Below, one piece after another: positions 1 to 64,000 of a DNA stretch of 64,000 nucleotides. The stretch comes from Bryum argenteum (Eukaryota; Streptophyta; Bryopsida; Bryales; Bryaceae), in assembly GCA_037043015.1 (NCBI GenBank), contig CM073327.1, positions 18,520,727 through 18,584,726 on the forward strand, written 5' to 3'. The notes beneath the pieces were generated by a model that was given only the letters and a program-made list of their open reading frames with translations, did not search any database and was not told the origin of the DNA. The translations under genes were made by a program, and so were the position numbers. Each line of letters opens with the position of its first letter. The first letter of the stretch is position 1.

Positions 1-1000
1 CATCTTCGACCGGTGGGGCATATGATCAGCAGCATTGTCAATGAATGTCTTGAGAGTAGCAACAGCTTGCTTCACGTGCAATCGAGGTTTCTTCTGACCA
101 ACATTCCCATGGTGCCGAGCACGTAGTCCAGCTGCAGCTTCTGCCTTCCGCCTGTAAAATGTGGAAATCGGAACTCCACTAATATGTTGCCATGCACGCG
201 CGCAAACATCAATGCCTTGATGGTAACCATCATCTTGCCGTCCGGTGCCTGATGAAAACGATTATGAACATCGATCTTGAAATGTGATTTAAATTTAAAA
301 CCCGACGCCTCGTACATCTGCTTTCGGAGAGCCATAATTTTCTCACGAGGGAAAGGTTGGCAACAGTTCTTGCTGCAGCAAATCTTGCTTGCAACCAAGT
401 TGACTGAATCTAACGTCAAGAGTTCCTCCTCCCTCTTGGTCCTCACAACCCGTTGGTTCCGTTCTCCCAAATCATACGGTCGCACCCCCTTCTTCTTTGG
501 ATGATCGCGGGCATAAACAGCGACGTTAAACTGATCAACTCGTAAATGATCAAGTAGTGACCAACCCTCATGCATAGCATGGCTGAGCTTCCAGTTCCTA
601 GTTCCATAAATGGTCTCAGCAGGTATGAACTCGAAATTCAAACACTTCACGATCTGCACAACTACTTGATCTTCACATAAGGGCTCGTCATTATTCTCAA
701 GCATTCTTTCAGCGTCCAGAGTCTGACAAATGCCTTCACCCACAACGTCGCCACCATCGTTGAGAAGTGTCACAAATTTCGTAACCCATTTACTTCTGGG
801 TAGTCCGGGGCAATCTTTTAAATGGTCCGGAAGAACAAGCTCAAGAGGACCATCCAAGTCCTACAAGACCACAAACATAGACGAATTAGTACGAATGGAT
901 AAACTCAGAACAAGGATGTATTATGCAAAATAAGTAAGTCCAGTACCTCCGAAAAAAGACGCCGCAAATCATCCTCGCCATCGGACTCACTCAATTCCAT
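1..1000 (-). CDS. Hypothetical protein, 5' part of a gene running off the left edge (one frameshift)
   Basis: ATG at 1000 opens an 18-codon exon (947-1000, ending ...RRLFSE). A GT-AG intron of 86 nt (861-946) follows, then a long exon from 860 to the window edge; the splice keeps frame (SE|DLDGPLEL). The exon holds a cysteine cluster (ICCSKNCCQPFPREKI) followed by a basic helix-like stretch (KIDVHNRFHQ). At about 250 the open frame changes. The initial frame stops at 72-74, but another frame is open from about 250 to base 1 and reads like a natural continuation (VCARAWQHISGVPIS, then HHGNVGQKKPRLHV). I therefore infer a single-base frameshift. The layout, a zinc-binding cluster before a helix-turn-helix-like 'GVPxSTFYRR' segment, recalls N-termini of DDE-type transposase-related plant proteins, but the catalytic part would lie outside the window, so this is a guess. 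Alternatives are an uncharacterised lineage-specific family or a domesticated transposase. Confidence 0.55.
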
Positions 1001-1006
1001 GATAAC

Positions 1007-2076
1007 CTGAATGCCAGCAATAAATAAACAATCATGAGAAACCACTGGTAGCTAAATCTATGTGCAGTCAGAAATGCTTACTACCATTATGAATATATGA
1101 CCATTAAGCTAGACTCGAGCTGAATGGACTTCAAGATCAGAAGTCACCACTCAGTCACGATGCAAGTGTATACTGTCGACCGTTTAGCTCGAATCGAGCT
1201 AAATGGTCATCACGCGTTAACGCCTTCGAGGTAAGCGTGATGAACAGTTTTCTGAATGAACATTTAGCTCGACTCGAGCTAAATGGTCTTCGAGATAATT
1301 GTTCACCATTCACCGCGAAGCAGTCAAACCAGGATGACCATTTAGCACGGCTCGAGCTAAATGTTCTTGACGATCTAAATACATTTTGTTTACCCCGAAG
1401 CATGTCGAAGAGGAAGACCATTTAGCTCGAGTCGAGCTAAATAGTCATCCAGATCAACCAGCGGTAGCGTGATGAACGATTATCTAAATGACTATTTAGC
1501 TCGACTCGAGCTAAATGGTCTTCAAGATAATCGCTCAACGCCACCACGACGATTAAAACCGGATGACCATTTAGCTCGAGTCGAGCTAAATGGGCATACC
1601 ACTCGATGTAGGTTAAGCCCATTTAGCTCGAGTCGAGCTAAATGGGCTTGCACTGAAGTTAAGCGTACGCCCATTTAGCTCGACTCGAGCTAAATGGGCT
1701 TGAATCGCTACGATACAATGCAAGCCCATTTAGCTCGACTCGAGCTAAATGGGCGATCGCCCTCATGTGAGATCAAGCCCATTTAGCTCGACTCGAGCTA
1801 AATGGTCTTCGAGTGAGTCCTTCATTACAGGACTTGAGAGCATATCATGCATATGTTATATGAAATCGCCTCGATATTCGTGCGACAAAAAATACTATAA
1901 ATCGTTCTTGGGAACTGTGCAGAAGTAAAACAGTATCTTTGCCTCGATTTCCGTGCACAACTAAACCGACGATATCCACATTGTTATCAGGAATGCACCA
2001 CGATGAACGCAAGATATGACCAATTAACAACAATCTTTTCTTATACATTGACATTGAGGATTTAGATCGAACTTAC
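1007..2076 (-). other. 5' UTR intron of the minus-strand gene, carrying palindrome array 1
   Basis: Read on the minus strand, a strong donor (GAGG|GTAAGTTCG) sits at 2076 and an acceptor (GGCATTCAG|GTTATC) at 1007, six bases before the ATG. The 1070-nt intron contains the eleven-unit palindrome array. The intron is inferred from splice signals and from the matching layout in the divergent gene; no transcript data are available. Bases 1803-2076 hold nothing else that I recognise. Confidence 0.55.
1101..1802. repeat. Palindrome array 1 (11 units)
   Basis: Eleven copies of a 21-bp palindrome (arm TTTAGCTCGA, centre G or C, arm TCGAGCTAAA) start at 1104, 1183, 1263, 1341, 1421, 1495, 1570, 1622, 1674, 1729 and 1782. 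The start-to-start distances are 79, 80, 78, 80, 74 and 75, then 52, 52, 55 and 53. The first and fourth units are degenerate. Flanks extend the dyad (CCAT...ATGG or GCCCAT...ATGGGC). Spacers are unlike in sequence but rich in inverted repeats: ATCACGC...GCGTGAT at 1204-1262, TAGTCAT...ATGACTA at 1442-1494 and GGGCGATCGCCC at 1751-1762. Spacers after units 2 and 3 resemble those after units 5 and 6, giving a higher-order period near 232 bp. Confidence 0.9.
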
Positions 2077-2480
2077 CCTCACGCCGTGCTTGACAGCTGC
2101 GGTATTTCAACGAAGGCCTCGGGCATCCTCAAAAGCACCACGCGCATCAACTCCAGAGCTTCTGAGAGTCTTAAACCCTAAACAAGATTTGCAAAACCGG
2201 AAGCACTAATGGTAATAGGTAGTTTAGGCTAAACGTAGTGTACAGAGACGAAGTGCAAAGATGCGAAGGTGCGGAGGTGAGGCGAAGGGCAACAGGAGCG
2301 ACGCCGCAGAGGAGCGGAAAGAGCACAGGAGCGGAGCCGGAGAGGAGCGGAAAGAGCACAGGAGCGCAGCAGGAGCGAAGGAGCGGAAAGAGCAAAGGAG
2401 CGGAAAGAGCACAGGAGCGAAGCAAGAGAGGAGCCGAAAGCGCATAGTGCGCCAATGAGGAGAGAGCTAGAGCAAGCGGG
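2077..2480 (-). other. Probable 5' UTR exon of the minus-strand gene
   Basis: On the minus strand this is pyrimidine-rich, with about five imperfect copies of a roughly 20-bp repeat built on GAGCGGAAAGAGCACAGGA (plus-strand sense, about 2305-2425). It ends at the strong splice donor at 2076. Short open frames here are compositional and look non-coding. The divergent gene also has a pyrimidine-rich leader before its first donor. Confidence 0.45.
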
Positions 2481-2490
2481 AAGAGAAATG

Positions 2491-2533
2491 GCGCCAAACA
2501 AGATCACGAACTCAAAATAGAAAGGGCGCCAAA
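2491..2533 (-). promoter_or_regulatory. Paired E2F-type sites (TTTGGCGC)
   Basis: Two perfect matches to the E2F consensus TTTSSCGC lie on the minus strand at 2491-2498 and 2526-2533, 35 bp apart, just upstream of the presumed leader exon. An AACGG core follows at about 2543. In plants such sites mark S-phase genes; their use here is inferred from position. Confidence 0.45.
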
Positions 2534-2539
2534 TACGGC

Positions 2540-5500
2540 CAGTAACGGTATAGAGTAAAAGCGACGTGGATGGGAACTTGGGGGGAAACGGGGAACTTCA
2601 CAAGGAACGGGGAACTTCGCAAGGAACGAGGACATCTTCGGAAATTTGGGAGGAACGAGGACATCTTAGGCCAGTAAAATCATTTGAAGTTAAGTCGCAC
2701 AGAAATTTGTAATACTTCTAAAAATAGAAATTACATAATTGTAATAATAAAAACCGGATTCGGGAGGACAATGGATAACCCAAACTCAAATGAACAAAAT
2801 AATCTCATATCGAGCACTAGAATGTTAAACTCTTAATGCGCCGAATGTCAAAAACGACATTTTGAATAGAAAGCATAACTTTGAATAGCCATATCTTCTT
2901 CGTCCGAGGTCCGTTTTGAATGATATCACTTAGGTTTTGCTCCAAATCAAGTCTAGTTTCTATTCTAAACTTTGCAAAAAAGTATGAAATAATGAAATGC
3001 ACTTAAGTGAAAACAACTCTTTTATTTTATTGGAACTCCAAGCATGGAGCATGTATTATGATTGCAAGCCAATTACGTGAAATTAAAAAGAGTTTTTCAT
3101 GATTCGCTTTTTCATAATCATGATCTTAAGGTGATTCTTTACAACTTTATAGTCTTTAAGCCTAGCGTTTATGCTTAATTGATTAAAATCGATAGGTGTT
3201 GTGAAGTATAATTGTAAGATTTGTATTTACTAAATTACATGTAATATTAAAAGATAAATACTTTACACGTTGAAACAGTTATAGTAAATATTATATTCAA
3301 ATTATTTAAATGTGATTCTATAAGATTAGTTTCTAGTCAATTAGGTGTGGTGTATCACGTATGATATTCAATTAAGTTGAATGTGATATTCTACAAATGG
3401 CCATTATAAACATAATATTCAAGATATTTATGTGATATAATATCATCTAAATATTTAGACAGGGAATAAGTTGAGAAATCATAAGTTTATTACGTATTTC
3501 TTAAACTGTGTTATTTCCAATAAGATATTTTAAGTATATTACTTAAAGTATATTACTTAAAGTATAATACTTAAAGTATACTATATTTAAAGTATTATAT
3601 TATTGATTTAAAATTCAGTGTTGTTAAAATTGAGTGACTATATGTTTTTTGGAAGTTTAGTATTCTATGTGTGATATTCAAACATAATAATATTCTGTTT
3701 TACTTCAATTCTTATGCTAGGATGTTTTATATATTACACTATTCTAAAGTTATTTTCAAAATTTTATAATGTATCCGCATTTACGCTTTTTTTTATAAGC
3801 TGATAAGTAACTTCTATGTTTACTTTTCAATCCTCACTCTATAAGTTCAAAAATGATCAACCTTTAAACCTAAACATTTAACTCAATAACCAAAACCTTA
3901 ATTCCTAAAATCGTTAGCCTAAATTCTATACTCTAATAGAGAACTCTCGCAACGCATTCAATCTCGTGGCGCACTTCCACTTTCCCCGGGCACATGTCTT
4001 TTCGCTATTCCGCCGTTGTTTTCTGCTGCTACTCCTCGCTCATGCTACTTTAGCTAATCCTCGCGCTCATTGAATCAATCTGATAATTGCTATTGTAAAA
4101 TGGTTGCAAATGGCACATTCATTTTTAGGAGATTTGTATATTAAGCTATGAGAATCAAATGTGTTGGTTCTGCATTAAATTTAAAATTTCGTTATTTGTT
4201 TACATGTGCCATGTTTACCCTAGCACAATATTTATGTGAAATCGTCATACCTTTTTTATTTAAATATTCTTTACTTAAGTAATAATTTTTGATTAAAGAT
4301 TAAGGAGTTGAGATTAATTTCTGTTTAATATACTAATATGTTTTGTTCAACCATATTGTACTATATGAAAATATATTTCTTATTATAATAAGGTATATTC
4401 AGTATTATTGAATATGCTATTATACACTATATTACTACATTAATTTATATTTAAATAAAAGTTATTATATCAATAGACTAATCTACTGTATTTTTAAATT
4501 TTTAATAATATAAAATGTCTATCAGTGCTAATAGTTGAATGTGAATATTAATAATGTTTTCTTCCAATAGGATATTTCCCTACTAAACGAGGATATGTAG
4601 ATTAATAATCATGGGCATTCGTCATACATAAATTAAATGCAATTTTAATTATGCGTATATACTTTATTTTATTCCGTGCTAACAGTATGCTTATTGCCTA
4701 CAAATGTACTTAATGTAGGTCAAATCATTTAACGTTTTACTAATGAAAATTAATTATTTAGAACCAAAAATATCTTTTTTGTGATCTTGTATCTTACTAT
4801 CTTAAGAAACTAAGGTTTGCCTATGCAAGAACAAATAAAAAGTTATTTTCCAACACTGAACATTATACCTTCATGATTTATAAGGAAGCTGAATTGGAAA
4901 TCTTTCATAATTAGTTACTTTTAGGAAGTTACTTTTAGAATGCAATTGGGAAATTAAACACTTTTATCTTTACTTAAGAAAGAATACTTACGTATAGGAT
5001 ATGGACTATGCATATCAGAATTTCAATCAAAATGAGACTCATTCCGTTAAAATGAGATTGACCCTATAAGAAGCTTGCTGCAGAAGACATTTAAGAATGA
5101 CGGCGCTGCTCACATCACAGTAGTGGTGCATTCTTCAGTTATTTCCTTCTCGCAGTCAGAATTGGTTGCGCTACTTTGACACAAACATATTGATCCAATA
5201 GAGGAAGCAATTGCGCAGGGGAAACAAGTTAAGCAATGAAGTTATAAAAACCATCTTACACTCTCTATTTGCCACTATATTAAATGTTTTTACTTACTTC
5301 AATCGTCATTTTCTTTCTACACATAGTTTTTCCAAGCATATAATATTTTTAACTCGATCACTACAAATATAATCTGGTATTTTATTTATTTACATTTCAC
5401 GAATTATTCTATGTTTCTTAACTTTAATTTCCTTTCCTACCAATTAAACATATTTAACTAACATTTTATAAGATAATTACTCTAGGATTTAAAAATATCG

Positions 5501-6480
5501 TTATTCACTTTATTTTGATTACTTACGTATTAATTTAAGCTTTAACAATAGAAATGAACTATTTTAATTCAATGCGTGAAAACAAAAACATATAAAATTA
5601 ACAAAAACAAATAAAATAAATATTTAATTTTAAAGTAAAAAAAAAAAAAAAAAAAAAAAAATATACTTCCATTGCTTCTTGGCAAATCCTAATATTTTGT
5701 CTTTAATTATCATATGACATGAATTATGATTTAAAGTTATAAAACCACTCTCCCTCACTTTTTGCGCATACACTAGCACTCGTCTCGTACTTCAAATTAT
5801 CTTTGGGTTATTGAATCCTCATGAAATTTATAGACATAGTTTCATTTGTCTTATGATATATTTCACACTTTCACCACATTCATATGGTCCTATTAAGCTA
5901 TTGTACGTATTCAAATCACCTTCTTTCCATCATTATCTTATTGACCTGCTTATTCAAATTCTGGAAAGTTCCACTTAAATGATGACACGTAGATACTTTA
6001 TTCCTATGATTTATTTTATGGTACTATAATTTTTATAAGGTTATTATAAGCTAGTCTCAGGACAACATTTTTTTTCCTTTGCATTTTATTTATTTTTTAC
6101 CTTATTATTCAAAGTGCCAATGTGTTAAAACTTTTGTAAGAAACTCATAGCATAGAGATGTGTCTTTCTCACAAATTTCTAAATAACACCATCTAATTTC
6201 TAGGGTCATAATTAGTTAACCTAAAATTTAAAAATATTTTTTCTCATCTTCTATATATTTTCTACATCTTATTCAAAGTTCAGGTCCATAGAGGTAATCT
6301 AAACTAAATCGGGAAAATTAGTTTCGACTTCTTAGAAATTATTTTGGTGATTTCTAAAATTTATAGAGTCGTTATTACCTACTTCACATACAAAAATTCC
6401 TTTGATTCCATTTATTTTTTTGAAATACATCTCCGCCCCAAATAATAAAACTTCTGTTTTTTAAAAAAATAAAAAATAAA
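2540..6480. other. AT-rich spacer between the divergent genes, no gene seen
   Basis: About 4 kb of AT-rich sequence without a convincing open frame. It holds a short tandem block built on ATTACTTAAAGTAT (about 3531-3595) and a run of 25 A at 5637-5661. I see no TE termini, RNA gene or coding signal. Confidence 0.6.
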
Positions 6481-6499
6481 TTTTTTTTTGGAAATTTCC

Positions 6500-6625
6500 A
6501 CCCGGGCAGCCCGGGCAGCTGGGCAGCCAGCAAATCGGCGGCGGGGCAGCCCGGGCAGCCCGGGCAGCCCGGGCAGCCCGGGCAGCCCGGGCAGCCGGGC
6601 AGCCGGGCAGCCAGCTAAACGGCGG
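6500..6625. repeat. 9-bp GC-rich tandem repeat (CCGGGCAGC)
   Basis: About ten copies of CCGGGCAGC, some degenerate, interrupted by a GGCGGCGGGG segment that occurs twice. An open frame through it gives only low-complexity GSPGSPGSP and is not believed coding. It lies just upstream of the pyrimidine-rich leader of the plus-strand gene. Confidence 0.85.
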
Positions 6626-6629
6626 CGGG

Positions 6630-7047
6630 GCAGCCCGCGCAGGCGGGAGCGCCCTGCCGACAGGGTCCCCGCCCCCCCACTTTCGACCCTCTCTCTTCGT
6701 CGCACCGCCGCAGCTCCTCCGAAACCTCTCCGGCGCTCCAAATATTCGCTCTTTTCTCCGCTCTCACTCACTCTCTCTGCTCCGTGCTACGCGCCGCTTC
6801 GCCCTCCTTCGCGCCTCTCCCGCCATCCCTGCTCTTCCGCCTCTGCCGATTTGTGCTACTCGCGCGCAATTTGCTTTTGCCTTCTCCCTTTTTTATGCTC
6901 TTGTTTTAGGTTTTGCTCCTCATCGTGCGAGCTCCTGCGGTCATACTTTCTTGCGCTTGCTCTTCCATCTTCGGCCTTGTTTGAGCTTCCAGCATTTCAA
7001 CATTCTTCTACGAAGTTATTGGGCGTCCTCGTTTCCTGCTTGATCAT
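6630..7047 (+). other. Probable 5' UTR exon of the plus-strand gene
   Basis: Pyrimidine-rich leader (many CTCTCTC and CTTCC runs) ending at a donor (GATCAT|GTAAGTTC) at 7048. The matching acceptor is at 8019-8020, two bases before the ATG at 8023. The transcription start is not determined. Confidence 0.4.
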
Positions 7048-7230
7048 GTAAGTTCTTACCTGAATTTTTAGGTTTTGCATTGAGATTGTCCTTTAGGAGC
7101 TTGTTTTGTACGTTGCGGGCACAATGTTTTCGAATCTCGCTCGAAGTGTAGTGGCTTCACGCAAATTTGTGTTCATTGCTTCAGAATTTGTGTTTTTCTG
7201 CTAGAATGCACTCATTTGAACTTTCAGCTC

Positions 7231-7307
7231 ATTTAGCTCGATGCCCATTTAGCTCGATGCCCATTTAGCTCGATGCCCATTTAGCTCGATGCCACTTTAG
7301 CCCGATT
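7231..7307 (+). repeat. 16-bp direct repeat of the half-palindrome
   Basis: ATTTAGCTCGATGCCC is repeated head to tail from 7231 for nearly five copies, the last degenerate (ACTTTAGCCCGATT). Each copy equals one arm plus its flank, without the opposite arm. It lies 44 bp before the first complete unit of array 2. Confidence 0.9.
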
Positions 7308-7350
7308 AATTCGATTCATTCATATAGTTCTCCATGCCAACCGAAGCCCA

Positions 7351-7898
7351 TTTAGCTCGAATCGAGCTAAATGGTCTCGGGCCTCGTTTCAGGCCAAGCC
7401 CATTTAGCTCGACTCGAGCTAAATGGGCCTGACCCCATACAGGGTCCGAGACCATTTAGCTCGAGTCGAGCTAAATGGGCTTCGACTACAGCCAAGTAGT
7501 GAGCCCATTTAGCTCGACTCGAGCTAAAAGGGCCTGACCCCATACAAGGTCCGAGACCATTTAGCTCGAGTCGAGCTAAATGGGCATGGACTACAGCCAA
7601 GTAGTGAGTCCATTTAGCTCGACTCGAGCTAAATGGGCCTGACCCCATACAGGGTCCGAGACCATTTAGCCCGGGTCGGGCTAAATAGGCAGGAAACCTG
7701 CTACAGGGTAGTATGTCCATTTAGCTCGAGTCGAGCTAAATGAGCTTATTGCTCTGGTACAGGTTTATAGCCCATTTTGCTCGACCCGTCCTAAATGGGA
7801 CCGACATTGTTTGCGGTCCGGGCCATTTAGCTCGAGTCGAGCTAAATGGCCTTCCTGCCATGTAGCAGGTTAACCCAGTTGAGCTCGACTGGGGCTAA
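7351..7898. repeat. Palindrome array 2 (11 units, 52.5-bp pitch)
   Basis: Units start at 7351, 7403, 7455, 7508, 7560, 7613, 7665, 7720, 7775, 7826 and 7878. Spacings are 52, 52, 53, 52, 53, 52, 55, 55, 51 and 52, close to five helical turns. The unit at 7665 has mirrored T-to-C and A-to-G changes that keep the arms paired. Spacers carry their own centred hairpins with a 5-bp stem and 6-nt loop: GGCCT/AGGCC, GACCC/GGGTC, ACTAC/GTAGT and CCTGC/GCAGG. The second and third types alternate, giving a dimeric period near 105 bp. The units at 7775 and 7878 are degenerate. Confidence 0.92.
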
Positions 7899-8022
7899 AT
7901 AATCTTGGCAATAAATCTAAACATGTTTGATGGTTTATCTTGGATCGATCGCCTAGATGATGAGGAAGTGCCACTGCCCCTGTGAATCTTACAGTTTGTT
8001 TCTCATTGTTTGAATGACAGTG

Positions 8023-11000
8023 ATGCCGAGAACCAAACAAACTGCCAGAATCGTTCAGATGGCTACAAATGCCCCTGCCGAGTCTGAAATCAACATGGAA
8101 GTGGAGCAGCAAGAGTCGGCTCCTGAGGTATTAGTCTACTTCAGATCTATGTTCCACCCTATTGTGCCCAGTTAGCTCGAATCGAGCTAATTCGCCCTCT
8201 ATTATTTTGTTATTCACAGGTCACGTATAATATGCAAGCCCTGGAGGGATTCCTTGCACCAGTTGAAATCGAATCACCAGACGATCCGCTTTCTGCTATT
8301 TTTCTGGACGCGCAATGGGGAAAATTGTGGACCCCCAAGAAACATTCCATCAAGTCTTGGTCGATTCGTCCGTTGAACAAGACGCACTTCTTGTTTTATC
8401 AACAGTCAGGATCTCACGGGGCGTTTTTGCCCCTGTGTCTTGATGCCTTCATCGAACTTGTTACCTATGAGGATGAATTTCTCATGATCAAGTTCGAAGC
8501 GGTGGAGGTCGAAGGATTCGTCTTCACCATTGTGTTTCCCCCTAATGAAGTCCGTTTCTCCCACGACTTCATCCGGAGCTTCATGGTCGGGAAGGTCGAT
8601 GCCAATCAACTTCATCACATCGACACGAAATTGCAGCCCAATCAGTCTTCTCCGAAAATCTTCGCCAGGTCCTACATTCCTTACACTGCGCAGATCTGGA
8701 AGGCTCTCTCTGATTTCGAGAATGCAAAGAAGAAAGGCAAGGCTCCAATGAAACGGCCCGGGAATCTCATCAAGGCCGCTCCATCCGGGAATGCTCCGTC
8801 GGGTCTAGGCACTCCAGAGGGAAGTCTAGGCGTTCAGGGTATGAAGCGTCCTAACCCGAATTCTTCCAGCTCTGGATCGAAGAGGAGCAAATCCTCCGGC
8901 AGCACTCTGACGTTCATGAACCCTACCATGAACGTGGTCATCTCGAGAAGGACATCAAGTACGAGGAGGCGACAAAGTCTCCGGAGGACTACTGGGGCAC
9001 ATTGTGAGAGTGTTATGTATTCGGTCGTGACAATCCCCTTGACGTGTCGATCGACCTCCTTGACCCTTCCGAACCAAGGTTCATCGTGCGATCTCTCGAA
9101 CCAAGCCCGGCATCGCGCATTACAAGAACATCTTGATGAATTCTCTTGATGTTTCTTCCAGACAAACCATCATCATAATGCCGAAGATCACAACTGCGCC
9201 TGAGGTTTGGGATTGGGACGTTCTGATCCAATCTTGTCGGTTCCGAATTATCGACGGGCAAAGACCACGTTGAGGTCAAGAAACATTGATTCGGGACAAG
9301 AAGATCGACGAATCGAAGGTCCTCGCCCTTCAGACATGGAAAGCCCACGTTGTGTGGCATTCCAACATCAACAAGATTTTGGACGTGTCGGCCATGGCGA
9401 ACAAGACGAACAATGCTGGGACGTTCATCCCTTCCTGGGCAACGAACATCATGGGCGCTAGAAAGGTCTGGGAAGACTATGGCCGCCCTGAGAAGCTCAA
9501 GAAGCCACATCGACGTGAAACACCGGTTGAATTAGATAACCGGAAGCGTTATGAGGTATGACATTACCTCATCCTTGCATTTCCTGGTTGGCTTTGGTTG
9601 CATTTTCTGTCGACGTGTTTGGGATGTCGTTTTAGCTCGACTCGAGCTAAAACAGCATAGGTTGTTTCTTAATAGTTTGGCTTTCCTGCAGGCATTCGCT
9701 GCTGCTATGGTGAAGAGGTTCATCAAAGATCAACAACAATAACGTGAAGGACAAGATCGTCAGACCGTCCGACCTTCGCAACGAGCTCCTCATCATCACA
9801 TCTCCCGACGACGTCTACGAGTTGTGGAAGAGGTTCATCACTGGCTACAGTCTCGGAGAGCTGATCGACCCCGACACCGAGCTCCCATTTAATCGGGCGA
9901 AAGACTGGGAAACCGCCTCAAAGAAGTTCTCCTTGAACAGGGAGTTCTTCAAGGGGATGGGGCAGTTGGACGCGGAGAACCTCGAGGTGTTGGCACAGCA
10001 CTTGCTGAACGAGACTCCGGATCGAACGTTGCCCTACCCCAAGGTGGCCGTCAGGAAGCCTGCGAAGAAATACTTCCAGTGCATGAGTGCAAAGCAGTGG
10101 GTGGAGAATCGGAAGAGGAAGAACACTGTCGCGAGGGAACTGCACAACCTCAAGCCCTCGCTCGGTTTGTTCGACTCCGAGTGGCACTTCGACGTCGACA
10201 ACTGGAGGAAGTTTAAGGTGGAATACAATCTGACTCGTCAGACTATGTCCATGCTTCTCTCCGTCCCGGGCGACTCGTTCTTCACCATCTACCGCCAGAA
10301 GAAAGCGAAGAATAGGAGTGCCGCAGAGATATCGGAATATGCAGCTGAGTTCTTCAAGAAGTTCCTGGATGTCAAAGGGACGTTTCAACCTCCTGAACCG
10401 ACTGTTTACACGCGGCTCTTTCACTCTTCCGAGTTTAAATTCGGGAGTTGGGACAAGGACTACGTCTGGAACCAATCAAGTAAGTGTGATTTAGGCTTGA
10501 TTGATTTGCGAGCTGTCCCGGGGAGCGGAAGTAGAGTGGACGACACAGAGAGTCCATACTTTCAGGAATTCCTTGATGTGTGGGCAGACACCGTGACCGA
10601 TCCTCACATCAAGAATCCCGAGGTTTGGATGTTCATCACCTCCAACGCCGACCGTGAATCGCCAGGCAATGGTTTACGTCGACAAGAAGTTGAAGGACGG
10701 GTACTCTCGCAAGGCTGCCAACTACATGCCGGCCAGCAACGAGCGTTTTAACGGCATCGCAGAGGGAAAAGCTTCAGAGAAGCACTTGCTCCCCCTCCTC
10801 TTTCTTGTCAAGAAGAGCAGCCATGCTCAGAGTGTGTTGGATTCGATTCCCTCTGTATTCTACGCTCCAGAGTTGCCCCTGTACTCGAAGCCCGGCGCGT
10901 ACAGAGAACACCATCTTAGTCTCAGTGATACCGAGCTCCGATTGGAGTTCTACTGTCGGGTGCTGAAGATGTTCTCATCTCCGGGAGGGAAGTTTCTATC

Positions 11001-13449
11001 GATAATGGGTGGCACAAAGCCAATGTTGGCTGGAATTGTAAGTACATTGCTCCTTTCTTTTAATTTGAATTCCACAAGCTCGTTTAGCTCGAGTCGAGCT
11101 AAACGATCCCATGCTCGTTTAGCTCGACTCGAGCTAAACGATCTTATGCTCGTTTAGCTCAGGTCGAGCCGAACACTCTCATGGCTGTTTAGCTCGAGTC
11201 GAGCTAAACACTCTCATGCCTGTTTAGCTCGACTCGAGCTAAACACTCTCATGCCTGTTTAGCTCGCTTCGAGCTAGACACTCCCATGCTTATATCTCTT
11301 CATCATGTAATTTGTTCATGGCCTTTTAGCTCGAGTCGAGCTATTTCTTCTTACTCTTCTTATATGTTTCTCTCGCCTTCTTACAGATGTGCCAGGCTGA
11401 GACATATGTTGTTATCAGCGAGACCGAGAAGGAGGCTTATACGAATGCTGCGTCGGATTACCAACATCTCGACTACAACGATATCAACGTCGCAGCATAC
11501 GTCAATCCAGAAGCGAATCGCGGTCCCAAGCCTTCTGCTGAAGGGACAAAGAAGGGGAAGAAGAGGATGTCTAAGAAGAAGAGCACCCAGCCTGCAAGCG
11601 ACGACTCTTCCGCTTCTGAGCACGAGGATGATGATGAAGGTGATCCTTCTTCTCCGGCTGGGATGAATTCCCCCATGGATTCAGCTGGTCCTCTGGTTTC
11701 TCCTCCCGCCATTGACTGGGCTGCGGTGGCAATTCCGTCTAGTGCTGCTCGTGCTCCCCCTCGTGGTCGTGGTACTGCTCGTGCTCCCCCTCAGGGTCGT
11801 GGAAGCGTTCGAGCTCGGTCTTCTGCGTCACATGGTCGCGGTACAGCACGCGCCCCTCCCCGCGAATCTACCAAGCGTTCATCTTCTGAGGCGCGAGCTG
11901 GAGAGGCTTCTCGGTCCAGAAGCGCTTCTGTGCCTCAAGCACGGAGGGCGCTCGATGCCAACTTTGGGGCTGCGATGTCGCTTGGGACATTGAGAGCCCC
12001 CCCCGCGCTTGCTGCGTCGTGGTCCTCCATCGGAGGAGGATTTAGCTCGAGTCGAGCTAAACGAGCGATCTCTGGGGGTCGTCGATATTGGGGCGGCCGG
12101 AACTCCGGTTCGCACACACGTTCCACCCCGGGTTTCGGAGGAGGTTCGTTCAAAGAACTCGAACGATGGGATCTACCGGGATTTCTTTGGCGAAGACGAC
12201 GAAGAACCTGGGCAAGAGCGTGTGCCACGGGATGGATCATCATCCGACAGCTCACTCGTCGACCACCACGAGTATGAGGGTGCGGGCGATGGCGGCGGGG
12301 ATGACGATGACCAAGGTGATGATGCTGATCTCGCGGCCATGACCTTAGACGACGAGGTGGCTCCCGATCCATCCCAAAGAGGAGACTACATTGGCCCCTT
12401 CTCCCTTGCGCCCGCGGAGCCCTCCCAGGAGGCAGATTGAGAAGGGGAAGTATGACAAATGGTTAGTGAAAGGTGTTTGGAAGTACGAGGACGAGCCGGA
12501 GGATACCAAAGTAGTCCGGTTCTATGATTTCTCGGAAGAGCCTAGTTCTCCAAAGCCTTTGAGGGCTGAGGATGATCCTCTTCTTCCTGTCATGCCTCTG
12601 CTCACGGAGGAAGGAGAGCCTTCACAACCACCAGTGAAAGTGGAAGTTGTCGCCCCTTTGCTCACGAAGGATCAGAAGCGAGCTCAGAAGCGGCAAGAGA
12701 AGGAGGCTCAGAAGGCTCGCAAGGCAAAGGAAGAAGCAGAGAGAGAAGCGGCAAGAGAGAGGCAAAGGTTAGAAGACATCGCTCGAGTGGAGAAATTGGA
12801 GTCCACTTTCCTGAGCTCTCAGTCCGAGACCCGCATGGCACTAGGCAAGATGGAGCAGATGTTTCAGTCATTCGGGAATATCTTATCCCAACTGCCTAGT
12901 TTTCCTGTCCCCATTGCTTCCATCAACCCCGATCAACCTCGCCTCAGCATCTGTGACACGAGTCCACCAGCCATCGTCGCGCCTCCACAACCTCCCATCG
13001 TCGCGCCTGCACAGCCAGCCATCGTCGCGCCTCCACAACCTCCCATCGTCGCGCCTGCACAACCAGCCATCGTCGCGCCTCCACAGCCTCCTATTGTTGC
13101 TGAACCGGAGATCGCACCCCGCCCCATACCCCTCGAGATTTCGGAGAAGCCGGCGAAAGAGGCTGATGTCCCGATTGAGGCAGCGCCGACGCCGACCCAC
13201 TCTCCCGTGGCTGCTACCGAAGTTGTTCCTGCCCTTGACTCTCCCGTGCCTGCGACCGATGTTCTTCCTTCCCTTGACTCTCCCGGGGCTGCTACTGAGA
13301 CGGCTATAACTTCACCGGCAAATCCAGAGGTTAGTTACTATCCTTTCCTTGCTCTGCTATTCCCTCATCTCTTGAAGTTTTCGCATTTAGTAATCTTAAA
13401 GCCGGCGCTCCTTGTTTGACAGGAGTCCGGCACCGATGGCGGCGAGTAG
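8023..13449 (+). CDS. Large nuclear-type protein: H3-tail-like N-terminus, possible ParB-like and degenerate methyltransferase-like domains (several frameshifts)
   Basis: Model: exons 8021-8127, 8220-9555, 9692-11037, 11387-13329 and 13423-13449. All introns are GT-AG and each keeps phase (e.g. APE|VTYNM, RYE|AFAAAM, AGI|MCQAE, NPE|ESGTDGGE-stop). Exon 1 encodes MPRTKQTARIVQ, matching histone H3 over RTKQTAR. Exon 2 holds a conserved-looking block, then 'RFRIIDGQRPR' followed by a long helical segment, reminiscent of a ParB-like fold. Exon 3 contains 'CDLGLIDLRAVPG' and 'SSPGGKFLSIMGGTKPMLAG', which resemble motifs IV and I of amino-methyltransferases in the order IV then I, without a DPPY catalytic motif. 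Exon 4 has RGRGTARAPP-type basic repeats, acidic runs, a coiled coil (about 12660-12890) and five PPIVAPAQ-type repeats (about 12965-13100). Frame changes occur near 8905, 9003, 9100, 9270, 9740, 10665 and 12041. Splice signals are intact. The function is unproven; it could be a recent pseudogene or a gene damaged by assembly indels. Confidence 0.5.
8171..8191. repeat. Single degenerate palindrome unit in intron 2
   Basis: GTTAGCTCGA, centre A, TCGAGCTAAT, inside the 92-nt intron 8128-8219. The terminal bases have changed on both sides and no longer pair perfectly. Confidence 0.8.
9631..9651. repeat. Single palindrome unit in intron 3
   Basis: Perfect unit inside the 136-nt intron 9556-9691. 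The dyad extends two more bases on each side (GT...AC), flanks different from those of arrays 1 and 2 but still complementary. Confidence 0.9.
11083..11345. repeat. Palindrome array 3 (7 units, 35-bp pitch)
   Basis: Units start at 11083, 11118, 11153, 11188, 11223 and 11258, each exactly 35 bp apart, with a seventh at 11325. All lie in the 349-nt intron 11038-11386. Spacers are 14 nt with a central CATG (CGATCCCATGCTCG changing to CACTCTCATGCCTG). Flanks are CG...CG in the first units and TG...CA in later ones, complementary in both cases. The third and sixth units carry substitutions. Confidence 0.92.
12041..12061. repeat. Palindrome unit inside an exon
   Basis: A perfect unit lies within otherwise coding sequence. 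Upstream the plausible frame is ...RAPPALAASWSS; downstream the plausible frame (...NDGIYRDFFGEDDEEPG) is a different one. The frame switch falls at or close to the unit, as expected if the palindrome was inserted into the exon. An unrecognised intron here is the alternative. Confidence 0.75.
13330..13422 (+). other. Last intron of the plus-strand gene
   Basis: Donor CCAGAG|GTTAGT and acceptor TTTGACAG|GAGTCC, 93 nt. It joins NPE to the terminal exon ESGTDGGE-stop. No palindrome unit is present here. Confidence 0.5.
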
Positions 13450-13538
13450 GTCCACGAGTAGTCTCCAAATTATTGGATGCTGTTTCGCTTTTTGTACATA
13501 GTACAATTATTATCGTTGTACTTATTGAAACATCATTC

Positions 13539-13544
13539 AATAAA
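13539..13544 (+). terminator. Poly(A) signal AATAAA
   Basis: AATAAA lies 90 bases after the stop codon at 13447-13449 in an AT-rich tail, supporting the 3' end of the gene here. Confidence 0.5.
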
Positions 13545-13570
13545 ATTGAGACTCTTTTCTTTCAAATCAG

Positions 13571-15474
13571 TTTTTATCTTCAGTGAGTCTGCGTCCTTCT
13601 CATCACAAGGCCCTAAACTTCGTCCTTTTCTATCAGCCCCCTTATACGAATACCTTGTTCCGTCCGATTGCTTCAAAATCCCCACCAACCACCTCATGTT
13701 ACCTCTGGGGTGTGGCGGTTCAGCATCTGTCAATCTTTGCCCGATTCTTTGCATACTTGAGATTTTGCAAGGTACACACCCTCTTGTTTTAATACCATTT
13801 GCCATTGTTACGTGTTCCCTCAATGCGGGCGGGTCCGTCCAAACATCCCAAACAGCGATCTCGCCCGAGCTACCCATTACGCATATCTCCCGCAGATCTT
13901 TTTACGGTCCAAGCCCAAGTGGTTGAATGTGATGTTGGAGCCGGACGGGGTTCTATGTTCGATGGCCTCTGTGTCTACCCCAAAGCCTCGCCGAGTGCTG
14001 TCTTTTCCGGATCCCAATAATCCTCCGGTGTTTTCCTCCACCGTCCCAACCTTAGTTGCCGGGAGGGTCGCTCTCATCGTCGTCCCGGGTTGACAGGTTC
14101 CTTCGCTTACTTAATTTGTTACGCCACGTCCACGCCTGGAGTACCGTAGATCCTAAGGTTGTACATGGACTCTGCTCCTTTTTGTTCTCGGTCGACGCTT
14201 CCCTGGACTTGTCTTGGCTTCCAACCAATGCGATAATCTGTTGTTGAAGAATTACGCATTCGCCAAGTACCCCGCACGACAAATCCCATCCTCTTAAAAT
14301 ATCCTCGACGGTTTGTATCCTAGGAAGGGTGCCAATTTCAATGACGACAACTTGCTCATTGTCGATTCGAAGCCCGAGACTTGCATTGCGGTTCCCACAA
14401 AGAACACACTTTTCACTGTTCTGTGGAACCATTCCTGTCCCGAGGATCCAAAGTCCGACTTCTTGAAGAGGATAGGCGAGATATGTCTTTCCGTGCATTT
14501 GAACGGTCCTGAAAATTTCGCCGAGACTATGCGCCATCGTAGACCCACGCAAAATGAACTGTCGAAGGACTCAGAGTTGTATATGCTCTTGAGCCGTAAT
14601 CTTCCATATATGTGGAATCAGGACCGAATCAGTGGGAAGAATTTGCCTTAAATTCTTTTATCAGTGGTATTGTTCTGGTTTTTACCCTAGGAACGCTTAT
14701 GTTTAACGATTGCTTAGATCCAGATATAATGTAGATCGATTGGTGAATCCACCCTCGACATACATGATTATATGCGTTCTTATTTTGTGTACCTTTTTCA
14801 TTGCACTTAGCGTCTTGGACTCACTTGCTAATATGGTTGTGTTTATGAACCAGGTTGCTGCTGTTGGACGTCAGCTCTCTCCACATGCATCATGTGCTTT
14901 GCAAGCAAATCTTGTAATTGGTCCTTCGACGGTTTTGAGGATTCCATTACAAGTGACGACTCGAGAACTTTCTCGAGCGAATGCGGGACGGCTTATCTAC
15001 TTTGCTCCGGACGATCGTCGGTCAGAGACTACACGAAGGAGGACATGGATAATGACGATGATGGTGTAGTCAACAGTCCCCCTATTGAGATTCAACCAGT
15101 TATTGCAACCGGCAATGATCGAATCGGTGTTATGACCTCGGTTGCAGCGGCACCCCAAGGTGATCTTTGTATCCATAACAACCCCGTCGTCGACGCCCGT
15201 GCCTATTTAGCTCGTCTCGAGCTAAATAGTTCCTTGCCAAATCTTTGGGCTCATTGCTCCTTATCTCTTGGGGCAAACACTCGCGTTCATCCAACACGAT
15301 TTTCGATCGAGTCTCACCGTCTTTTTACGGAGACGTGCACCGCGTCGTAGAAGTGGTGGGCTTATGGAGATGGACGAACCTGCCTTCTCTAAATACACTC
15401 GTAGTGACGACCCTCTATTCACTAAGAATGATACTTCTGGTGATACCTCTTCTCCGCCACGTCGTAATTGGTAG
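13571..15474 (+). pseudogene. Decayed gene downstream, possible methyltransferase-like relative
   Basis: Coding-like blocks in shifting frames: NFVLFYQPPYTNTL (about 13610), 'KWLNVMLEPDGVLCSMASVS' ending RVALIVVPG-stop (about 13912-14093), a block from 14313 to 14651 (DDNLLIVDSKPETCIAVP ... SELYMLLSRNLPYM), acidic KEDMDNDDDG (about 15040), and a C-terminus MEMDEPAFSKY...PPRRNW-stop at 15474. QPPY resembles a variant xPPY catalytic motif of adenine or cytosine amino-methyltransferases, and the LEPDGVLCSMASV segment resembles the strand after it; both are weak inferences. Introns are likely (acceptor TTATCTTCAG near 13580, donor CAAG|GTACAC near 13770). Whether this is a separate gene or an old tandem relative of its upstream neighbour is undecided. 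Confidence 0.35.
15206..15226. repeat. Single palindrome unit, rightmost copy
   Basis: TTTAGCTCG, then TC, then TCGAGCTAAA, with a variant centre. Flanks CTA...TAG extend the dyad by three pairs. No further copies are seen to the right. Confidence 0.85.
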
Positions 15475-15515
15475 ATTAATTTAGTGCCTACCTGTTGGAG
15501 GTCTACAATTACACC

Positions 15516-15548
15516 AATAAATTGTATTTGTGCTTTCATATGAATAAA
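15516..15548 (+). terminator. Two AATAAA poly(A) signals
   Basis: AATAAA at 15516-15521 and 15543-15548, shortly after the stop at 15474 of the decayed gene. Confidence 0.4.
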
Positions 15549-15758
15549 ATTTACTCTTGGGGTAGCATATTTCTTAGCTTGCGTTTTGAAATCTTTACTA
15601 GTATTGTCTTTTATATTGAGAAAATTCATCGTTATCAGTAAAAACCTGGTGATTTGGTAACTAATCAGGTCAGAATCGATCTAAATGGAAGTCTGCCTAA
15701 TTACCAAAATCAGTATATATTCCCATTATAACGAATTACGTGTTTTCGACACTTTCTA

Positions 15759-15905
15759 GAGGTGTTCATTGACGACTTCGCCGTCTTCAGCGCGAGGACG
15801 GATCACCTCAGCTACCTGCGGAGGACGTTCCAGAGATGCAGAGAGACATGGCTCAAGCTGCATCCGGGTAAGTGTTTCTTCGGAATGCTATCCGGGGTGA
15901 AAGCA
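15759..15905 (+). pseudogene. Orphan Ty3/gypsy reverse transcriptase fragment
   Basis: About 50 codons read VFIDDFAVFS, then LKLHPGKCFFGMLSGV. The FxDD catalytic strand and the downstream LHPxKC motif are those of gypsy-type reverse transcriptases. Nothing else of the element is recognisable on either side. Sequence from 15906 to 16540 shows no gene or TE end that I can identify. Confidence 0.7.
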
Positions 15906-16540
15906 TGCTAGGGTGGCACAAAAAGTACGTTACCGTCCCAAGTGACTGTGAACTTGCATGTTCAAAGGCCGTTTTTGGATTCCTCCACCTCCCGAAGTAC
16001 TAAAGTTTTTGTAGATTATGGTAGAAGACATTATGAATATTCCAAATCTATTGATCACTTTATCTAAAAATAGGTGGAACATTCCTTTATTTGCACTTTG
16101 GGGTGTATAGGGTACTTCGTCGCAGTGTGTAAAAATCACACAAAGTACTCACTTTTTGATAAAATTAAGTTGCAAAGTACTCAAAAAATTATATGGATAG
16201 AAAGGGCATAGTGTAAGGCTTCTCATGGTGCATAGAAACCTCCCTAAAACTCAAATTTTCCTTGCTATTTTTAGCGGTCAAGGTGCAAAACCATTGACAT
16301 GGTTTAATTCAGTCAAAAATAAATGAAATTTGATTTATTTTTTGCAATCGGATAGAGAAGACTGATCTATAGTCTGGTAGGTTTAAGACGAGCCATTTTT
16401 TGGCGCCAAGGTCCATGCGCAGGAAGTGCGGGAAAATCATGAATGAGTACACTGGGAGTACTACGAGTACTTAAGCGTTCCGATTTTAGTAAGATTCGTG
16501 GGAGCTGGAGGCGCAATTCCTGGCTTTCTCCTTCGGCGTT

Positions 16541-19500
16541 TGTCGTAACGTGCTTTCCCGATTCGTGCCCGGATAACCCTTTTTCGTGGTAAAAGAGGTT
16601 TCCCAAACAAGAACCCGAGTATTCGTCCACGGAGATCCTGTGAAGTGCAAGGACGACAGTTTCCACCAGTTAGCAAACCCGGATTTGTGCTATCCGGGTA
16701 TTGTCCTATCACCCCTGTATCCTGTATCCTGTCCTGGAAAAAGCTGCCCGGGCAGGAGAAGGTGGGTGGGGGTTTCGTCTTAGTGGTTTAGTTTAGCCTC
16801 TGTATTCACCTCAGAGGGGTTTTCCCGGATTTAGATAAGTGGAGGGGTTAGACCACTGCTCCCGTTGATTAACGTGACCGGAAAGGTCACGAGACGTTCT
16901 CTCTCCTTACCCTGTTAGGAACTTCCCTTATACCTCCCTCTACGCCCGGACTCTAGATCCACGCGCATGTCACAAAGGTTGGTATCCGGTTCTCCTATGG
17001 TCCGGTTATCACAACTCACTACCCGGTTTAGTAGATCCCGGGTTACTGGACTGGGGGTGGTGCGACTGACCCGGAGTCCACCGCGATTACCTACACACCA
17101 ACCCGCCTACCCGGACTTCAGCAACCAGGGGGACTCGACCGAGTGCAGCCTCGGGAGTCGGTTAAGCGGCAGGAATCTTTCCTGGCCACTGTAATCCTGG
17201 GAGCTGCACGGACAGGCTAGGCAGTGCCCTAAGTAAGAGGTGCCGTTCGTTGGCCGCACTCCTCTCCTACCAGCTTCTCTACCCTCCTTTCTACTCTCCG
17301 TTCAAAGACGGAACCGTTATCTCTTGCCCGGACAGCAAGGGCCTTCTGGACTTCGCAACACTCCCAGCACAGCCTACAAGACAGGAAAGAGGAAAGTTTG
17401 CACAAACCCACACCCACACACTCACACGCGCACACACAATGAGAATGGAGAAAAGGGCGTACTTGCAACTGCATTAGGGTGCTGCAAAAGGCACAAAAAG
17501 ACCCCGAGGGGGTATCCTCCCCTCGGCTAAATAGCAGATCCTCCCTGGCATCCCAGAAGAGGACAAAAGTTCCTCGCCAGGGAATCTTTCTAAATCCTAC
17601 CCCTAGTCAGCCTAGCGCCGTCATTCTCCTATCTGCAATAAAAGCACAACTAAATCTCGATCCGAGATATCTGCCCACAGCTACTTCCGTCCTGATCATC
17701 CTCCTCCTTCCTGACAGTTACGGTGCCTCGGTAGTCGTGGAGGTACCGTCCCCCTGCATCTTCGGCCCGGGTTGAGAGGTGATCTCCTCCTCCTCTCCCT
17801 CCTCGCCATGTGCCGATGCAGCTCCCCCGCCGTCCACCAGCTCAGTATCAACAGAAGGAGCGGGGGCCGAGGTATCCGGAAATACCTCCCCGGTCTCCGG
17901 GACCTCCACCAACTCCTCGGGTATGAGGGGGGTGGTCTCCGAGGTGTGGGCTGAGCCAGGGGGACCCTCGGGGACAGGAGATCCCGCGATGGAAATTGCC
18001 GGTGCCGGTAGAGCCTGGAGTGCCTCGATCCCCTGTTTGGGTGGATGGGGGTCGGTCCTCTCGTCTTCTCCTGGTTGGATCGTGGCCTCCGGGGCGGGAG
18101 CAGGGCTCTCATCCCTGGGGTCCACTATCCGGTCAGGAGGAATCGGGGAGGAAGTCCTGCTGTCCGCCTCTATCCGGGAAGCTCTCTCCTCGGGGGGAAC
18201 TTCTTCCTTGGCCGCCTCTTTCTCTTCGCGGGTATCCTCGGGGAGGAGTGGCAGTACGCTTGCCCCGGCCGGAACCTTTTCCGGGCTGCGGACGGGTGGA
18301 GGAATGGGCTCCTCCATGGCTACGGGGTCGGCAAACTCCCCTTCCTCTGCCCGGGCAGCCTCAACAGACTCGGATGCTACCCGGGTAGGAGGGTTTTCAA
18401 CTACCTCCGGTGGGGGTGCTTCTCCGGGAAAGGCCTTAGCCATTTCCCCGATGAGGGTCCTCATCTCCTGGAGGGCTCCTTCCATCCTCTCCGCGGCCTT
18501 CTTCATGTATGCCGCCATCCGGGTTGGGAGGTCCGATCCCGATGCCTGGAATTGGGCGTCGAGCAGCTGAGCCTTCAGCTGTGCCTCTCCGGGTGCATAC
18601 AGGAATCTCCTGAGCCCGAAAAGGTGCTGCCGAGCGTACCCCTGCCGCTTAGACAGTTCCTCCTCCAACTGCTGGATTTCCCGGGCTTGCCGAAGGATGA
18701 TGAGGGACCCCTCGTTGATGCTTGCCCGGGCTGCCGCATTCTCATGGACTAGATCCCGCACCATGTCGGGGTACCGCTCCACCTGGCCAGTCCGGAGAGC
18801 TACCGATATCCCGCGGGGGCCTTCGCGCATTTGCGGATGCTCTTGCGTGCATACGTGCAAAGCGTGGGCGATCGGTTGCAAGGGGTGTTCCTTCGTTATC
18901 CGGAATGGGGGTACCGGGAGGCGTAGGTCGATCTCCTGCCTCCGCGGGGTGAAATCCTCCCACCCGGGTAACCGATCGGTGTTGGCTGGTGCCGTCTCTC
19001 CTTGTGCCCGGGTAGTGGGGACAGGAGAGGGCTGTCCAGTCGCCCCCTCCTCCTCCGAGTCTGAGGACTCCTCCATCACCCTTTTCCCTTTCCTCCGGGC
19101 GTCTCCTTCCCGGGCGAGGTGGGTCGCCGTATGGCCGGAATAGCCCCGACGACCGGTTCGAGGGGTTCGGCCCGGACAAGCAGGGGAAGTAGCAGGGGTC
19201 GCGGTAGTGTCCTCCCTGGGCCTGGTAAGCTTCCTCCGAATCCGGGGTCAAGGACTCTCGGAGGGGAGGTCCGCCCTCCTCTTCTTGGCGTACGTTGGGT
19301 CTCCCCACTCGATTTCTCCTGCAGCTGGCGGGGGCACGGGCTCACCTACCGGATCGTCGCTAGGGAGAAGAAGTCCGCAGTATGCTCTCGGCTGTACTTC
19401 CCGGGTCGGAGTAGGTGCTTCCGGGTAGGATCTTCTCGCGGGAGTGCTCCTTCCGCCTCAGCCTCTCCTGGTTGCGCTATAATTGCTACCTCCTGCCTTC

Positions 19501-22341
19501 CCGGGGGAGAGGAAGCCTCAGCCTCCACGAACCTTAGCACCCGTCCGGATTTTCTCCGGTGTAGGACGGGGAGTTCCTCTCCGTCACTGTCGTTTCCCTG
19601 CACCGGTCTGAGAGGTGGTGGAGAGGCGATTGCAGAGGTCGGAGGCGTTGCCATGGCTACTGGGGAGCTCTCCTCCCGTCCGGGTAGGATCGGGCTCTGG
19701 TGGCTCGATCCGGTTGCAGCTCCACTCCGGGTTGCCATCCGGTGGGCCGTGGCCGGCCGGGTGTGGTGGCTCCCTCCCGGGCGGGGTAGCGGAGCGACCT
19801 CCTCTCGCCGGGAGGATGGCTGCTCCTCCTGCACCAGGTCCTGGCGCTCCCTCATCTCCTGGCCGGGGTGCTTCTGCTCCTGTCCTCCACGGTCTCTGCT
19901 CTCCTGGGCCCGGCGGTCCTGGTGGTGCAGGAGGTGGAGGTGGTGGGAGTGCCCCTGCTCCGGGGGCGGGCATCCTGGGGAGTAGCTTGGCCGCAGCAGG
20001 AACTCCCACCTCGGGAATCTGCTCCCCGGGAAACATGTCCCGTCTGCCCTCCATGAGCATCCTGAGGAGGGTGATCTCACCCGGATTGAGGCACTCGTAA
20101 TGCGCGTACAGGTGGTACACGTATGGTGCCAGGGGACAGCCCTTCACACTGACGGCCTTCTTCGAGGCCGGGACGATTACCTCCTCAAGGATGTGCCCCC
20201 ACCCTACGCGCTTCCGGCCCAGGTAGGACTCCATGATCGCCTTCAGGTGCCGGTTTGACACAAATTGTGGCTTCTCCGGGTTGAGGATCGGCGCCAGGAA
20301 CCTGAGCAGACGCCGCTCCCGAGCATTTGCGCAATCCTCTACTCGGTAGCCGTCGTGCTCGTGCGCGGGGTTGTGGAACATCCCACCGAGGGAGGGATCG
20401 TTCCTCACCTGAATGTATCCGGTGGAGGAGTCCGGAAAGCCGTATGTCGCCCTCCAGCACGCCTCCTGCCAAAAGTGCGGCTTGGCCCGGACAGGGTTGT
20501 CGGCGAAAGTCGGTGGATCTGTCCGGACACGGCCTCCTCGATAATCCCTGCATCCTCCACATTCCAGGGCACCCAATGCAATCCTCGCGCACCCCATCCG
20601 CGTCAAGTCTCCGCACCAATCGCGCCCGGCATCCACCGCCATTGGAATACCAGCCTGGATAATCTTGCTCCTAATCCGCGAAGCTCTCTCCCCGGCCATG
20701 TCTCCGTACTCCTCCTCTCCGGGCTATGGTGTGCAGGACGGCCGCGTGTCTGAGCTCGTGCGTGAGATTTGGGGAGCAACTCGATCGGCAATGGCGCACG
20801 AAAAACGAGGAAGAGAGGAGAGGGGGGGGGGGAAATCAAAAAGGAAGGACAACGGCCTTCCCCGTGCCATTAACGACAAAAGAGAGTGGGGGAGGTGGTG
20901 TCGTGAGTTACCAAACCGAGAAGACCAAAAAAATAGCCCAATTTTACTTATACAACCTAGCAAAATGGTCCACCTTCCGGGTAACGTTCCACGGAGATTC
21001 TGTGAAGTGTGAAAGCAAGATAAAGACCGGTTTGGCTACCGGTTTGACGCTACAACGACCAACCCAACCTGAGTACACCGGGTCAGCAGGCTCGGTGGTT
21101 TAGACCTCTTTGTTTCCTTGACCCAAAAACCCCAGGGTGACCTATTTGGTGCTGATCCGGTTTCCCCTTTCAGCTCAAATGGTACCCCATCCGGTTAGGA
21201 CCTAGTAACCAGGGGTGATTTAGTTTAACCTCCGTAAATCCTCGGAGGGATCCTTCCTATTAGTTTGGAAAAGCGCGGAATTTCGCTCTCTACCGGATGT
21301 TCCAGGTGACCGGAGTTTCACCTTTGTACATTCTATTATCCTCACTCCTCCTGGAGTTAGTCCCTTATTACAACTGCCACTTTCCGGGTTCCATCCCAAA
21401 CAGTGGGTCACACAGCTGACAATCCGGTTCTCTCCTCTTACTTAATCCAAGAAGGGGGGTTTTTACTTGCCACTCGGAGTTCAGTGAGTGGCATCCCACC
21501 ACTAGACCTGTGAAGTCCCCACTAACGGATCCGGGAAGGGTTTGTCAATAACCAAGGCTGCGTACACCTCCGGGGTGGAGCTCCCTCAACCGAATATCCC
21601 GTCCGGGAGGTTGACGGTTAGAGCGGCTTTACTCGCCAGCTGCGACGTCTCTGCCCACTCCGGATGATGTAGCAATTCTCACTAACTGACTAAACACGCT
21701 CTCGAGACTAGTCGGGTTCTCTCACTCGGACTTCTCCCTGACCGTACTACCCCTTCAACACTCCTCCACCGAGTGCTAAAATGGCGACTACCGAATCAGC
21801 AAGGGACTCTCTGCGCCCACTCCAGCGTCCAGACCTTACTTACATGCACACAACCCCGGAATCCCCAGACTCACAACAAATACAACAAGGTGCGAGTTTA
21901 TGGGACGCAAGTTCAACCTTTACTCACAATTGTGGAAATCACAGAGAGACCCGAAGTGCTCCGCAGAGCCTTCGCTAAGTGAGGGGATTCGGATTTCCCG
22001 GAAACCCTATCAGATCCGGAATTCCCGGGCCTCCGAGATTCCCGGGTGAGTGGCCAAAAAGGCATCTACTATTTCTGACTACTTCTAACCTAACTAATTA
22101 CTAATTAATATCTTCTTCCGGCGGCGTGGGGCGGCTCGAGGGGTCTGGCGGCGGGGTATTCCTCCTGGGAGTGCCTTTCCACTCGCGGGGAGGGGAATCA
22201 GCCTCTTTGATCGACCCGAGTGTCGATGTAAAACCTCGGGTTTTACTGTGTCCTCCGGCTCTTCCACCTGTCCCGGAGTGCCTTCAACTTCGATGGAGGG
22301 GGCACGGGTTGGACTTCCACTTCTTCCTGAGGGACCACGGG
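16541..22341 (-). mobile_element. Truncated 3' LTR of a giant-LTR gypsy element (copy A1)
   Basis: On the plus strand this begins TGTCGTAACGTGC, the same terminus as at 26673 next to a primer-binding site, so on the minus strand it is the 3' end of an LTR. It contains a non-coding block (16541-17717, including a CA-rich microsatellite near 17400-17440), a gag-like gene on the minus strand (17718-20699), a second non-coding block (20700-22100), and the 3' end of a second gag-like gene (22100-22341). It is cut at 22341 by a Chromo-1 LTR. The layout is colinear with 26673-32750. Confidence 0.65.
17718..20699 (-). pseudogene. LTR-encoded gag-like protein, frameshifted copy
   Basis: The start is MAGERASRIRSKIIQAG at 20699. 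It is homologous along its length to the intact 1010-codon copy at 27848-30880. The frame is broken into successive segments: 20699-19584, 20080-19346, 19345-19076 and 19079-17718, i.e. at least three indels. Segments preserved are the N-terminal domain (LNPEKPQFVSNRHLKAIMES...KGCPLAPYVYHLY), a proline-rich stretch, and the helical C-terminal part (KQGYARQHLFGL-type through AAYMKKAAERMEGALQEM). Confidence 0.75.
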
Positions 22342-23635
22342 TGTCGCAACCCTTGCTAGCTCACCTTGGCTTACACCAACTTTTTCCCAACTCTAGCAAG
22401 TGTCACGAGCGCTAACTCTGCACATCCCCCACATGCACAAAGTTAGCTCTCCATACCAACCACCAAGCTCACCGCTTGGTTATCAATCCCTCCTACTCAT
22501 GCAACCGGGACTCAACCCCTTCGTAGGTAGCCAATGGTTAGGTGCGGACTTCCACTTATGTCCAAGGCCCAACTTGGTGGCACTCCCATACCACGCGGCC
22601 TAACCGCACTTGGTGGTGTCTCCTCACCACCGCCCATGACCACCATGGTGACCCCAAGGCCACCAAGTAATCACAACGCCGGCGGTGAGACACCACCCCA
22701 CATCGGTAGCACTCATGGTCCTCCATTTGCCTATATGAGTCCCCGTGGTGAAGCCCCAACACTAGCTCCCCCCACCGGGACTCACCTTGTCCTTATGAGC
22801 CACCGTGGTGAAGCCCCAACACTAGCTCCACCCACCGTGCCTCATTTTGCACTTTGAGTCCCCATGGTGGAGCCCCAACACTAGCTCCACCCATTGGGAC
22901 TCACCTTGGCTTGGGAGTCCCCATGGTGAGGCCCCAACACTAGCCACACCACTCGGGACTCCCACCTTGGTCACCACCAAGGCACCATGGGAGTGGGGAG
23001 GGAGACCAGCCCTCCCCATAGTATACTCTGTGGGATTCGGCAGCCCCGGTCCTAGGTGAAGGGCTGGACCCTCACACCTCTTAGTTTTGGAAGACCACCC
23101 AATCTCCCAATGCCTTAGCCGCTGGAAGGCCCCGGAGACTTCCCGAACCTTCCAGGGCTCGTATCTACCTCGTCCCGCATCCAAACGCGACGAGCGACCA
23201 CTCTATCGACATCTACTCGTCAAGTAGATGCCGATAGACACCTTACTTGCCTCATTCCGACAAGTATTGAGGGAGTTATGCCCCTCTGAAGATTCGGGAG
23301 TCCCGGGCCAGCTTCCCAGTCCAGCACTGTCCCTGGACAGCACTCCCTTTAGTCCCACAATCTTCCAACTCCCATAACTTTTAGCTCACACCTCCAAATG
23401 AGGTGCTCCTTAGCATTCCGGAATCGTGGCAACATGAGCTTCCATAATCTCATGTCCATTCCCTCGTGGCTCCTAGTCTCCGTGGGTGAGAGGCGTCTCC
23501 AACGCCCGGGGTCCTCTCCCACACTAGGCCCACTTAGGTTCCCTTCACCTTGGCACCCCAAGGCCCGGGCGTCACTCCGGTGTCCCCCTTGGGCCCTTGG
23601 TGTTGCGGGCACTCCTCAAGGAGAGGTGCGCGACA
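22342..23635 (-). mobile_element. Solo LTR of chromovirus Chromo-1, reverse orientation
   Basis: It is 1294 bp with ends TGTCGC...GCGACA, nearly identical in reverse complement to the LTRs at 34672-35965, 41436-42731 and 51909-53205. Flanking five-mers differ (ACGGG left, CTTGG right), and it abuts Chromo-2 sequence on the right. This points to rearrangement or unequal recombination rather than a clean solo LTR. Confidence 0.85.
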
Positions 23636-25782
23636 CTTGGAATGCTGCAAAACAGGGACCTTGGCTTGGGAGTTGTGAGTGGGTGAACCCCCACGACTCT
23701 CAAGCTTAGGACTTGCTCGGGCGGGAGCAAGGTAGTGGCACGGGCTCATAAAAGTGCCCTTTGCGGGTTGACCATCGTCAACGCATGGCTTGATCACCCA
23801 TGTCTCGGTAGAGTAAAGCAAAGGCTAGGTCGGGCGGGACTTAGCATTACCCCTAGGCGAGCAAAGTTCACCACTTGAGAGCCTAAGTGTTTGAAAAGAG
23901 GGCTTGGTGTTGCGACCAAGAAAGTGTTGGTTAGCCTTGAATTCAATCCTAAGTCATGTGAGTATGATGGGCTAGTTGAGCCTAACTTGGGGCCATTGGG
24001 GGCATTCCAAGTGAGTCTCAAAGTGGATAGGTCTAGTTTATGTGGGTCCTTCCAAGGAAAGTCCTTGGGTAGAAAGGACCTTAGACCTATCGGTGCCACC
24101 TTTGAGACTTAGCCATTTTTCAAGTAAAAGGATGCTTGGAGCATTGCGGGGCTAGCTACCCTGGAACGCAGTGCAAGTGCCAAGGAGGCGGCTACCTCAA
24201 GAACTTGGTACTGCCGACAAGAGAGATTGTCGATGAGGGCATCGACGCTGTTTGGTGGGGGTGAGTGTCACATCCCTTTCCAAAGGATGCCCGAACACCG
24301 TGGTGAGCCGAGAGGACTCCGGGAGTGACGCCCCGGGCTCGGCAAGAGACAAGGTGAAGTGACCAAGGGGAGTCCCGAGCAAACAGCACGCAATGGCGTC
24401 GTGCTCGGGACGAACTTGGTGGCGTGTCTTACATGGTTGGAAACCTTGTTTGAGCACGCATCCATGGGTCCAAAGAACGCGCGATTTGGAGTTGTGAGTC
24501 ATGAGATATGACTCTCCAAAGTTGCGGCGCGTTCCGGGACACTCCGGGACTCGGGAGTGTTGCCTTTCGGGACTCAAAATGTCGTCCTTCATGGATGGCG
24601 GCATGTTGCATGTCTTTGAAAAGCTCTGGACAAGAGCTTTCCAAAATGCTAAGGCTCGTGAGGAGCAAAGCAATGCTTTGGGAGATATGGCTCTCCAAAG
24701 CATCGGGACTTCGGGACTCCGGGACTGTTGCCTCCCGGGACTCCCGAATGTTCAGAGGAGCATAGCTCCCACATGGAAGCTCCAATTGGGACAAGTGGGG
24801 AGTCCATCGACATCTACTCAAAGAGTAGATGTCGAAAATGGGCTCGCACGTCCCATTTGGATAACTGAGCTACAAGTTAGCCCGAGAAGAAGATACGGCC
24901 CGTTTTTGAGGCTAAGGCAAAAACGGGTGGTCTTCCAAAACAAAAATGTGTCACGGAAGGCCCCTCAACACAAGAGGGGGGGCCTACCGAAGACTCCAGA
25001 GAGTACTATGAGGAGGGGTGGTCTCCCTCCTCACTTGCACATGGTGCCTTGAGGAGCCGGGTGGCTCCAAGGGTGAGGCTTGGGATGGGGCCTCACTCCC
25101 GCACCTTGTGGAAAGTAGAGAGTGCTTTGGAGCCTTTCTAAACATGGGGTAGGGAAGTGTCCCTCTCCAAGTTAGTCCCCGTGATAAGTAGTGCCGGTTC
25201 TCGGGAGTGACCGGGAATGGCTCAAGAAGGTGAGGCATGGAAAGGAAGCCTCACTCCTACATCTTGGGCATTGTGGGATGCTCTTGAGCATCCCGCAACA
25301 TTAGGTTGGAAAGAGTCCCGGTCCAAACTAGTCCCCGGGAAAACTAGTGCCGGATTCCGGGAGGATTTCCGGCAAAGTCCCGAATGGGGTGAGAAACAAG
25401 AGTGGAAGGCGACTAGTGGGAAGTTGGACAATGGATAAGGGCGGTTAGCTCCGGGGGTGATTAGTAGCACCATTGGGAGCTTGGACATTTGTGGAAGGCC
25501 GCCCCGTGCCACCAAGTGGCATGCCCATGTGTTGGTGGGAGTTCCGGGTTGGCATACCTATGTGTTGGTGGGAGTTCCGGGTAATGAGTACCGGATAATG
25601 AGTTATAGAGTCAAGGTGGGTTGGACACCTTGACTTAGAATGGTGCTAACATTGTGTGTGTGGGGCACATGCAAGTGTTAGCAAAGTCGTGGCCGGTTGC
25701 TACCAACTAAGTGAGCCGTGATTCCGCTACCAAGTAAGGCTCACTAAGAAAAAGAAGAGTTGGAGTAATTAGGGTCGCGTCA
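23636..25782 (+). mobile_element. Chromo-2 3' fragment with 3' LTR
   Basis: 23636-24265 is the internal region downstream of pol; it matches 49256-49850 in reverse complement. It ends in a purine-rich tract (GGTGGGGGTGAG) directly before an LTR that begins TGTCACATCCC at 24266 and ends ...GTCGCGTCA at 25782 (1517 bp). The matching LTR 3' end at 61835 reads ...GGCCGCGACA. The 5' part of this copy is missing, replaced by the reversed Chromo-1 LTR. No intact ORF. Confidence 0.75.
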
Positions 25783-26478
25783 ACGTACCACTGGACCGCC
25801 ACCATCGGAGCGATGTCGAAGGCTACTTTGTTCATGAGGGCTTTCACCCTCTGCCCGTACTTCCGGACGGACTCGTACTCGCGCTTCCGAACTTTCCCGA
25901 GTTGCATCAGGGCCCGTGCTTCTCCTCCGGCTTTCCGGAAAGCATGAAGGAAGGCTATCCTCAGCTGATCCCAGTTGGCCTTCACATCCGCGGGTACATC
26001 GTTGTACCACTTCAACGCTTCACCTTTCAGCAACCCGGAAAAGACACGGAGTCTGGACTCCGGATCTTCCAGGTTAGCATCGGCGGTGGCCACGAACTCC
26101 TCGACCCAATCGTCCACGTCCTTGCCACCATCACTGCGCGCGGCGGCTATATTTCAGCCGGGTGAGTGGTGCGCGACGGAGTGGAAGGACAGGGTTGGGG
26201 TCCATGGGATCTGGGTTAACGCGGCCCGGACTGGGCGGCCCTTCGCTTCCCGGAGGGGAACTAGGTGCGTCGCTCTCGGATGGGGGTGCTGGTACTGGGA
26301 CCACCCCTACTGTAACCGGGACGACTACCTCCTCAGGAGGGGATGCGTAGTGGATCTCCTCCTCCTCGTAAGCAAATTCGCGAGCTTGTGCGAGCTGCTC
26401 GATCTCGGCTGTAGCCCTTCTCCTGGCTGCCCGGGTAACTCGACTCCCACTTGGCTCACCCGTCTGCCCTCGAGTCAT
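25783..26478 (-). pseudogene. Gag fragment of the giant-LTR gypsy element
   Basis: ATG at 26478 (MTRGQTGEPSGSRVTRAARR) follows the primer-binding site by 163 bases. After an acidic linker and a frameshift near 26130 the frame reads 'DDWVEEFVATADANLEDPES', then 'EALKWYNDVPADVKANWDQL', then REYESVRKYGQRVKAL. This is the pattern of the Retrotrans_gag domain of plant gypsy elements. It is cut at 25783 by the Chromo-2 LTR, so nucleocapsid and pol are absent. Confidence 0.7.
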
Positions 26479-26641
26479 GAAGCAGTACACCGGGTATACC
26501 TCCGGTGGCTCCTAGACTGGGGGTTGGCTCGCACTTGCAACTCCTACCCGCAAGACGATGTGAGTGGCTTCGATCTCGTCGCCGGAACCTCCAGTGTGGC
26601 TCTCCTTCTCTCCTGGAAGGAATGTCGAACTTGCAGCTTTA

Positions 26642-26662
26642 GGATCCCCGGCAGCGGCGCCA
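26642..26662 (-). other. Primer-binding site, tRNA-Asp-like
   Basis: The minus strand reads TGGCGCCGCTGCCGGGGATC, ten bases after the LTR end at 26673. This pattern, complementary to the tRNA-Asp 3' end, is typical of Tat/Athila-type plant gypsy elements. It fixes the orientation of the element and the LTR boundary. Confidence 0.7.
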
Positions 26663-27847
26663 AAAGTAATCGTGTCGTAACGTGCTTTTCCGATTCGTGC
26701 CCGGAGAACCCTTTTTCGCGGTAAAAGAGGTTTCCCAAACAAGAACCCGAGTATTCGTTCCACGGAGATCCTGTGAAGTGCAAGAACAACAATTTCCACC
26801 AGTTAGCTAACCCGGATTTGTGCTATCCGGGTACTGTCTTATCACCCCTGTGCCCTATATCCTGTCCTGGAAGAGCTGCCCGGACAGGAGAAGAGAGGGG
26901 GGTTTAGTCTTTGTGGTTTAGTTTAGCCTCTGTATTCACCTCAGAGGGGTCTTCCCGCGTTTAGATAAGTGGGGGGATTAGACCACTTTTCCCGTTGATT
27001 AACGTGACCGGAAAGGTCACCGAGACTCTCTCTCTCTCCTTACCCTGTTAGGAACTTCCCTTATACATCCCTCTACGCCCGGACTCTACACCCACGCGCA
27101 TGTCACAAAGGTTGGTATCCGGTTCTCCTATGGTCCGGTTATCACAACTCACTACCCGGGTTAGTAGATCCCGGGTTACTGGACTGGGGGTGGTGCGACT
27201 GGCCCGGAGTTCACCGCTATCACCTACGGCCAATTCTGCCTATCCGGACTTCAGCAGATCCAGGGGGACTCAACCGATGGTGTTCTCGGGAGTCGGTTAC
27301 GCGACCGGAATCCCTTCCGAGCCGCTGTAATCCCAGACGCTACACGGACAGACCGGACTGCACCATAAGTGGCAAGTGCCGTTCGCTAGCCGCACTCCTC
27401 CCCTGTCAGCTTCTCTACCTCCCGTACTACTCTCCGTTCAAGGACGGAACCGCTCTCTCTCTTGCCCGGATAGCAAGGGTCCTCTGAACTCTGCAACCAC
27501 CCCGACCCAGCAGACAAGACAGGAAAAGGAGAAGGACACACAATCAGACACACACGCACACACACGAGGGAGATGAGAAAGAGGCGTGCTTGCACTGGAT
27601 TAGGGTATTGCAAAATCACAAAAAGACCCCGAGGGAGTATCCTTCCCTCGGCTAAGTAGCAGATCCTCCCTGGCATCCCAGAAGAGGACAAAATCCTGCG
27701 CCAGGGAATCTTTCTAAATCCGGCCTTTGTCAGTCTAACGCCATCATCCTCCTACTCGCCATAAAGGCACTAAAATCTAACCCTATCCTCGGCCAGGTGC
27801 ACCCGCCATCAATCCACTCGGCCCTAGTCCTTCCTGTCGCGCTCATC

Positions 27848-30800
27848 CTACTTCGTAGCCTTGGCAGTCTCGGCAGTCTCGGCGGTCTCAACCTTCTGCG
27901 CTCCCAACCCGGGTTGGGAGGTGACCTCCTCCTCCTCGTTCCCCGTCTCGTGGAGCACTGGAGCGGTCTCTTCACTCCCAAGGATCTCAGTGTCCCCTGA
28001 AGGCATCGGGGCTGAGGTGTCCGGGAGTGCCTCCCAGATCTCCGGGACCTCGATCAAGTCCTCGGGGATGAGGGGGACGGCCTCCGCGGTCAGCGCCTTC
28101 TCGGGGAGGACCTCGCTGTCAGAGGGCTCCGGTGGGACGGTTAAACCCGGACAGCGAGGTGCCCGCGGCTCCTCTGTTCCCAATCCGGTTGGTCGGGTAT
28201 CGGCCTCACCCTCCTGTCCTGGTTGGATTGTGGCCTCTTGGGCAGGAATAGGACTCCTGTCCTCGGGGTCCACAGTCCGGACCGGGGAAATGGGGGAAGG
28301 ATCCCTTACCCGGGTATCCTCCTCTGCTATCCGAGAAGCCTCTCCTTCCACCGGGGTTATGCCTCCCCGGTTTGCCTCTATACTCTCCGGAGCGTCCTTG
28401 CAGGGGGAGTGCAAGAACCCCATCTCCCTCATGGTCTTCTCCGGGCTCGGGTTTGGTGGCAGGACTGGCTCCTCCATGGCCACGGGATCGGTATGCTCTT
28501 CCTCCTCTGCCCTGCCCTCCTTAGTCACTTCGGGGTTACCCTGGATGGGGGTGTCCTCTACTACCGTCAGGGGAGGTGCCTCCCCGGGAAAGGTCCGGGC
28601 CATCTCTCCGATGAGTCCTCTCATCTCCTGGAGAGCTCCTTCCATCCTTTCCGCGGCCTTCTTCATGTACGCCGCCATCCGGGTTGGGAGGTCCGATCCT
28701 GAGGCCTGGAATTGGGCATCGAGCAGCTGGGCCTTCAGCTGTGCCTCTCCGGGTGCATACAGGAACCTCTTGAGCCCGAAAAGATGCTGCCGAGCGTAAC
28801 TCTGCTGCTTGGTCAACTCCTCCTCCAGCTGCTTAATTTCCCGGGCCTGTCGCAGGATGATGAGGGATCCCTCGCTGATACTTGCCCGGGCTGCAGCATT
28901 TTCGCGGACCAAATCCCTCACCATGTCGGGGTACCTCTCCACTTGGCCGGTTCGGAGAGCCACGGATATACCGCGCAGGGCCTTGTGCATCTGAAGGTGT
29001 TCCTGCGTGCATACCTGCAGGGCATGCGCAATTGGCTGCAGAGGGTGCTCTTCCGTTATCCGGAATGGGGGTACAGGAAGGCTGGGGTCGAACTCCGGCC
29101 TCCACGGGGTGAAGTCTTCCCATCCTGGCACCCGGGTAGCATTGGAGGGTGCCGCCTCCGCGTGTACCCGGGTAGCGTGGGCAGGCGAATGCGGTGCGGT
29201 GGTCTCCCCTTCCTCCGACTCAGAGGACTCCTCCAATACCCCCTTCCCCTTCCTCCGGATTTCTCTCTCCCCGGGAGGTGAGGCCCGCTGAACTGCTGGG
29301 ATTGCTCGGTCCACCGGTTCGAGGGGATCGGCCCGGGTAGCAGGAGAGGCGGCCGGAGTTGGTGAAGTGTCCGCCCTGAGCTTCGTGAGCTTTCTCCGGA
29401 CTCGCGGGCGAGGGCTCTCGGCGGGGAGGTCCGCCTTCCTCTTCTTCGCATACTGCGGGTCTCCCCACTCTATCCCTCCCGTGGCTGTAGGCTGTCCGGG
29501 ACCTTCTGCCGGGCTATCCGCCAGGAGGAGGACCTCAGTAGTTACGTCCCCCACTGGCACTCCCCGGGTCGGGGTCTGCACTTCCGGGGTAGGGTCCCCT
29601 TGCTGTAGAGCTCCCCCGGCCTCGGTCTCTCCTGGCGGGGCCGAGGCTTCCACTCCCTGTTCTCCGGGCAAGGAGGCAGATTCGCTCTCCACGAACCTCA
29701 GGACTCTTCCCGACTTCCTCCGGTGCAGGACGGGAGCCTCCTCCCCATCACTGTCATTCCCCTGCACCGGCCTAAGAGGTGGTGGAGAGGCGATCGCAGA
29801 GGTCGGAGTGGTTGCAGCAGTCGGAGGGGTTGCCATCGCTATTGGGGAGCTCTCCTCCAGTCCGGGTAGGATCGGGCTTTGGTGGCTCGATCCGGTTGCA
29901 GCCCCACTCCGGGTTGCCATCCGGTGGCTGGTGGCTAGCCGGGGTGTGGTGGCTCCCTCCGGGCGGGGTAGCGGAGCGACCTCCCTCTGCCGGAGGATGG
30001 CTGCTCCTCCTGCACCAGGTCCTGGCGCTCCCTCATCTCCTGGCCGGGGTGCTTCTGTTCCTGTCCTCCGCGGTCTCTGCTCTCCTGGGCCCGGCGGTCC
30101 TGGTGGCGCAGGAGGTGGAGGTGGTGGGAGTGCCCCTGCTCCGGGGGCAGGCATCCTGGGGAGTAGCTTAGCCGCAGCAAGGACTCCTACCTCGGGAATT
30201 TGCTCCTCGGGAAACATGTCCCGTCTGCCCTCCATGAGCATCCTGAGGAGGGTGATCTCACCCGGATTGAGGCACTCGTAATGCGCGTACAGGTGGTACA
30301 CGTATGGTGCCAGGGGACAGCCCTTCACACTGGCGGCCTTCTTCGAGGCCCGGACGATCACCTCCTCAAGGATGTGCCCCCATCCTACGCGCTTCCGGCC
30401 CAGGTAGGACTCCATGATTGCCTTCAGGAGCCGGTTTGACACAAACTGTGGCTTCTCCGGGTTGAGGATCGGTGCCAGGAACCTCAACAGACGCCGCTCC
30501 CGAGCATTCGTGCAATCCTCCACTCGGTAGCCGTCGTGCTCGTGCGCAGGGTTGTGGAACATCCCACCGAGGGAGGGATCGTTCCTCACCTGAATGTATC
30601 CGGTGGAGGAGTCCGGAAAGCCGTATGTCGCCCTCCAAAGACGCCTCCGCCAAAAGTGCGGCTTGGCCCGACAGGGGTTGTCGGCGAAAGTCGGTGGATC
30701 CTGTCCGGACACGGCCTCCTCGATGATCCCTGCATCCTCCACATTCCAGGGCACCCAGTACAACCCTACGCACCCCATCCGCGTCAAGTCCTGCACCAAC

Positions 30801-30880
30801 TGCGCCCTGGCATCCACCGCCATTGGGATGCCAGCCTGGATAATTTTGCTCCTAATCCGCGAAGCTCTCTCCCCGGCCAT
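27848..30880 (-). CDS. LTR-encoded gag-like protein, intact (1010 aa)
   Basis: Uninterrupted from ATG at 30880. The N-terminal domain (about residues 25-225) has the pattern 'LTRMGCVGLYWVPWNVED', WRATYGFPDSSTGYI, 'YRVEDCTNARERRLLRFLAP', VGWGHILEEVIV and CPLAPYVYHLYAHYECLNPGE. This resembles the plant-transposon domain of ATHILA ORF1 or Transposase_32 proteins (my inference, no search run). A poly-proline and Gly/Ala/Pro linker follows (from about residue 260), then RRKSGRVLRF, acidic Ser/Glu runs, a helical segment 'LEEELTKQQSYARQHLFGLK' through AAYMKKAAERMEGALQEM (about residues 720-800), and an acidic tail ending in ETAETAETAKATK. It lacks a zinc knuckle, protease, RT or integrase. It is the only long intact frame among the TEs here. 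Confidence 0.7.
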   Translation of the reverse strand: MAGERASRIRSKIIQAGIPMAVDARAQLVQDLTRMGCVGLYWVPWNVEDAGIIEEAVSGQDPPTFADNPCRAKPHFWRRRLWRATYGFPDSSTGYIQVRNDPSLGGMFHNPAHEHDGYRVEDCTNARERRLLRFLAPILNPEKPQFVSNRLLKAIMESYLGRKRVGWGHILEEVIVRASKKAASVKGCPLAPYVYHLYAHYECLNPGEITLLRMLMEGRRDMFPEEQIPEVGVLAAAKLLPRMPAPGAGALPPPPPPAPPGPPGPGEQRPRRTGTEAPRPGDEGAPGPGAGGAAILRQREVAPLPRPEGATTPRLATSHRMATRSGAATGSSHQSPILPGLEESSPIAMATPPTAATTPTSAIASPPPLRPVQGNDSDGEEAPVLHRRKSGRVLRFVESESASLPGEQGVEASAPPGETEAGGALQQGDPTPEVQTPTRGVPVGDVTTEVLLLADSPAEGPGQPTATGGIEWGDPQYAKKRKADLPAESPRPRVRRKLTKLRADTSPTPAASPATRADPLEPVDRAIPAVQRASPPGEREIRRKGKGVLEESSESEEGETTAPHSPAHATRVHAEAAPSNATRVPGWEDFTPWRPEFDPSLPVPPFRITEEHPLQPIAHALQVCTQEHLQMHKALRGISVALRTGQVERYPDMVRDLVRENAAARASISEGSLIILRQAREIKQLEEELTKQQSYARQHLFGLKRFLYAPGEAQLKAQLLDAQFQASGSDLPTRMAAYMKKAAERMEGALQEMRGLIGEMARTFPGEAPPLTVVEDTPIQGNPEVTKEGRAEEEEHTDPVAMEEPVLPPNPSPEKTMREMGFLHSPCKDAPESIEANRGGITPVEGEASRIAEEDTRVRDPSPISPVRTVDPEDRSPIPAQEATIQPGQEGEADTRPTGLGTEEPRAPRCPGLTVPPEPSDSEVLPEKALTAEAVPLIPEDLIEVPEIWEALPDTSAPMPSGDTEILGSEETAPVLHETGNEEEEVTSQPGLGAQKVETAETAETAKATK

Positions 30881-31078
30881 TTCTCCGTACTCTTCCTCTC
30901 CGGGCTATGGTGTGCAGGATGGCCGCGTGTACAAGCTCGTGCGAGATTTGGGGGAGCAGCACAGTCGGCAATGGCGCACGAAAAACGAGGAAGAGAGGAG
31001 AGAGGGGGAAAAATCAAAAAGGAAGGACAACGGCCTTCCCCGTGCCATTAACGACAAAAGAGAGTGGGGGAGGTGGCG

Positions 31079-31480
31079 GTACCTTTTGGCGGTGCGGCCT
31101 TAATCACGGGCTTGTCAGCCCGGGACTGTCGGCGCCGCCGGTGGTTATACCGCCCGGCCCGTCCTTCCACCCGGCGGCCTCTCCGGTCATTGATAACCGG
31201 CCGGGTTATAACCGGTCGGTCTATGCTCGGTCGGGCCATAGCCGGGCCGGGCCATGGCTGGCCGGGCAATGACTGTCCGGGTCGTGCCCGGACAGATCGT
31301 ACCCGGGCCTCTCATGCCCGGTCGGCACATGCCCGATCGGTGCATCCCGGGTCAGTATATGCCTTCCCGGTTTGAGGTAGACCCGAGACTGGTCGGCTAA
31401 GCCCTACCCGGGCACTCAGTGGTCGGACTAAGTACGGTGAGTCCGTGCCCGAGTTTTAAAAGCAAAGACTAGGAAGCAAA
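31079..31480 (-). other. GC-rich LTR segment specific to copy A2
   Basis: Copies A1 and A2 are nearly identical through GAGTGGGGGAGGTGG, then diverge completely at about 20906 and 31079. A2 continues with a GC-rich run full of GGCCGGGC and CATGCCCGG motifs; A1 continues with unrelated sequence starting TGTCGTGAGTTACC. Similarity resumes further right (about 21300 versus 31680). It may be a promoter or UTR module. Confidence 0.5.
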
Positions 31481-32630
31481 AGGCGGGTTAGAAATTCCGC
31501 TACCCTATCCTGCCCACTAAGCTTTAGGATGTCCCCGGGCAGGCAGGTCCCTGGCTAAGCTAACCCTACCCGGTTATTACCCGGATAACCGGTTACCAGG
31601 GCGTTCTTTATTCTATTTAACTACTACTAAGTACTATCCGGACCAAATTGGGGCAAAAACGAAAAAATGAGGTTTGACAAGGGGCACTCTCCTCCGGTTG
31701 ATTAGGGTGACTGGAGTTTCACCTATGCTCGTATCTCCCTCTCTCTTTCTCTACTTGGAGTTCCTCCTTTACAACTGCCGCTACCGCTCAGTTAGTTTGC
31801 CCGAACGGTAGGTCACACCAGCAGCTGTCCGGTTCTCTCCTTCTCTCTAGGCGACACGACTTGTGATCCGGTCTGCAGTGAGTAGCATCCCACTACTCGG
31901 CCCACGAGATTTCTACTGACGCACACTGGTAGTTAGCTGGTATCCGGGGTTACGTACAACTCCCATCGTGGACTTTCCTCAACCGAATATCCCATCCGGG
32001 AGGTGGGTATGCAGGGTGGCTTTACTCACCAATCCCAACTCCTCTGTCCAACCCGGTTGGAGTCACACCCCCTTGTCACTCGCTGAACACCTCCAGGACG
32101 CTCGGACTTCTCTCACTTGGACCTCTTACTGACGGCGTCACTCCTCTGGCAACCCCTCATTGGATATCTCAGACTCGTAACTACCGAACCAACAAGGGAC
32201 TTCCTGTACCCACGACCGGTTTTCAATCCTCACTTTACACAAGACACCAAGAAAATCACTCACACATACACAGCAAGGACGCAAGGTTTCAGATGCAAAT
32301 TGAACCTTTACTCACAGAGGTGGATCGCAGAAAAGACCCGAAGAACTCCTCAGAGTCTTCGGTAAGTACAGGGAGGGTTCCGAATTTCCCGGAAACCCTA
32401 TCAAATCCGGAATTCCCGGGCCTCCGAGATTCCCGGGTGAGTGGCCAAAAAGGCATCTACTATTCCTATCGAATCTAACCTAACTAATTACTAACTATCG
32501 TCTTCCTCTAGCGGCGTGGGCGGCTCGAGGTGCCTGGCGGCGGGGTATTCCTCCTGGGAGTACCTTCCCACTCCCGGGGGGGAAATCTGCCTCTTTGATC
32601 GACCCGAGTGTCGATGTAAAACCTCGGGTT

Positions 32631-34671
32631 TTACTGTGTCCTCCGGCTCTTCCACTTGTTCCGGAGTGCCTTCAACTTTGATGGAGGGGGAACGGGTTGG
32701 ACTTCCGCTACTTCCTGAGGGACCACAGGCTCCTCCTGCTGTTCCTGAGGGACCACGGGCTCCTCCTGCTGTTCCTGAGGGACCACGGGCTCCTCCTGCT
32801 GTTCCTGTTCGCCCGGGTCTCCCACTTCATTAACTTGGGCCTCCGGTTCAGGTACTACCTCCTCAATCTGCTCGGGGAGTCCTGCCCCTTCTCCCGTGGT
32901 ACCTTCCACCGGGTTCTCATCCGGTTGTTGAGAGGGGTTAACCTCTCCTTCTACCGCCTCTTCCACCTCGGAGGGACCGGGTAGCCCTGCTTCACTCGGG
33001 ATATCATCTCCCCGAGGGGGTGTTACAATTCGACCTTCTTCCCTGTTCTCCGGGATGCCGCCATCGACAGTAATCCTCTGCTCCTCCGGAAGGGGCAGGG
33101 ACTCCTCCTCGATCTCCATGGCCACTGGCTCCTCCGTGAGCACCTCTGGGGGTGCGAGCACATCCTCCTCCTGAAGGGCTGGTTCCTTCATCTCCACGTG
33201 GGGGAGGGCCCCCAGCAACTTACCCGTGAGGGTTCGGAACTCCTTGAGGCACTGGTTGATACCTGTCGCGTGCCTCCTGAGGAACTCCAGGGATTGGGGA
33301 GACTCGCTAATCCCAATCCGGGCATCGTAAAAGGTGGCCTTCGTTTGTGCCTCAGCATCCGGTTGCAGCACCTTCAGGATGGAGTGCAACACCGTCCTGT
33401 CAATATTCTGCAACCTCCGGAGTGCAGCCTCCTGCTCCTGTACGATCCTCCTGAGGGCTTCCACCTCCGGATGTGCCTCCGTGTCCGAGGGGTCCGGTTC
33501 GCATTGGACTCCCACGGATGCCTTCTCCTTCGGTCGGGCCTTCAGCACCAGCTCCACCTTCTCCCTCCTTAGCCGGGTTGTCTCTCGCTGCATCTCCTCG
33601 GCCAACTCTGGATACCTCTCCACGTTGGGGGTCTGGAAGACCCGCTCGAGTCGCGCCAGGGAGGTGAACAATTGTTCATTTTCCCGATCCACCTCCTCCA
33701 TGGCTAGCCGGATGGGGTGGAGGATACCTTCGTTGGGTATCCGGTAGTAGGGGCGGGGGAGCACCGGGGTTGTGTTCCCCGTCCCAGGTGTCATCACTCC
33801 CATGTGGGATGATTCCGGAGCTGCCACTGATGCTGGGGTGGCAGGGGCTAGGTCACTCCTCTGCTCCGGTAACTCCAGCCGGGGAGGTGTGGTCCTCTCC
33901 AGAGTGTCCTCCTCCTCCGTGATAATCAGCCTTCTCTTCACCTTGGGCTGGTTCTCCGGGATCGGCTCTTCTACCGGAGTAGGGGCCGGGTCCTGCATCG
34001 GCGCGGGGTCCGGACTTGGGGCATGTCCCTCCTCGATGGCCCTCGGGTGTACCACCGGACTCGCTGACCTCTTCCTCTTCTTGGCCTTGCGCTTCAGGTT
34101 GGGTACCCTCCCTCCTGGGGGTCTCTCTCCGGGGGGGAGGCACCTCCGCATTGGCCCCGGTTGCAGCCACTTCCTCGTCTGGGGCTCCCTGTTCTACCGG
34201 GGGAGGAAGTCGGACGGGAGAACGTCTCCTCCCAAAACCCGTCGTGTCCTTCCTCCTCACCCCTCGGGATGGCCTTGCCTGTCGAAATGGGGCCTCCTCT
34301 TCTTCCTCTTCCTCATCTTCTTCGTCCTGGTCGTCCTCCTCTGCGGACTGGTCCCCACCCGCCTCGGCTATCTCCTCGGCCCTTCTCCGTTGGGCCCTCG
34401 TCCTCCGGATGAGAGGGACGACCTCTTCTTCTTCTTCCTCTTCCTCTTCTGCACTCGGCATGAACAGGGAGGGTACCGTGTTGTGCGTCCGGGCAGGATT
34501 CACCCGGTTGCTTCCTCCTTCTTGTGCGGCCACCCGGGGTGCTGTGCTGGGCCCGGCCTGACTGGGTCCCACCGCCCTAGTCTGTCGAGTGGCTGGCTCC
34601 GGTGACCCCTCCAGGTCAGTAGCCCGAACTTCCTCCATCTCGTCCCGGACTCGGAAGAAGACGGCCCCTGC
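32631..34671 (-). pseudogene. Second LTR-encoded gag-like gene, 3' half (split by Chromo-1)
   Basis: The minus-strand continuation of the gene at 42737-43425, interrupted at a CCTGC target duplication. It has acidic and Arg-rich segments (EEEEEEEEEVVPLIRRTRAQRR), a basic patch (KRKAKKRKRS), helical segments (LRRIVQEQEAALRRLQNIDRTV) and a C-terminal three-fold repeat of QEQQEEPVVP. Two frames are used (34671-33853 and 34151-32631), so at least one frameshift is present. Same architecture as the 27848-30880 protein: folded N-terminus, disordered linker, helices, acidic tail. Confidence 0.65.
32728..32812. repeat. 30-bp coding tandem repeat (about 2.8 copies)
   Basis: GGCTCCTCCTGCTGTTCCTG is followed by AGGGACCACG, repeated head to tail. 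It encodes QEQQEEPVVP on the minus strand. The truncated A1 copy is cut at 22341, just at the first unit. Confidence 0.85.
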
Positions 34672-35965
34672 TGTCGCGCACCTCTCCTTGAGGAGTGCCC
34701 GCAACACCAAGGGCCCAAGGGGGACACCGGAGTGACGCCCGGGCCTTGGGGTGCCAAGGTGAAGGGAACCTAAGTGGGCCTAGTGTGGGAGAGGACCCCG
34801 GGCGTTGGAGACGCCTCTCACCCACGGAGACTAGGAGCCACGACGGAATGGACATGAGATTATGGAAGCTCATGTTGCCACGATTCCGGGATGCTAAGGA
34901 GCACCTCAGTTGGAGGTGTGAGCTAAAAGTTATGGGAGTTGGAAGATTGTGGGACTAAAGTGAGTGCTGTCCAGGGACAGTGCTGGACTGGGAAGCTGGC
35001 CCGGGACTCCCGAATCTTCAGAGGGGTATAACTCCCTCAATACTTGTCGGAATGAGGCAAGTAAGGTGTCTATCGGCATCTGCTTGACGAGTAGATGTCG
35101 ATAGAGTGGTCGCTCGTCGCGTTCGGATGCGGGACGAGGTAGATACGAGCCCTGGAAGGTTCGGGAAGTCTCCCGGGGCCTTCCAGCGGCTAAGGCATTG
35201 GGAGATTGGGTGGTCTTCCAAAACTAAGAGGTGTGAGGGTCCAGCCCTTCACCTAGGACCAGGGGGCTGCCGAATCCCACAGAGTATACTATAGGGAGGG
35301 CTGGTCTCCCTCCCCACTCCCATGGTGCCTTGGTGGTGACCAAGGTGGGAGTCCCGAGTGGTGTGGCTAGTGTTGGGGCCTCACCATGGGGACTCCCAAG
35401 CCAAGGTGAGTCCCAATGGGTGGAGCTAGTGTTGGGGCTCCACCATGGGGACTCAAAGTGCAAAATGAGGCACGGTGGGTGGAGCTAGTGTTGGGGCTTC
35501 ACCACGGTGGCTCATAAGACAAGGTGAGTCCCGGTGGGGAGCTAGTGTTGGGGCTTCACCACGGGGACTCATATAGGCAAAATGAGGACCATGAGTGCTA
35601 CCGATGTGGGGTGGTGTCTCACCGCCGGCGTTGTGATTACTTGGTGGCCTTGGGGTCACCATGGTGGTCATGGGCGGTGGTGAGGAGACACCACCAAGTG
35701 CGGTTAGGCCGCGTGGTATGGGAGTGCCACCAAGTTGGGCCTTGGACATAAGTGGAAGTCCGCACCTAACCATTGGCTACCTACGAAGGGGTTGAGTCCC
35801 GGTTGCATGAGTAGGAGGAATTGATAACCAAGCGGTGAGCTTGGTGGTTGGTATGGAGAGCTAACTTTGTGCATGTGGGGGATGTGCAGAGTTAGCGCTC
35901 GTGACACTTGCTAGAGTTGGGAAAAAGTTGGTGTAAGCTAAGGTGAGCTAGCAAGGGTTGCGACA
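34672..35965 (+). repeat. Chromo-1 5' LTR with internal tandem repeat
   Basis: 1294 bp, TGTCGCGCACC to GGGTTGCGACA. It contains four tandem copies of a 57-59 bp unit with core GGAGCTAGTGTTGGGG (35361-35575), of the kind often acting as LTR enhancers. The 5' 70 bases include a GC-rich inverted segment (CTCCTTGAGGAG). Confidence 0.9.
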
Positions 35966-36015
35966 CTTGGTATCGTGCGGGCTTTTAGTACCCAAGTGCA
36001 AAGTTGTGAGGAGCA

Positions 36016-39000
36016 ATGGGCAAGAAGAAGACCATTGAGGGTGATGAGCCTGGAGCTTCCAAGCGGCCACGCACGAGGGGGAACAAAGACCCCGATCCTA
36101 CAAGTGAGGCTCATTCTCATGACTCCAATGAGCAAGCTGCCACTAGTGAGGGCAATGAGCAAATGGAATTGTCACTTCAAGAGGAGCCCTTGGGTGAAGA
36201 GGAGCGCTCTAGGTCGAGACGCCTAGAGTCTTCCCAAGGGGTGGAAAGACAAGATCCTCAATTGGCTTTCCAAATGAGAATGCTTGAGTTCATGGACTCC
36301 GTGAATGAAGAGCTCAAGCGTGGGAAGGAAGAAAGGGATCGCCAAGAGAAGTTGATTGAACACCTCATGATGCAAGGGTCCCGACCTTCATCTTCCACCA
36401 AAAAGTTGGCTAAGGTAAACATGCCAAGCACCTTCTCGGGACTTGGTAAGGCAAGGAAGGTGAAGAAATTCCTTCTTGAGATGGATAACTACTATGATGT
36501 CCAAAAGCCGGATGAGGAGGACAAGGTTTCCATTGCGGTGACATTTCTCAAGGATCATGCTCTTCAATGGTGGACAAGCAAAAAGGAGCAAGAGCCGGAG
36601 TTGGTGGCAAACTTGACTTGGGGTGGCTTCAAAGACTTGTTGAGTGAACGCTTCACACCGTAGTATCGGGAGTTGAGGGAAGGCATGAACTTGGTGCAAA
36701 TGAGGCACACCGGGTCTCTCAAGGCCTATGTGCGTGACTTCAATGCCCAAATGAATGCCACACCCAAGATGGATGAGTTCTCTAAGAAGTGCATCTTTTT
36801 GGGTGGGCTTCAAAAGTGGGTGGTGGATGCCTTGTTCAAGTTCCCAAAACTTCCTGAGGATGTGGCGGGCATCATCAAGATTGTTGAAAGGATTGAGGCT
36901 GATGGACCCGAGAGGAAGTCAAGTGGCCCCTCTCAACAAAGCGGATCAAATAGGAATGCGGCTCGAGGCAAAGAGCGCAAGAAGTTTGGCTTTGGCAACA
37001 AACACAAGGGACAAGTGGATGGTGGAGCCTCTAACAAAAGGGAACACCAAGGGGGAAAGCCATCTAAAGGGGGAGACAAAGGTGATGACACCAAGGCCAA
37101 GAGGTGCCATGGTTGTGGCAAGATTGGCCACTTCATTGCGGAGTGCCCCGACAAGAAGGTGAGTACCATTGCAAGTCTTGCTTGTGTTGAAGACCGCATA
37201 CTAGAAGGAGGTTTTGTGGCCAAGGCAAGTAGCCTCAAGCCAAGGCCGGGCCTCTTGTTTCTTGAGGCCCAAGTGAAGGACAAAGATGTCTCATGTTTGG
37301 TTGATACAGGGGCAACGCACTCCTTCATGAGTCCCAAACTAGCAAGGGAGTTGGGCTTGCCACTGCAAAAGGCAAGCAAGCCCATCAATGTGCGTTTTGC
37401 AAAGGGCGAACCGCACAAGACGGAGGAAGTGGCGTTGCAAGTGACCTTGAAGTGTGGGACATTGGAGTTTGTTGAGAATTTGACATTATGTGAGATGGAT
37501 GAGGTAGACCTCATCTTAGGGGATACCTTCTTTGAGGCGCACACAGTGGATGTGAGGCGCAAGCCAGCACGGTTAGTGGTGCGCCGTGATGGCAAGGAGT
37601 TAGTGTTGAAGTTAACTCGTGGCCCTTCAATAGCGGGGGGCAAATTAAACTTGGTCTCTTTAGACCAAATGTTGGAACATCAATTTGTGGTGATGGCTCG
37701 TGAAGAGCAACTTGGGCATGAGGGGAAGGGGGTGCAACAACCACTTTCCAAAGAAATTCAAGAGGTGTTGGCCAAGTACAAGGATGTGCTTACCAATGAG
37801 TTACCCAAAGAGCTACCCCCAAGAAGAGAAGTAGATCACAAGATCGAGGTGCTACGTGGAGCTGAGCCACCTTCTAAGGCACCTTATCGGTTAAACCAAA
37901 AAGAGTTGATGGAGCTAAAGAAGCAACTAAACGACTTGTTGGAAAGGGGTTATGTGAGACCAAGCAAGTCACCATATGGTGCACCGGTCCTCTTTGTGGA
38001 CAAGAAGGATGGCAAGCTTAGGATGTGCATTGATTATAGGGCCTTGAATAAGGTGACCATCAAGAACAACTACCCTTTGCCTCGAATTGATGATCTCTTT
38101 GATAGATTGGCGGGAGCTAAGTACTTTAGTCGCATAGACTTGAAGTCGGGTTACTACCAAATCCGCATTGCGGATGCGGATGTGGAAAAGACCGCGTGCC
38201 GCACAAGGTATGGGTCTTATGAGTTCCTTGTGATGCCCTTTGGGTTGTGCAATGCACCCTCAACATTCACAACCCTTATGAACACCATCTTTCGAGAGGA
38301 AATGGATGACTTTGTGATTGTCTACATCGATGACATCTTGGTGTTTTCCAAGACGGCCGAGGAACATGCAAGGCACCTTGAGGCGCACTCATGAAGCTTA
38401 GAGACAACAAGCTTTATGCTAATGGGGAAAAGAGTGAGTTTGCACAACTTGAGATGGAGTTCTTGGGCCATGTGGTTACCGGAGATGGAATCAAGCCGGA
38501 CATGAAGAAGGTGAAGGCAATTCAAGAGTGGAAGCGGCCTTCTACACAAAAGGGACTTAGGTCATTCCTTGGCCTAGCAAACTACTATCGCCGCTTCATA
38601 CGCAACTTCTCTAAGATTGCCAAGCCTTTGTCCGACTTGTTGAAAAAGGGGGTGAACCAAGTATGGGATGAATTTTGCTACCAAGCCTTTGAGGAACTCA
38701 AGAACAAGTTGTCATCTCCACCAATGTTGAAGTTCCCCGAGTTTGATAAGCCCTTTGAGGTCCACACAGATGCAAGTGACTTTGCCATTGGAGGCGTCTT
38801 GATGCAAGATGGTAGGTCAATTGCCTATGAGAGCAAGAAGTTGGATGGGTGTCAAAGGAGATGGCCAACTCACGAGAAGGAGCTCTTTGCGGTGGTGCAT
38901 TGTTTGAAGACATGGCAACATTACTTGGGGTTGCACAAGACTAAGGTCTACACCGATAATGTGTCTTTGAAGTATTTTGAGACACAAGCACAAATGAGTG

Positions 39001-40636
39001 CCAAACAATTGAGGTGGCATGATACCTTGGCGCTCATGAATGTGGACTTGATCCACAAACCGGGCCGTGACAATGTGGTGCCGGATGCGCTAAGTAGAAA
39101 GGAAGAGTTTCATGCCATGAGCACCACCCAAGTCTTGCGGCTCATGTATAAGGGTGAAGGCAATTGGGAACGGCGAATAAGAGAGGGGTACATGAAGGAC
39201 CCCGAGGCACAACAAATGCTTGGTGATCTTAGGAAGGGCAAGAAGCTCAAGGAGATCAAGTTGGTGAATGGATTGCTCAAGTATAAGCAAAGTAGGGTGT
39301 ATGTTCCTCAAGGCAAGCTTAGATTGTTGGTTTTGAAGGAGGAACATGATAGTCCCATAGCCGGCCATAGGGGAGAAAAGGCTACCATTGCAACGGTGTC
39401 AAGGAGGTACTATTGGCCGGGGATGAAAGATGACATAACCCACTTTGTGAAGACTTGTGTGAAGTGCCAACTTAACCGGCTTCATATCAAAAGCAAGCGG
39501 GCTTGTTGCAACCATTGCCAATTCCGCCGGGTCCTTGGCATAGTGTGTCTATGGACTTCATCACAAGCCTTCCCGAGTCGCAAGGGTATGATGCCATCTT
39601 AGTGATGGTGGATCGGTTTAGCAAGTTGGCTCATATGGTGCCAACTAGAGGAACCGCAAATCGCGCTTGAGACCGCCAAGATCTTTCTCGATGCATGGTG
39701 GAAGCATTACGGGTTGCCAAGAGTGATTGTGTCGATCGAGACCCAAAGTTCACAAGTGCATTTTGGAGACACTTCTTTAGGAAGGTGGGAACCAAGTTGA
39801 CATTTAGCACTCGCTTTCATCCCCAAACAGACGGGCAAACCGAAAGGGTGAATGGGTCTTGAACCAATACTTGAGGAACTTTGTGAGTGCGGACCAACGT
39901 GATTGGGTAGACTATGTGGGGTTGGCGGAGTTCGATTACAATGCGGCCACACACTCGGCGACTAAGGAGTCACCTTTCAAAGTGGCCTATGGAGTGGAGC
40001 CACTCCAACCTCGCCGACTTAGCTCTCGAGGGGGCACATTCAACACCGAGTTCAACCAAGATGGTGAAGACTTGGCCAAGAAGCGGGAACATATGTTGGA
40101 AAAAACCAAGTTGTTGTTGGAGAAGGCAAGAAGGCGCTATGAGAAGCAAGTCAATGCCGGAAGACGTGAAGTGGAGTATGAGGTGGGACAAAAGGTGTTG
40201 TTGAATGTGAAGAACTTCACCATGCCCGAAGGCCTCACTCCAAAGTTCATGTCCAAGTTTGCGGGTCCGTTTCCCATTGTGGAACGGGTGTTCAAAGATG
40301 TGTATAAGTTGGAGCTACCACCCGAGATCAAAGTGCATCCAACATTCCATGTTTCATTGTTAAAGCCATTCAAGGAGGATACCTTGTGGCCGGATCGCAA
40401 GCAAGTGATTCGGCCACCACCGTGAGTTGGTTGGACAACATTTGGAATATGATGTAGAGGCCATCCTCAAGAGTAGGAACCTCAAAAACAAGAGCAAGGA
40501 ATACCTTGTGAAGTGGCGAGGATACCACGAGAAAGAAGCAACGTGGGTGGCGGCAAAGGACATGGTGAATGCTAAGGAGGTGGTGGAGAACTTTGAGAAG
40601 AATAGGAGCTCCAACAAGAAGCAACGTAGGCATTGA
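36016..40636 (+). pseudogene. Chromo-1 copy 1 gag-pol with chromodomain, inactivated
   Basis: ATG at 36016 (MGKKKTIEGDEP). Order: gag; zinc knuckle [14 protein letters not shown] (about 37106-37147); aspartic protease LVDTGATHS (about 37296); RT with [11 protein letters not shown] and [10 protein letters not shown] (about 38320); RNase H HTDASDFAIGG (about 38764); integrase HHCC zinc domain (about 39345-39475); integrase core; and a C-terminal chromodomain EYLVKWRGYHEKEATWV (about 40499). Lesions: an in-frame TAG at 36661-36663 where copy 2 has GAG, a one-base loss near 38385 relative to copy 2, frame breaks in the integrase core (39600-39860), and a shift before the chromodomain near 40424. 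Confidence 0.9.
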
Positions 40637-41435
40637 TGAGGACATCAACCTCCGTAGTGGGGGAGGATGACTTGTAGCTTGGGCGTAGATCCACAACACT
40701 TGTACTTGTTCTTTGGATTTGGCAATAAAGTTTGGCTTTGGTGTGTGCAAAAAGAAGAGTATGAGATGGAGTCCTAGTCTTGTACTTGTGCTAAGTTGGT
40801 GGAAGAGGGGGAATAGAGATGTGAAACCGAGTTGGGAAGGCCGAGTAATGGGGACCAAGGCTAGGAGAAAGAGTGGATAAAACCATGAAGTCCCTTGGCC
40901 TTGGGCTTGTCCGGGCGGGGACAAGGTAATGGCGCGTGCTCATAAAAGCGCCACTCCCACAAACTAGTGCAAGCTAGTGCATGGGAGTCATGAACCCATG
41001 CCTTGAAAGAGATAGTGGGATCCGAGTTGGGCGGAACTTGGCATTACCCCCGTGCGATCGAGTCGTGGTGTAAAAGCCATCTTGGGTTTGTAACCAAGAC
41101 AACTTGGTGGAAGCATTGAGGTCCAGCCTAGTAGTCAAGGAAGAAGTGTTAGGCTAGTGGAGCCTAACTTGGAGAGCCAAGGTAAGGGCAATCCAAGAGG
41201 GTCTCAAAGTAGGTGGGTCTAGAGTAGTTTAGTTGCCTTGGAAGAAGTCCAGGGTTCTAAACGGACCACCTAGTGACGACACCTTTGAGACTTTGCCAAA
41301 GTTTGAGAGTGCATTGTGGGGTCGCGCCCTGGTGAAACACAATGTTTGCACCAATGGGGATGGCAACCCAAGAGTTGGTGTGACCGACTACAAGTATAGT
41401 CGATGAGGGCATCGACTCCATTAGGTGGGGGTGAG

Positions 41436-42731
41436 TGTCGCGCACCTCTCCTTGAGGAGTGCCCGCAACACCAAGGGCCCAAGGGGGACACCGGAGTGAC
41501 GCCCGGGCCTTGGGGTGCCAAGGTGAAGGGAACCTAAGTGGGCCTAGTGTGGGAGAGGACCCCGGGCGTTGGAGACGCCTCTCACCCACGGAGACTAGGA
41601 GCCACGACGGAATGGACATGAGATTATGGAAGCTCATGTTGCCACGATTCCGGGATGCTAAGGAGCACCTCAGTTGGAGGTGTGAGCTAAAAGTTATGGG
41701 AGTTGGAAGATTGTGGGACTAAAGTGAGTGCTGTCCAGGGACAGTGCTGGACTGGGAAGCTGGCCCGGGACTCCCGAATCTTCAGAGGGGTATAACTCCC
41801 TCAATACTTGTCGGAATGAGGCAAGTAAGGTGTCTATCGGCATCTGCTTGACGAGTAGATGTCGATAGAGTGGTCGCTCGTCGCGTTCGGATGCGGGACG
41901 AGGTAGATACGAGCCCTGGAAGGTTCGGGAAGTCTCCCGGGGCCTTCCAGCGGCTAAGGCATTGGGAGATTGGGTGGTCTTCCAAAACTAAGAGGTGTGA
42001 GGGTCCAGCCCTTCACCTAGGACCAGGGGGCTGCCGAATCCCACAGAGTATACTATAGGGAGGGCTGGTCTCCCTCCCCCTCTCCCATGGTGCCTTGGTG
42101 GTGACCAAGGTGGGAGTCCCGAGTGGTGTGGCTAGTGTTGGGGCCTCACCATGGGGACTCCCAAGCCAAGGTGAGTCCCAATGGGTGGAGCTAGTGTTGG
42201 GGCTCCACCATGGGGACTCAAAGTGCAAAATGAGGCACGGTGGGTGGAGCTAGTGTTGGGGCTTCACCACGGTGGCTCATAAGGACAAGGTGAGTCCCGG
42301 TGGGGAGCTAGTGTTGGGGCTTCACCACGGGGACTCATATAGGCAAAATGAGGACCATGAGTGCTACCGATGTGGGGTGGTGTCTCACCGCCGGCGTTGT
42401 GATTACTTGGTGGCCTTGGGGTCACCATGGTGGTCATGGGCGGTGGTGAGGAGACACCACCAAGTGCGGTTAGGCCGCGTGGTATGGGAGTGCCACCAAG
42501 TTGGGCCTTGGACATAAGTGGAAGTCCGCACCTAACCATTGGCTACCTACGAAGGGGTTGAGTCCCGGTTGCATGAGTAGGAGGAATTGATAACCAAGCG
42601 GTGAGCTTGGTGGTTGGTATGGAGAGCTAACTTTGTGCATGTGGGGGATGTGCAGAGTTAGCGCTCGTGACACTTGCTAGAGTTGGGAAAAAGTTGGTGT
42701 AAGCTAAGGTGAGCTAGCAAGGGTTGCGACA
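41436..42731 (+). repeat. Chromo-1 copy 1 3' LTR
   Basis: 1296 bp, nearly identical to the 5' LTR (small differences such as CACTCCCA versus CTCTCCCA near 42085). The near-identity indicates a recent insertion. Confidence 0.9.
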
Positions 42732-42736
42732 CCTGC

Positions 42737-43425
42737 GGATCCCCGGATGGGAGATCGTGCTTCTCGTGCCAATAGAAGATCTCCTGGTCGGTGAGGATGC
42801 CGTGCCGTTGATAGAGGTGGAAGAGGTAGGGGGCCAGTGGGCACCCCTTCTGATTTCCGATCTTCACCACCTCCCGCTGGACCACCTCGTGGATGATGTG
42901 GTGCCACCCGACCTGCATCTTCCCATCGTAATTCGCCAAGATGGCCTTCATCAGCTTCACTGTGCACGTGGTTGGCTTGTCCGGGCTGAGTATGGGGAGA
43001 AGAAATCGGAGGAGGCGCATCACCCGGGGGTCCTTGCAATCTTCCGGTTTGAACCCGTCTTTTTCGGTCGGCCCCCTGCGGAACTGGTTCCTCAATCCGT
43101 CGTCACCCTTCTTCTTGATGTAGCCAATTGGGGAGTCCGGGAATTTGTAGGCCGCCCTCCAATGGCGAGGCCCCTAGTTATCCGTCTTCCCCCTCAGAGG
43201 GTGTGTCACGTACATCTCGGGGAAGCGGTGGGTGACGGTCTCCTCGATGATGGCCTGATCCGCCAAGTCCCACGGGGCGTCGTAAAGCCCGGCGCACCCC
43301 ATCCGGAGGAGGTCCTCCCTCAGCTCCGCCTGGTGCAGTGGAAGCTCGGGCACCTGCGGCTTCACCGACTTGAGGGGAATCGGCATCCCGGGTCGCCATG
43401 GGACGACTTCCCTCCTCTTCGGCAT
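42737..43425 (-). pseudogene. Second LTR-encoded gag-like gene, 5' half
   Basis: ATG at 43425 (MPKRREVVPWRPG). It carries the N-terminal domain pattern of the LTR proteins: REDLLRMGCAGLYDAPWDLAD, RHWRAAYKFPDSPIGYI, CKDPRVMRLLRFLLPIL, VGWHHIIHEVV and KGCPLAPYLFHLYQRHGILT. An in-frame TAG at 43174-43176 lies just before the WRAAY motif. The gene is cut by Chromo-1 at GGATCC-GCAGG and resumes at 34671. Upstream, 43426-44021 is the leader region inside the LTR; an alternative upstream ATG is possible. Confidence 0.65.
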
Positions 43426-44021
43426 TGCTCCGGTTCTACTCTCCTGCGGATGTCCGGGAGTACTCTCTCCCTGCCTCTCCGGACTGACTCCGGTAGAAAC
43501 CCTACTTCCCGAAACCCTAACCTCACCAAACTCCGCTTTTCCAACTCTCGCGGATTGCTGGGCGCGCAACAATGCCCGATCTCTCATAATGCGCGGATTG
43601 GAATGGCTGAGGATGGTGGCGGCGGCTCCTAATAACAACAAACCGGAGTTCGCCTTCCGAGACATCATCACCCCGCACTCGAGACGTACACCGGGAATTA
43701 CCCCGGTCATCGTTGAGCCGCCGGTGGTTCTATCGGGCGCCCGCGAGTTTTCCGGCCCTTTCTCCGGGTCGACCGGCGGCCCCGGTCATCAACCCGGTAG
43801 GAGAACCGGCCCATCCGGGCATCTCAGGGTATCAGCCGGATATCAATACGGGTATCCGGTAAGCTCTAAAATCCCCTAAGGTTAGCCGGAGGAATCCTAA
43901 CACAAAATTACTATCTACGAACCGGTTTAAGCAGACCGATTTTTATTTCTACTTGCTAAAATTACTATTTTACTCCTAATTAATTGCTAAAAACAAAAAT
44001 ATTGGAGAACAGGGTTCGACA

Positions 44022-45600
44022 GCCGATGTCAAACAAATCTCAAGAAATCGGAATGACTGAGCGCACCCCTCACTAGGAATCGACGTTGACTGTGTCCGGA
44101 GTGCAGAAGCTCTCCTCTGTGAAACTCAAAGATTAGGGGTCACCTGTTTCTGAATGCAGGGACACACATTCGACGGCGCAAGTACAAGAAGTCCAGTAAC
44201 ATAAATGCACAGGGCTCACTGGACTTGACTCCAACGGCTATCGCCTATCAACTGATTCGTAGGACTGGGCCTCGACAATCACAGACAACCGCCGACGGCG
44301 TCCTCTGCGAAACTACGATACAAGCTTCTTTCGGGAATGCAGGTAATCTCATTCGCATTCAGCATTCATCGGCTCGAAGGAGCGGCTGATTCACATCCCA
44401 CATGACAGCGAGTTCCGGAGCAAACAAGCACTTCCGACAGCGCATCTACGAACTACACTCGGCACGCATTACTCAATTCACCAGACACGCCGACTCAGTA
44501 CAGCGATCTCTAACTAGCCGCGGCGTCAACTACGTCAACTGGTCGTCAGTGCAAGACCACCCTTCCTTCGGAGCAAACAACCAGTAACATAATCGCTCAG
44601 ATTCACTGGGCCTCGACCTCACACGATGAACTGGACTAGGGTTTCACTACAAGACACAATGACGAGGACAGTGCATCACCTCTGCTCCGTCGCCCTCCAC
44701 CGCGCAATGGCCACAGCTCCTTCGGCGTTTCGTTTGGGTGGAGATTCGTCCACTTCAGTTCTGCAAAGATTCACCGCCAGCATGTTGTTGACCTCGAAAC
44801 AAAGGCAGGACTTACTGCGTTGAGCACGACCTCCGACCTCTGCGTGCCTCCCTCCACGATGGTGAGCTCATCTGCTACTCTTCTCTCCATTTCTCTGATC
44901 GCAAGTTCCTCCTGCAAAAACCAATGCAACTGTTGAACAGGATAATCTGAATAGGGTTTCAGGTGCTCCTATGCCCCCTCTGGCAAGCGGCCCATCGGCC
45001 CGACCGGCATCCCCTTCCAGCCGCACATCTGCCCGTCCCGGCAGCGGCGCCGGGCCGCCGGCACCACCACTGCACGTGTTACCGGTACCGGCCAGGCACC
45101 TCCACGGTCCATCACCGGCACTCGCACCACCACAATCGGCACCGGTACCAGCACAGGTTGGGCCATCTCCGACGGAGCACGGCACCGCCATCAGTGTCGG
45201 ACCCGCCACCATCACATTGATTCCAAGTTACTTTTTTCCTAAACTCATTCTTTGCTATGAAAATTATAAATATATAACTTCTTCCGTCATTTTACGCAGT
45301 TATTATACATTTGTTTCCTCTCCATCATGAATTATGAAGTATCATGAAAGGAAAGTTTTAAAACATGCAATCGTGTATAACTTTTTTAACTATCACATGG
45401 CAAACATGTCATACTCGTTTATAATTTACGACGTACCCCTTACATTTACATCAATGACTCCTACATTTGTATATGGATGTTCTCTATAATTCATATTACT
45501 GTCAAAACAATTTTTGCAGTACAAAATCACTATAAAATATTTTACTAAGTCTTGCGTCCACATATATCTTGTAGCCCTTCTACGTATCCTTCAAAAAATA
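44022..45600. other. Unassigned sequence, no confident gene
   Basis: Moderate GC until about 45200, then AT-rich. A Pro/Ala-rich open frame (about 44971-45330 plus) and a possible donor/acceptor pair (ATG|GTGAGC near 44861, GGGTTTCAG near 44961) hint at a small gene, but codon use is not persuasive and the opposite strand is equally open. No TE termini recognised. Confidence 0.35.
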
Positions 45601-45609
45601 CTATCAAAA

Positions 45610-46344
45610 CTACATCGAATTGAAGAATGAACTCTCGTTGATTGTATACTTAACCAATCCTAGGTCCTCCCAGTAAACCAAGAAGTAAGGTTTCTCAAGT
45701 ACCTCCTCTAATTCTTCGGCACTTGTCTCAAATCCATCTGCTACATCATTCTCTGTCCTTTGATGAGAAGAGACCTCTGCACTGTCGACTGTAGTAGTGA
45801 CTCTTTTCTCCTCAAAAATTGCTGCTTCATCTCCTGATCCATCATCTTTCTCTTCCAATCCTTCCCGATGCTGAAAACAAAACATGCTCATATTAATTCA
45901 TAAACATAATCGATAATATGTTGACTTCTACAAATATCCACATATTTGTAACAAACACTAATTTCTTACCTCATACTTAGAGTCAACACCACCATCGTCA
46001 TCCCCGTACACACCAACATTATCGCTGGCCGTCCTGAACTGCCTTCTACCCACTTCCTCCCCCTCTTCTTCAACTTCGTCCACTCCGACATACTCCGCGA
46101 CACTGTCGAGGTTGAGTGTTCGCATCTTAATACTCCGCCTAAACGGCGGTAGCACATCATCGTCTATCAATATATCGTACCCGTCTGCCTCTCGATCATC
46201 GCCGCTAGAGCTTGTCCCATCCCGCTTCCGCAAAGCACTTCGCTTCAGTGCTTTAGAATTACTAAACTTCATACCACCCCTTCGCTTCTTCTTTTTCTGA
46301 CCTATTTCCTTACCTCTCTGACTACCGCTAGCAGTTTCGTCCAT
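45610..46344 (-). CDS. Small acidic hypothetical protein, two exons
   Basis: ATG at 46344 (MDETASGSQRGKEIGQ). Exon 1 is 46344-45970, a 99-nt GT-AG intron follows (45871-45969; donor TATGAG|GTAAGA, acceptor TTGTTTTCAG), and exon 2 is 45870-45610 ending FFNSM-stop. Phase is kept (KYE|HREGLEEK). About 211 residues. A basic patch KKKKRRGG near residue 19 suggests nuclear localisation. The middle is acidic (DEVEEEGEEVG, GDDDGG) and the C-terminus has an aromatic segment YFLVYWEDLGLVKY. No known domain recognised. The promoter side (46400-46900) shows nothing further. Confidence 0.5.
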
Positions 46345-46949
46345 GCAACTTGCTTGGAGATAACTTAACACACGATCGACCTTACGAGTCTAAGTTTTCA
46401 CTTTAAATGAAGAGGTCGAACTACTGGATTCAACTCCATTATATTGACTCTAAGTCTGCGGCTAACAAACCCTAATCATCCTTTGCTAACTCCAACTCCT
46501 CCTGTACCAAATTCTTCACTCCGACACTTTAGAGCTGGTGTGCTTAGGTACATTGACTTAGAGGCAGATCAGTGTGACCATCATTTTAATGGTGCCTCAC
46601 CTTCATCGTAGTGTGTGTTTTTTTTTTCCTATTTCAGAGATGACTTTCTAGGGCCAACTGTAATGAGTTGCCTTACCCTACAAGTCATTACTTTCATATG
46701 TTTTACATAATTTTACATGTATGTGTGTTTGCCGTTAACCGTATTAAACAGTTTCAATGTCCAATTCTGTACTCAATCTATTTGTTGGATTCACTTGTCA
46801 CACCCCACTATTTCAAATGACATTTAAAATTCTAAAATGTATACAAGGTCTTATACGTCACTGCTACCCTATATTTGTCAATGTCTATAGGAGCTTCTGT
46901 TTTTTCCCTATTAGCTCAGTATAGCTACCTCGTGCATAACGCGATGCTC

Positions 46950-47025
46950 AAACGAGCCCGATGGGGATCGAACCCGAACCTCCGCTATGCCATCGTTATG
47001 TCTAAACCGTCCACTACATTAGATT
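46950..47025 (-). repeat. tRNA-derived SINE-like head (pol III A and B boxes)
   Basis: The minus strand has an A-box-like TAGTGGACGGTTTAGACA (about 47002-47020) and, about 35 bases later, a B box GGTTCGATCC (about 46963-46975). The spacing and the TAGTGG...GGTTCGA pattern match plant SINE heads. No complete cloverleaf can be folded (the T-stem is only three pairs), so I do not call a functional tRNA. SINE tail and boundaries are undetermined. Confidence 0.45.
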
Positions 47026-47029
47026 AAAC

Positions 47030-47870
47030 GATGAAACGATTTCTATTACTGAAATTTGAATTATATAATTATTTGACATTTATATTCTTTACTTTATCAG
47101 TATTATGTCACAACATGCGCAGTATTCCTTGCCGAGATCATGTGAGAGGCAACTATCCAAGGACGTAATATAGATCTCTGGGGTTCTTTGTATTTTAATG
47201 ATGACGTCAGCCCTAATTTATCCCTAAACCATAAACCCAACTACGACTTTCACAATTACCTAATACATATGTTCAATTTAACCTTTGAATAGTCATGCCT
47301 CCGATTCACACGTTCATGAATATGATGACATCAGCCATACTTTCAATATATTAACATAATATTTCAAGACATTACTAATGAAATATTCTTGCGAGGTGGG
47401 ACCCACATTGAAAGAAGACCCAACACCACGAAAATAGGGACCCGAACCCCTAAAAATAGACATTTAAAAATAGTTGAGTACAAAATTCAGTGGTAATAGG
47501 GTACTTTACTTTTCAAAAAAACTCTTATAAAATAGTCAAAATTGTCCCGTCACCGCTCTACGCTCACGCCTCTACGTTCCCCATTGGCGGCCTAGGGAAG
47601 CAAGATAGCACCCTATTTTACTTTGTGTTTGTGATTTTAAGTAAGTGTATGTGTGACAATCCGTTCTATTATAAATAAAACATCAATTGTGCCAAATTAA
47701 CCTCCAGATATGAGTATTGTTTGTGTATGAATGATTAAGAGAGTTGTGTAGAAGAGTGAGTAACAACATTCCAGTGACAATTCTACGATTAAGCTTTTAC
47801 TATGCGGATCCCCAGTGAACGAATCTATAACAATGGAGATGAGTTTTCCATTACCGTTATTATACTATTA
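47030..47870. other. AT-rich interval with no recognised gene
   Basis: Open frames here are short and AT-driven. A cytosine-rich GGGACCCACATTG / GGGACCCGAACCCC motif pair near 47397 and 47446 is noted but unexplained. Confidence 0.5.
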
Positions 47871-47875
47871 CAGAC

Positions 47876-49255
47876 TCCGAGGCCGGATCCGATTAAGATG
47901 GAGAGGACGGATGCTGGACCCTCCAGTCCGACCGACACGAAGGGCGAAGCAAAGGTGAAGACGGAGGGAGACGCACCCGTCCCAGCAGATTCTCCGGCCA
48001 AGAATACTCGAACCGCGAAGCGAAAGCTTACGGCCGAGGAATACGAGAAGTCTCCTGGAACCCAGAAGCTTCACGACATCGGCCTCGAGCACCCCGAAGA
48101 AGAAGAGCTGAAGAGCGGGGACGAGACCAACTCCAGCGAGGACGAGTACGTGATAACCGATACGGGCAAGAGAGTGAAGGCAGGACGTATCGCAGCTACG
48201 CCACTGAAGCGGCCGAAGCACGGGGTTAGTTCGCAAAGGAGGAGGTAGGAAGTTTTAGAGGTCGGCAGTCAGAGGACGGCCAGGGTTAGGAGGTCGGATT
48301 GGGATCCGTCCTAGGCCAGTATAGTATTTTCTTTTTGGGAATGCGTGCCGCTTTTTGAGGAGTAGGCCTTGTAGGTCTGCGCCGCAATCCAGTTAGGTAT
48401 CTAAGTTGTGGACTTAGAAGTACTTATAGGTGGTAGTTTGGCCACCTAAAACATTTCTTGCTTGAGTGTTAATCGAACCTTCTTATGTGCATACTCGGTG
48501 TGATCATTTCCCTGTCTCCTTTTCAGTTGAGTGCTTGGAAAGTCGGATCTACTGTGTTGGGTTATGAGTTGGGAGTTAGGAATCCAGATTCTTTGTTAGA
48601 TCGTTTATATGGAGTTGAAGTCGGGTTGGGCGTATTCTTGAGTGCCTTGTGTCTTGAACAAGTCTAGGTATCTGAGAGAGGAAAACTGCTGTGGTGAATA
48701 CTTTACGGTCTGGGAGGGTCTGGGAGTAGAGTGTGTGAGGACGGATTCCAATCTGACCTCTTGCTGCCACAGACTTGGGTTCCTCTGTAGTCTCAGAGGA
48801 CGGATCAAGCGCAGTATGTGACGAGAATACGTGTAGACGTCTTCTAGCCGAATTCGGAGCTCTTGGAATCTGTCATTGTAGTAAGCGTGATAGGGTAACG
48901 AGGACGGTCTGCGTGACCTGCTAGTTCGGACGGATAGGACGGATTAGTTGTGAGGACGTAATGTGTGCCTTAGTGTGTGTGTGTGTGTCTGTGGAGAGTC
49001 TATGTGTGGAAGTTTCCGCAACGGTAAATATAAGGGAAAGAGTCTTTGTGCATCCCCTCTTGCAAAGGGATACCTTTGCTATGCAAGGCTAAAACATAAG
49101 TTGGGACTAGAAACGTTTGTGGGTTTTGGTTGTTTTAGCACTACTTGTCTTGGTCACTTCACAGAATCCCTGGAAAGATACACGAGTCACCTGAACACGG
49201 GTTTTACACCAATAAACGTGTAAGGGAAGATAAAGTGAATACATGGCATCCGACA
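47876..49255 (+). mobile_element. Element D, 5'-truncated copy (D2)
   Basis: Matches the 3' part of D1 (about 57010-58383) at high identity and ends with the same terminus GGCATCCGACA at 49255. It retains the C-terminal coding part (RTAKRKLTAEEYEKSPG ... SSQRRR-stop at 48248) in an open frame where D1 is frameshifted, plus the 3' non-coding region with AATAAA near the end. The left breakpoint lies in AT-rich sequence; the right end abuts Chromo-2 without a detectable target duplication. Confidence 0.75.
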
Positions 49256-50060
49256 TGGGCAGTACCAAGTTCTTGAGGTAGCCGCCTCCTTGGCACTTGC
49301 ATTGCGTTCTAGGGTAGCTAGCCCCGCAATGCTCCAAGCATCCTTTTACTTGGAAAATGGCTATATCTCAAAGGTGGCACCCGATAGGTCTAAGGTCCTT
49401 TCCACCCAAGGACATTCCTTGGAAGGACCCACATAAACTAGACCTATCCACTTTGAGACTCACTTGGAATGACCCCAATGGCCCCAAGTTAGGCTCAACT
49501 AGCCCATCATACTCACATGACTTAGGATTGAATTCAAGGCTAACCAACACTTTCTTGGTCGCAACACCAAGTCCTCTTTTCAAACACTTAGGCTCTCAAG
49601 TGGTGAACTTTGCTCGCCTAGGGGTAATGCTAAGTCCCGCCCGACCTAGCCTTTGCTTCACTCTACCGAGATATGGGTGATCAAGCCATGCGTTGACGAT
49701 GGTCAACCCGCAAAGGGCACTTTTATGAGCCCGTGCCACTACCTTGCTCCCGCCCGAGCAAGTCCTAAGCTTGAGAGTCATGGGGATTCACCCACTCACA
49801 ACTCCCAAGCCAAGGTCCTTGTTTTGCAGCATTCCAAGTATTGGCTTCGCGTATCCTTCAACCTCTTCTAACCAACCTAGCAATCCAAAATGAGATTAGG
49901 ACTCATCTCACTTCCAACATGCAATCAAAGAACTTGCCAGCAACTTTATTGTCAACCAAGTATTACAACATGTGTCATTTGCACCAAATGCAAGACAAAA
50001 CTTAGGCCAAGTGTACACAAGTGTGGTGATTCACCCCCACTTCAAAGGTTGATGTCCTCA

Positions 50061-50405
50061 TCAATGCTTTCTCGGTGTCTTGGATCTTCGTTGGCTTTCA
50101 TACGTTTCCACCATCTCCTTTGCATTGGCCATGTACATGGCCTCAACCCATGTTGCTTCCTTCCCATGGTACTTCCGCCACTTCACCAAGTATTCTTTGC
50201 CCTTCTTCTTGGTGATCCGGCAGTTCATAATGCCTTTTACTCCAAACTCCAAGTGATCACCAAGTAGTTCGGGTGGAGGCCGCAACAATTGCTTGCGTTC
50301 CGGCCTCACCTTATCTTTGTGATATAGTTTGAGCAATGAGACATGGAAGGTGGGATGAATCTTGGTCTCCGGTGGTAAGTCCAACTTATACACATCCTCA
50401 AACAA
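50061..50405 (-). pseudogene. Chromo-2 integrase C-terminus and chromodomain
   Basis: Open frame FEDVYKLDLPPETKIHPTFH, then KKGKEYLVKWRKYHGKEATW, ending RRSKTPRKH-stop. The chromodomain has the aromatic/WxxW-like core and acidic neighbours typical of plant chromoviruses. It is separated from the rest of pol by the D insertion 35 bases upstream. Confidence 0.8.
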
Positions 50406-50979
50406 CCGTTTTGCAATGACAAATGGACTCTCATACTTTGTGTCGGACCCCGTTTTTTTCGATTTTTGCCCATTAAGTTTTTATGCGCATTAAGAATAAG
50501 TATAGTGTCTAGAATCCGACCTATGTATTTGCTAAGCCGTATACTATAAGGCAATTACGTTTTTACGAATAAGCGAATTAGTTAAAATCTAGTTTGTGTT
50601 AAGAAGGACGGATTTGCCAATCCGTACTCTGTCCCCGTACGGCTAGGACGTGCTGTCAAAGGACGGATTAGGAGTTATGATGGTAGGTGAAGGACGGAGT
50701 GGCGAAGAATTTAATAATGGCGAGAAATCTAGAAGGCGACTCCGTACGGAGAGGACAATGATGGCGGCGGACCATGTCATGATGGTCAGATTTAACTCCG
50801 GCTCCCTCGATAGAAGGCCACCCGTCCGCCCTTGTCGTCACCTGCCTCCTCGCTTTCTGCGCCCCTTGTCGTCTTGCGCCTTGCCTTCCGTCTTCTCCTT
50901 TCCGTCCCTTAGCTCCGATCCGGCCCACTGGCCGATCTCAGCCCGGCCACTTTGTATTTTCTCTCGCACTTCTTTCCCA

Positions 50980-51908
50980 TGGCAGGAACGGCGTCCGCCT
51001 CCGCTCAGGAGCAGGAGGAACTGAAGATCTCCATTAAGCTCGTGTCACCGTGCATTCCGATCGAGGACGACGAGAAGAAGGCCTTGACGGAGGATCTCGA
51101 GAAGATGGGATTAGCCAGCGTGCTGGACACGCCCTGGGGTTTGCGCGACGCAGAGATGGTGCGCGAGATCAAGGTCGGCGCGCCAAACCAGTTCGAGGGG
51201 ACGGTTAGAGGGAAGCCGGCTTTCTGGACGGCCGACCACTAGAGAGCTGTTTACGGCCTGAACGTAAACAACGGAGTAGGGTTGTGCGGCCGGAAACACA
51301 AATGGGCGAAGAGGGCGTTCCACGGGGATCCGCACAAGAACAACGGCTACTCGGTGGAGGATTGCAAGGATCCGAGGGAGCGCGCCATCATCAAATTCTT
51401 GGTGCCGATTATCCACGGAGAGAAGCCGCACCGCATTACCGTACGGCTGGCCAACACCGTCCTGGGGTCCCTGCGCGGCGAACGGGAGGTAGACTGGGGG
51501 ATGATCATCCGCGATTTGGTCGCCCGGCTTGCGGCAAATGTAGGTAAAACCCGTCCTAGCCCTATTACTCCCTTCCTTTACCACTTGTACAAGAAGGAGG
51601 AGGTGCTGACGGAGGAGGAGAAGTCGAACTACGAGATCGCGCTGTCGTCGCAAAACAACGGAGTATTCGAGTCGGAGGAGAGCGCGGATAGCAAGGCCGT
51701 GTACTCAGACGAGGAGGAGGACGAGGTTGGATCAGACGAAGGGGACGTCCCACCGGACGCGCCACAAGAGCCGGCTCCAGAGGCAACCCCACCGCGGACG
51801 GGTCCAGAGGTAATCATTCTTCCGTCCCCGTCCCCTCCTACGATCCCGACCGAGGCCGGAACTCAGACTGAGAGGGGACAACCCTCGAGGCCAGTGGATG
51901 AAGGGGAA
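50980..51908 (+). pseudogene. Element D gag-like gene, 5' half
   Basis: ATG at 50980 (MAGTASASAQEQEELKISIK). Pattern shared with the giant-LTR proteins: LTEDLEKMGLASVLDTPWGL, RAVYGLNVN, YSVEDCKDPRERAIIKFLVP, VDWGMIIRDLVAR and PITPFLYHLYKKEEVLTEEE, then an acidic linker. A TAG at 51241-51243 replaces the Trp codon expected before RAVYG (TGG to TAG). Interrupted at 51908 by Chromo-1. Confidence 0.7.
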
Positions 51909-54900
51909 TGTCGCGCACCTCTCCTTGAGGAGTGCCCGCAACACCAAGGGCCCAAGGGGGACACCGGAGTGACGCCCGGGCCTTGGGGTGCCAAGGTGAA
52001 GGGAACCTAAGTGGGCCTAGTGTGGGAGAGGACCCCGGGCGTTGGAGACGCCTCTCACCCACAGAGACTAGGAGCCACGACGGAATGGACATGAGATTAT
52101 GGAAGCTCATGTTGCCACGATTCCGGGATGCTAAGGAGCACCTCAGTTGGAGGTGTGAGCTAAAAGTTATGGGAGTTGGAAGATTGTGGGACTAAAGGGA
52201 GTGCTGTCCAGGGACAGTGCTGGACTGGGAAGCTGGCCCGGGACTCCCGAATCTTTAGAAGGGGCATAACTCCCTCAATACTTGTCGGAATGAGGCAAGT
52301 AAGGTGTCTATCGGCATCTACATGACGAGTAGATGTCGATCGAGTGGTCGCTCGTCGCGTTTGGATGCGGGACGAGGTAGATACGAGCCCTAGAAGGTTC
52401 GGGAAGTCTCCCGGGGCCTTCCAGCGGCTAAGGCATTGGGAGATTGGGTGGTCTTCCAAAACTAAGAGGTGTGAGGGTCCAGCCCTTCACCTAGGACCAG
52501 GGGGCTGCCGAATCCCACAGAGTATACTATGGGGAGGGCTGGTCTCCCTCCCCACTCCCATGGTGCCTTGGTGGTGACCAAGGTGGGAGTCCCGAGTGGT
52601 GTGGCTAGTGTTGGGGCCTCACCATGGGGACTCCCAAGCCAAGGTGAGTCCCAATGGGTGGAGCTAGTGTTGGGGCTCCACCATGGGGACTCAAAGTGCA
52701 AAATGAGGCACGGTGGGTGGAGCTAGTGTTGGGGCTTCACCACGGTGGCTCATAAGGACAAGGTGAGTCCCGGTGGGGGAGCTAGTGTTGGGGCTTCACC
52801 ACGGGGACTCATATAGGCAAATGGAGGACCATGAGTGCTACCGATGTGGGGTGGTGTCTCACCGCCGGCGTTGTGATTACTTGGTGGCCTTGGGGTCACC
52901 ATGGTGGTCATGGGCGGTGGTGAGGAGACACCACCAAGTGCGGTTAGGCCGCGTGGTATGGGAGTGCCACCAAGTTGGGCCTTGGACATAAGTGGAAGTC
53001 CGCACCTAACCATTGGCTACCTACGAAGGGGTTGAGTCCCGGTTGCATGAGTAGGAGGGATTGATAACCAAGCGGTGAGCTTGGTGGTTGGTATGGAGAG
53101 CTAACTTTGTGCATGTGGGGGATGTGCAGAGTTAGCGCTCGTGACACTTGCTAGAGTTGGGAAAAAGTTGGTGTAAGCTAAGGTGAGCTAGCAAGGGTTG
53201 CGACACTTGGTATCGTGAGCAGGCTTTTAGTACCCAAGTGCAAAGTTGTGAGGAGCAATGGGCAAGAAGAAGACCATTGAGGGTGATGAGCCCGGAGCTT
53301 CCAAGCGGCCACGCACGAGGGGGAACAAAGACCCCGATCCTACAAGTGAGGCTCATTCTCATGACTCCAATGAGCAAGCTGCCACTAGTGAGGGCAATGA
53401 GCAAATGGAATTGTCACTTCAAGAGGAGCCCTTGGATGAAGAGGAGCGCTCTAGGTCGAGACGCCTAGAGTCTTCCCAAGGGGTGGAAAAACAAGATCCT
53501 CAATTGGCTTTCCAAATGAGAATGCTTGAGTTCATGGACTCCGTGAATCAAGAGCTCAAGCGTGGGAAGGAAGAAAGGGATCGCCAAGAGAGGTTGATTG
53601 AACACCTCATGATGCAAGGGTCCCGACCTTCATCTTCCACCAAAAAGTTGGCTAAGGTAAACATGCCAAGCACCTTCTCGGAACTTGGTAAGGCAAGGAA
53701 GGTGAAGGAATTCCTTCTTGAGATGGATAACTACTATGATGTCCAAAAGCCGGATGAGGAGGACAAAGTTTCCATTGCGGTGACATTTCTCAAGGATCAT
53801 GCTCTTCAATGGTGGACAAGCAAAAAGGAGCAAGAGCCGGAGTTGGTGGCAAACTTGACTTGGGGTAGCTTCAAAGACTTGTTGAGTGAACGCTTCACAC
53901 CAGAGTATCAGGAGTTGAGGGAAGGCATGAACTTGGTGCAAATGAGGCACCCTGGGTCTCTCAAGGCCTATGTGCGTGACTTCAATGCCCAAATGAATGC
54001 CACACCCAAGATGGATGAGTTCTCTAAGAAGTGCATCTTTTTGGGTGGGCTTCAAAAGTGGGTGGTGGATGCCTTGTTCAAGTTCCCAAAACTTCCTCAG
54101 GATGTGGCGGGCATCATCAAGATTGTTGAAAGGATTGAGGCTGATGGACCCGAGAGGAAGTCAAGTGGCCCCTCTCAACAAAGTGGATCAAATAGGAATG
54201 CGGCTCGAGGCAAAGAGCGCAAGAAGTTTGGCTTTGGCAACAAACACAAGGGACAAGTGGATGGTGGAGCGTCTAACAAAAGGGAACACCAAGGGGGAAA
54301 GCCATCTAAAGGGGGAGACAAAGGTGATGACACCAAGGCCAAGAGGTGCCATGGTTGTGGCAAGATTGGCCACTTCATTGCGGAGTGCCCCGACAAGAAG
54401 GTGAGTACCATTGCAAGTCTTGCTTGTGTTGAAGACCGCATACTAGAAGGAGGTTTTGTGGCCAAGGCAAGTAGCCTCAAGCCAAGGCCGGGCCTCTTGT
54501 TTCTTGAGGCCCAAGTGAAGGACAAAGATGTCTCATGTTTGGTTGATACAGGGGCAACGCACTCCTTCATGAGTCCCAAACTAGCAAGGGAGTTGGGCTT
54601 GCCACTGCAAAAGGCAAGCAAGCCCATCAATGTGCGTTTTGCAAAGGGCGAACCGCACAAGACGGAGGAAGTGGCGTTGCAAGTGACCTTGAAGTGTGGG
54701 ACATTGGAGTTTGTTGAGAATTTCACATTATGTGAGATGGATGAGGTAGACCTCATCTTAGGGGATACCTTCTTTGAGGCGCACACGGTGGATGTGAGGC
54801 GCAAGCCAAAGACGGGGTTAGTGGTACGCCGTGATGGCAAGGAGTTAGTGTTGAAGTTAACTCGTGGCCCTTCAATAGCGGGGGCAAATTAAACTTGGTC

Positions 54901-56394
54901 TCTTTAGACCAAATGTTGGAACATCAATTTGTGGTGATGGCTCGTGAAGAGCAACTTGGGCATGAGGGGAAGGGGGTGCAATAACCACTTCCCAAAGAAA
55001 TTCAAGAGGTGTTGGCCAAGTACAAGGATGTGCTTACCAATGAGTTACCCAAAGAGCTACCCCAAGAAGAGAAGTGGATCACAAGATCGAGGTGCTACCG
55101 GAGCCGAGCCACCTTCTAAGGCACCTTATCGGTTAAACCAAAAAGAGTTGATGGAGCTAAAGAAGCAACTAAACGACTTGTTGGAAAGGGGTTATGTGAG
55201 ACCAAGCAAGTCACCATATGGTGCACCGGTCCTCTTTGTGGACAAGAAGGATGGCAAGCTTAGGATGTGCATTGATTATAGGGCCTTGAATAAGGTGACC
55301 ATCAAGAACAACTACCCTTTGCCTCGAATTGATGATCTCTTTGATAGATTGGCGGGAGCTAAGTACTTTAGTCGCATAGACTTGAAGTCGGGTTACTACC
55401 AAATCCGCATTGTGGATGCGGATGTGGAAAAGACCGCGTGCCGCACAAGGTATGGGTCTTATGAGTTCCTTGTGATGCCCTTTGGGTTGTGCAATGCACC
55501 CTCAACATTCACAACCCTTATGAACACCATCTTTCGAGAGGAAATGGATGACTTTGTGATTGTCTACATCGATGACATCTTGGTGTTTTCCAAGACGGCC
55601 GAGGAACATGCAAGGCACCTTGAGGCAGTACTCATGAAGCTTAGAGACAACAAGCTTTATGCTAATGGGGAAAAGAGTGAGTTTGCACAACTTGAGATGG
55701 AGTTCTTGGGCCATGTGGTTACCGGAGATGGAATCAAGCCGGACATGAAGAAGGTGAAGGCAATTCAAGAGTGGAAGCGGCCTTCTACACAAAAGGGACT
55801 TAGGTCATTCCTTGGCCTAGCAAACTACTATCGCCGCTTCATACGCAACTTCTCTAAGATTGCCAAGCCTTTGTCCGACTTGTTGAAAAAAGGGGTGAAC
55901 CAAGTATGGGATGAATTTTGCTACCAAGCCTTTGAGGACTCCCAAGCCAAGGTGAGTCCCAATGGGTGGAGCTAGTGTTGGGGCTCCACCATGGGGACTC
56001 AAAGTGCAAACTGAGGACCATGAGTGCTACCGATGTGGGGTGGTGTCTCACCGCCGGCGTTGTGATTACTTGGTGGCCTTGGGGTCACCATGGTGGTCAT
56101 GGGCGGTGGTGAGGAGACACCACCAAGTGCGGTTAGGCCGCGTGGTATGGGAGTGCCACCAAGTTGGGCCTTGGACATAAGTGGAAGTCCGCACCTAATC
56201 ATTGGCTACCTACGAAGGGGTTGAGTCCCGGTTGCATGAGTAGGAGGGATTGATAACTAAGCGGTGAGCTTGGTGGTTGGTTTGGAGAGCTAGCTTTGTG
56301 CATGTGGGGGATGTGCAGAGTTAGCGCTCGTGACACTTGCTAGAGTTGGGAAAAAGTTGGTGTAAGCTAAGGTGAGCTAGCAAGGGTTGCGACA
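51909..56394 (+). mobile_element. Chromo-1 copy 2, internally deleted
   Basis: Flanked by perfect duplication GGGAA (51904-51908 and 56395-56399). The 5' LTR is 51909-53205. The internal region is colinear with copy 1 until about 55937, in the RT/RNase H connection, where it jumps into the middle of the 3' LTR (GAGGACTCCCAAGCC). RNase H, integrase, chromodomain and the first half of the 3' LTR are missing. The 3' LTR remnant is about 55938-56394. Confidence 0.9.
53258..55937 (+). pseudogene. Chromo-1 copy 2 gag-protease-RT remnant
   Basis: ATG at 53258. Gag, zinc knuckle (about 54348-54389) and protease (LVDTGATHS, about 54538) are open for 544 codons, including the GAG codon that is TAG in copy 1. 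A one-base loss near 54880 (shorter G run than in copy 1) ends the frame at GPSIAGAN-stop. RT reopens from about 55090 with [10 protein letters not shown] near 55562 and ends at the deletion junction. Confidence 0.85.
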
Positions 56395-56399
56395 GGGAA

Positions 56400-57365
56400 G
56401 TTACGGTCGATTGGGAGAACCCCATGAATCCGAACGACCCCAGACTTCCCCCACCTCTCAGTCCGTCCGCCAATCACCCGGATCCCATGAGGCGAGCATG
56501 GCACCACTTCACGGAAGCCAGGTGCCAGTATTTCTTCTACCAAGGACTGCTGGCAAAACTATGCCAAGAGTTTGGAGTGAAGACGTTGCTGGAGGTCAAA
56601 CAGAAGTGGGACTCCAAGCCGGACGAGGAGCAGTTCCGACAGATGGAGAAACAAGTGACCAAGCTGATCCTGGAGAATAGACGTCTTCGCGAGACGGTCA
56701 GAAGAAGGGAGGAGGAACTCCTGGTCGGAAGGCAGGCCGTAATCACGGCAAACGAGCAGGTCGTAAAGCTCGTCGAAATCTGCGAGGTTCCGGCCGATGT
56801 ACTGCAGAAGGCGAACCTGTTCGAGGCCGGAATCCTGGAGTCGGAAGTGTTCAAGGCGGAGATCTTCAAGAAGTTTCTCTTGGCGGGAAAGACGTACGCC
56901 ACGAAAGTTGAGAAGAGCAACGCTGAAGTCAAGGTGCTCCTCGACGCCGTCCGGGAGCAGATGAAGGAGGTAGTCATGCCGGCCTTCACTTCTACTCCGG
57001 CCAAGACCCCTCGGCCGGATCCGATGAGGATGGAGAGGACGGATGCTGGGCCCTCCAGTCCGACCGACACGAAGGGCAAGGCGAAGGTGAAGACGGAGGC
57101 GGACGCACCCGTCCTAGCAGACTCCCCGGCCAAGAACACTCGCACCGCGAAGAGGAAGCTCACGGCCGAGGAATACGAGAAGTCTCCTGGAGCCCGAAGC
57201 TTCACGACATCGGCCTCGAGCACTCCGAAGAAGAGTTGAAAAGCGGGGACGAGACCAACTCCGGCGAGGACGAGTACGTGATAACCGATACGGGCAAGAG
57301 ATCAAGGCGGGGCGTATCGCAATGACGCCACTAAAGCGGCCGAGGCACGGAGTTAGTTTGCGAAG
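56400..57365 (+). pseudogene. Element D gag-like gene, 3' half
   Basis: Continues in frame from 51908 once Chromo-1 and one GGGAA are removed (VDEGE|VTVDWENPMNPNDP). Helical region RRREEELLVGRQAVITANEQ through KVEKSNAEVKVLLDAVREQM, then the basic tail KNTRTAKRKLTAEEYEKSPG. A one-base loss near 57193 relative to D2 shifts the frame, which then stops at 57239; without it the frame would end near 57365. Confidence 0.7.
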
Positions 57366-58691
57366 GAAGAGGTAGGACGTCTTAGAGGCCGGCGATCGAG
57401 GGACGGCCGGGGTTAGGGAGGTCGGATTGGTATCTCGTCCTAGGCCGAGATAGTGTTTTTCTTTTTGGGAATGCGTGCCGCTTTTTGAAGAGTAGGCCTG
57501 GTAGGCCGGCGCCGCAATCCAGTTAGGTATCTAAGTCGTTGACTTAGAAGTACTTATAGGTGGGAGTTTTGGCCACCTAAAACATTTCTTGCTTGAGTGT
57601 TAATCGAACCTTCTTATGTGCATACTCGGTGTGATCATTTCCCTGTCTCCTTTTCAGTTGAGTGCTTGGAAAGTCGGATCTACTGTGTTGGGTTATGAGT
57701 TGGGAGTTAGGAATCCGGATTCTTTGTTAGATCGTTTCTGTGGAGTTGAAGTCGGGTTGGGCGTATTCTTGAGTGCCTTGTGTCTTGAACTGGTCTAGGT
57801 GTCTGAGAGAGGGAAACTGCTGTGGTAAACACTTACGGTCTGGGAGGGTCTGGGAGTATAGTGTGTGAGGACGGATTCCAATCTGGCCTCCACCTGCCAC
57901 AGACTTGAGTTCCTCTGTAGTCTCAGAGGACGGATCAAGACAAGATGCGTGACCGAGAATACGTGTAGACGTCTTCTAGCCGGATTCGGAGCTCTTGGAG
58001 TCTGTCATTGTAGTAAGGGTGATAGGATAACCAGGACGGCCTGCGTGACCTGCTAGTTCGGACGCATAGGACGGATTAGTTGTAAGGACGTAATGTGTGC
58101 CTTAGTGTGTGCGTGTGTGTAAAGAGTCTAAGTGTGGAAGTTTCCGCCACGGTAAACATAAGGGAAAGAGTCTTTGTGCATCCCCTCTTGCAAAGGGATA
58201 CCCTTGCTATGCAAGGCTAAAACATAAGTTGGGACTAGAAACGTTTGTGGGTTTTGGTTGTTTTAGCACTACTTGTCTTGGTCACTTCACAGAATCCCTG
58301 GAACGATACACGAGTCACCTGAACACGGGTTTTACACCAATAAACGTGTAAGGGAAGATAAAGTGAATACATGGCATCCGACACTTTGCTATGGATATGG
58401 AAGTCAAGCCATCCGGTAAGGTGAAGTTCTTCACATTCTACCACACCTTTTAGCCCTCTTCATAGTTCTCATGGCGCCGCCCTTTATTAACTTGTTTCAC
58501 ATACCTCTTCGGGCCTTGTCTAAGTTCTTCTTGGTCCTTTTCAATAAGTTGCTATTTCATGACTACCAAGTCTTTTGCACCTTGGCTTTGTTCCATCTCC
58601 GATTGAAATCCATTCAAAAGCTAGGTCGTTAGGTATAAGTGGCTTCACACATAAGCCACCTTGGGCGGCGATTGACTCATAGCACCATGTC

Positions 58692-59397
58692 TCAATGCAT
58701 TATAGCTACCAACCGCCAAACCCTAGTAATCACTCTAATCACTTTGGTTTTCGGCAACCCATGATGCTGCCACCAAATGGTGAAAAGGAGCACCACCTTG
58801 TCAAAGGCGGTCGCCATCCCTTTTGTTGGCTCCATCCTTGCCAACTTACAAAACCTATCCACCACCACAAAGATGGCGTCACTTCCTCGTGACTCCGGAA
58901 GGCTTGTAATGAAATCCATAGAGACACACTCCCATGGACCATCCCGGATAGGCAAAGGCCATAACAAACCCACTTGCTTTTGATATGACGCCCGGTTGGC
59001 TTCACATTCAAGTGATACAAGTCTTCACATAATGGGCAATGTCTTCCTTGATTTCGGGCCAATAGAACCTCTTTGAAACCAAACATATGGTGGACTTCTC
59101 CCCCCTATGCCCGGCCAAGCGGTTGTCATGCTCCTCCTTGAGCACACTCAACCTCCACATGCCCTTTGGAACACACACCCTATTTTGCTTTAACTTGATC
59201 ATAGATTGATGAAGCCGGATACATTTGGGCTTCATGCCACACCTAAGTTCACTTAAGAACTTTTGAGCCTCAGGGTCTTTCATATACGCCTCCCTTATCC
59301 GTTTTGCCAAATCACCTTCTCCCGCATACATCACTCTCAAGACTTGCGTGGTATTTGACTTATGTTCACCTTCCAACCTAGTGCATCCGGCGCCCAT
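58692..59397 (-). pseudogene. Chromo-2 integrase remnant
   Basis: The zinc-binding region (LAGHRGEKSTICLVSKRFYW, HYVKTC) is at 59008-59397. The core, with [20 protein letters not shown] and KLARMEPT, is at 58692-58973 in another frame. Multiple indels. The GC-poor stretch 58384-58690 left of it is the remaining integrase core/C-terminal linker and is too degraded to read. Confidence 0.75.
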
Positions 59398-60323
59398 TCA
59401 CTCGGCCCGGCTTGTGAATCAACTCCACATTTATGAGCACTAAGGTAACATACCACCTCAATTGCTTGGGTGTAACTTTGGATTGTATTTCAAAGTACTT
59501 TAATGAATCATTATTGGTGAATACCTTGGTCTTGTGGAGACCAAGGTAATGTTGCCATGTCTTCAAACAATGCACCATGGCAAACATCTCCTTTTCATGC
59601 GTTGGCCAATTGATTTGAGTGTCATCCAATTTCTTGCTCTCAAATGCAATTGGCCTTCCTTCTTGCATGAGCACTCCCGATGGCAAAGTCACTTGCATCG
59701 GTATGCACCTCAAAAGGCTTCTCAAACTCCGGGAACTTCAAAACTGGCGGGGAGGAGAGTTTCTCCTTGAGTTTTTTGAAATGCTTGCACACATGAATCG
59801 GTCCCATCCAAGGCCAAGTTTTTCTTAAACAAACCGGACATGGGCATAGCAATCTTGGAGAAGTTCTTTATGAACCTCCCATAATAATAGGCCAACCCAA
59901 GCAATGACCTCAATTCCCGTGGGGTTGGCTCCCCTTCTTGATTGCTTCCACCTTCTTGTGGTCCGGTTTCACACTTTGCCCCGTCATAATGTCCAAGACC
60001 TCAATTACTTGCAAGCCAAACTCACTCTTCTCCCCATTTGTATACTACTTATTGTCCCTAAGTTTTTGAAGCACAATTGCAAGGTGTTGTGCATGCTCCT
60101 CCGCGGTTTTGGGGAACACCAATATGTCATCGATGTAGACAATGACAAACACATCTATCTCTTGATAGAACACCATATTCATGAGGGTTGTGAACGTTGA
60201 TGGGCGTTGCACAACCCAAAAGGCATCATCAAGGCCTTTTTCCACCTCCCAAATACACTTGGGAGGTGTGGAGTTAGAAGTGGGCTCATTCCCTTCAAGT
60301 CCCAAATCGGTCCTAAGCATCAT
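59398..60323 (-). pseudogene. Chromo-2 RT and RNase H remnant
   Basis: RT fragment with [20 protein letters not shown] (60045-60323), a thumb/connection region with LLGLAYYYGRFIKNFSKIA (59722-59913), and RNase H with FEVHTDASDFAIGS and GLHKTKVFTNNDSLKYFEI (59378-59852). Frames change several times. Confidence 0.75.
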
Positions 60324-61683
60324 CTAGAACCGGGTTTCCTCTAACTCCTCCAAGTTCACCAACTTGATCCTACTCCCTAACATGTTGGGAGCCTTGGTGA
60401 ACTCTAACTCAATCTCCTTGCCTTCGGGGTTGGCAACCACTCTCAATGGCCGCTTCATTATCTTTATCCCATAGGTATCAAAGGAAGTCTTACATAAGAT
60501 GAAACCAATCCCATCCATCTCACAAACCTTGAAGTTTTCCACAAAGGTGAAGTTTCGGCACTTCACTTCTACTTCCATTGCTACAAAGCATGTTTGGTGT
60601 GGCTTGCCTCTTTGCAAACCTCACTTGGATGAGCTTGCTTACTCAAATGCAAGCCCATCCTCTTCAATGCTTCGGGACTTATGAAAGAGTGGGTTGCCCC
60701 TTTGGTTTGGAGCAATGCATTGCCATGTGGCCCTTTTCACCACAATTCTAACAAGTTATGTGACTTGTCTCTTTTTTTTTGAATTATCCCCACTTTTAGT
60801 CATGTTCTTGGCAAACTTGTCCTTCCCATCCTTGGAAGGCCCACTCTCACCGCCCTTAAGCTTTTGCCAACCATTTTTCTTATGTTGGCTCTTGGATAGT
60901 AATTTGCCTTGCTCTCCGGTTGAGGCCCTCTCTTTAGAGGCCTTTTGGTGACCTTCATCATCACCAATCCCTTTTGCCAACTTGAGCAACTCGGCACAAG
61001 TCTCCGGCAATCTCGGCATCTTGAATAATGCCCGCTCCACCCAACCTTAGAGTCCATTGAAGAAAATGACCTATATGACCAATTCATCCAACTTCGGAGC
61101 ACATTCAAATGTGCATTGAAATCCTTTACATAGGCGTGAAGGGTGCCCGTTTGCTTCAATTGCACAAGGGCCATGCCATCCCGAATGTCTTGGTACTCCG
61201 AGGTGAAGCGATCACTTAGGATCCCCTTGAAACCGGTCCAAGTCAAGTTGCTCAACACTCCCGCGTTCTCATCCCGGAGACAAGTCCACCGCAAAAGAGC
61301 ATGCTCTTTCAAGAAGGTCACGAGAATGTTGAACTTGTCTTCTTTTCAAGTCTTTTGAGCCTCAGAGTAGAGCTCAAGTTCCACAATGAAGTCCTTGACC
61401 TTTTTGCCTTGCCCAATCCCGTGAAGGAAGAGGGCAAGTTGGTCTTGCACAACTTGCAGGAAGAAAGGCTTGATGCCTTTCCCTTGAGCTCCTTGATCTC
61501 TTTTTGCATGACTTGAAGAGTTTTGACAAGCTCATTGAACATTTCATCTCGTGCCTTCCGCTTGTGGCCGTGTTTCCCGGGACCGGGACTTGAAGGAGCT
61601 TCTTTCTCGTCATGGTGAGTGTCCTCCTCACCACTAGCAACTTCTCTTGGTTCCCCTTGCTCCTCTTTTATTTCCATCCGCAC
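60324..61683 (-). pseudogene. Chromo-2 gag and protease remnant
   Basis: Gag from about 61683 (EIKEEQGEPREVASGEEDTH, GHKRKARDEMFNELVKTLQV), then EHALLRWTCLRDENAGVLSN and FTSEYQDIRDGMALVQLKQ in another frame, parallel to Chromo-1 gag. The protease-linker region at 60324-60617 retains YGIKIMKRPLRVV-type sequence. A zinc knuckle is not readable. Confidence 0.7.
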
Positions 61684-62342
61684 ATTCGATGGACCTTAAA
61701 AAGACTCTTTATGAGGATATTCTCCGGCCTCAAAGGCTTGACTACGTATATTTGGGCCACATCGCGAGCTTCCGGCCCCTCGTGCCATCCTACTCTTGAT
61801 TAGATCCCGTTGCGTAGCCTCGCTCGATACCAAGTGTCGCGGCCCTAATTACTCCAACTCTTTTTTTCTCTCAATGAACCTTACTTAGTAGCGGAATCCC
61901 GGCTCACTTAGTTGATAGCAAACCGCCACGACTTTGCTAACACGTGCATGTGCCCACACACACAATGTTAGCACCATTCTAAGTCAAGGTGTCCAACCCA
62001 CCTTGACTCCATAACTCATTACCGAATACTCATTACCCGGAACTCCCACCAACACATGGACATGCCACTTGGTGGCACGGGGCGGCCTTCCACAAATGTC
62101 CAAGCTTCCAAGGGTGATACTAATCACCCCCGGAGCTAACCGCCCTTATCCATTGTCCAACTTCCCACTAGTCCCCTTCCACTCTTGTTTCTCACTCCAC
62201 TCGGGACATTGCCGGAAACCCTCCGATTGAAATGATGATTCTTACAGGATGTTTCGACGATCAATTGAGTTTTTCTTTCCAGCAACAACTTCAACTTCAC
62301 TACCAAATTCGACCTTCGAGCTCTTTTCCGGCGGAGCTATTG

Positions 62343-62743
62343 TTAGGCAGAACTCATCGCCCTCCTCACCACCTTGCAATCTTCAGTGCAATTATCACGA
62401 GTACGCTTCTTGCTGGGAATGAACAATGCCATATTGGGCGAGCGCTGTGGAATGCTGCTACTGCTGCTGCTTTCCTCTGAAGCATCGGTTGCTTGACCAA
62501 GTGTAAGAATGTTAAATCTTTTCTTTGAGACGGTTCTACAAACTGGGCATGGCTTTGGTCCGTTTTGGATCCAGCGGTACATGCAGGGCCAGCAGAACAC
62601 ATGAAAGTTGCAACTGGGTCACTTGGAAGCTCCATGCAGATGTGGCATTCGAAAGCTGCTGCTGCAGGTGAGGTCTCAATATTATTCCCTCCTTCCTCGC
62701 CTACACTCGAGGTAGCTGAAGATGGAAACAAGCTACCTTTCAT
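62343..62743 (-). pseudogene. RING-finger E3 ligase (RMA/RNF5-like), broken
   Basis: ATG at 62743 (MKGSLFPSSATSSVGEEGG). The RING starts FECHICMELPSDPVATF and continues, in a different frame, as FCWPCMYRWIQNGPKPCPVC. Between these halves the expected Cys-Gly-His ligand segment is missing and the frame shifts (near 62602). The second frame ends at 62343 after a Ser-rich tail (EESSSSSSIPQRSP). RMA-type ligases normally have a C-terminal membrane anchor; none is seen here. Inferred non-functional. Confidence 0.75.
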
Positions 62744-63287
62744 GATCACTATCACTATCTACACTGCTAGCAAAGGCGTCGTTTTTGGGCCCCTGAAACG
62801 CGGGACAGAGTCGCTTTTGATCGTGCAGAATGTGATCGTGTTCTGTAACCATTGGCAGGGTCTGCAGTCCGCGGGTCCCAATATTTGTCTGTTGTGACGG
62901 ATTTGAACGCAACCCTGAATCAAAAATGACGCCTTTACTAGTAGTGCTAGAGCTGCACGAAAAGCTGGAGTCACCGATGCCCTAATGAAGAGCTGCTCTT
63001 ACAGGAGCTGTATCTGAAGTATAAGCCAAAAAAAGTCTGTGGATGAATCTGTGGATGAATCAATGGATCTGAATCTGCTTATAAAGGCGTGCCATGAATA
63101 AGCCTTGATGGTAGTCTGGGATCTCGAGGAGTCTCAAGAGTAGGACATGAATTTGGTGTAAGTTCTAGATACTGAGGAAACTGATTTGAGGTGATTATCG
63201 TGTGTTTCAAAACCTATCGAAAAAATTTAAAACATTTTGACTCGTTTTGAAACTTTTCCGAAGAGGGGTTTCGAAACGTATGTAACA

Positions 63288-63409
63288 CCATATTCATTGA
63301 ATTGGCCAATCTTGATGATATTGGCTGCCACACTATTCAAATAAAGAGAGAAAATGAACTGAAATCATTGACACTATTCGAGCCAATTTGGCCAATTTAA
63401 TGAATATGG
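63288..63409. mobile_element. MITE copy 1
   Basis: 122 bp between inverted termini CCATATTCATTGAATTGGCC and its near reverse complement (one mismatch: CATTGAA versus CATTAAA). It contains CACTATTC near both sides and an AAAGAGAGAAAATGAACT centre shared with copy 2. It sits at the end of the duplicated RING exon fragment. Superfamily not determined. Confidence 0.75.
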
Positions 63410-63427
63410 CATTAATGTGCGTTGGAT

Positions 63428-63496
63428 AGCTGCAGGTGAGGTCTCATTCCCTCCTTTGCTCAAGGTGGCTGAAGATGGAAACAAGCTCCCTTCCAT
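63428..63496 (-). pseudogene. Duplicated fragment of the RING gene first exon
   Basis: MEGSLFPSSATLSKGGNETSPAA is read from ATG at 63496. It is the counterpart of MKGSLFPSSATSSVGEEGGN...SPAA in the gene at 62743. It stops where MITE copy 1 and its flank begin; the RING itself is absent. Confidence 0.7.
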
Positions 63497-63497
63497 G

Positions 63498-64000
63498 ACT
63501 AAAGCGGTAGAAAAAACTAAGTGGAGTAACTGATCCCGTGCGCAAAAACTACTCTGATTGCTCTTCACAAAAGCTATATTCGAAGCATGAGCAAGAAAGA
63601 AAGTGAATGAATCTACCATGGATGTATGTCTGCTTGTAAAGGCGTGCCAGTACCACCATCTTTATTAAATTGGCCACTTTATTTGGCCAAATTGGCTCAA
63701 ATAGTGTGATTTAAGTTCATTTTCTCTCTTTACTTGAATAGTGTGGGAGCCAATATCATCAAGATTGGCCATTTGCCAATTCAATGAATATGGTGTTCAT
63801 TAGCCTCGATGGGAATGTGGGATCTCGGGGGAGTGGGCCGAGTTTTTGAGTAGTCTCAGGAGTAGGATACGAATTTTGTACAAGTCCTCAATAGCTGGAA
63901 GACTACCAATATCTAACATGAATTATTGCAATGCAGCATACTGATGGGTAATTGTAAAGAATGACACAGAAAATGGCAGCTTCATGTGAGAATTTAGTTT
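63498..64000. other. Remainder of the right edge, duplicated non-coding flank
   Basis: Apart from MITE copy 2, 63600-63900 repeats 63040-63200 with substitutions (GATCTCG, GTCTCA.GAGTAGGA). No coding signal from 63900 to the edge. Confidence 0.5.
63650..63797. mobile_element. MITE copy 2, opposite orientation
   Basis: About 148 bp with core 63656-63793, the reverse complement of copy 1 with small indels. The surrounding sequence is a duplicate of about 63040-63180, which lacks the insertion: AAGGCGTGCC-ATGAATAAGCC there, versus AAGGCGTGCC-MITE-ATTAGCC here. This supplies a paralogous empty site. Confidence 0.75.

Follow-up and report, generated by a model that had tools for sequence, protein, structure and literature searches.

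A 21-bp palindrome arrayed in the noncoding DNA of large terminal-inverted-repeat transposons of the moss Bryum argenteum, and its possible role as a protein-binding site

Array 2, a chain of 21-bp palindromes at positions 7351-7899 of the window (the whole 64,000-nucleotide stretch analysed here), is one of several such arrays within a DNA transposon bounded by terminal inverted repeats (TIRs). By analogy with VANC and TnpA, we consider it slightly more probable than its opposite that a dimeric, element-encoded protein binds the palindromes and thereby acts on the noncoding DNA of the element itself; the most likely binding protein is the product of the element's long gene.

The arrays lie within a large DNA transposon

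The borders of the transposon were found by comparing the window with other half-site clusters, which revealed long homologous stretches with sharp stops. The whole element measures 18,149 bp and runs from window position -2404 (L009:7596) to 15744. Its TIRs match each other at 28/28 bp, and joining its flanks yields an open frame (FQRLLMDIFRDFLRHFLEVFIDDFAVFS) that by eye resembles gypsy reverse transcriptase (RT). Its limits, including the target-site duplication (TSD), are located in the window as follows:

1-15744, plus strand: part of the family-A transposon lying in the window, delimited by the 28-bp inverted repeat at both ends, the 4-bp TSD TTCG and flank joining
15717-15744, minus strand: right TIR (AACACGTAATTCGTTATAATGGGAATAT on the minus strand)
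15745-15748, plus strand: right copy of the TSD TTCG

A second family-A copy, at C1:507-528 kb, is 21,503 bp long with both TIRs and the TSD CTTG, and a 22-mer of the family-A TIR occurs 294 + 276 times in the genome, with 0 occurrences of the reversed control. Family B is represented by a copy of 18,572 bp at C1:201627-220198 with both ends, the TSD CTAT and the related terminus AACCCCATATTCGTTATATTGGG; within the sequence examined, no end of this family was found at C1:374 and one at C1:808. Family C (from C1:1050 kb) shows the terminus AACCTCGTATTCGTTATATTGGG at one end, and its second end was not found within the 20 kb examined. The full-length size, taken from the three copies with both ends found, is therefore 18-22 kb. 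Identity in the shared exon is 36% between families A and C (298 residues), 30-34% between A and B (stretches of 74 and 89 residues) and 50% between B and C (205 residues).

Short derivatives of the element were obtained by a DNA search with a 150-bp element (C1:39738-39887), from which 40 of 415 candidates were scored and 20 of these 40, together with the original, were examined. All carry the same TIR as the large element, flanked by TSDs of 15 different sequences: 14 copies have 14 different ones (CTAG, AAAA, TTGA, CTTG and others), while TCAA is common to 7/21, which we take as a single insertion multiplied inside a larger repeat. A perfect TSD of 4 bp in 21/21 short derivatives, and of the same fixed length in the window, C1:507 and C1:201 copies, together with inverted repeats at both ends, agrees with what is expected of the ends of a TIR DNA transposon.

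Each of the 21 short derivatives also contains one internal palindrome with 2-3 mismatches, in which the left half TTTAGCTCGA is intact in 18/21 and the right half reads TCCACCTAAA in 18/21. The retention of one site in such short elements would suit an alternative in which the transposase binds the palindromes to cut and paste the element, so that they would be cis-determinants of movement comparable to the subterminal motifs of CACTA elements. The same holds for the half-sites (at most 1 mismatch) that two family-A copies have 48-156 bp from the left end, and one 60 bp from the right end. However, the ends are kilobases away from most sites, which lie in upstream regions and predicted introns, and the family-B copy tested has no half-site (at most 1 mismatch) within 600 bp of either end. 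Moreover, since the short derivatives retain only a degenerate site, the full palindrome cannot be strictly required for movement, and we regard a role as transposase sites as unlikely.

Palindromes of the window element

Inside the element, the palindromes are distributed over three arrays, a half-site tandem and several single copies:

1104-1802, unstranded: array 1, 11 units spaced at about 80 bp at first and at 52-55 bp further on, upstream of the transposase-like gene
7048-8020, plus strand: predicted 5' intron containing the half-site array and array 2, with splice-like signals CAT/GTAAGT ... GACAG/TGATG
7230-7306, plus strand: half-site tandem, a 16-bp unit (CATTTAGCTCGATGCC) repeated 4.8 times that contains the left half-site but not the right
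7351-7899, unstranded: array 2, 11 units with a 105-bp higher-order repeat and spacer dyads
8128-8219, plus strand: predicted intron of 92 bp enclosing one palindrome (8171-8191, 2 mismatches), based on alignment and also present in the copy at C1:507
9631-9651, unstranded: single exact palindrome in a predicted intron flanked by the frame 9274-9561 and the exon at about 9691-11037
11083-11345, unstranded: array 3, with a pitch of 35 bp and the last unit farther away, in the predicted intron that follows this last exon
12041-12061, unstranded: single exact palindrome within a long open frame, in either an exon or a short intron
15206-15226, unstranded: single palindrome near the right end, 1 mismatch

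Array 2, which is preceded by the head-to-tail copies of the half-site tandem, consists of 11 copies of the form TTTAGCTCGA-N-TCGAGCTAAA placed 51-55 bp apart, 8/11 of them exact and 3/11 with 3-4 mismatches. The units start at 7351, 7403, 7455, 7508, 7560, 7613, 7665, 7720, 7775, 7826 and 7879, in agreement with where a preliminary description of this DNA had placed the palindromes. The alternation of 52 and 53 bp that it reported is seen in the first seven units and loosens afterwards (start-to-start spacings of 52, 52, 53, 52, 53, 52, 55, 55, 51 and 53). The four spacer dyads that it named, each with a 5-bp stem and a 6-nt loop, were found in array 2 as written, as was a fifth, GGACCG...CGGTCC, and its wider outline of a constant palindrome with variable, dyad-bearing spacers, in an apparent intron and recurring elsewhere in the genome, is likewise supported. 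An exact 5/6/5 hairpin (stem start at positions 6-11) is present in 6/10 spacers, compared with about 0.0075 expected per random spacer. Because two spacers alternate in the 105-bp higher-order repeat, these six hairpins comprise only four sequence types and are therefore not independent.

Elsewhere in the window, a 59-bp repeat forms four arrays whose units are similar, at 22734-22961, 35349-35573, 42114-42339 and 52587-52813, the first on the opposite strand.

Distribution of the palindrome in the genome and beyond

The 258.8-Mb genome contains 5,878 exact copies of the palindrome TTTAGCTCGANTCGAGCTAAA, against 0 of the reversed control, and among the 100 copies that head the C1 listing, the 85 reaching to position 1,059,244 lie in regions linked to families A-C. 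The 21-bp core is common to the three families, and their arrays differ in flanks (CCATTT..., CAGTTT... and others), in spacers and in pitch, which takes values of 16, 32, 33, 35, 46, 52 and about 80 bp in related arrays of the palindrome or half-site. The 52.5-bp phasing put forward in the preliminary description is thus a property of particular arrays and not a general trait. The alternating dyads of array 2 could in principle point to DNA cruciforms or to nucleosome phasing through dyads every 26 bp, but a pitch that ranges from 16 to about 80 bp among arrays of the same palindrome or half-site makes this explanation very improbable.

In five element stretches, where protein homology covers 0.27, 0.27, 0.36, 0.29 and 0.47 of the sequence, 153/166 palindromes (at most 4 mismatches) lie outside protein homology. 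The other 13/166 overlap it; in the window copy these are the palindromes at 9631, 11083 and 11118, where the frames of some homologues run past the exon. The palindrome is spread over stretches without protein homology (upstream regions and predicted introns) and, both between the element families and in homologues from other collections, is kept while its surroundings change, although conservation within one genome is inflated by shared ancestry and tandem duplication. Five background loci were chosen arbitrarily: three contain no palindrome, in L027 a short element whose terminus resembles that of family B contains a palindrome with 1 mismatch, and L024 has a 4-mismatch match and no recognised ends. 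A palindrome variant in which both sides of one stem pair are changed (TTTAACTCGATTCGAGTTAAA) was observed at C1:320071-320091.

Beyond this genome, the exact palindrome was found in 3 stretches among 84,980 prokaryote genomes and in 0 of 2.9 million viral contigs. One exact copy was observed in each of two Rhizobium genomes (L056, L057). At the peptide level, two open frames run through the palindrome, giving FSS[STNI]RA[KN] and LAR[VLFI]EL[NK]; 20/73 homologous proteins contain an exact reading and 29/73 one at most 1 residue off, with 0/73 for the reversed control. All of these readings fall within 70 residues of the C-terminus, in a set where some homologues may come from the same species and one record is labelled uncultured Leptolyngbya. 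A 4.3-kb metagenome contig filed as uncultured Synechococcales (L055) has an open DUF7869 frame of 962 aa with palindromes on its upstream side at 3819 (1 mismatch), 4194 (exact) and 4274 (1 mismatch) and weaker ones downstream (3-5 mismatches). Over 2.2 kb this contig shares 68% identity with a family-B copy; we infer that it is probably plant DNA in a metagenome, and thus a mis-binned eukaryotic contig. A protein database search with the translated array (5 candidates) gave nothing at E <= 0.01. Among the matches listed in literature searches, the titles found with the half-site 10-mer appear unrelated, and none, judged by title and the start of the abstract, deals with palindromes of moss transposable elements.

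This distribution bears on whether the arrays are passive tandem repeats, that is, a palindrome-prone satellite spreading by slippage, template switching and gene conversion without function. The variable copy number and pitch, the higher-order repeats, and a flank symmetry that drops with distance from the core, from 0.87 at base 1 to 0.26 at base 8, are all compatible with such an origin. Against it, the same 21 bp persists across families whose proteins are 30-36% identical, homologues from other sources read the palindrome near their C-terminus, and single copies are present in a short predicted intron and in the short derivatives. Passive spreading without function appears distinctly unlikely to us.

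Double-stranded site or hairpin

The pattern of change in the core favours a double-stranded recognition site over a hairpin. Freeing the two positions next to the centre raised the number of genomic copies from 5,878 to 6,193 (+315), and freeing one stem pair raised it to 6,188 (+310); the loop positions are thus as constrained as a stem pair, which speaks against a hairpin, since a hairpin loop should vary more. Among 184 local copies, 134 pairs carry a mutation on a single side and 5 on both sides, the latter complementary in only 2 cases, and the constrained 'loop' and one-sided changes together displace the hairpin from its proposed place as the selected object of the palindrome. In the same copies, the centre is G or C in 165/184 and the best-kept half-site bases are G5 and C6 (5 and 3 mismatches), figures that, like those on the loop and on one-sidedness, are inflated by the relatedness of the copies and serve to rank explanations rather than to prove one. 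The commonest changes are of CpG type (C8 to T and G9 to A; 42/144 core mismatches), pointing to past methylation, as expected of silenced DNA.

The spacer dyads were assessed separately. After trimming the outer 8 nt, the nine distinct spacers of array 2 have a central pairing of 0.69 compared with 0.46 ± 0.05 for shuffled spacers, a value reached by 0/500 shuffles, and the predicted RNA energy of the array is -349.2, compared with -314.3 ± 5.7, below all 150 spacer-shuffled versions. The real spacers of array 2 therefore exceed the shuffles on both counts, as the preliminary description had anticipated. Two arrays of 52-53 bp in the C1:507 copy behaved similarly (0 and 1 of 500 shuffles reached the value). 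No clear excess of inner dyads over shuffles was seen for window array 1 (four spacers of 52-55 bp; 80/500), the 80-bp arrays (241/500 and 330/500) or family C (61/500), and in family B, where only three spacers were long enough, 56/500 shuffles reached the value. With untrimmed spacers, pairing was above shuffles in every group except family C (at most 2/500), because the flanks of the core are symmetrical. The spacer dyads are thus real in array 2 and one relative and not general: the C1:507 copy keeps both pitch and dyads, whereas other families keep the palindrome without the pitch and family C shows no clear inner dyads. One of the refuting conditions set in the preliminary description thus applies in part.

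These results also weigh on an explanation by intronic RNA hairpins, according to which the transcribed arrays fold and have roles in splicing, RNA stability or small-RNA production. The low folding energy of array 2 and a varying pair in the commonest spacer stem, C-G in 2 and T-A in 7 of 12 spacers, are in line with such folding. The same pair, however, is a mismatch or wobble in 3/12 spacers, the central loop positions of the core are constrained like its stem pair, core changes are almost all one-sided, and the inner dyads do not rise clearly above shuffles in family C, the 80-bp arrays and window array 1; we therefore judge RNA hairpins to be an improbable explanation. The spacer dyads of family A seem best explained as remnants of the duplication of a longer palindromic unit, perhaps accentuated by template switching, as tandem duplication of such a unit would produce dyads at core and spacer automatically, without selection.

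Genes of the element

The gene models of the element rest on open frames and splice-like signals. Two genes were recognised in this way, a transposase-like gene on the minus strand to the left of array 1, whose homology extends to window position of about -1933, and, to the right of array 2, plus-strand frames that we read as one multi-exon long gene:

1-800, minus strand: 5' part of the transposase-like gene, 52% identical over 570 aa to the open frame in L055
8023-8127, plus strand: predicted first coding exon of the long gene (MPRTKQTARIVQMATNAPAESEINMEVEQQESAPE), with an H3-tail-like N-terminus
9691-11037, plus strand: conserved long-gene exon, approximate limits, ending at GGAATT/GTAAGT, with 13 homologues (P0001-P0013) and no Pfam family

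The transposase-like gene contains a DUF7869 domain (L009:8061-9749, minus strand; Pfam E 4.6e-44), with the motifs HDKMDH, Q(L/M)DNA and GHTH(E/D)DIDALF, which by eye resemble a DDE core. Pfam identified DUF7869 and no Mutator domain in three pieces of this gene and in the L055 open frame, and a literature search found no papers on DUF7869.

The first coding exon of the long gene begins with MPRTKQTARIVQ, and its predicted translation start would give the N-terminus MPRTKQTAR. The tail of histone H3 begins with ARTKQTAR; in PRTKQTAR, residues 2-8 are identical to it and residue 1 is proline instead of alanine. Among the 70 genome copies within 3 mismatches of the window 30-mer, 52 encode all nine residues of MPRTKQTAR and 18 do not, the C1:507 copy (MPRTKQSAR) being one of these 18. 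Synonymous variants among the 52 copies are ACG (6), CAG (4), AAG (3), GCT (2) and GCG (2), and replacement variants occur one to three times each. Of the copies encoding MPRTKQTAR, 31/52 were observed on C1, which makes up 17% of the genome. According to the available text of PMC5896174, SNAG-domain proteins occupy LSD1 through an H3-like N-terminus. By analogy, we hypothesize that the long-gene protein may act on LSD1 as SNAG-domain proteins do. Literature searches on histone mimicry in transposons gave, among the matches listed, none on such elements.

The remainder of the long gene gave few leads. Its central exons have no match above the curated cut-off in Pfam, NCBIfam or PHROGs. No DNA-binding domain was found above the curated cut-off in Pfam or NCBIfam for the element proteins, and PHROGs returned weak matches only. 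Weak and scattered matches of the long gene were to Spectrin_2 (0.0034, in 3/47 members), a PHROG HNH endonuclease (0.016) and DUF6551 (0.063). When its C-terminal part was compared by profile with solved structures, arginine methyltransferases matched around motif I at E 0.16-0.22, and mitofusin matched the A3 part at 0.24, leads at most; in a second profile comparison of the C-terminal part, arginine methyltransferase and agarase both scored E 1.4. The AlphaFold model of the exon-4 product P0001 is poor (mean pLDDT 55.6). By its motif, a C-terminal stretch such as LFSSPGDRFLSIMAGMKPMLAG (window 9691-11037; L022:6146-7576, minus strand) recalls methyltransferase motif I.

A further motif, [FY]xIINGQHS, was observed in 41/73 retrieved proteins (L022:7743-8726, minus strand, and homologues P0014-P0073), and in the family-A copy at C1:507 it reads FQIIDGQHHVEA; by eye, it recalls the DGQHR/ParB-like motif, with no supporting profile. 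Farther exons of the long gene in families B and C encode a NIF/FCP1-like domain identified by Pfam, and its catalytic aspartates were observed to be altered in both families (L013:8130-8939; L022:3952-4311, minus strand). The family-A copy at C1:507 has a 33% match, and DLNG stands at the position where the phosphatase motif has DxDG. In the window, a frame similar to the domain was observed at 13761-14093, below Pfam detection.

Discussion

The element resembles several known systems in part. VANDALs are a Mutator-like group with a long TSD of 9-10 bp. As far as the available text of PMC5735166 and PMC10398659 goes, VANDAL elements and VANC in Arabidopsis combine a dense short motif, arranged in tandem repeats over noncoding parts including introns, with a loss of methylation where it is bound; these repeats expand and contract quickly, and the VANDAL21 motif YAGTATTAY forms arrays in one orientation and differs from the VANDAL6 motif. 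The present element shares the short motif in tandem repeats in noncoding regions, but its motif is a 21-bp palindrome common to all three families seen, and its TIRs are clear where those of VANDALs are degenerate. Its transposase-like gene is of the DUF7869 type, without a Mutator domain, and its TSD is 4 bp, which excludes membership in the VANDALs.

For the CACTA elements En/Spm and Tgmt*, the available text of PMC2613891 describes large elements with repeated, palindrome-capable motifs and a long gene for a presumed motif-binding protein, and that of PMC10398659 states that activation by TnpA accompanies demethylation. Size, repeated motifs able to form palindromes and a long gene for a presumed binding protein are all shared with the present element, but the motifs are subterminal in CACTA elements and mostly internal here, and the termini AACACG... 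with a 4-bp TSD, instead of CACTA termini with a 3-bp TSD, set it apart from that group. In both VANDAL and CACTA elements the motif diverges between families, whereas here the motif is fixed and the families diverge.

Sola2 elements, in the available text of PMC3627910, are multi-kilobase elements with a 4-bp, AT-rich TSD (AWWT). The present element shares the size range and the TSD length, but its TSDs are of varied sequence (TTCG, CTTG, CTAT, CTAG, CCAT and others) instead of AT-rich; a literature search on Sola2 in plants was without result among the matches listed. Double-hairpin elements of fungal mitochondria and CRISPR arrays offer repeated dyads and a repeat-spacer look. The present array differs from them in lying on a large nuclear-type contig, and a free-standing satellite or CRISPR-like array was rejected as a description, the array being inside a TIR-bounded element with spacers that are repeated and not acquired.

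We slightly favour the reading of the palindromes as sites of an element-encoded protein and propose the following mechanism. A dimeric, sequence-specific protein of the element would bind the 21-bp palindrome as a double-stranded site, and the arrays, by raising the local density of sites, would allow it to coat the element's promoters and introns. The bound protein might then counteract host silencing or switch on the element's genes, as VANC does on VANDAL and TnpA on Spm. Several observations weigh against this reading: no element protein matches a known DNA-binding domain above the curated cut-offs of Pfam and NCBIfam, the model of the exon-4 product is poor, the motif is constant between families in contrast to VANDAL and CACTA, the short derivatives retain a degenerate site, and the palindrome at 12041 falls in a long open frame. 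The arrays themselves would grow and shrink through tandem duplication, which would account for the many pitches and the 105-bp higher-order repeat.

A broader proposal, which we put forward as possible although doubtful, is that these elements represent a new superfamily of giant plant DNA transposons with their own chromatin-control system. In it, the fixed palindrome, which all observed families share with relatives elsewhere, would mark promoters and introns and be read by a long protein joining an H3-tail mimic (PRTKQTAR), a GQH-motif domain (ParB/DGQHR by eye), a domain with a methyltransferase-like motif and an FCP1/NIF-like domain with altered catalytic residues. With a code shared between families, the protein of one family could protect or activate all families.

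To our knowledge, few transposons have been described that counter silencing through a DNA-binding protein of their own. The presumed target described here is unusually long, palindromic, shared across families and present in thousands of exact copies, so that one oligonucleotide could fish out the binding protein, and the exact 21-mer provides a sharp marker to find and classify such elements in other genomes. Even if inert, the arrays would still be a ready system for studying the growth of palindromic tandem arrays. Finally, the H3-like N-terminus encoded beside the array offers a concrete, testable idea of how such a protein may interfere with host chromatin enzymes.
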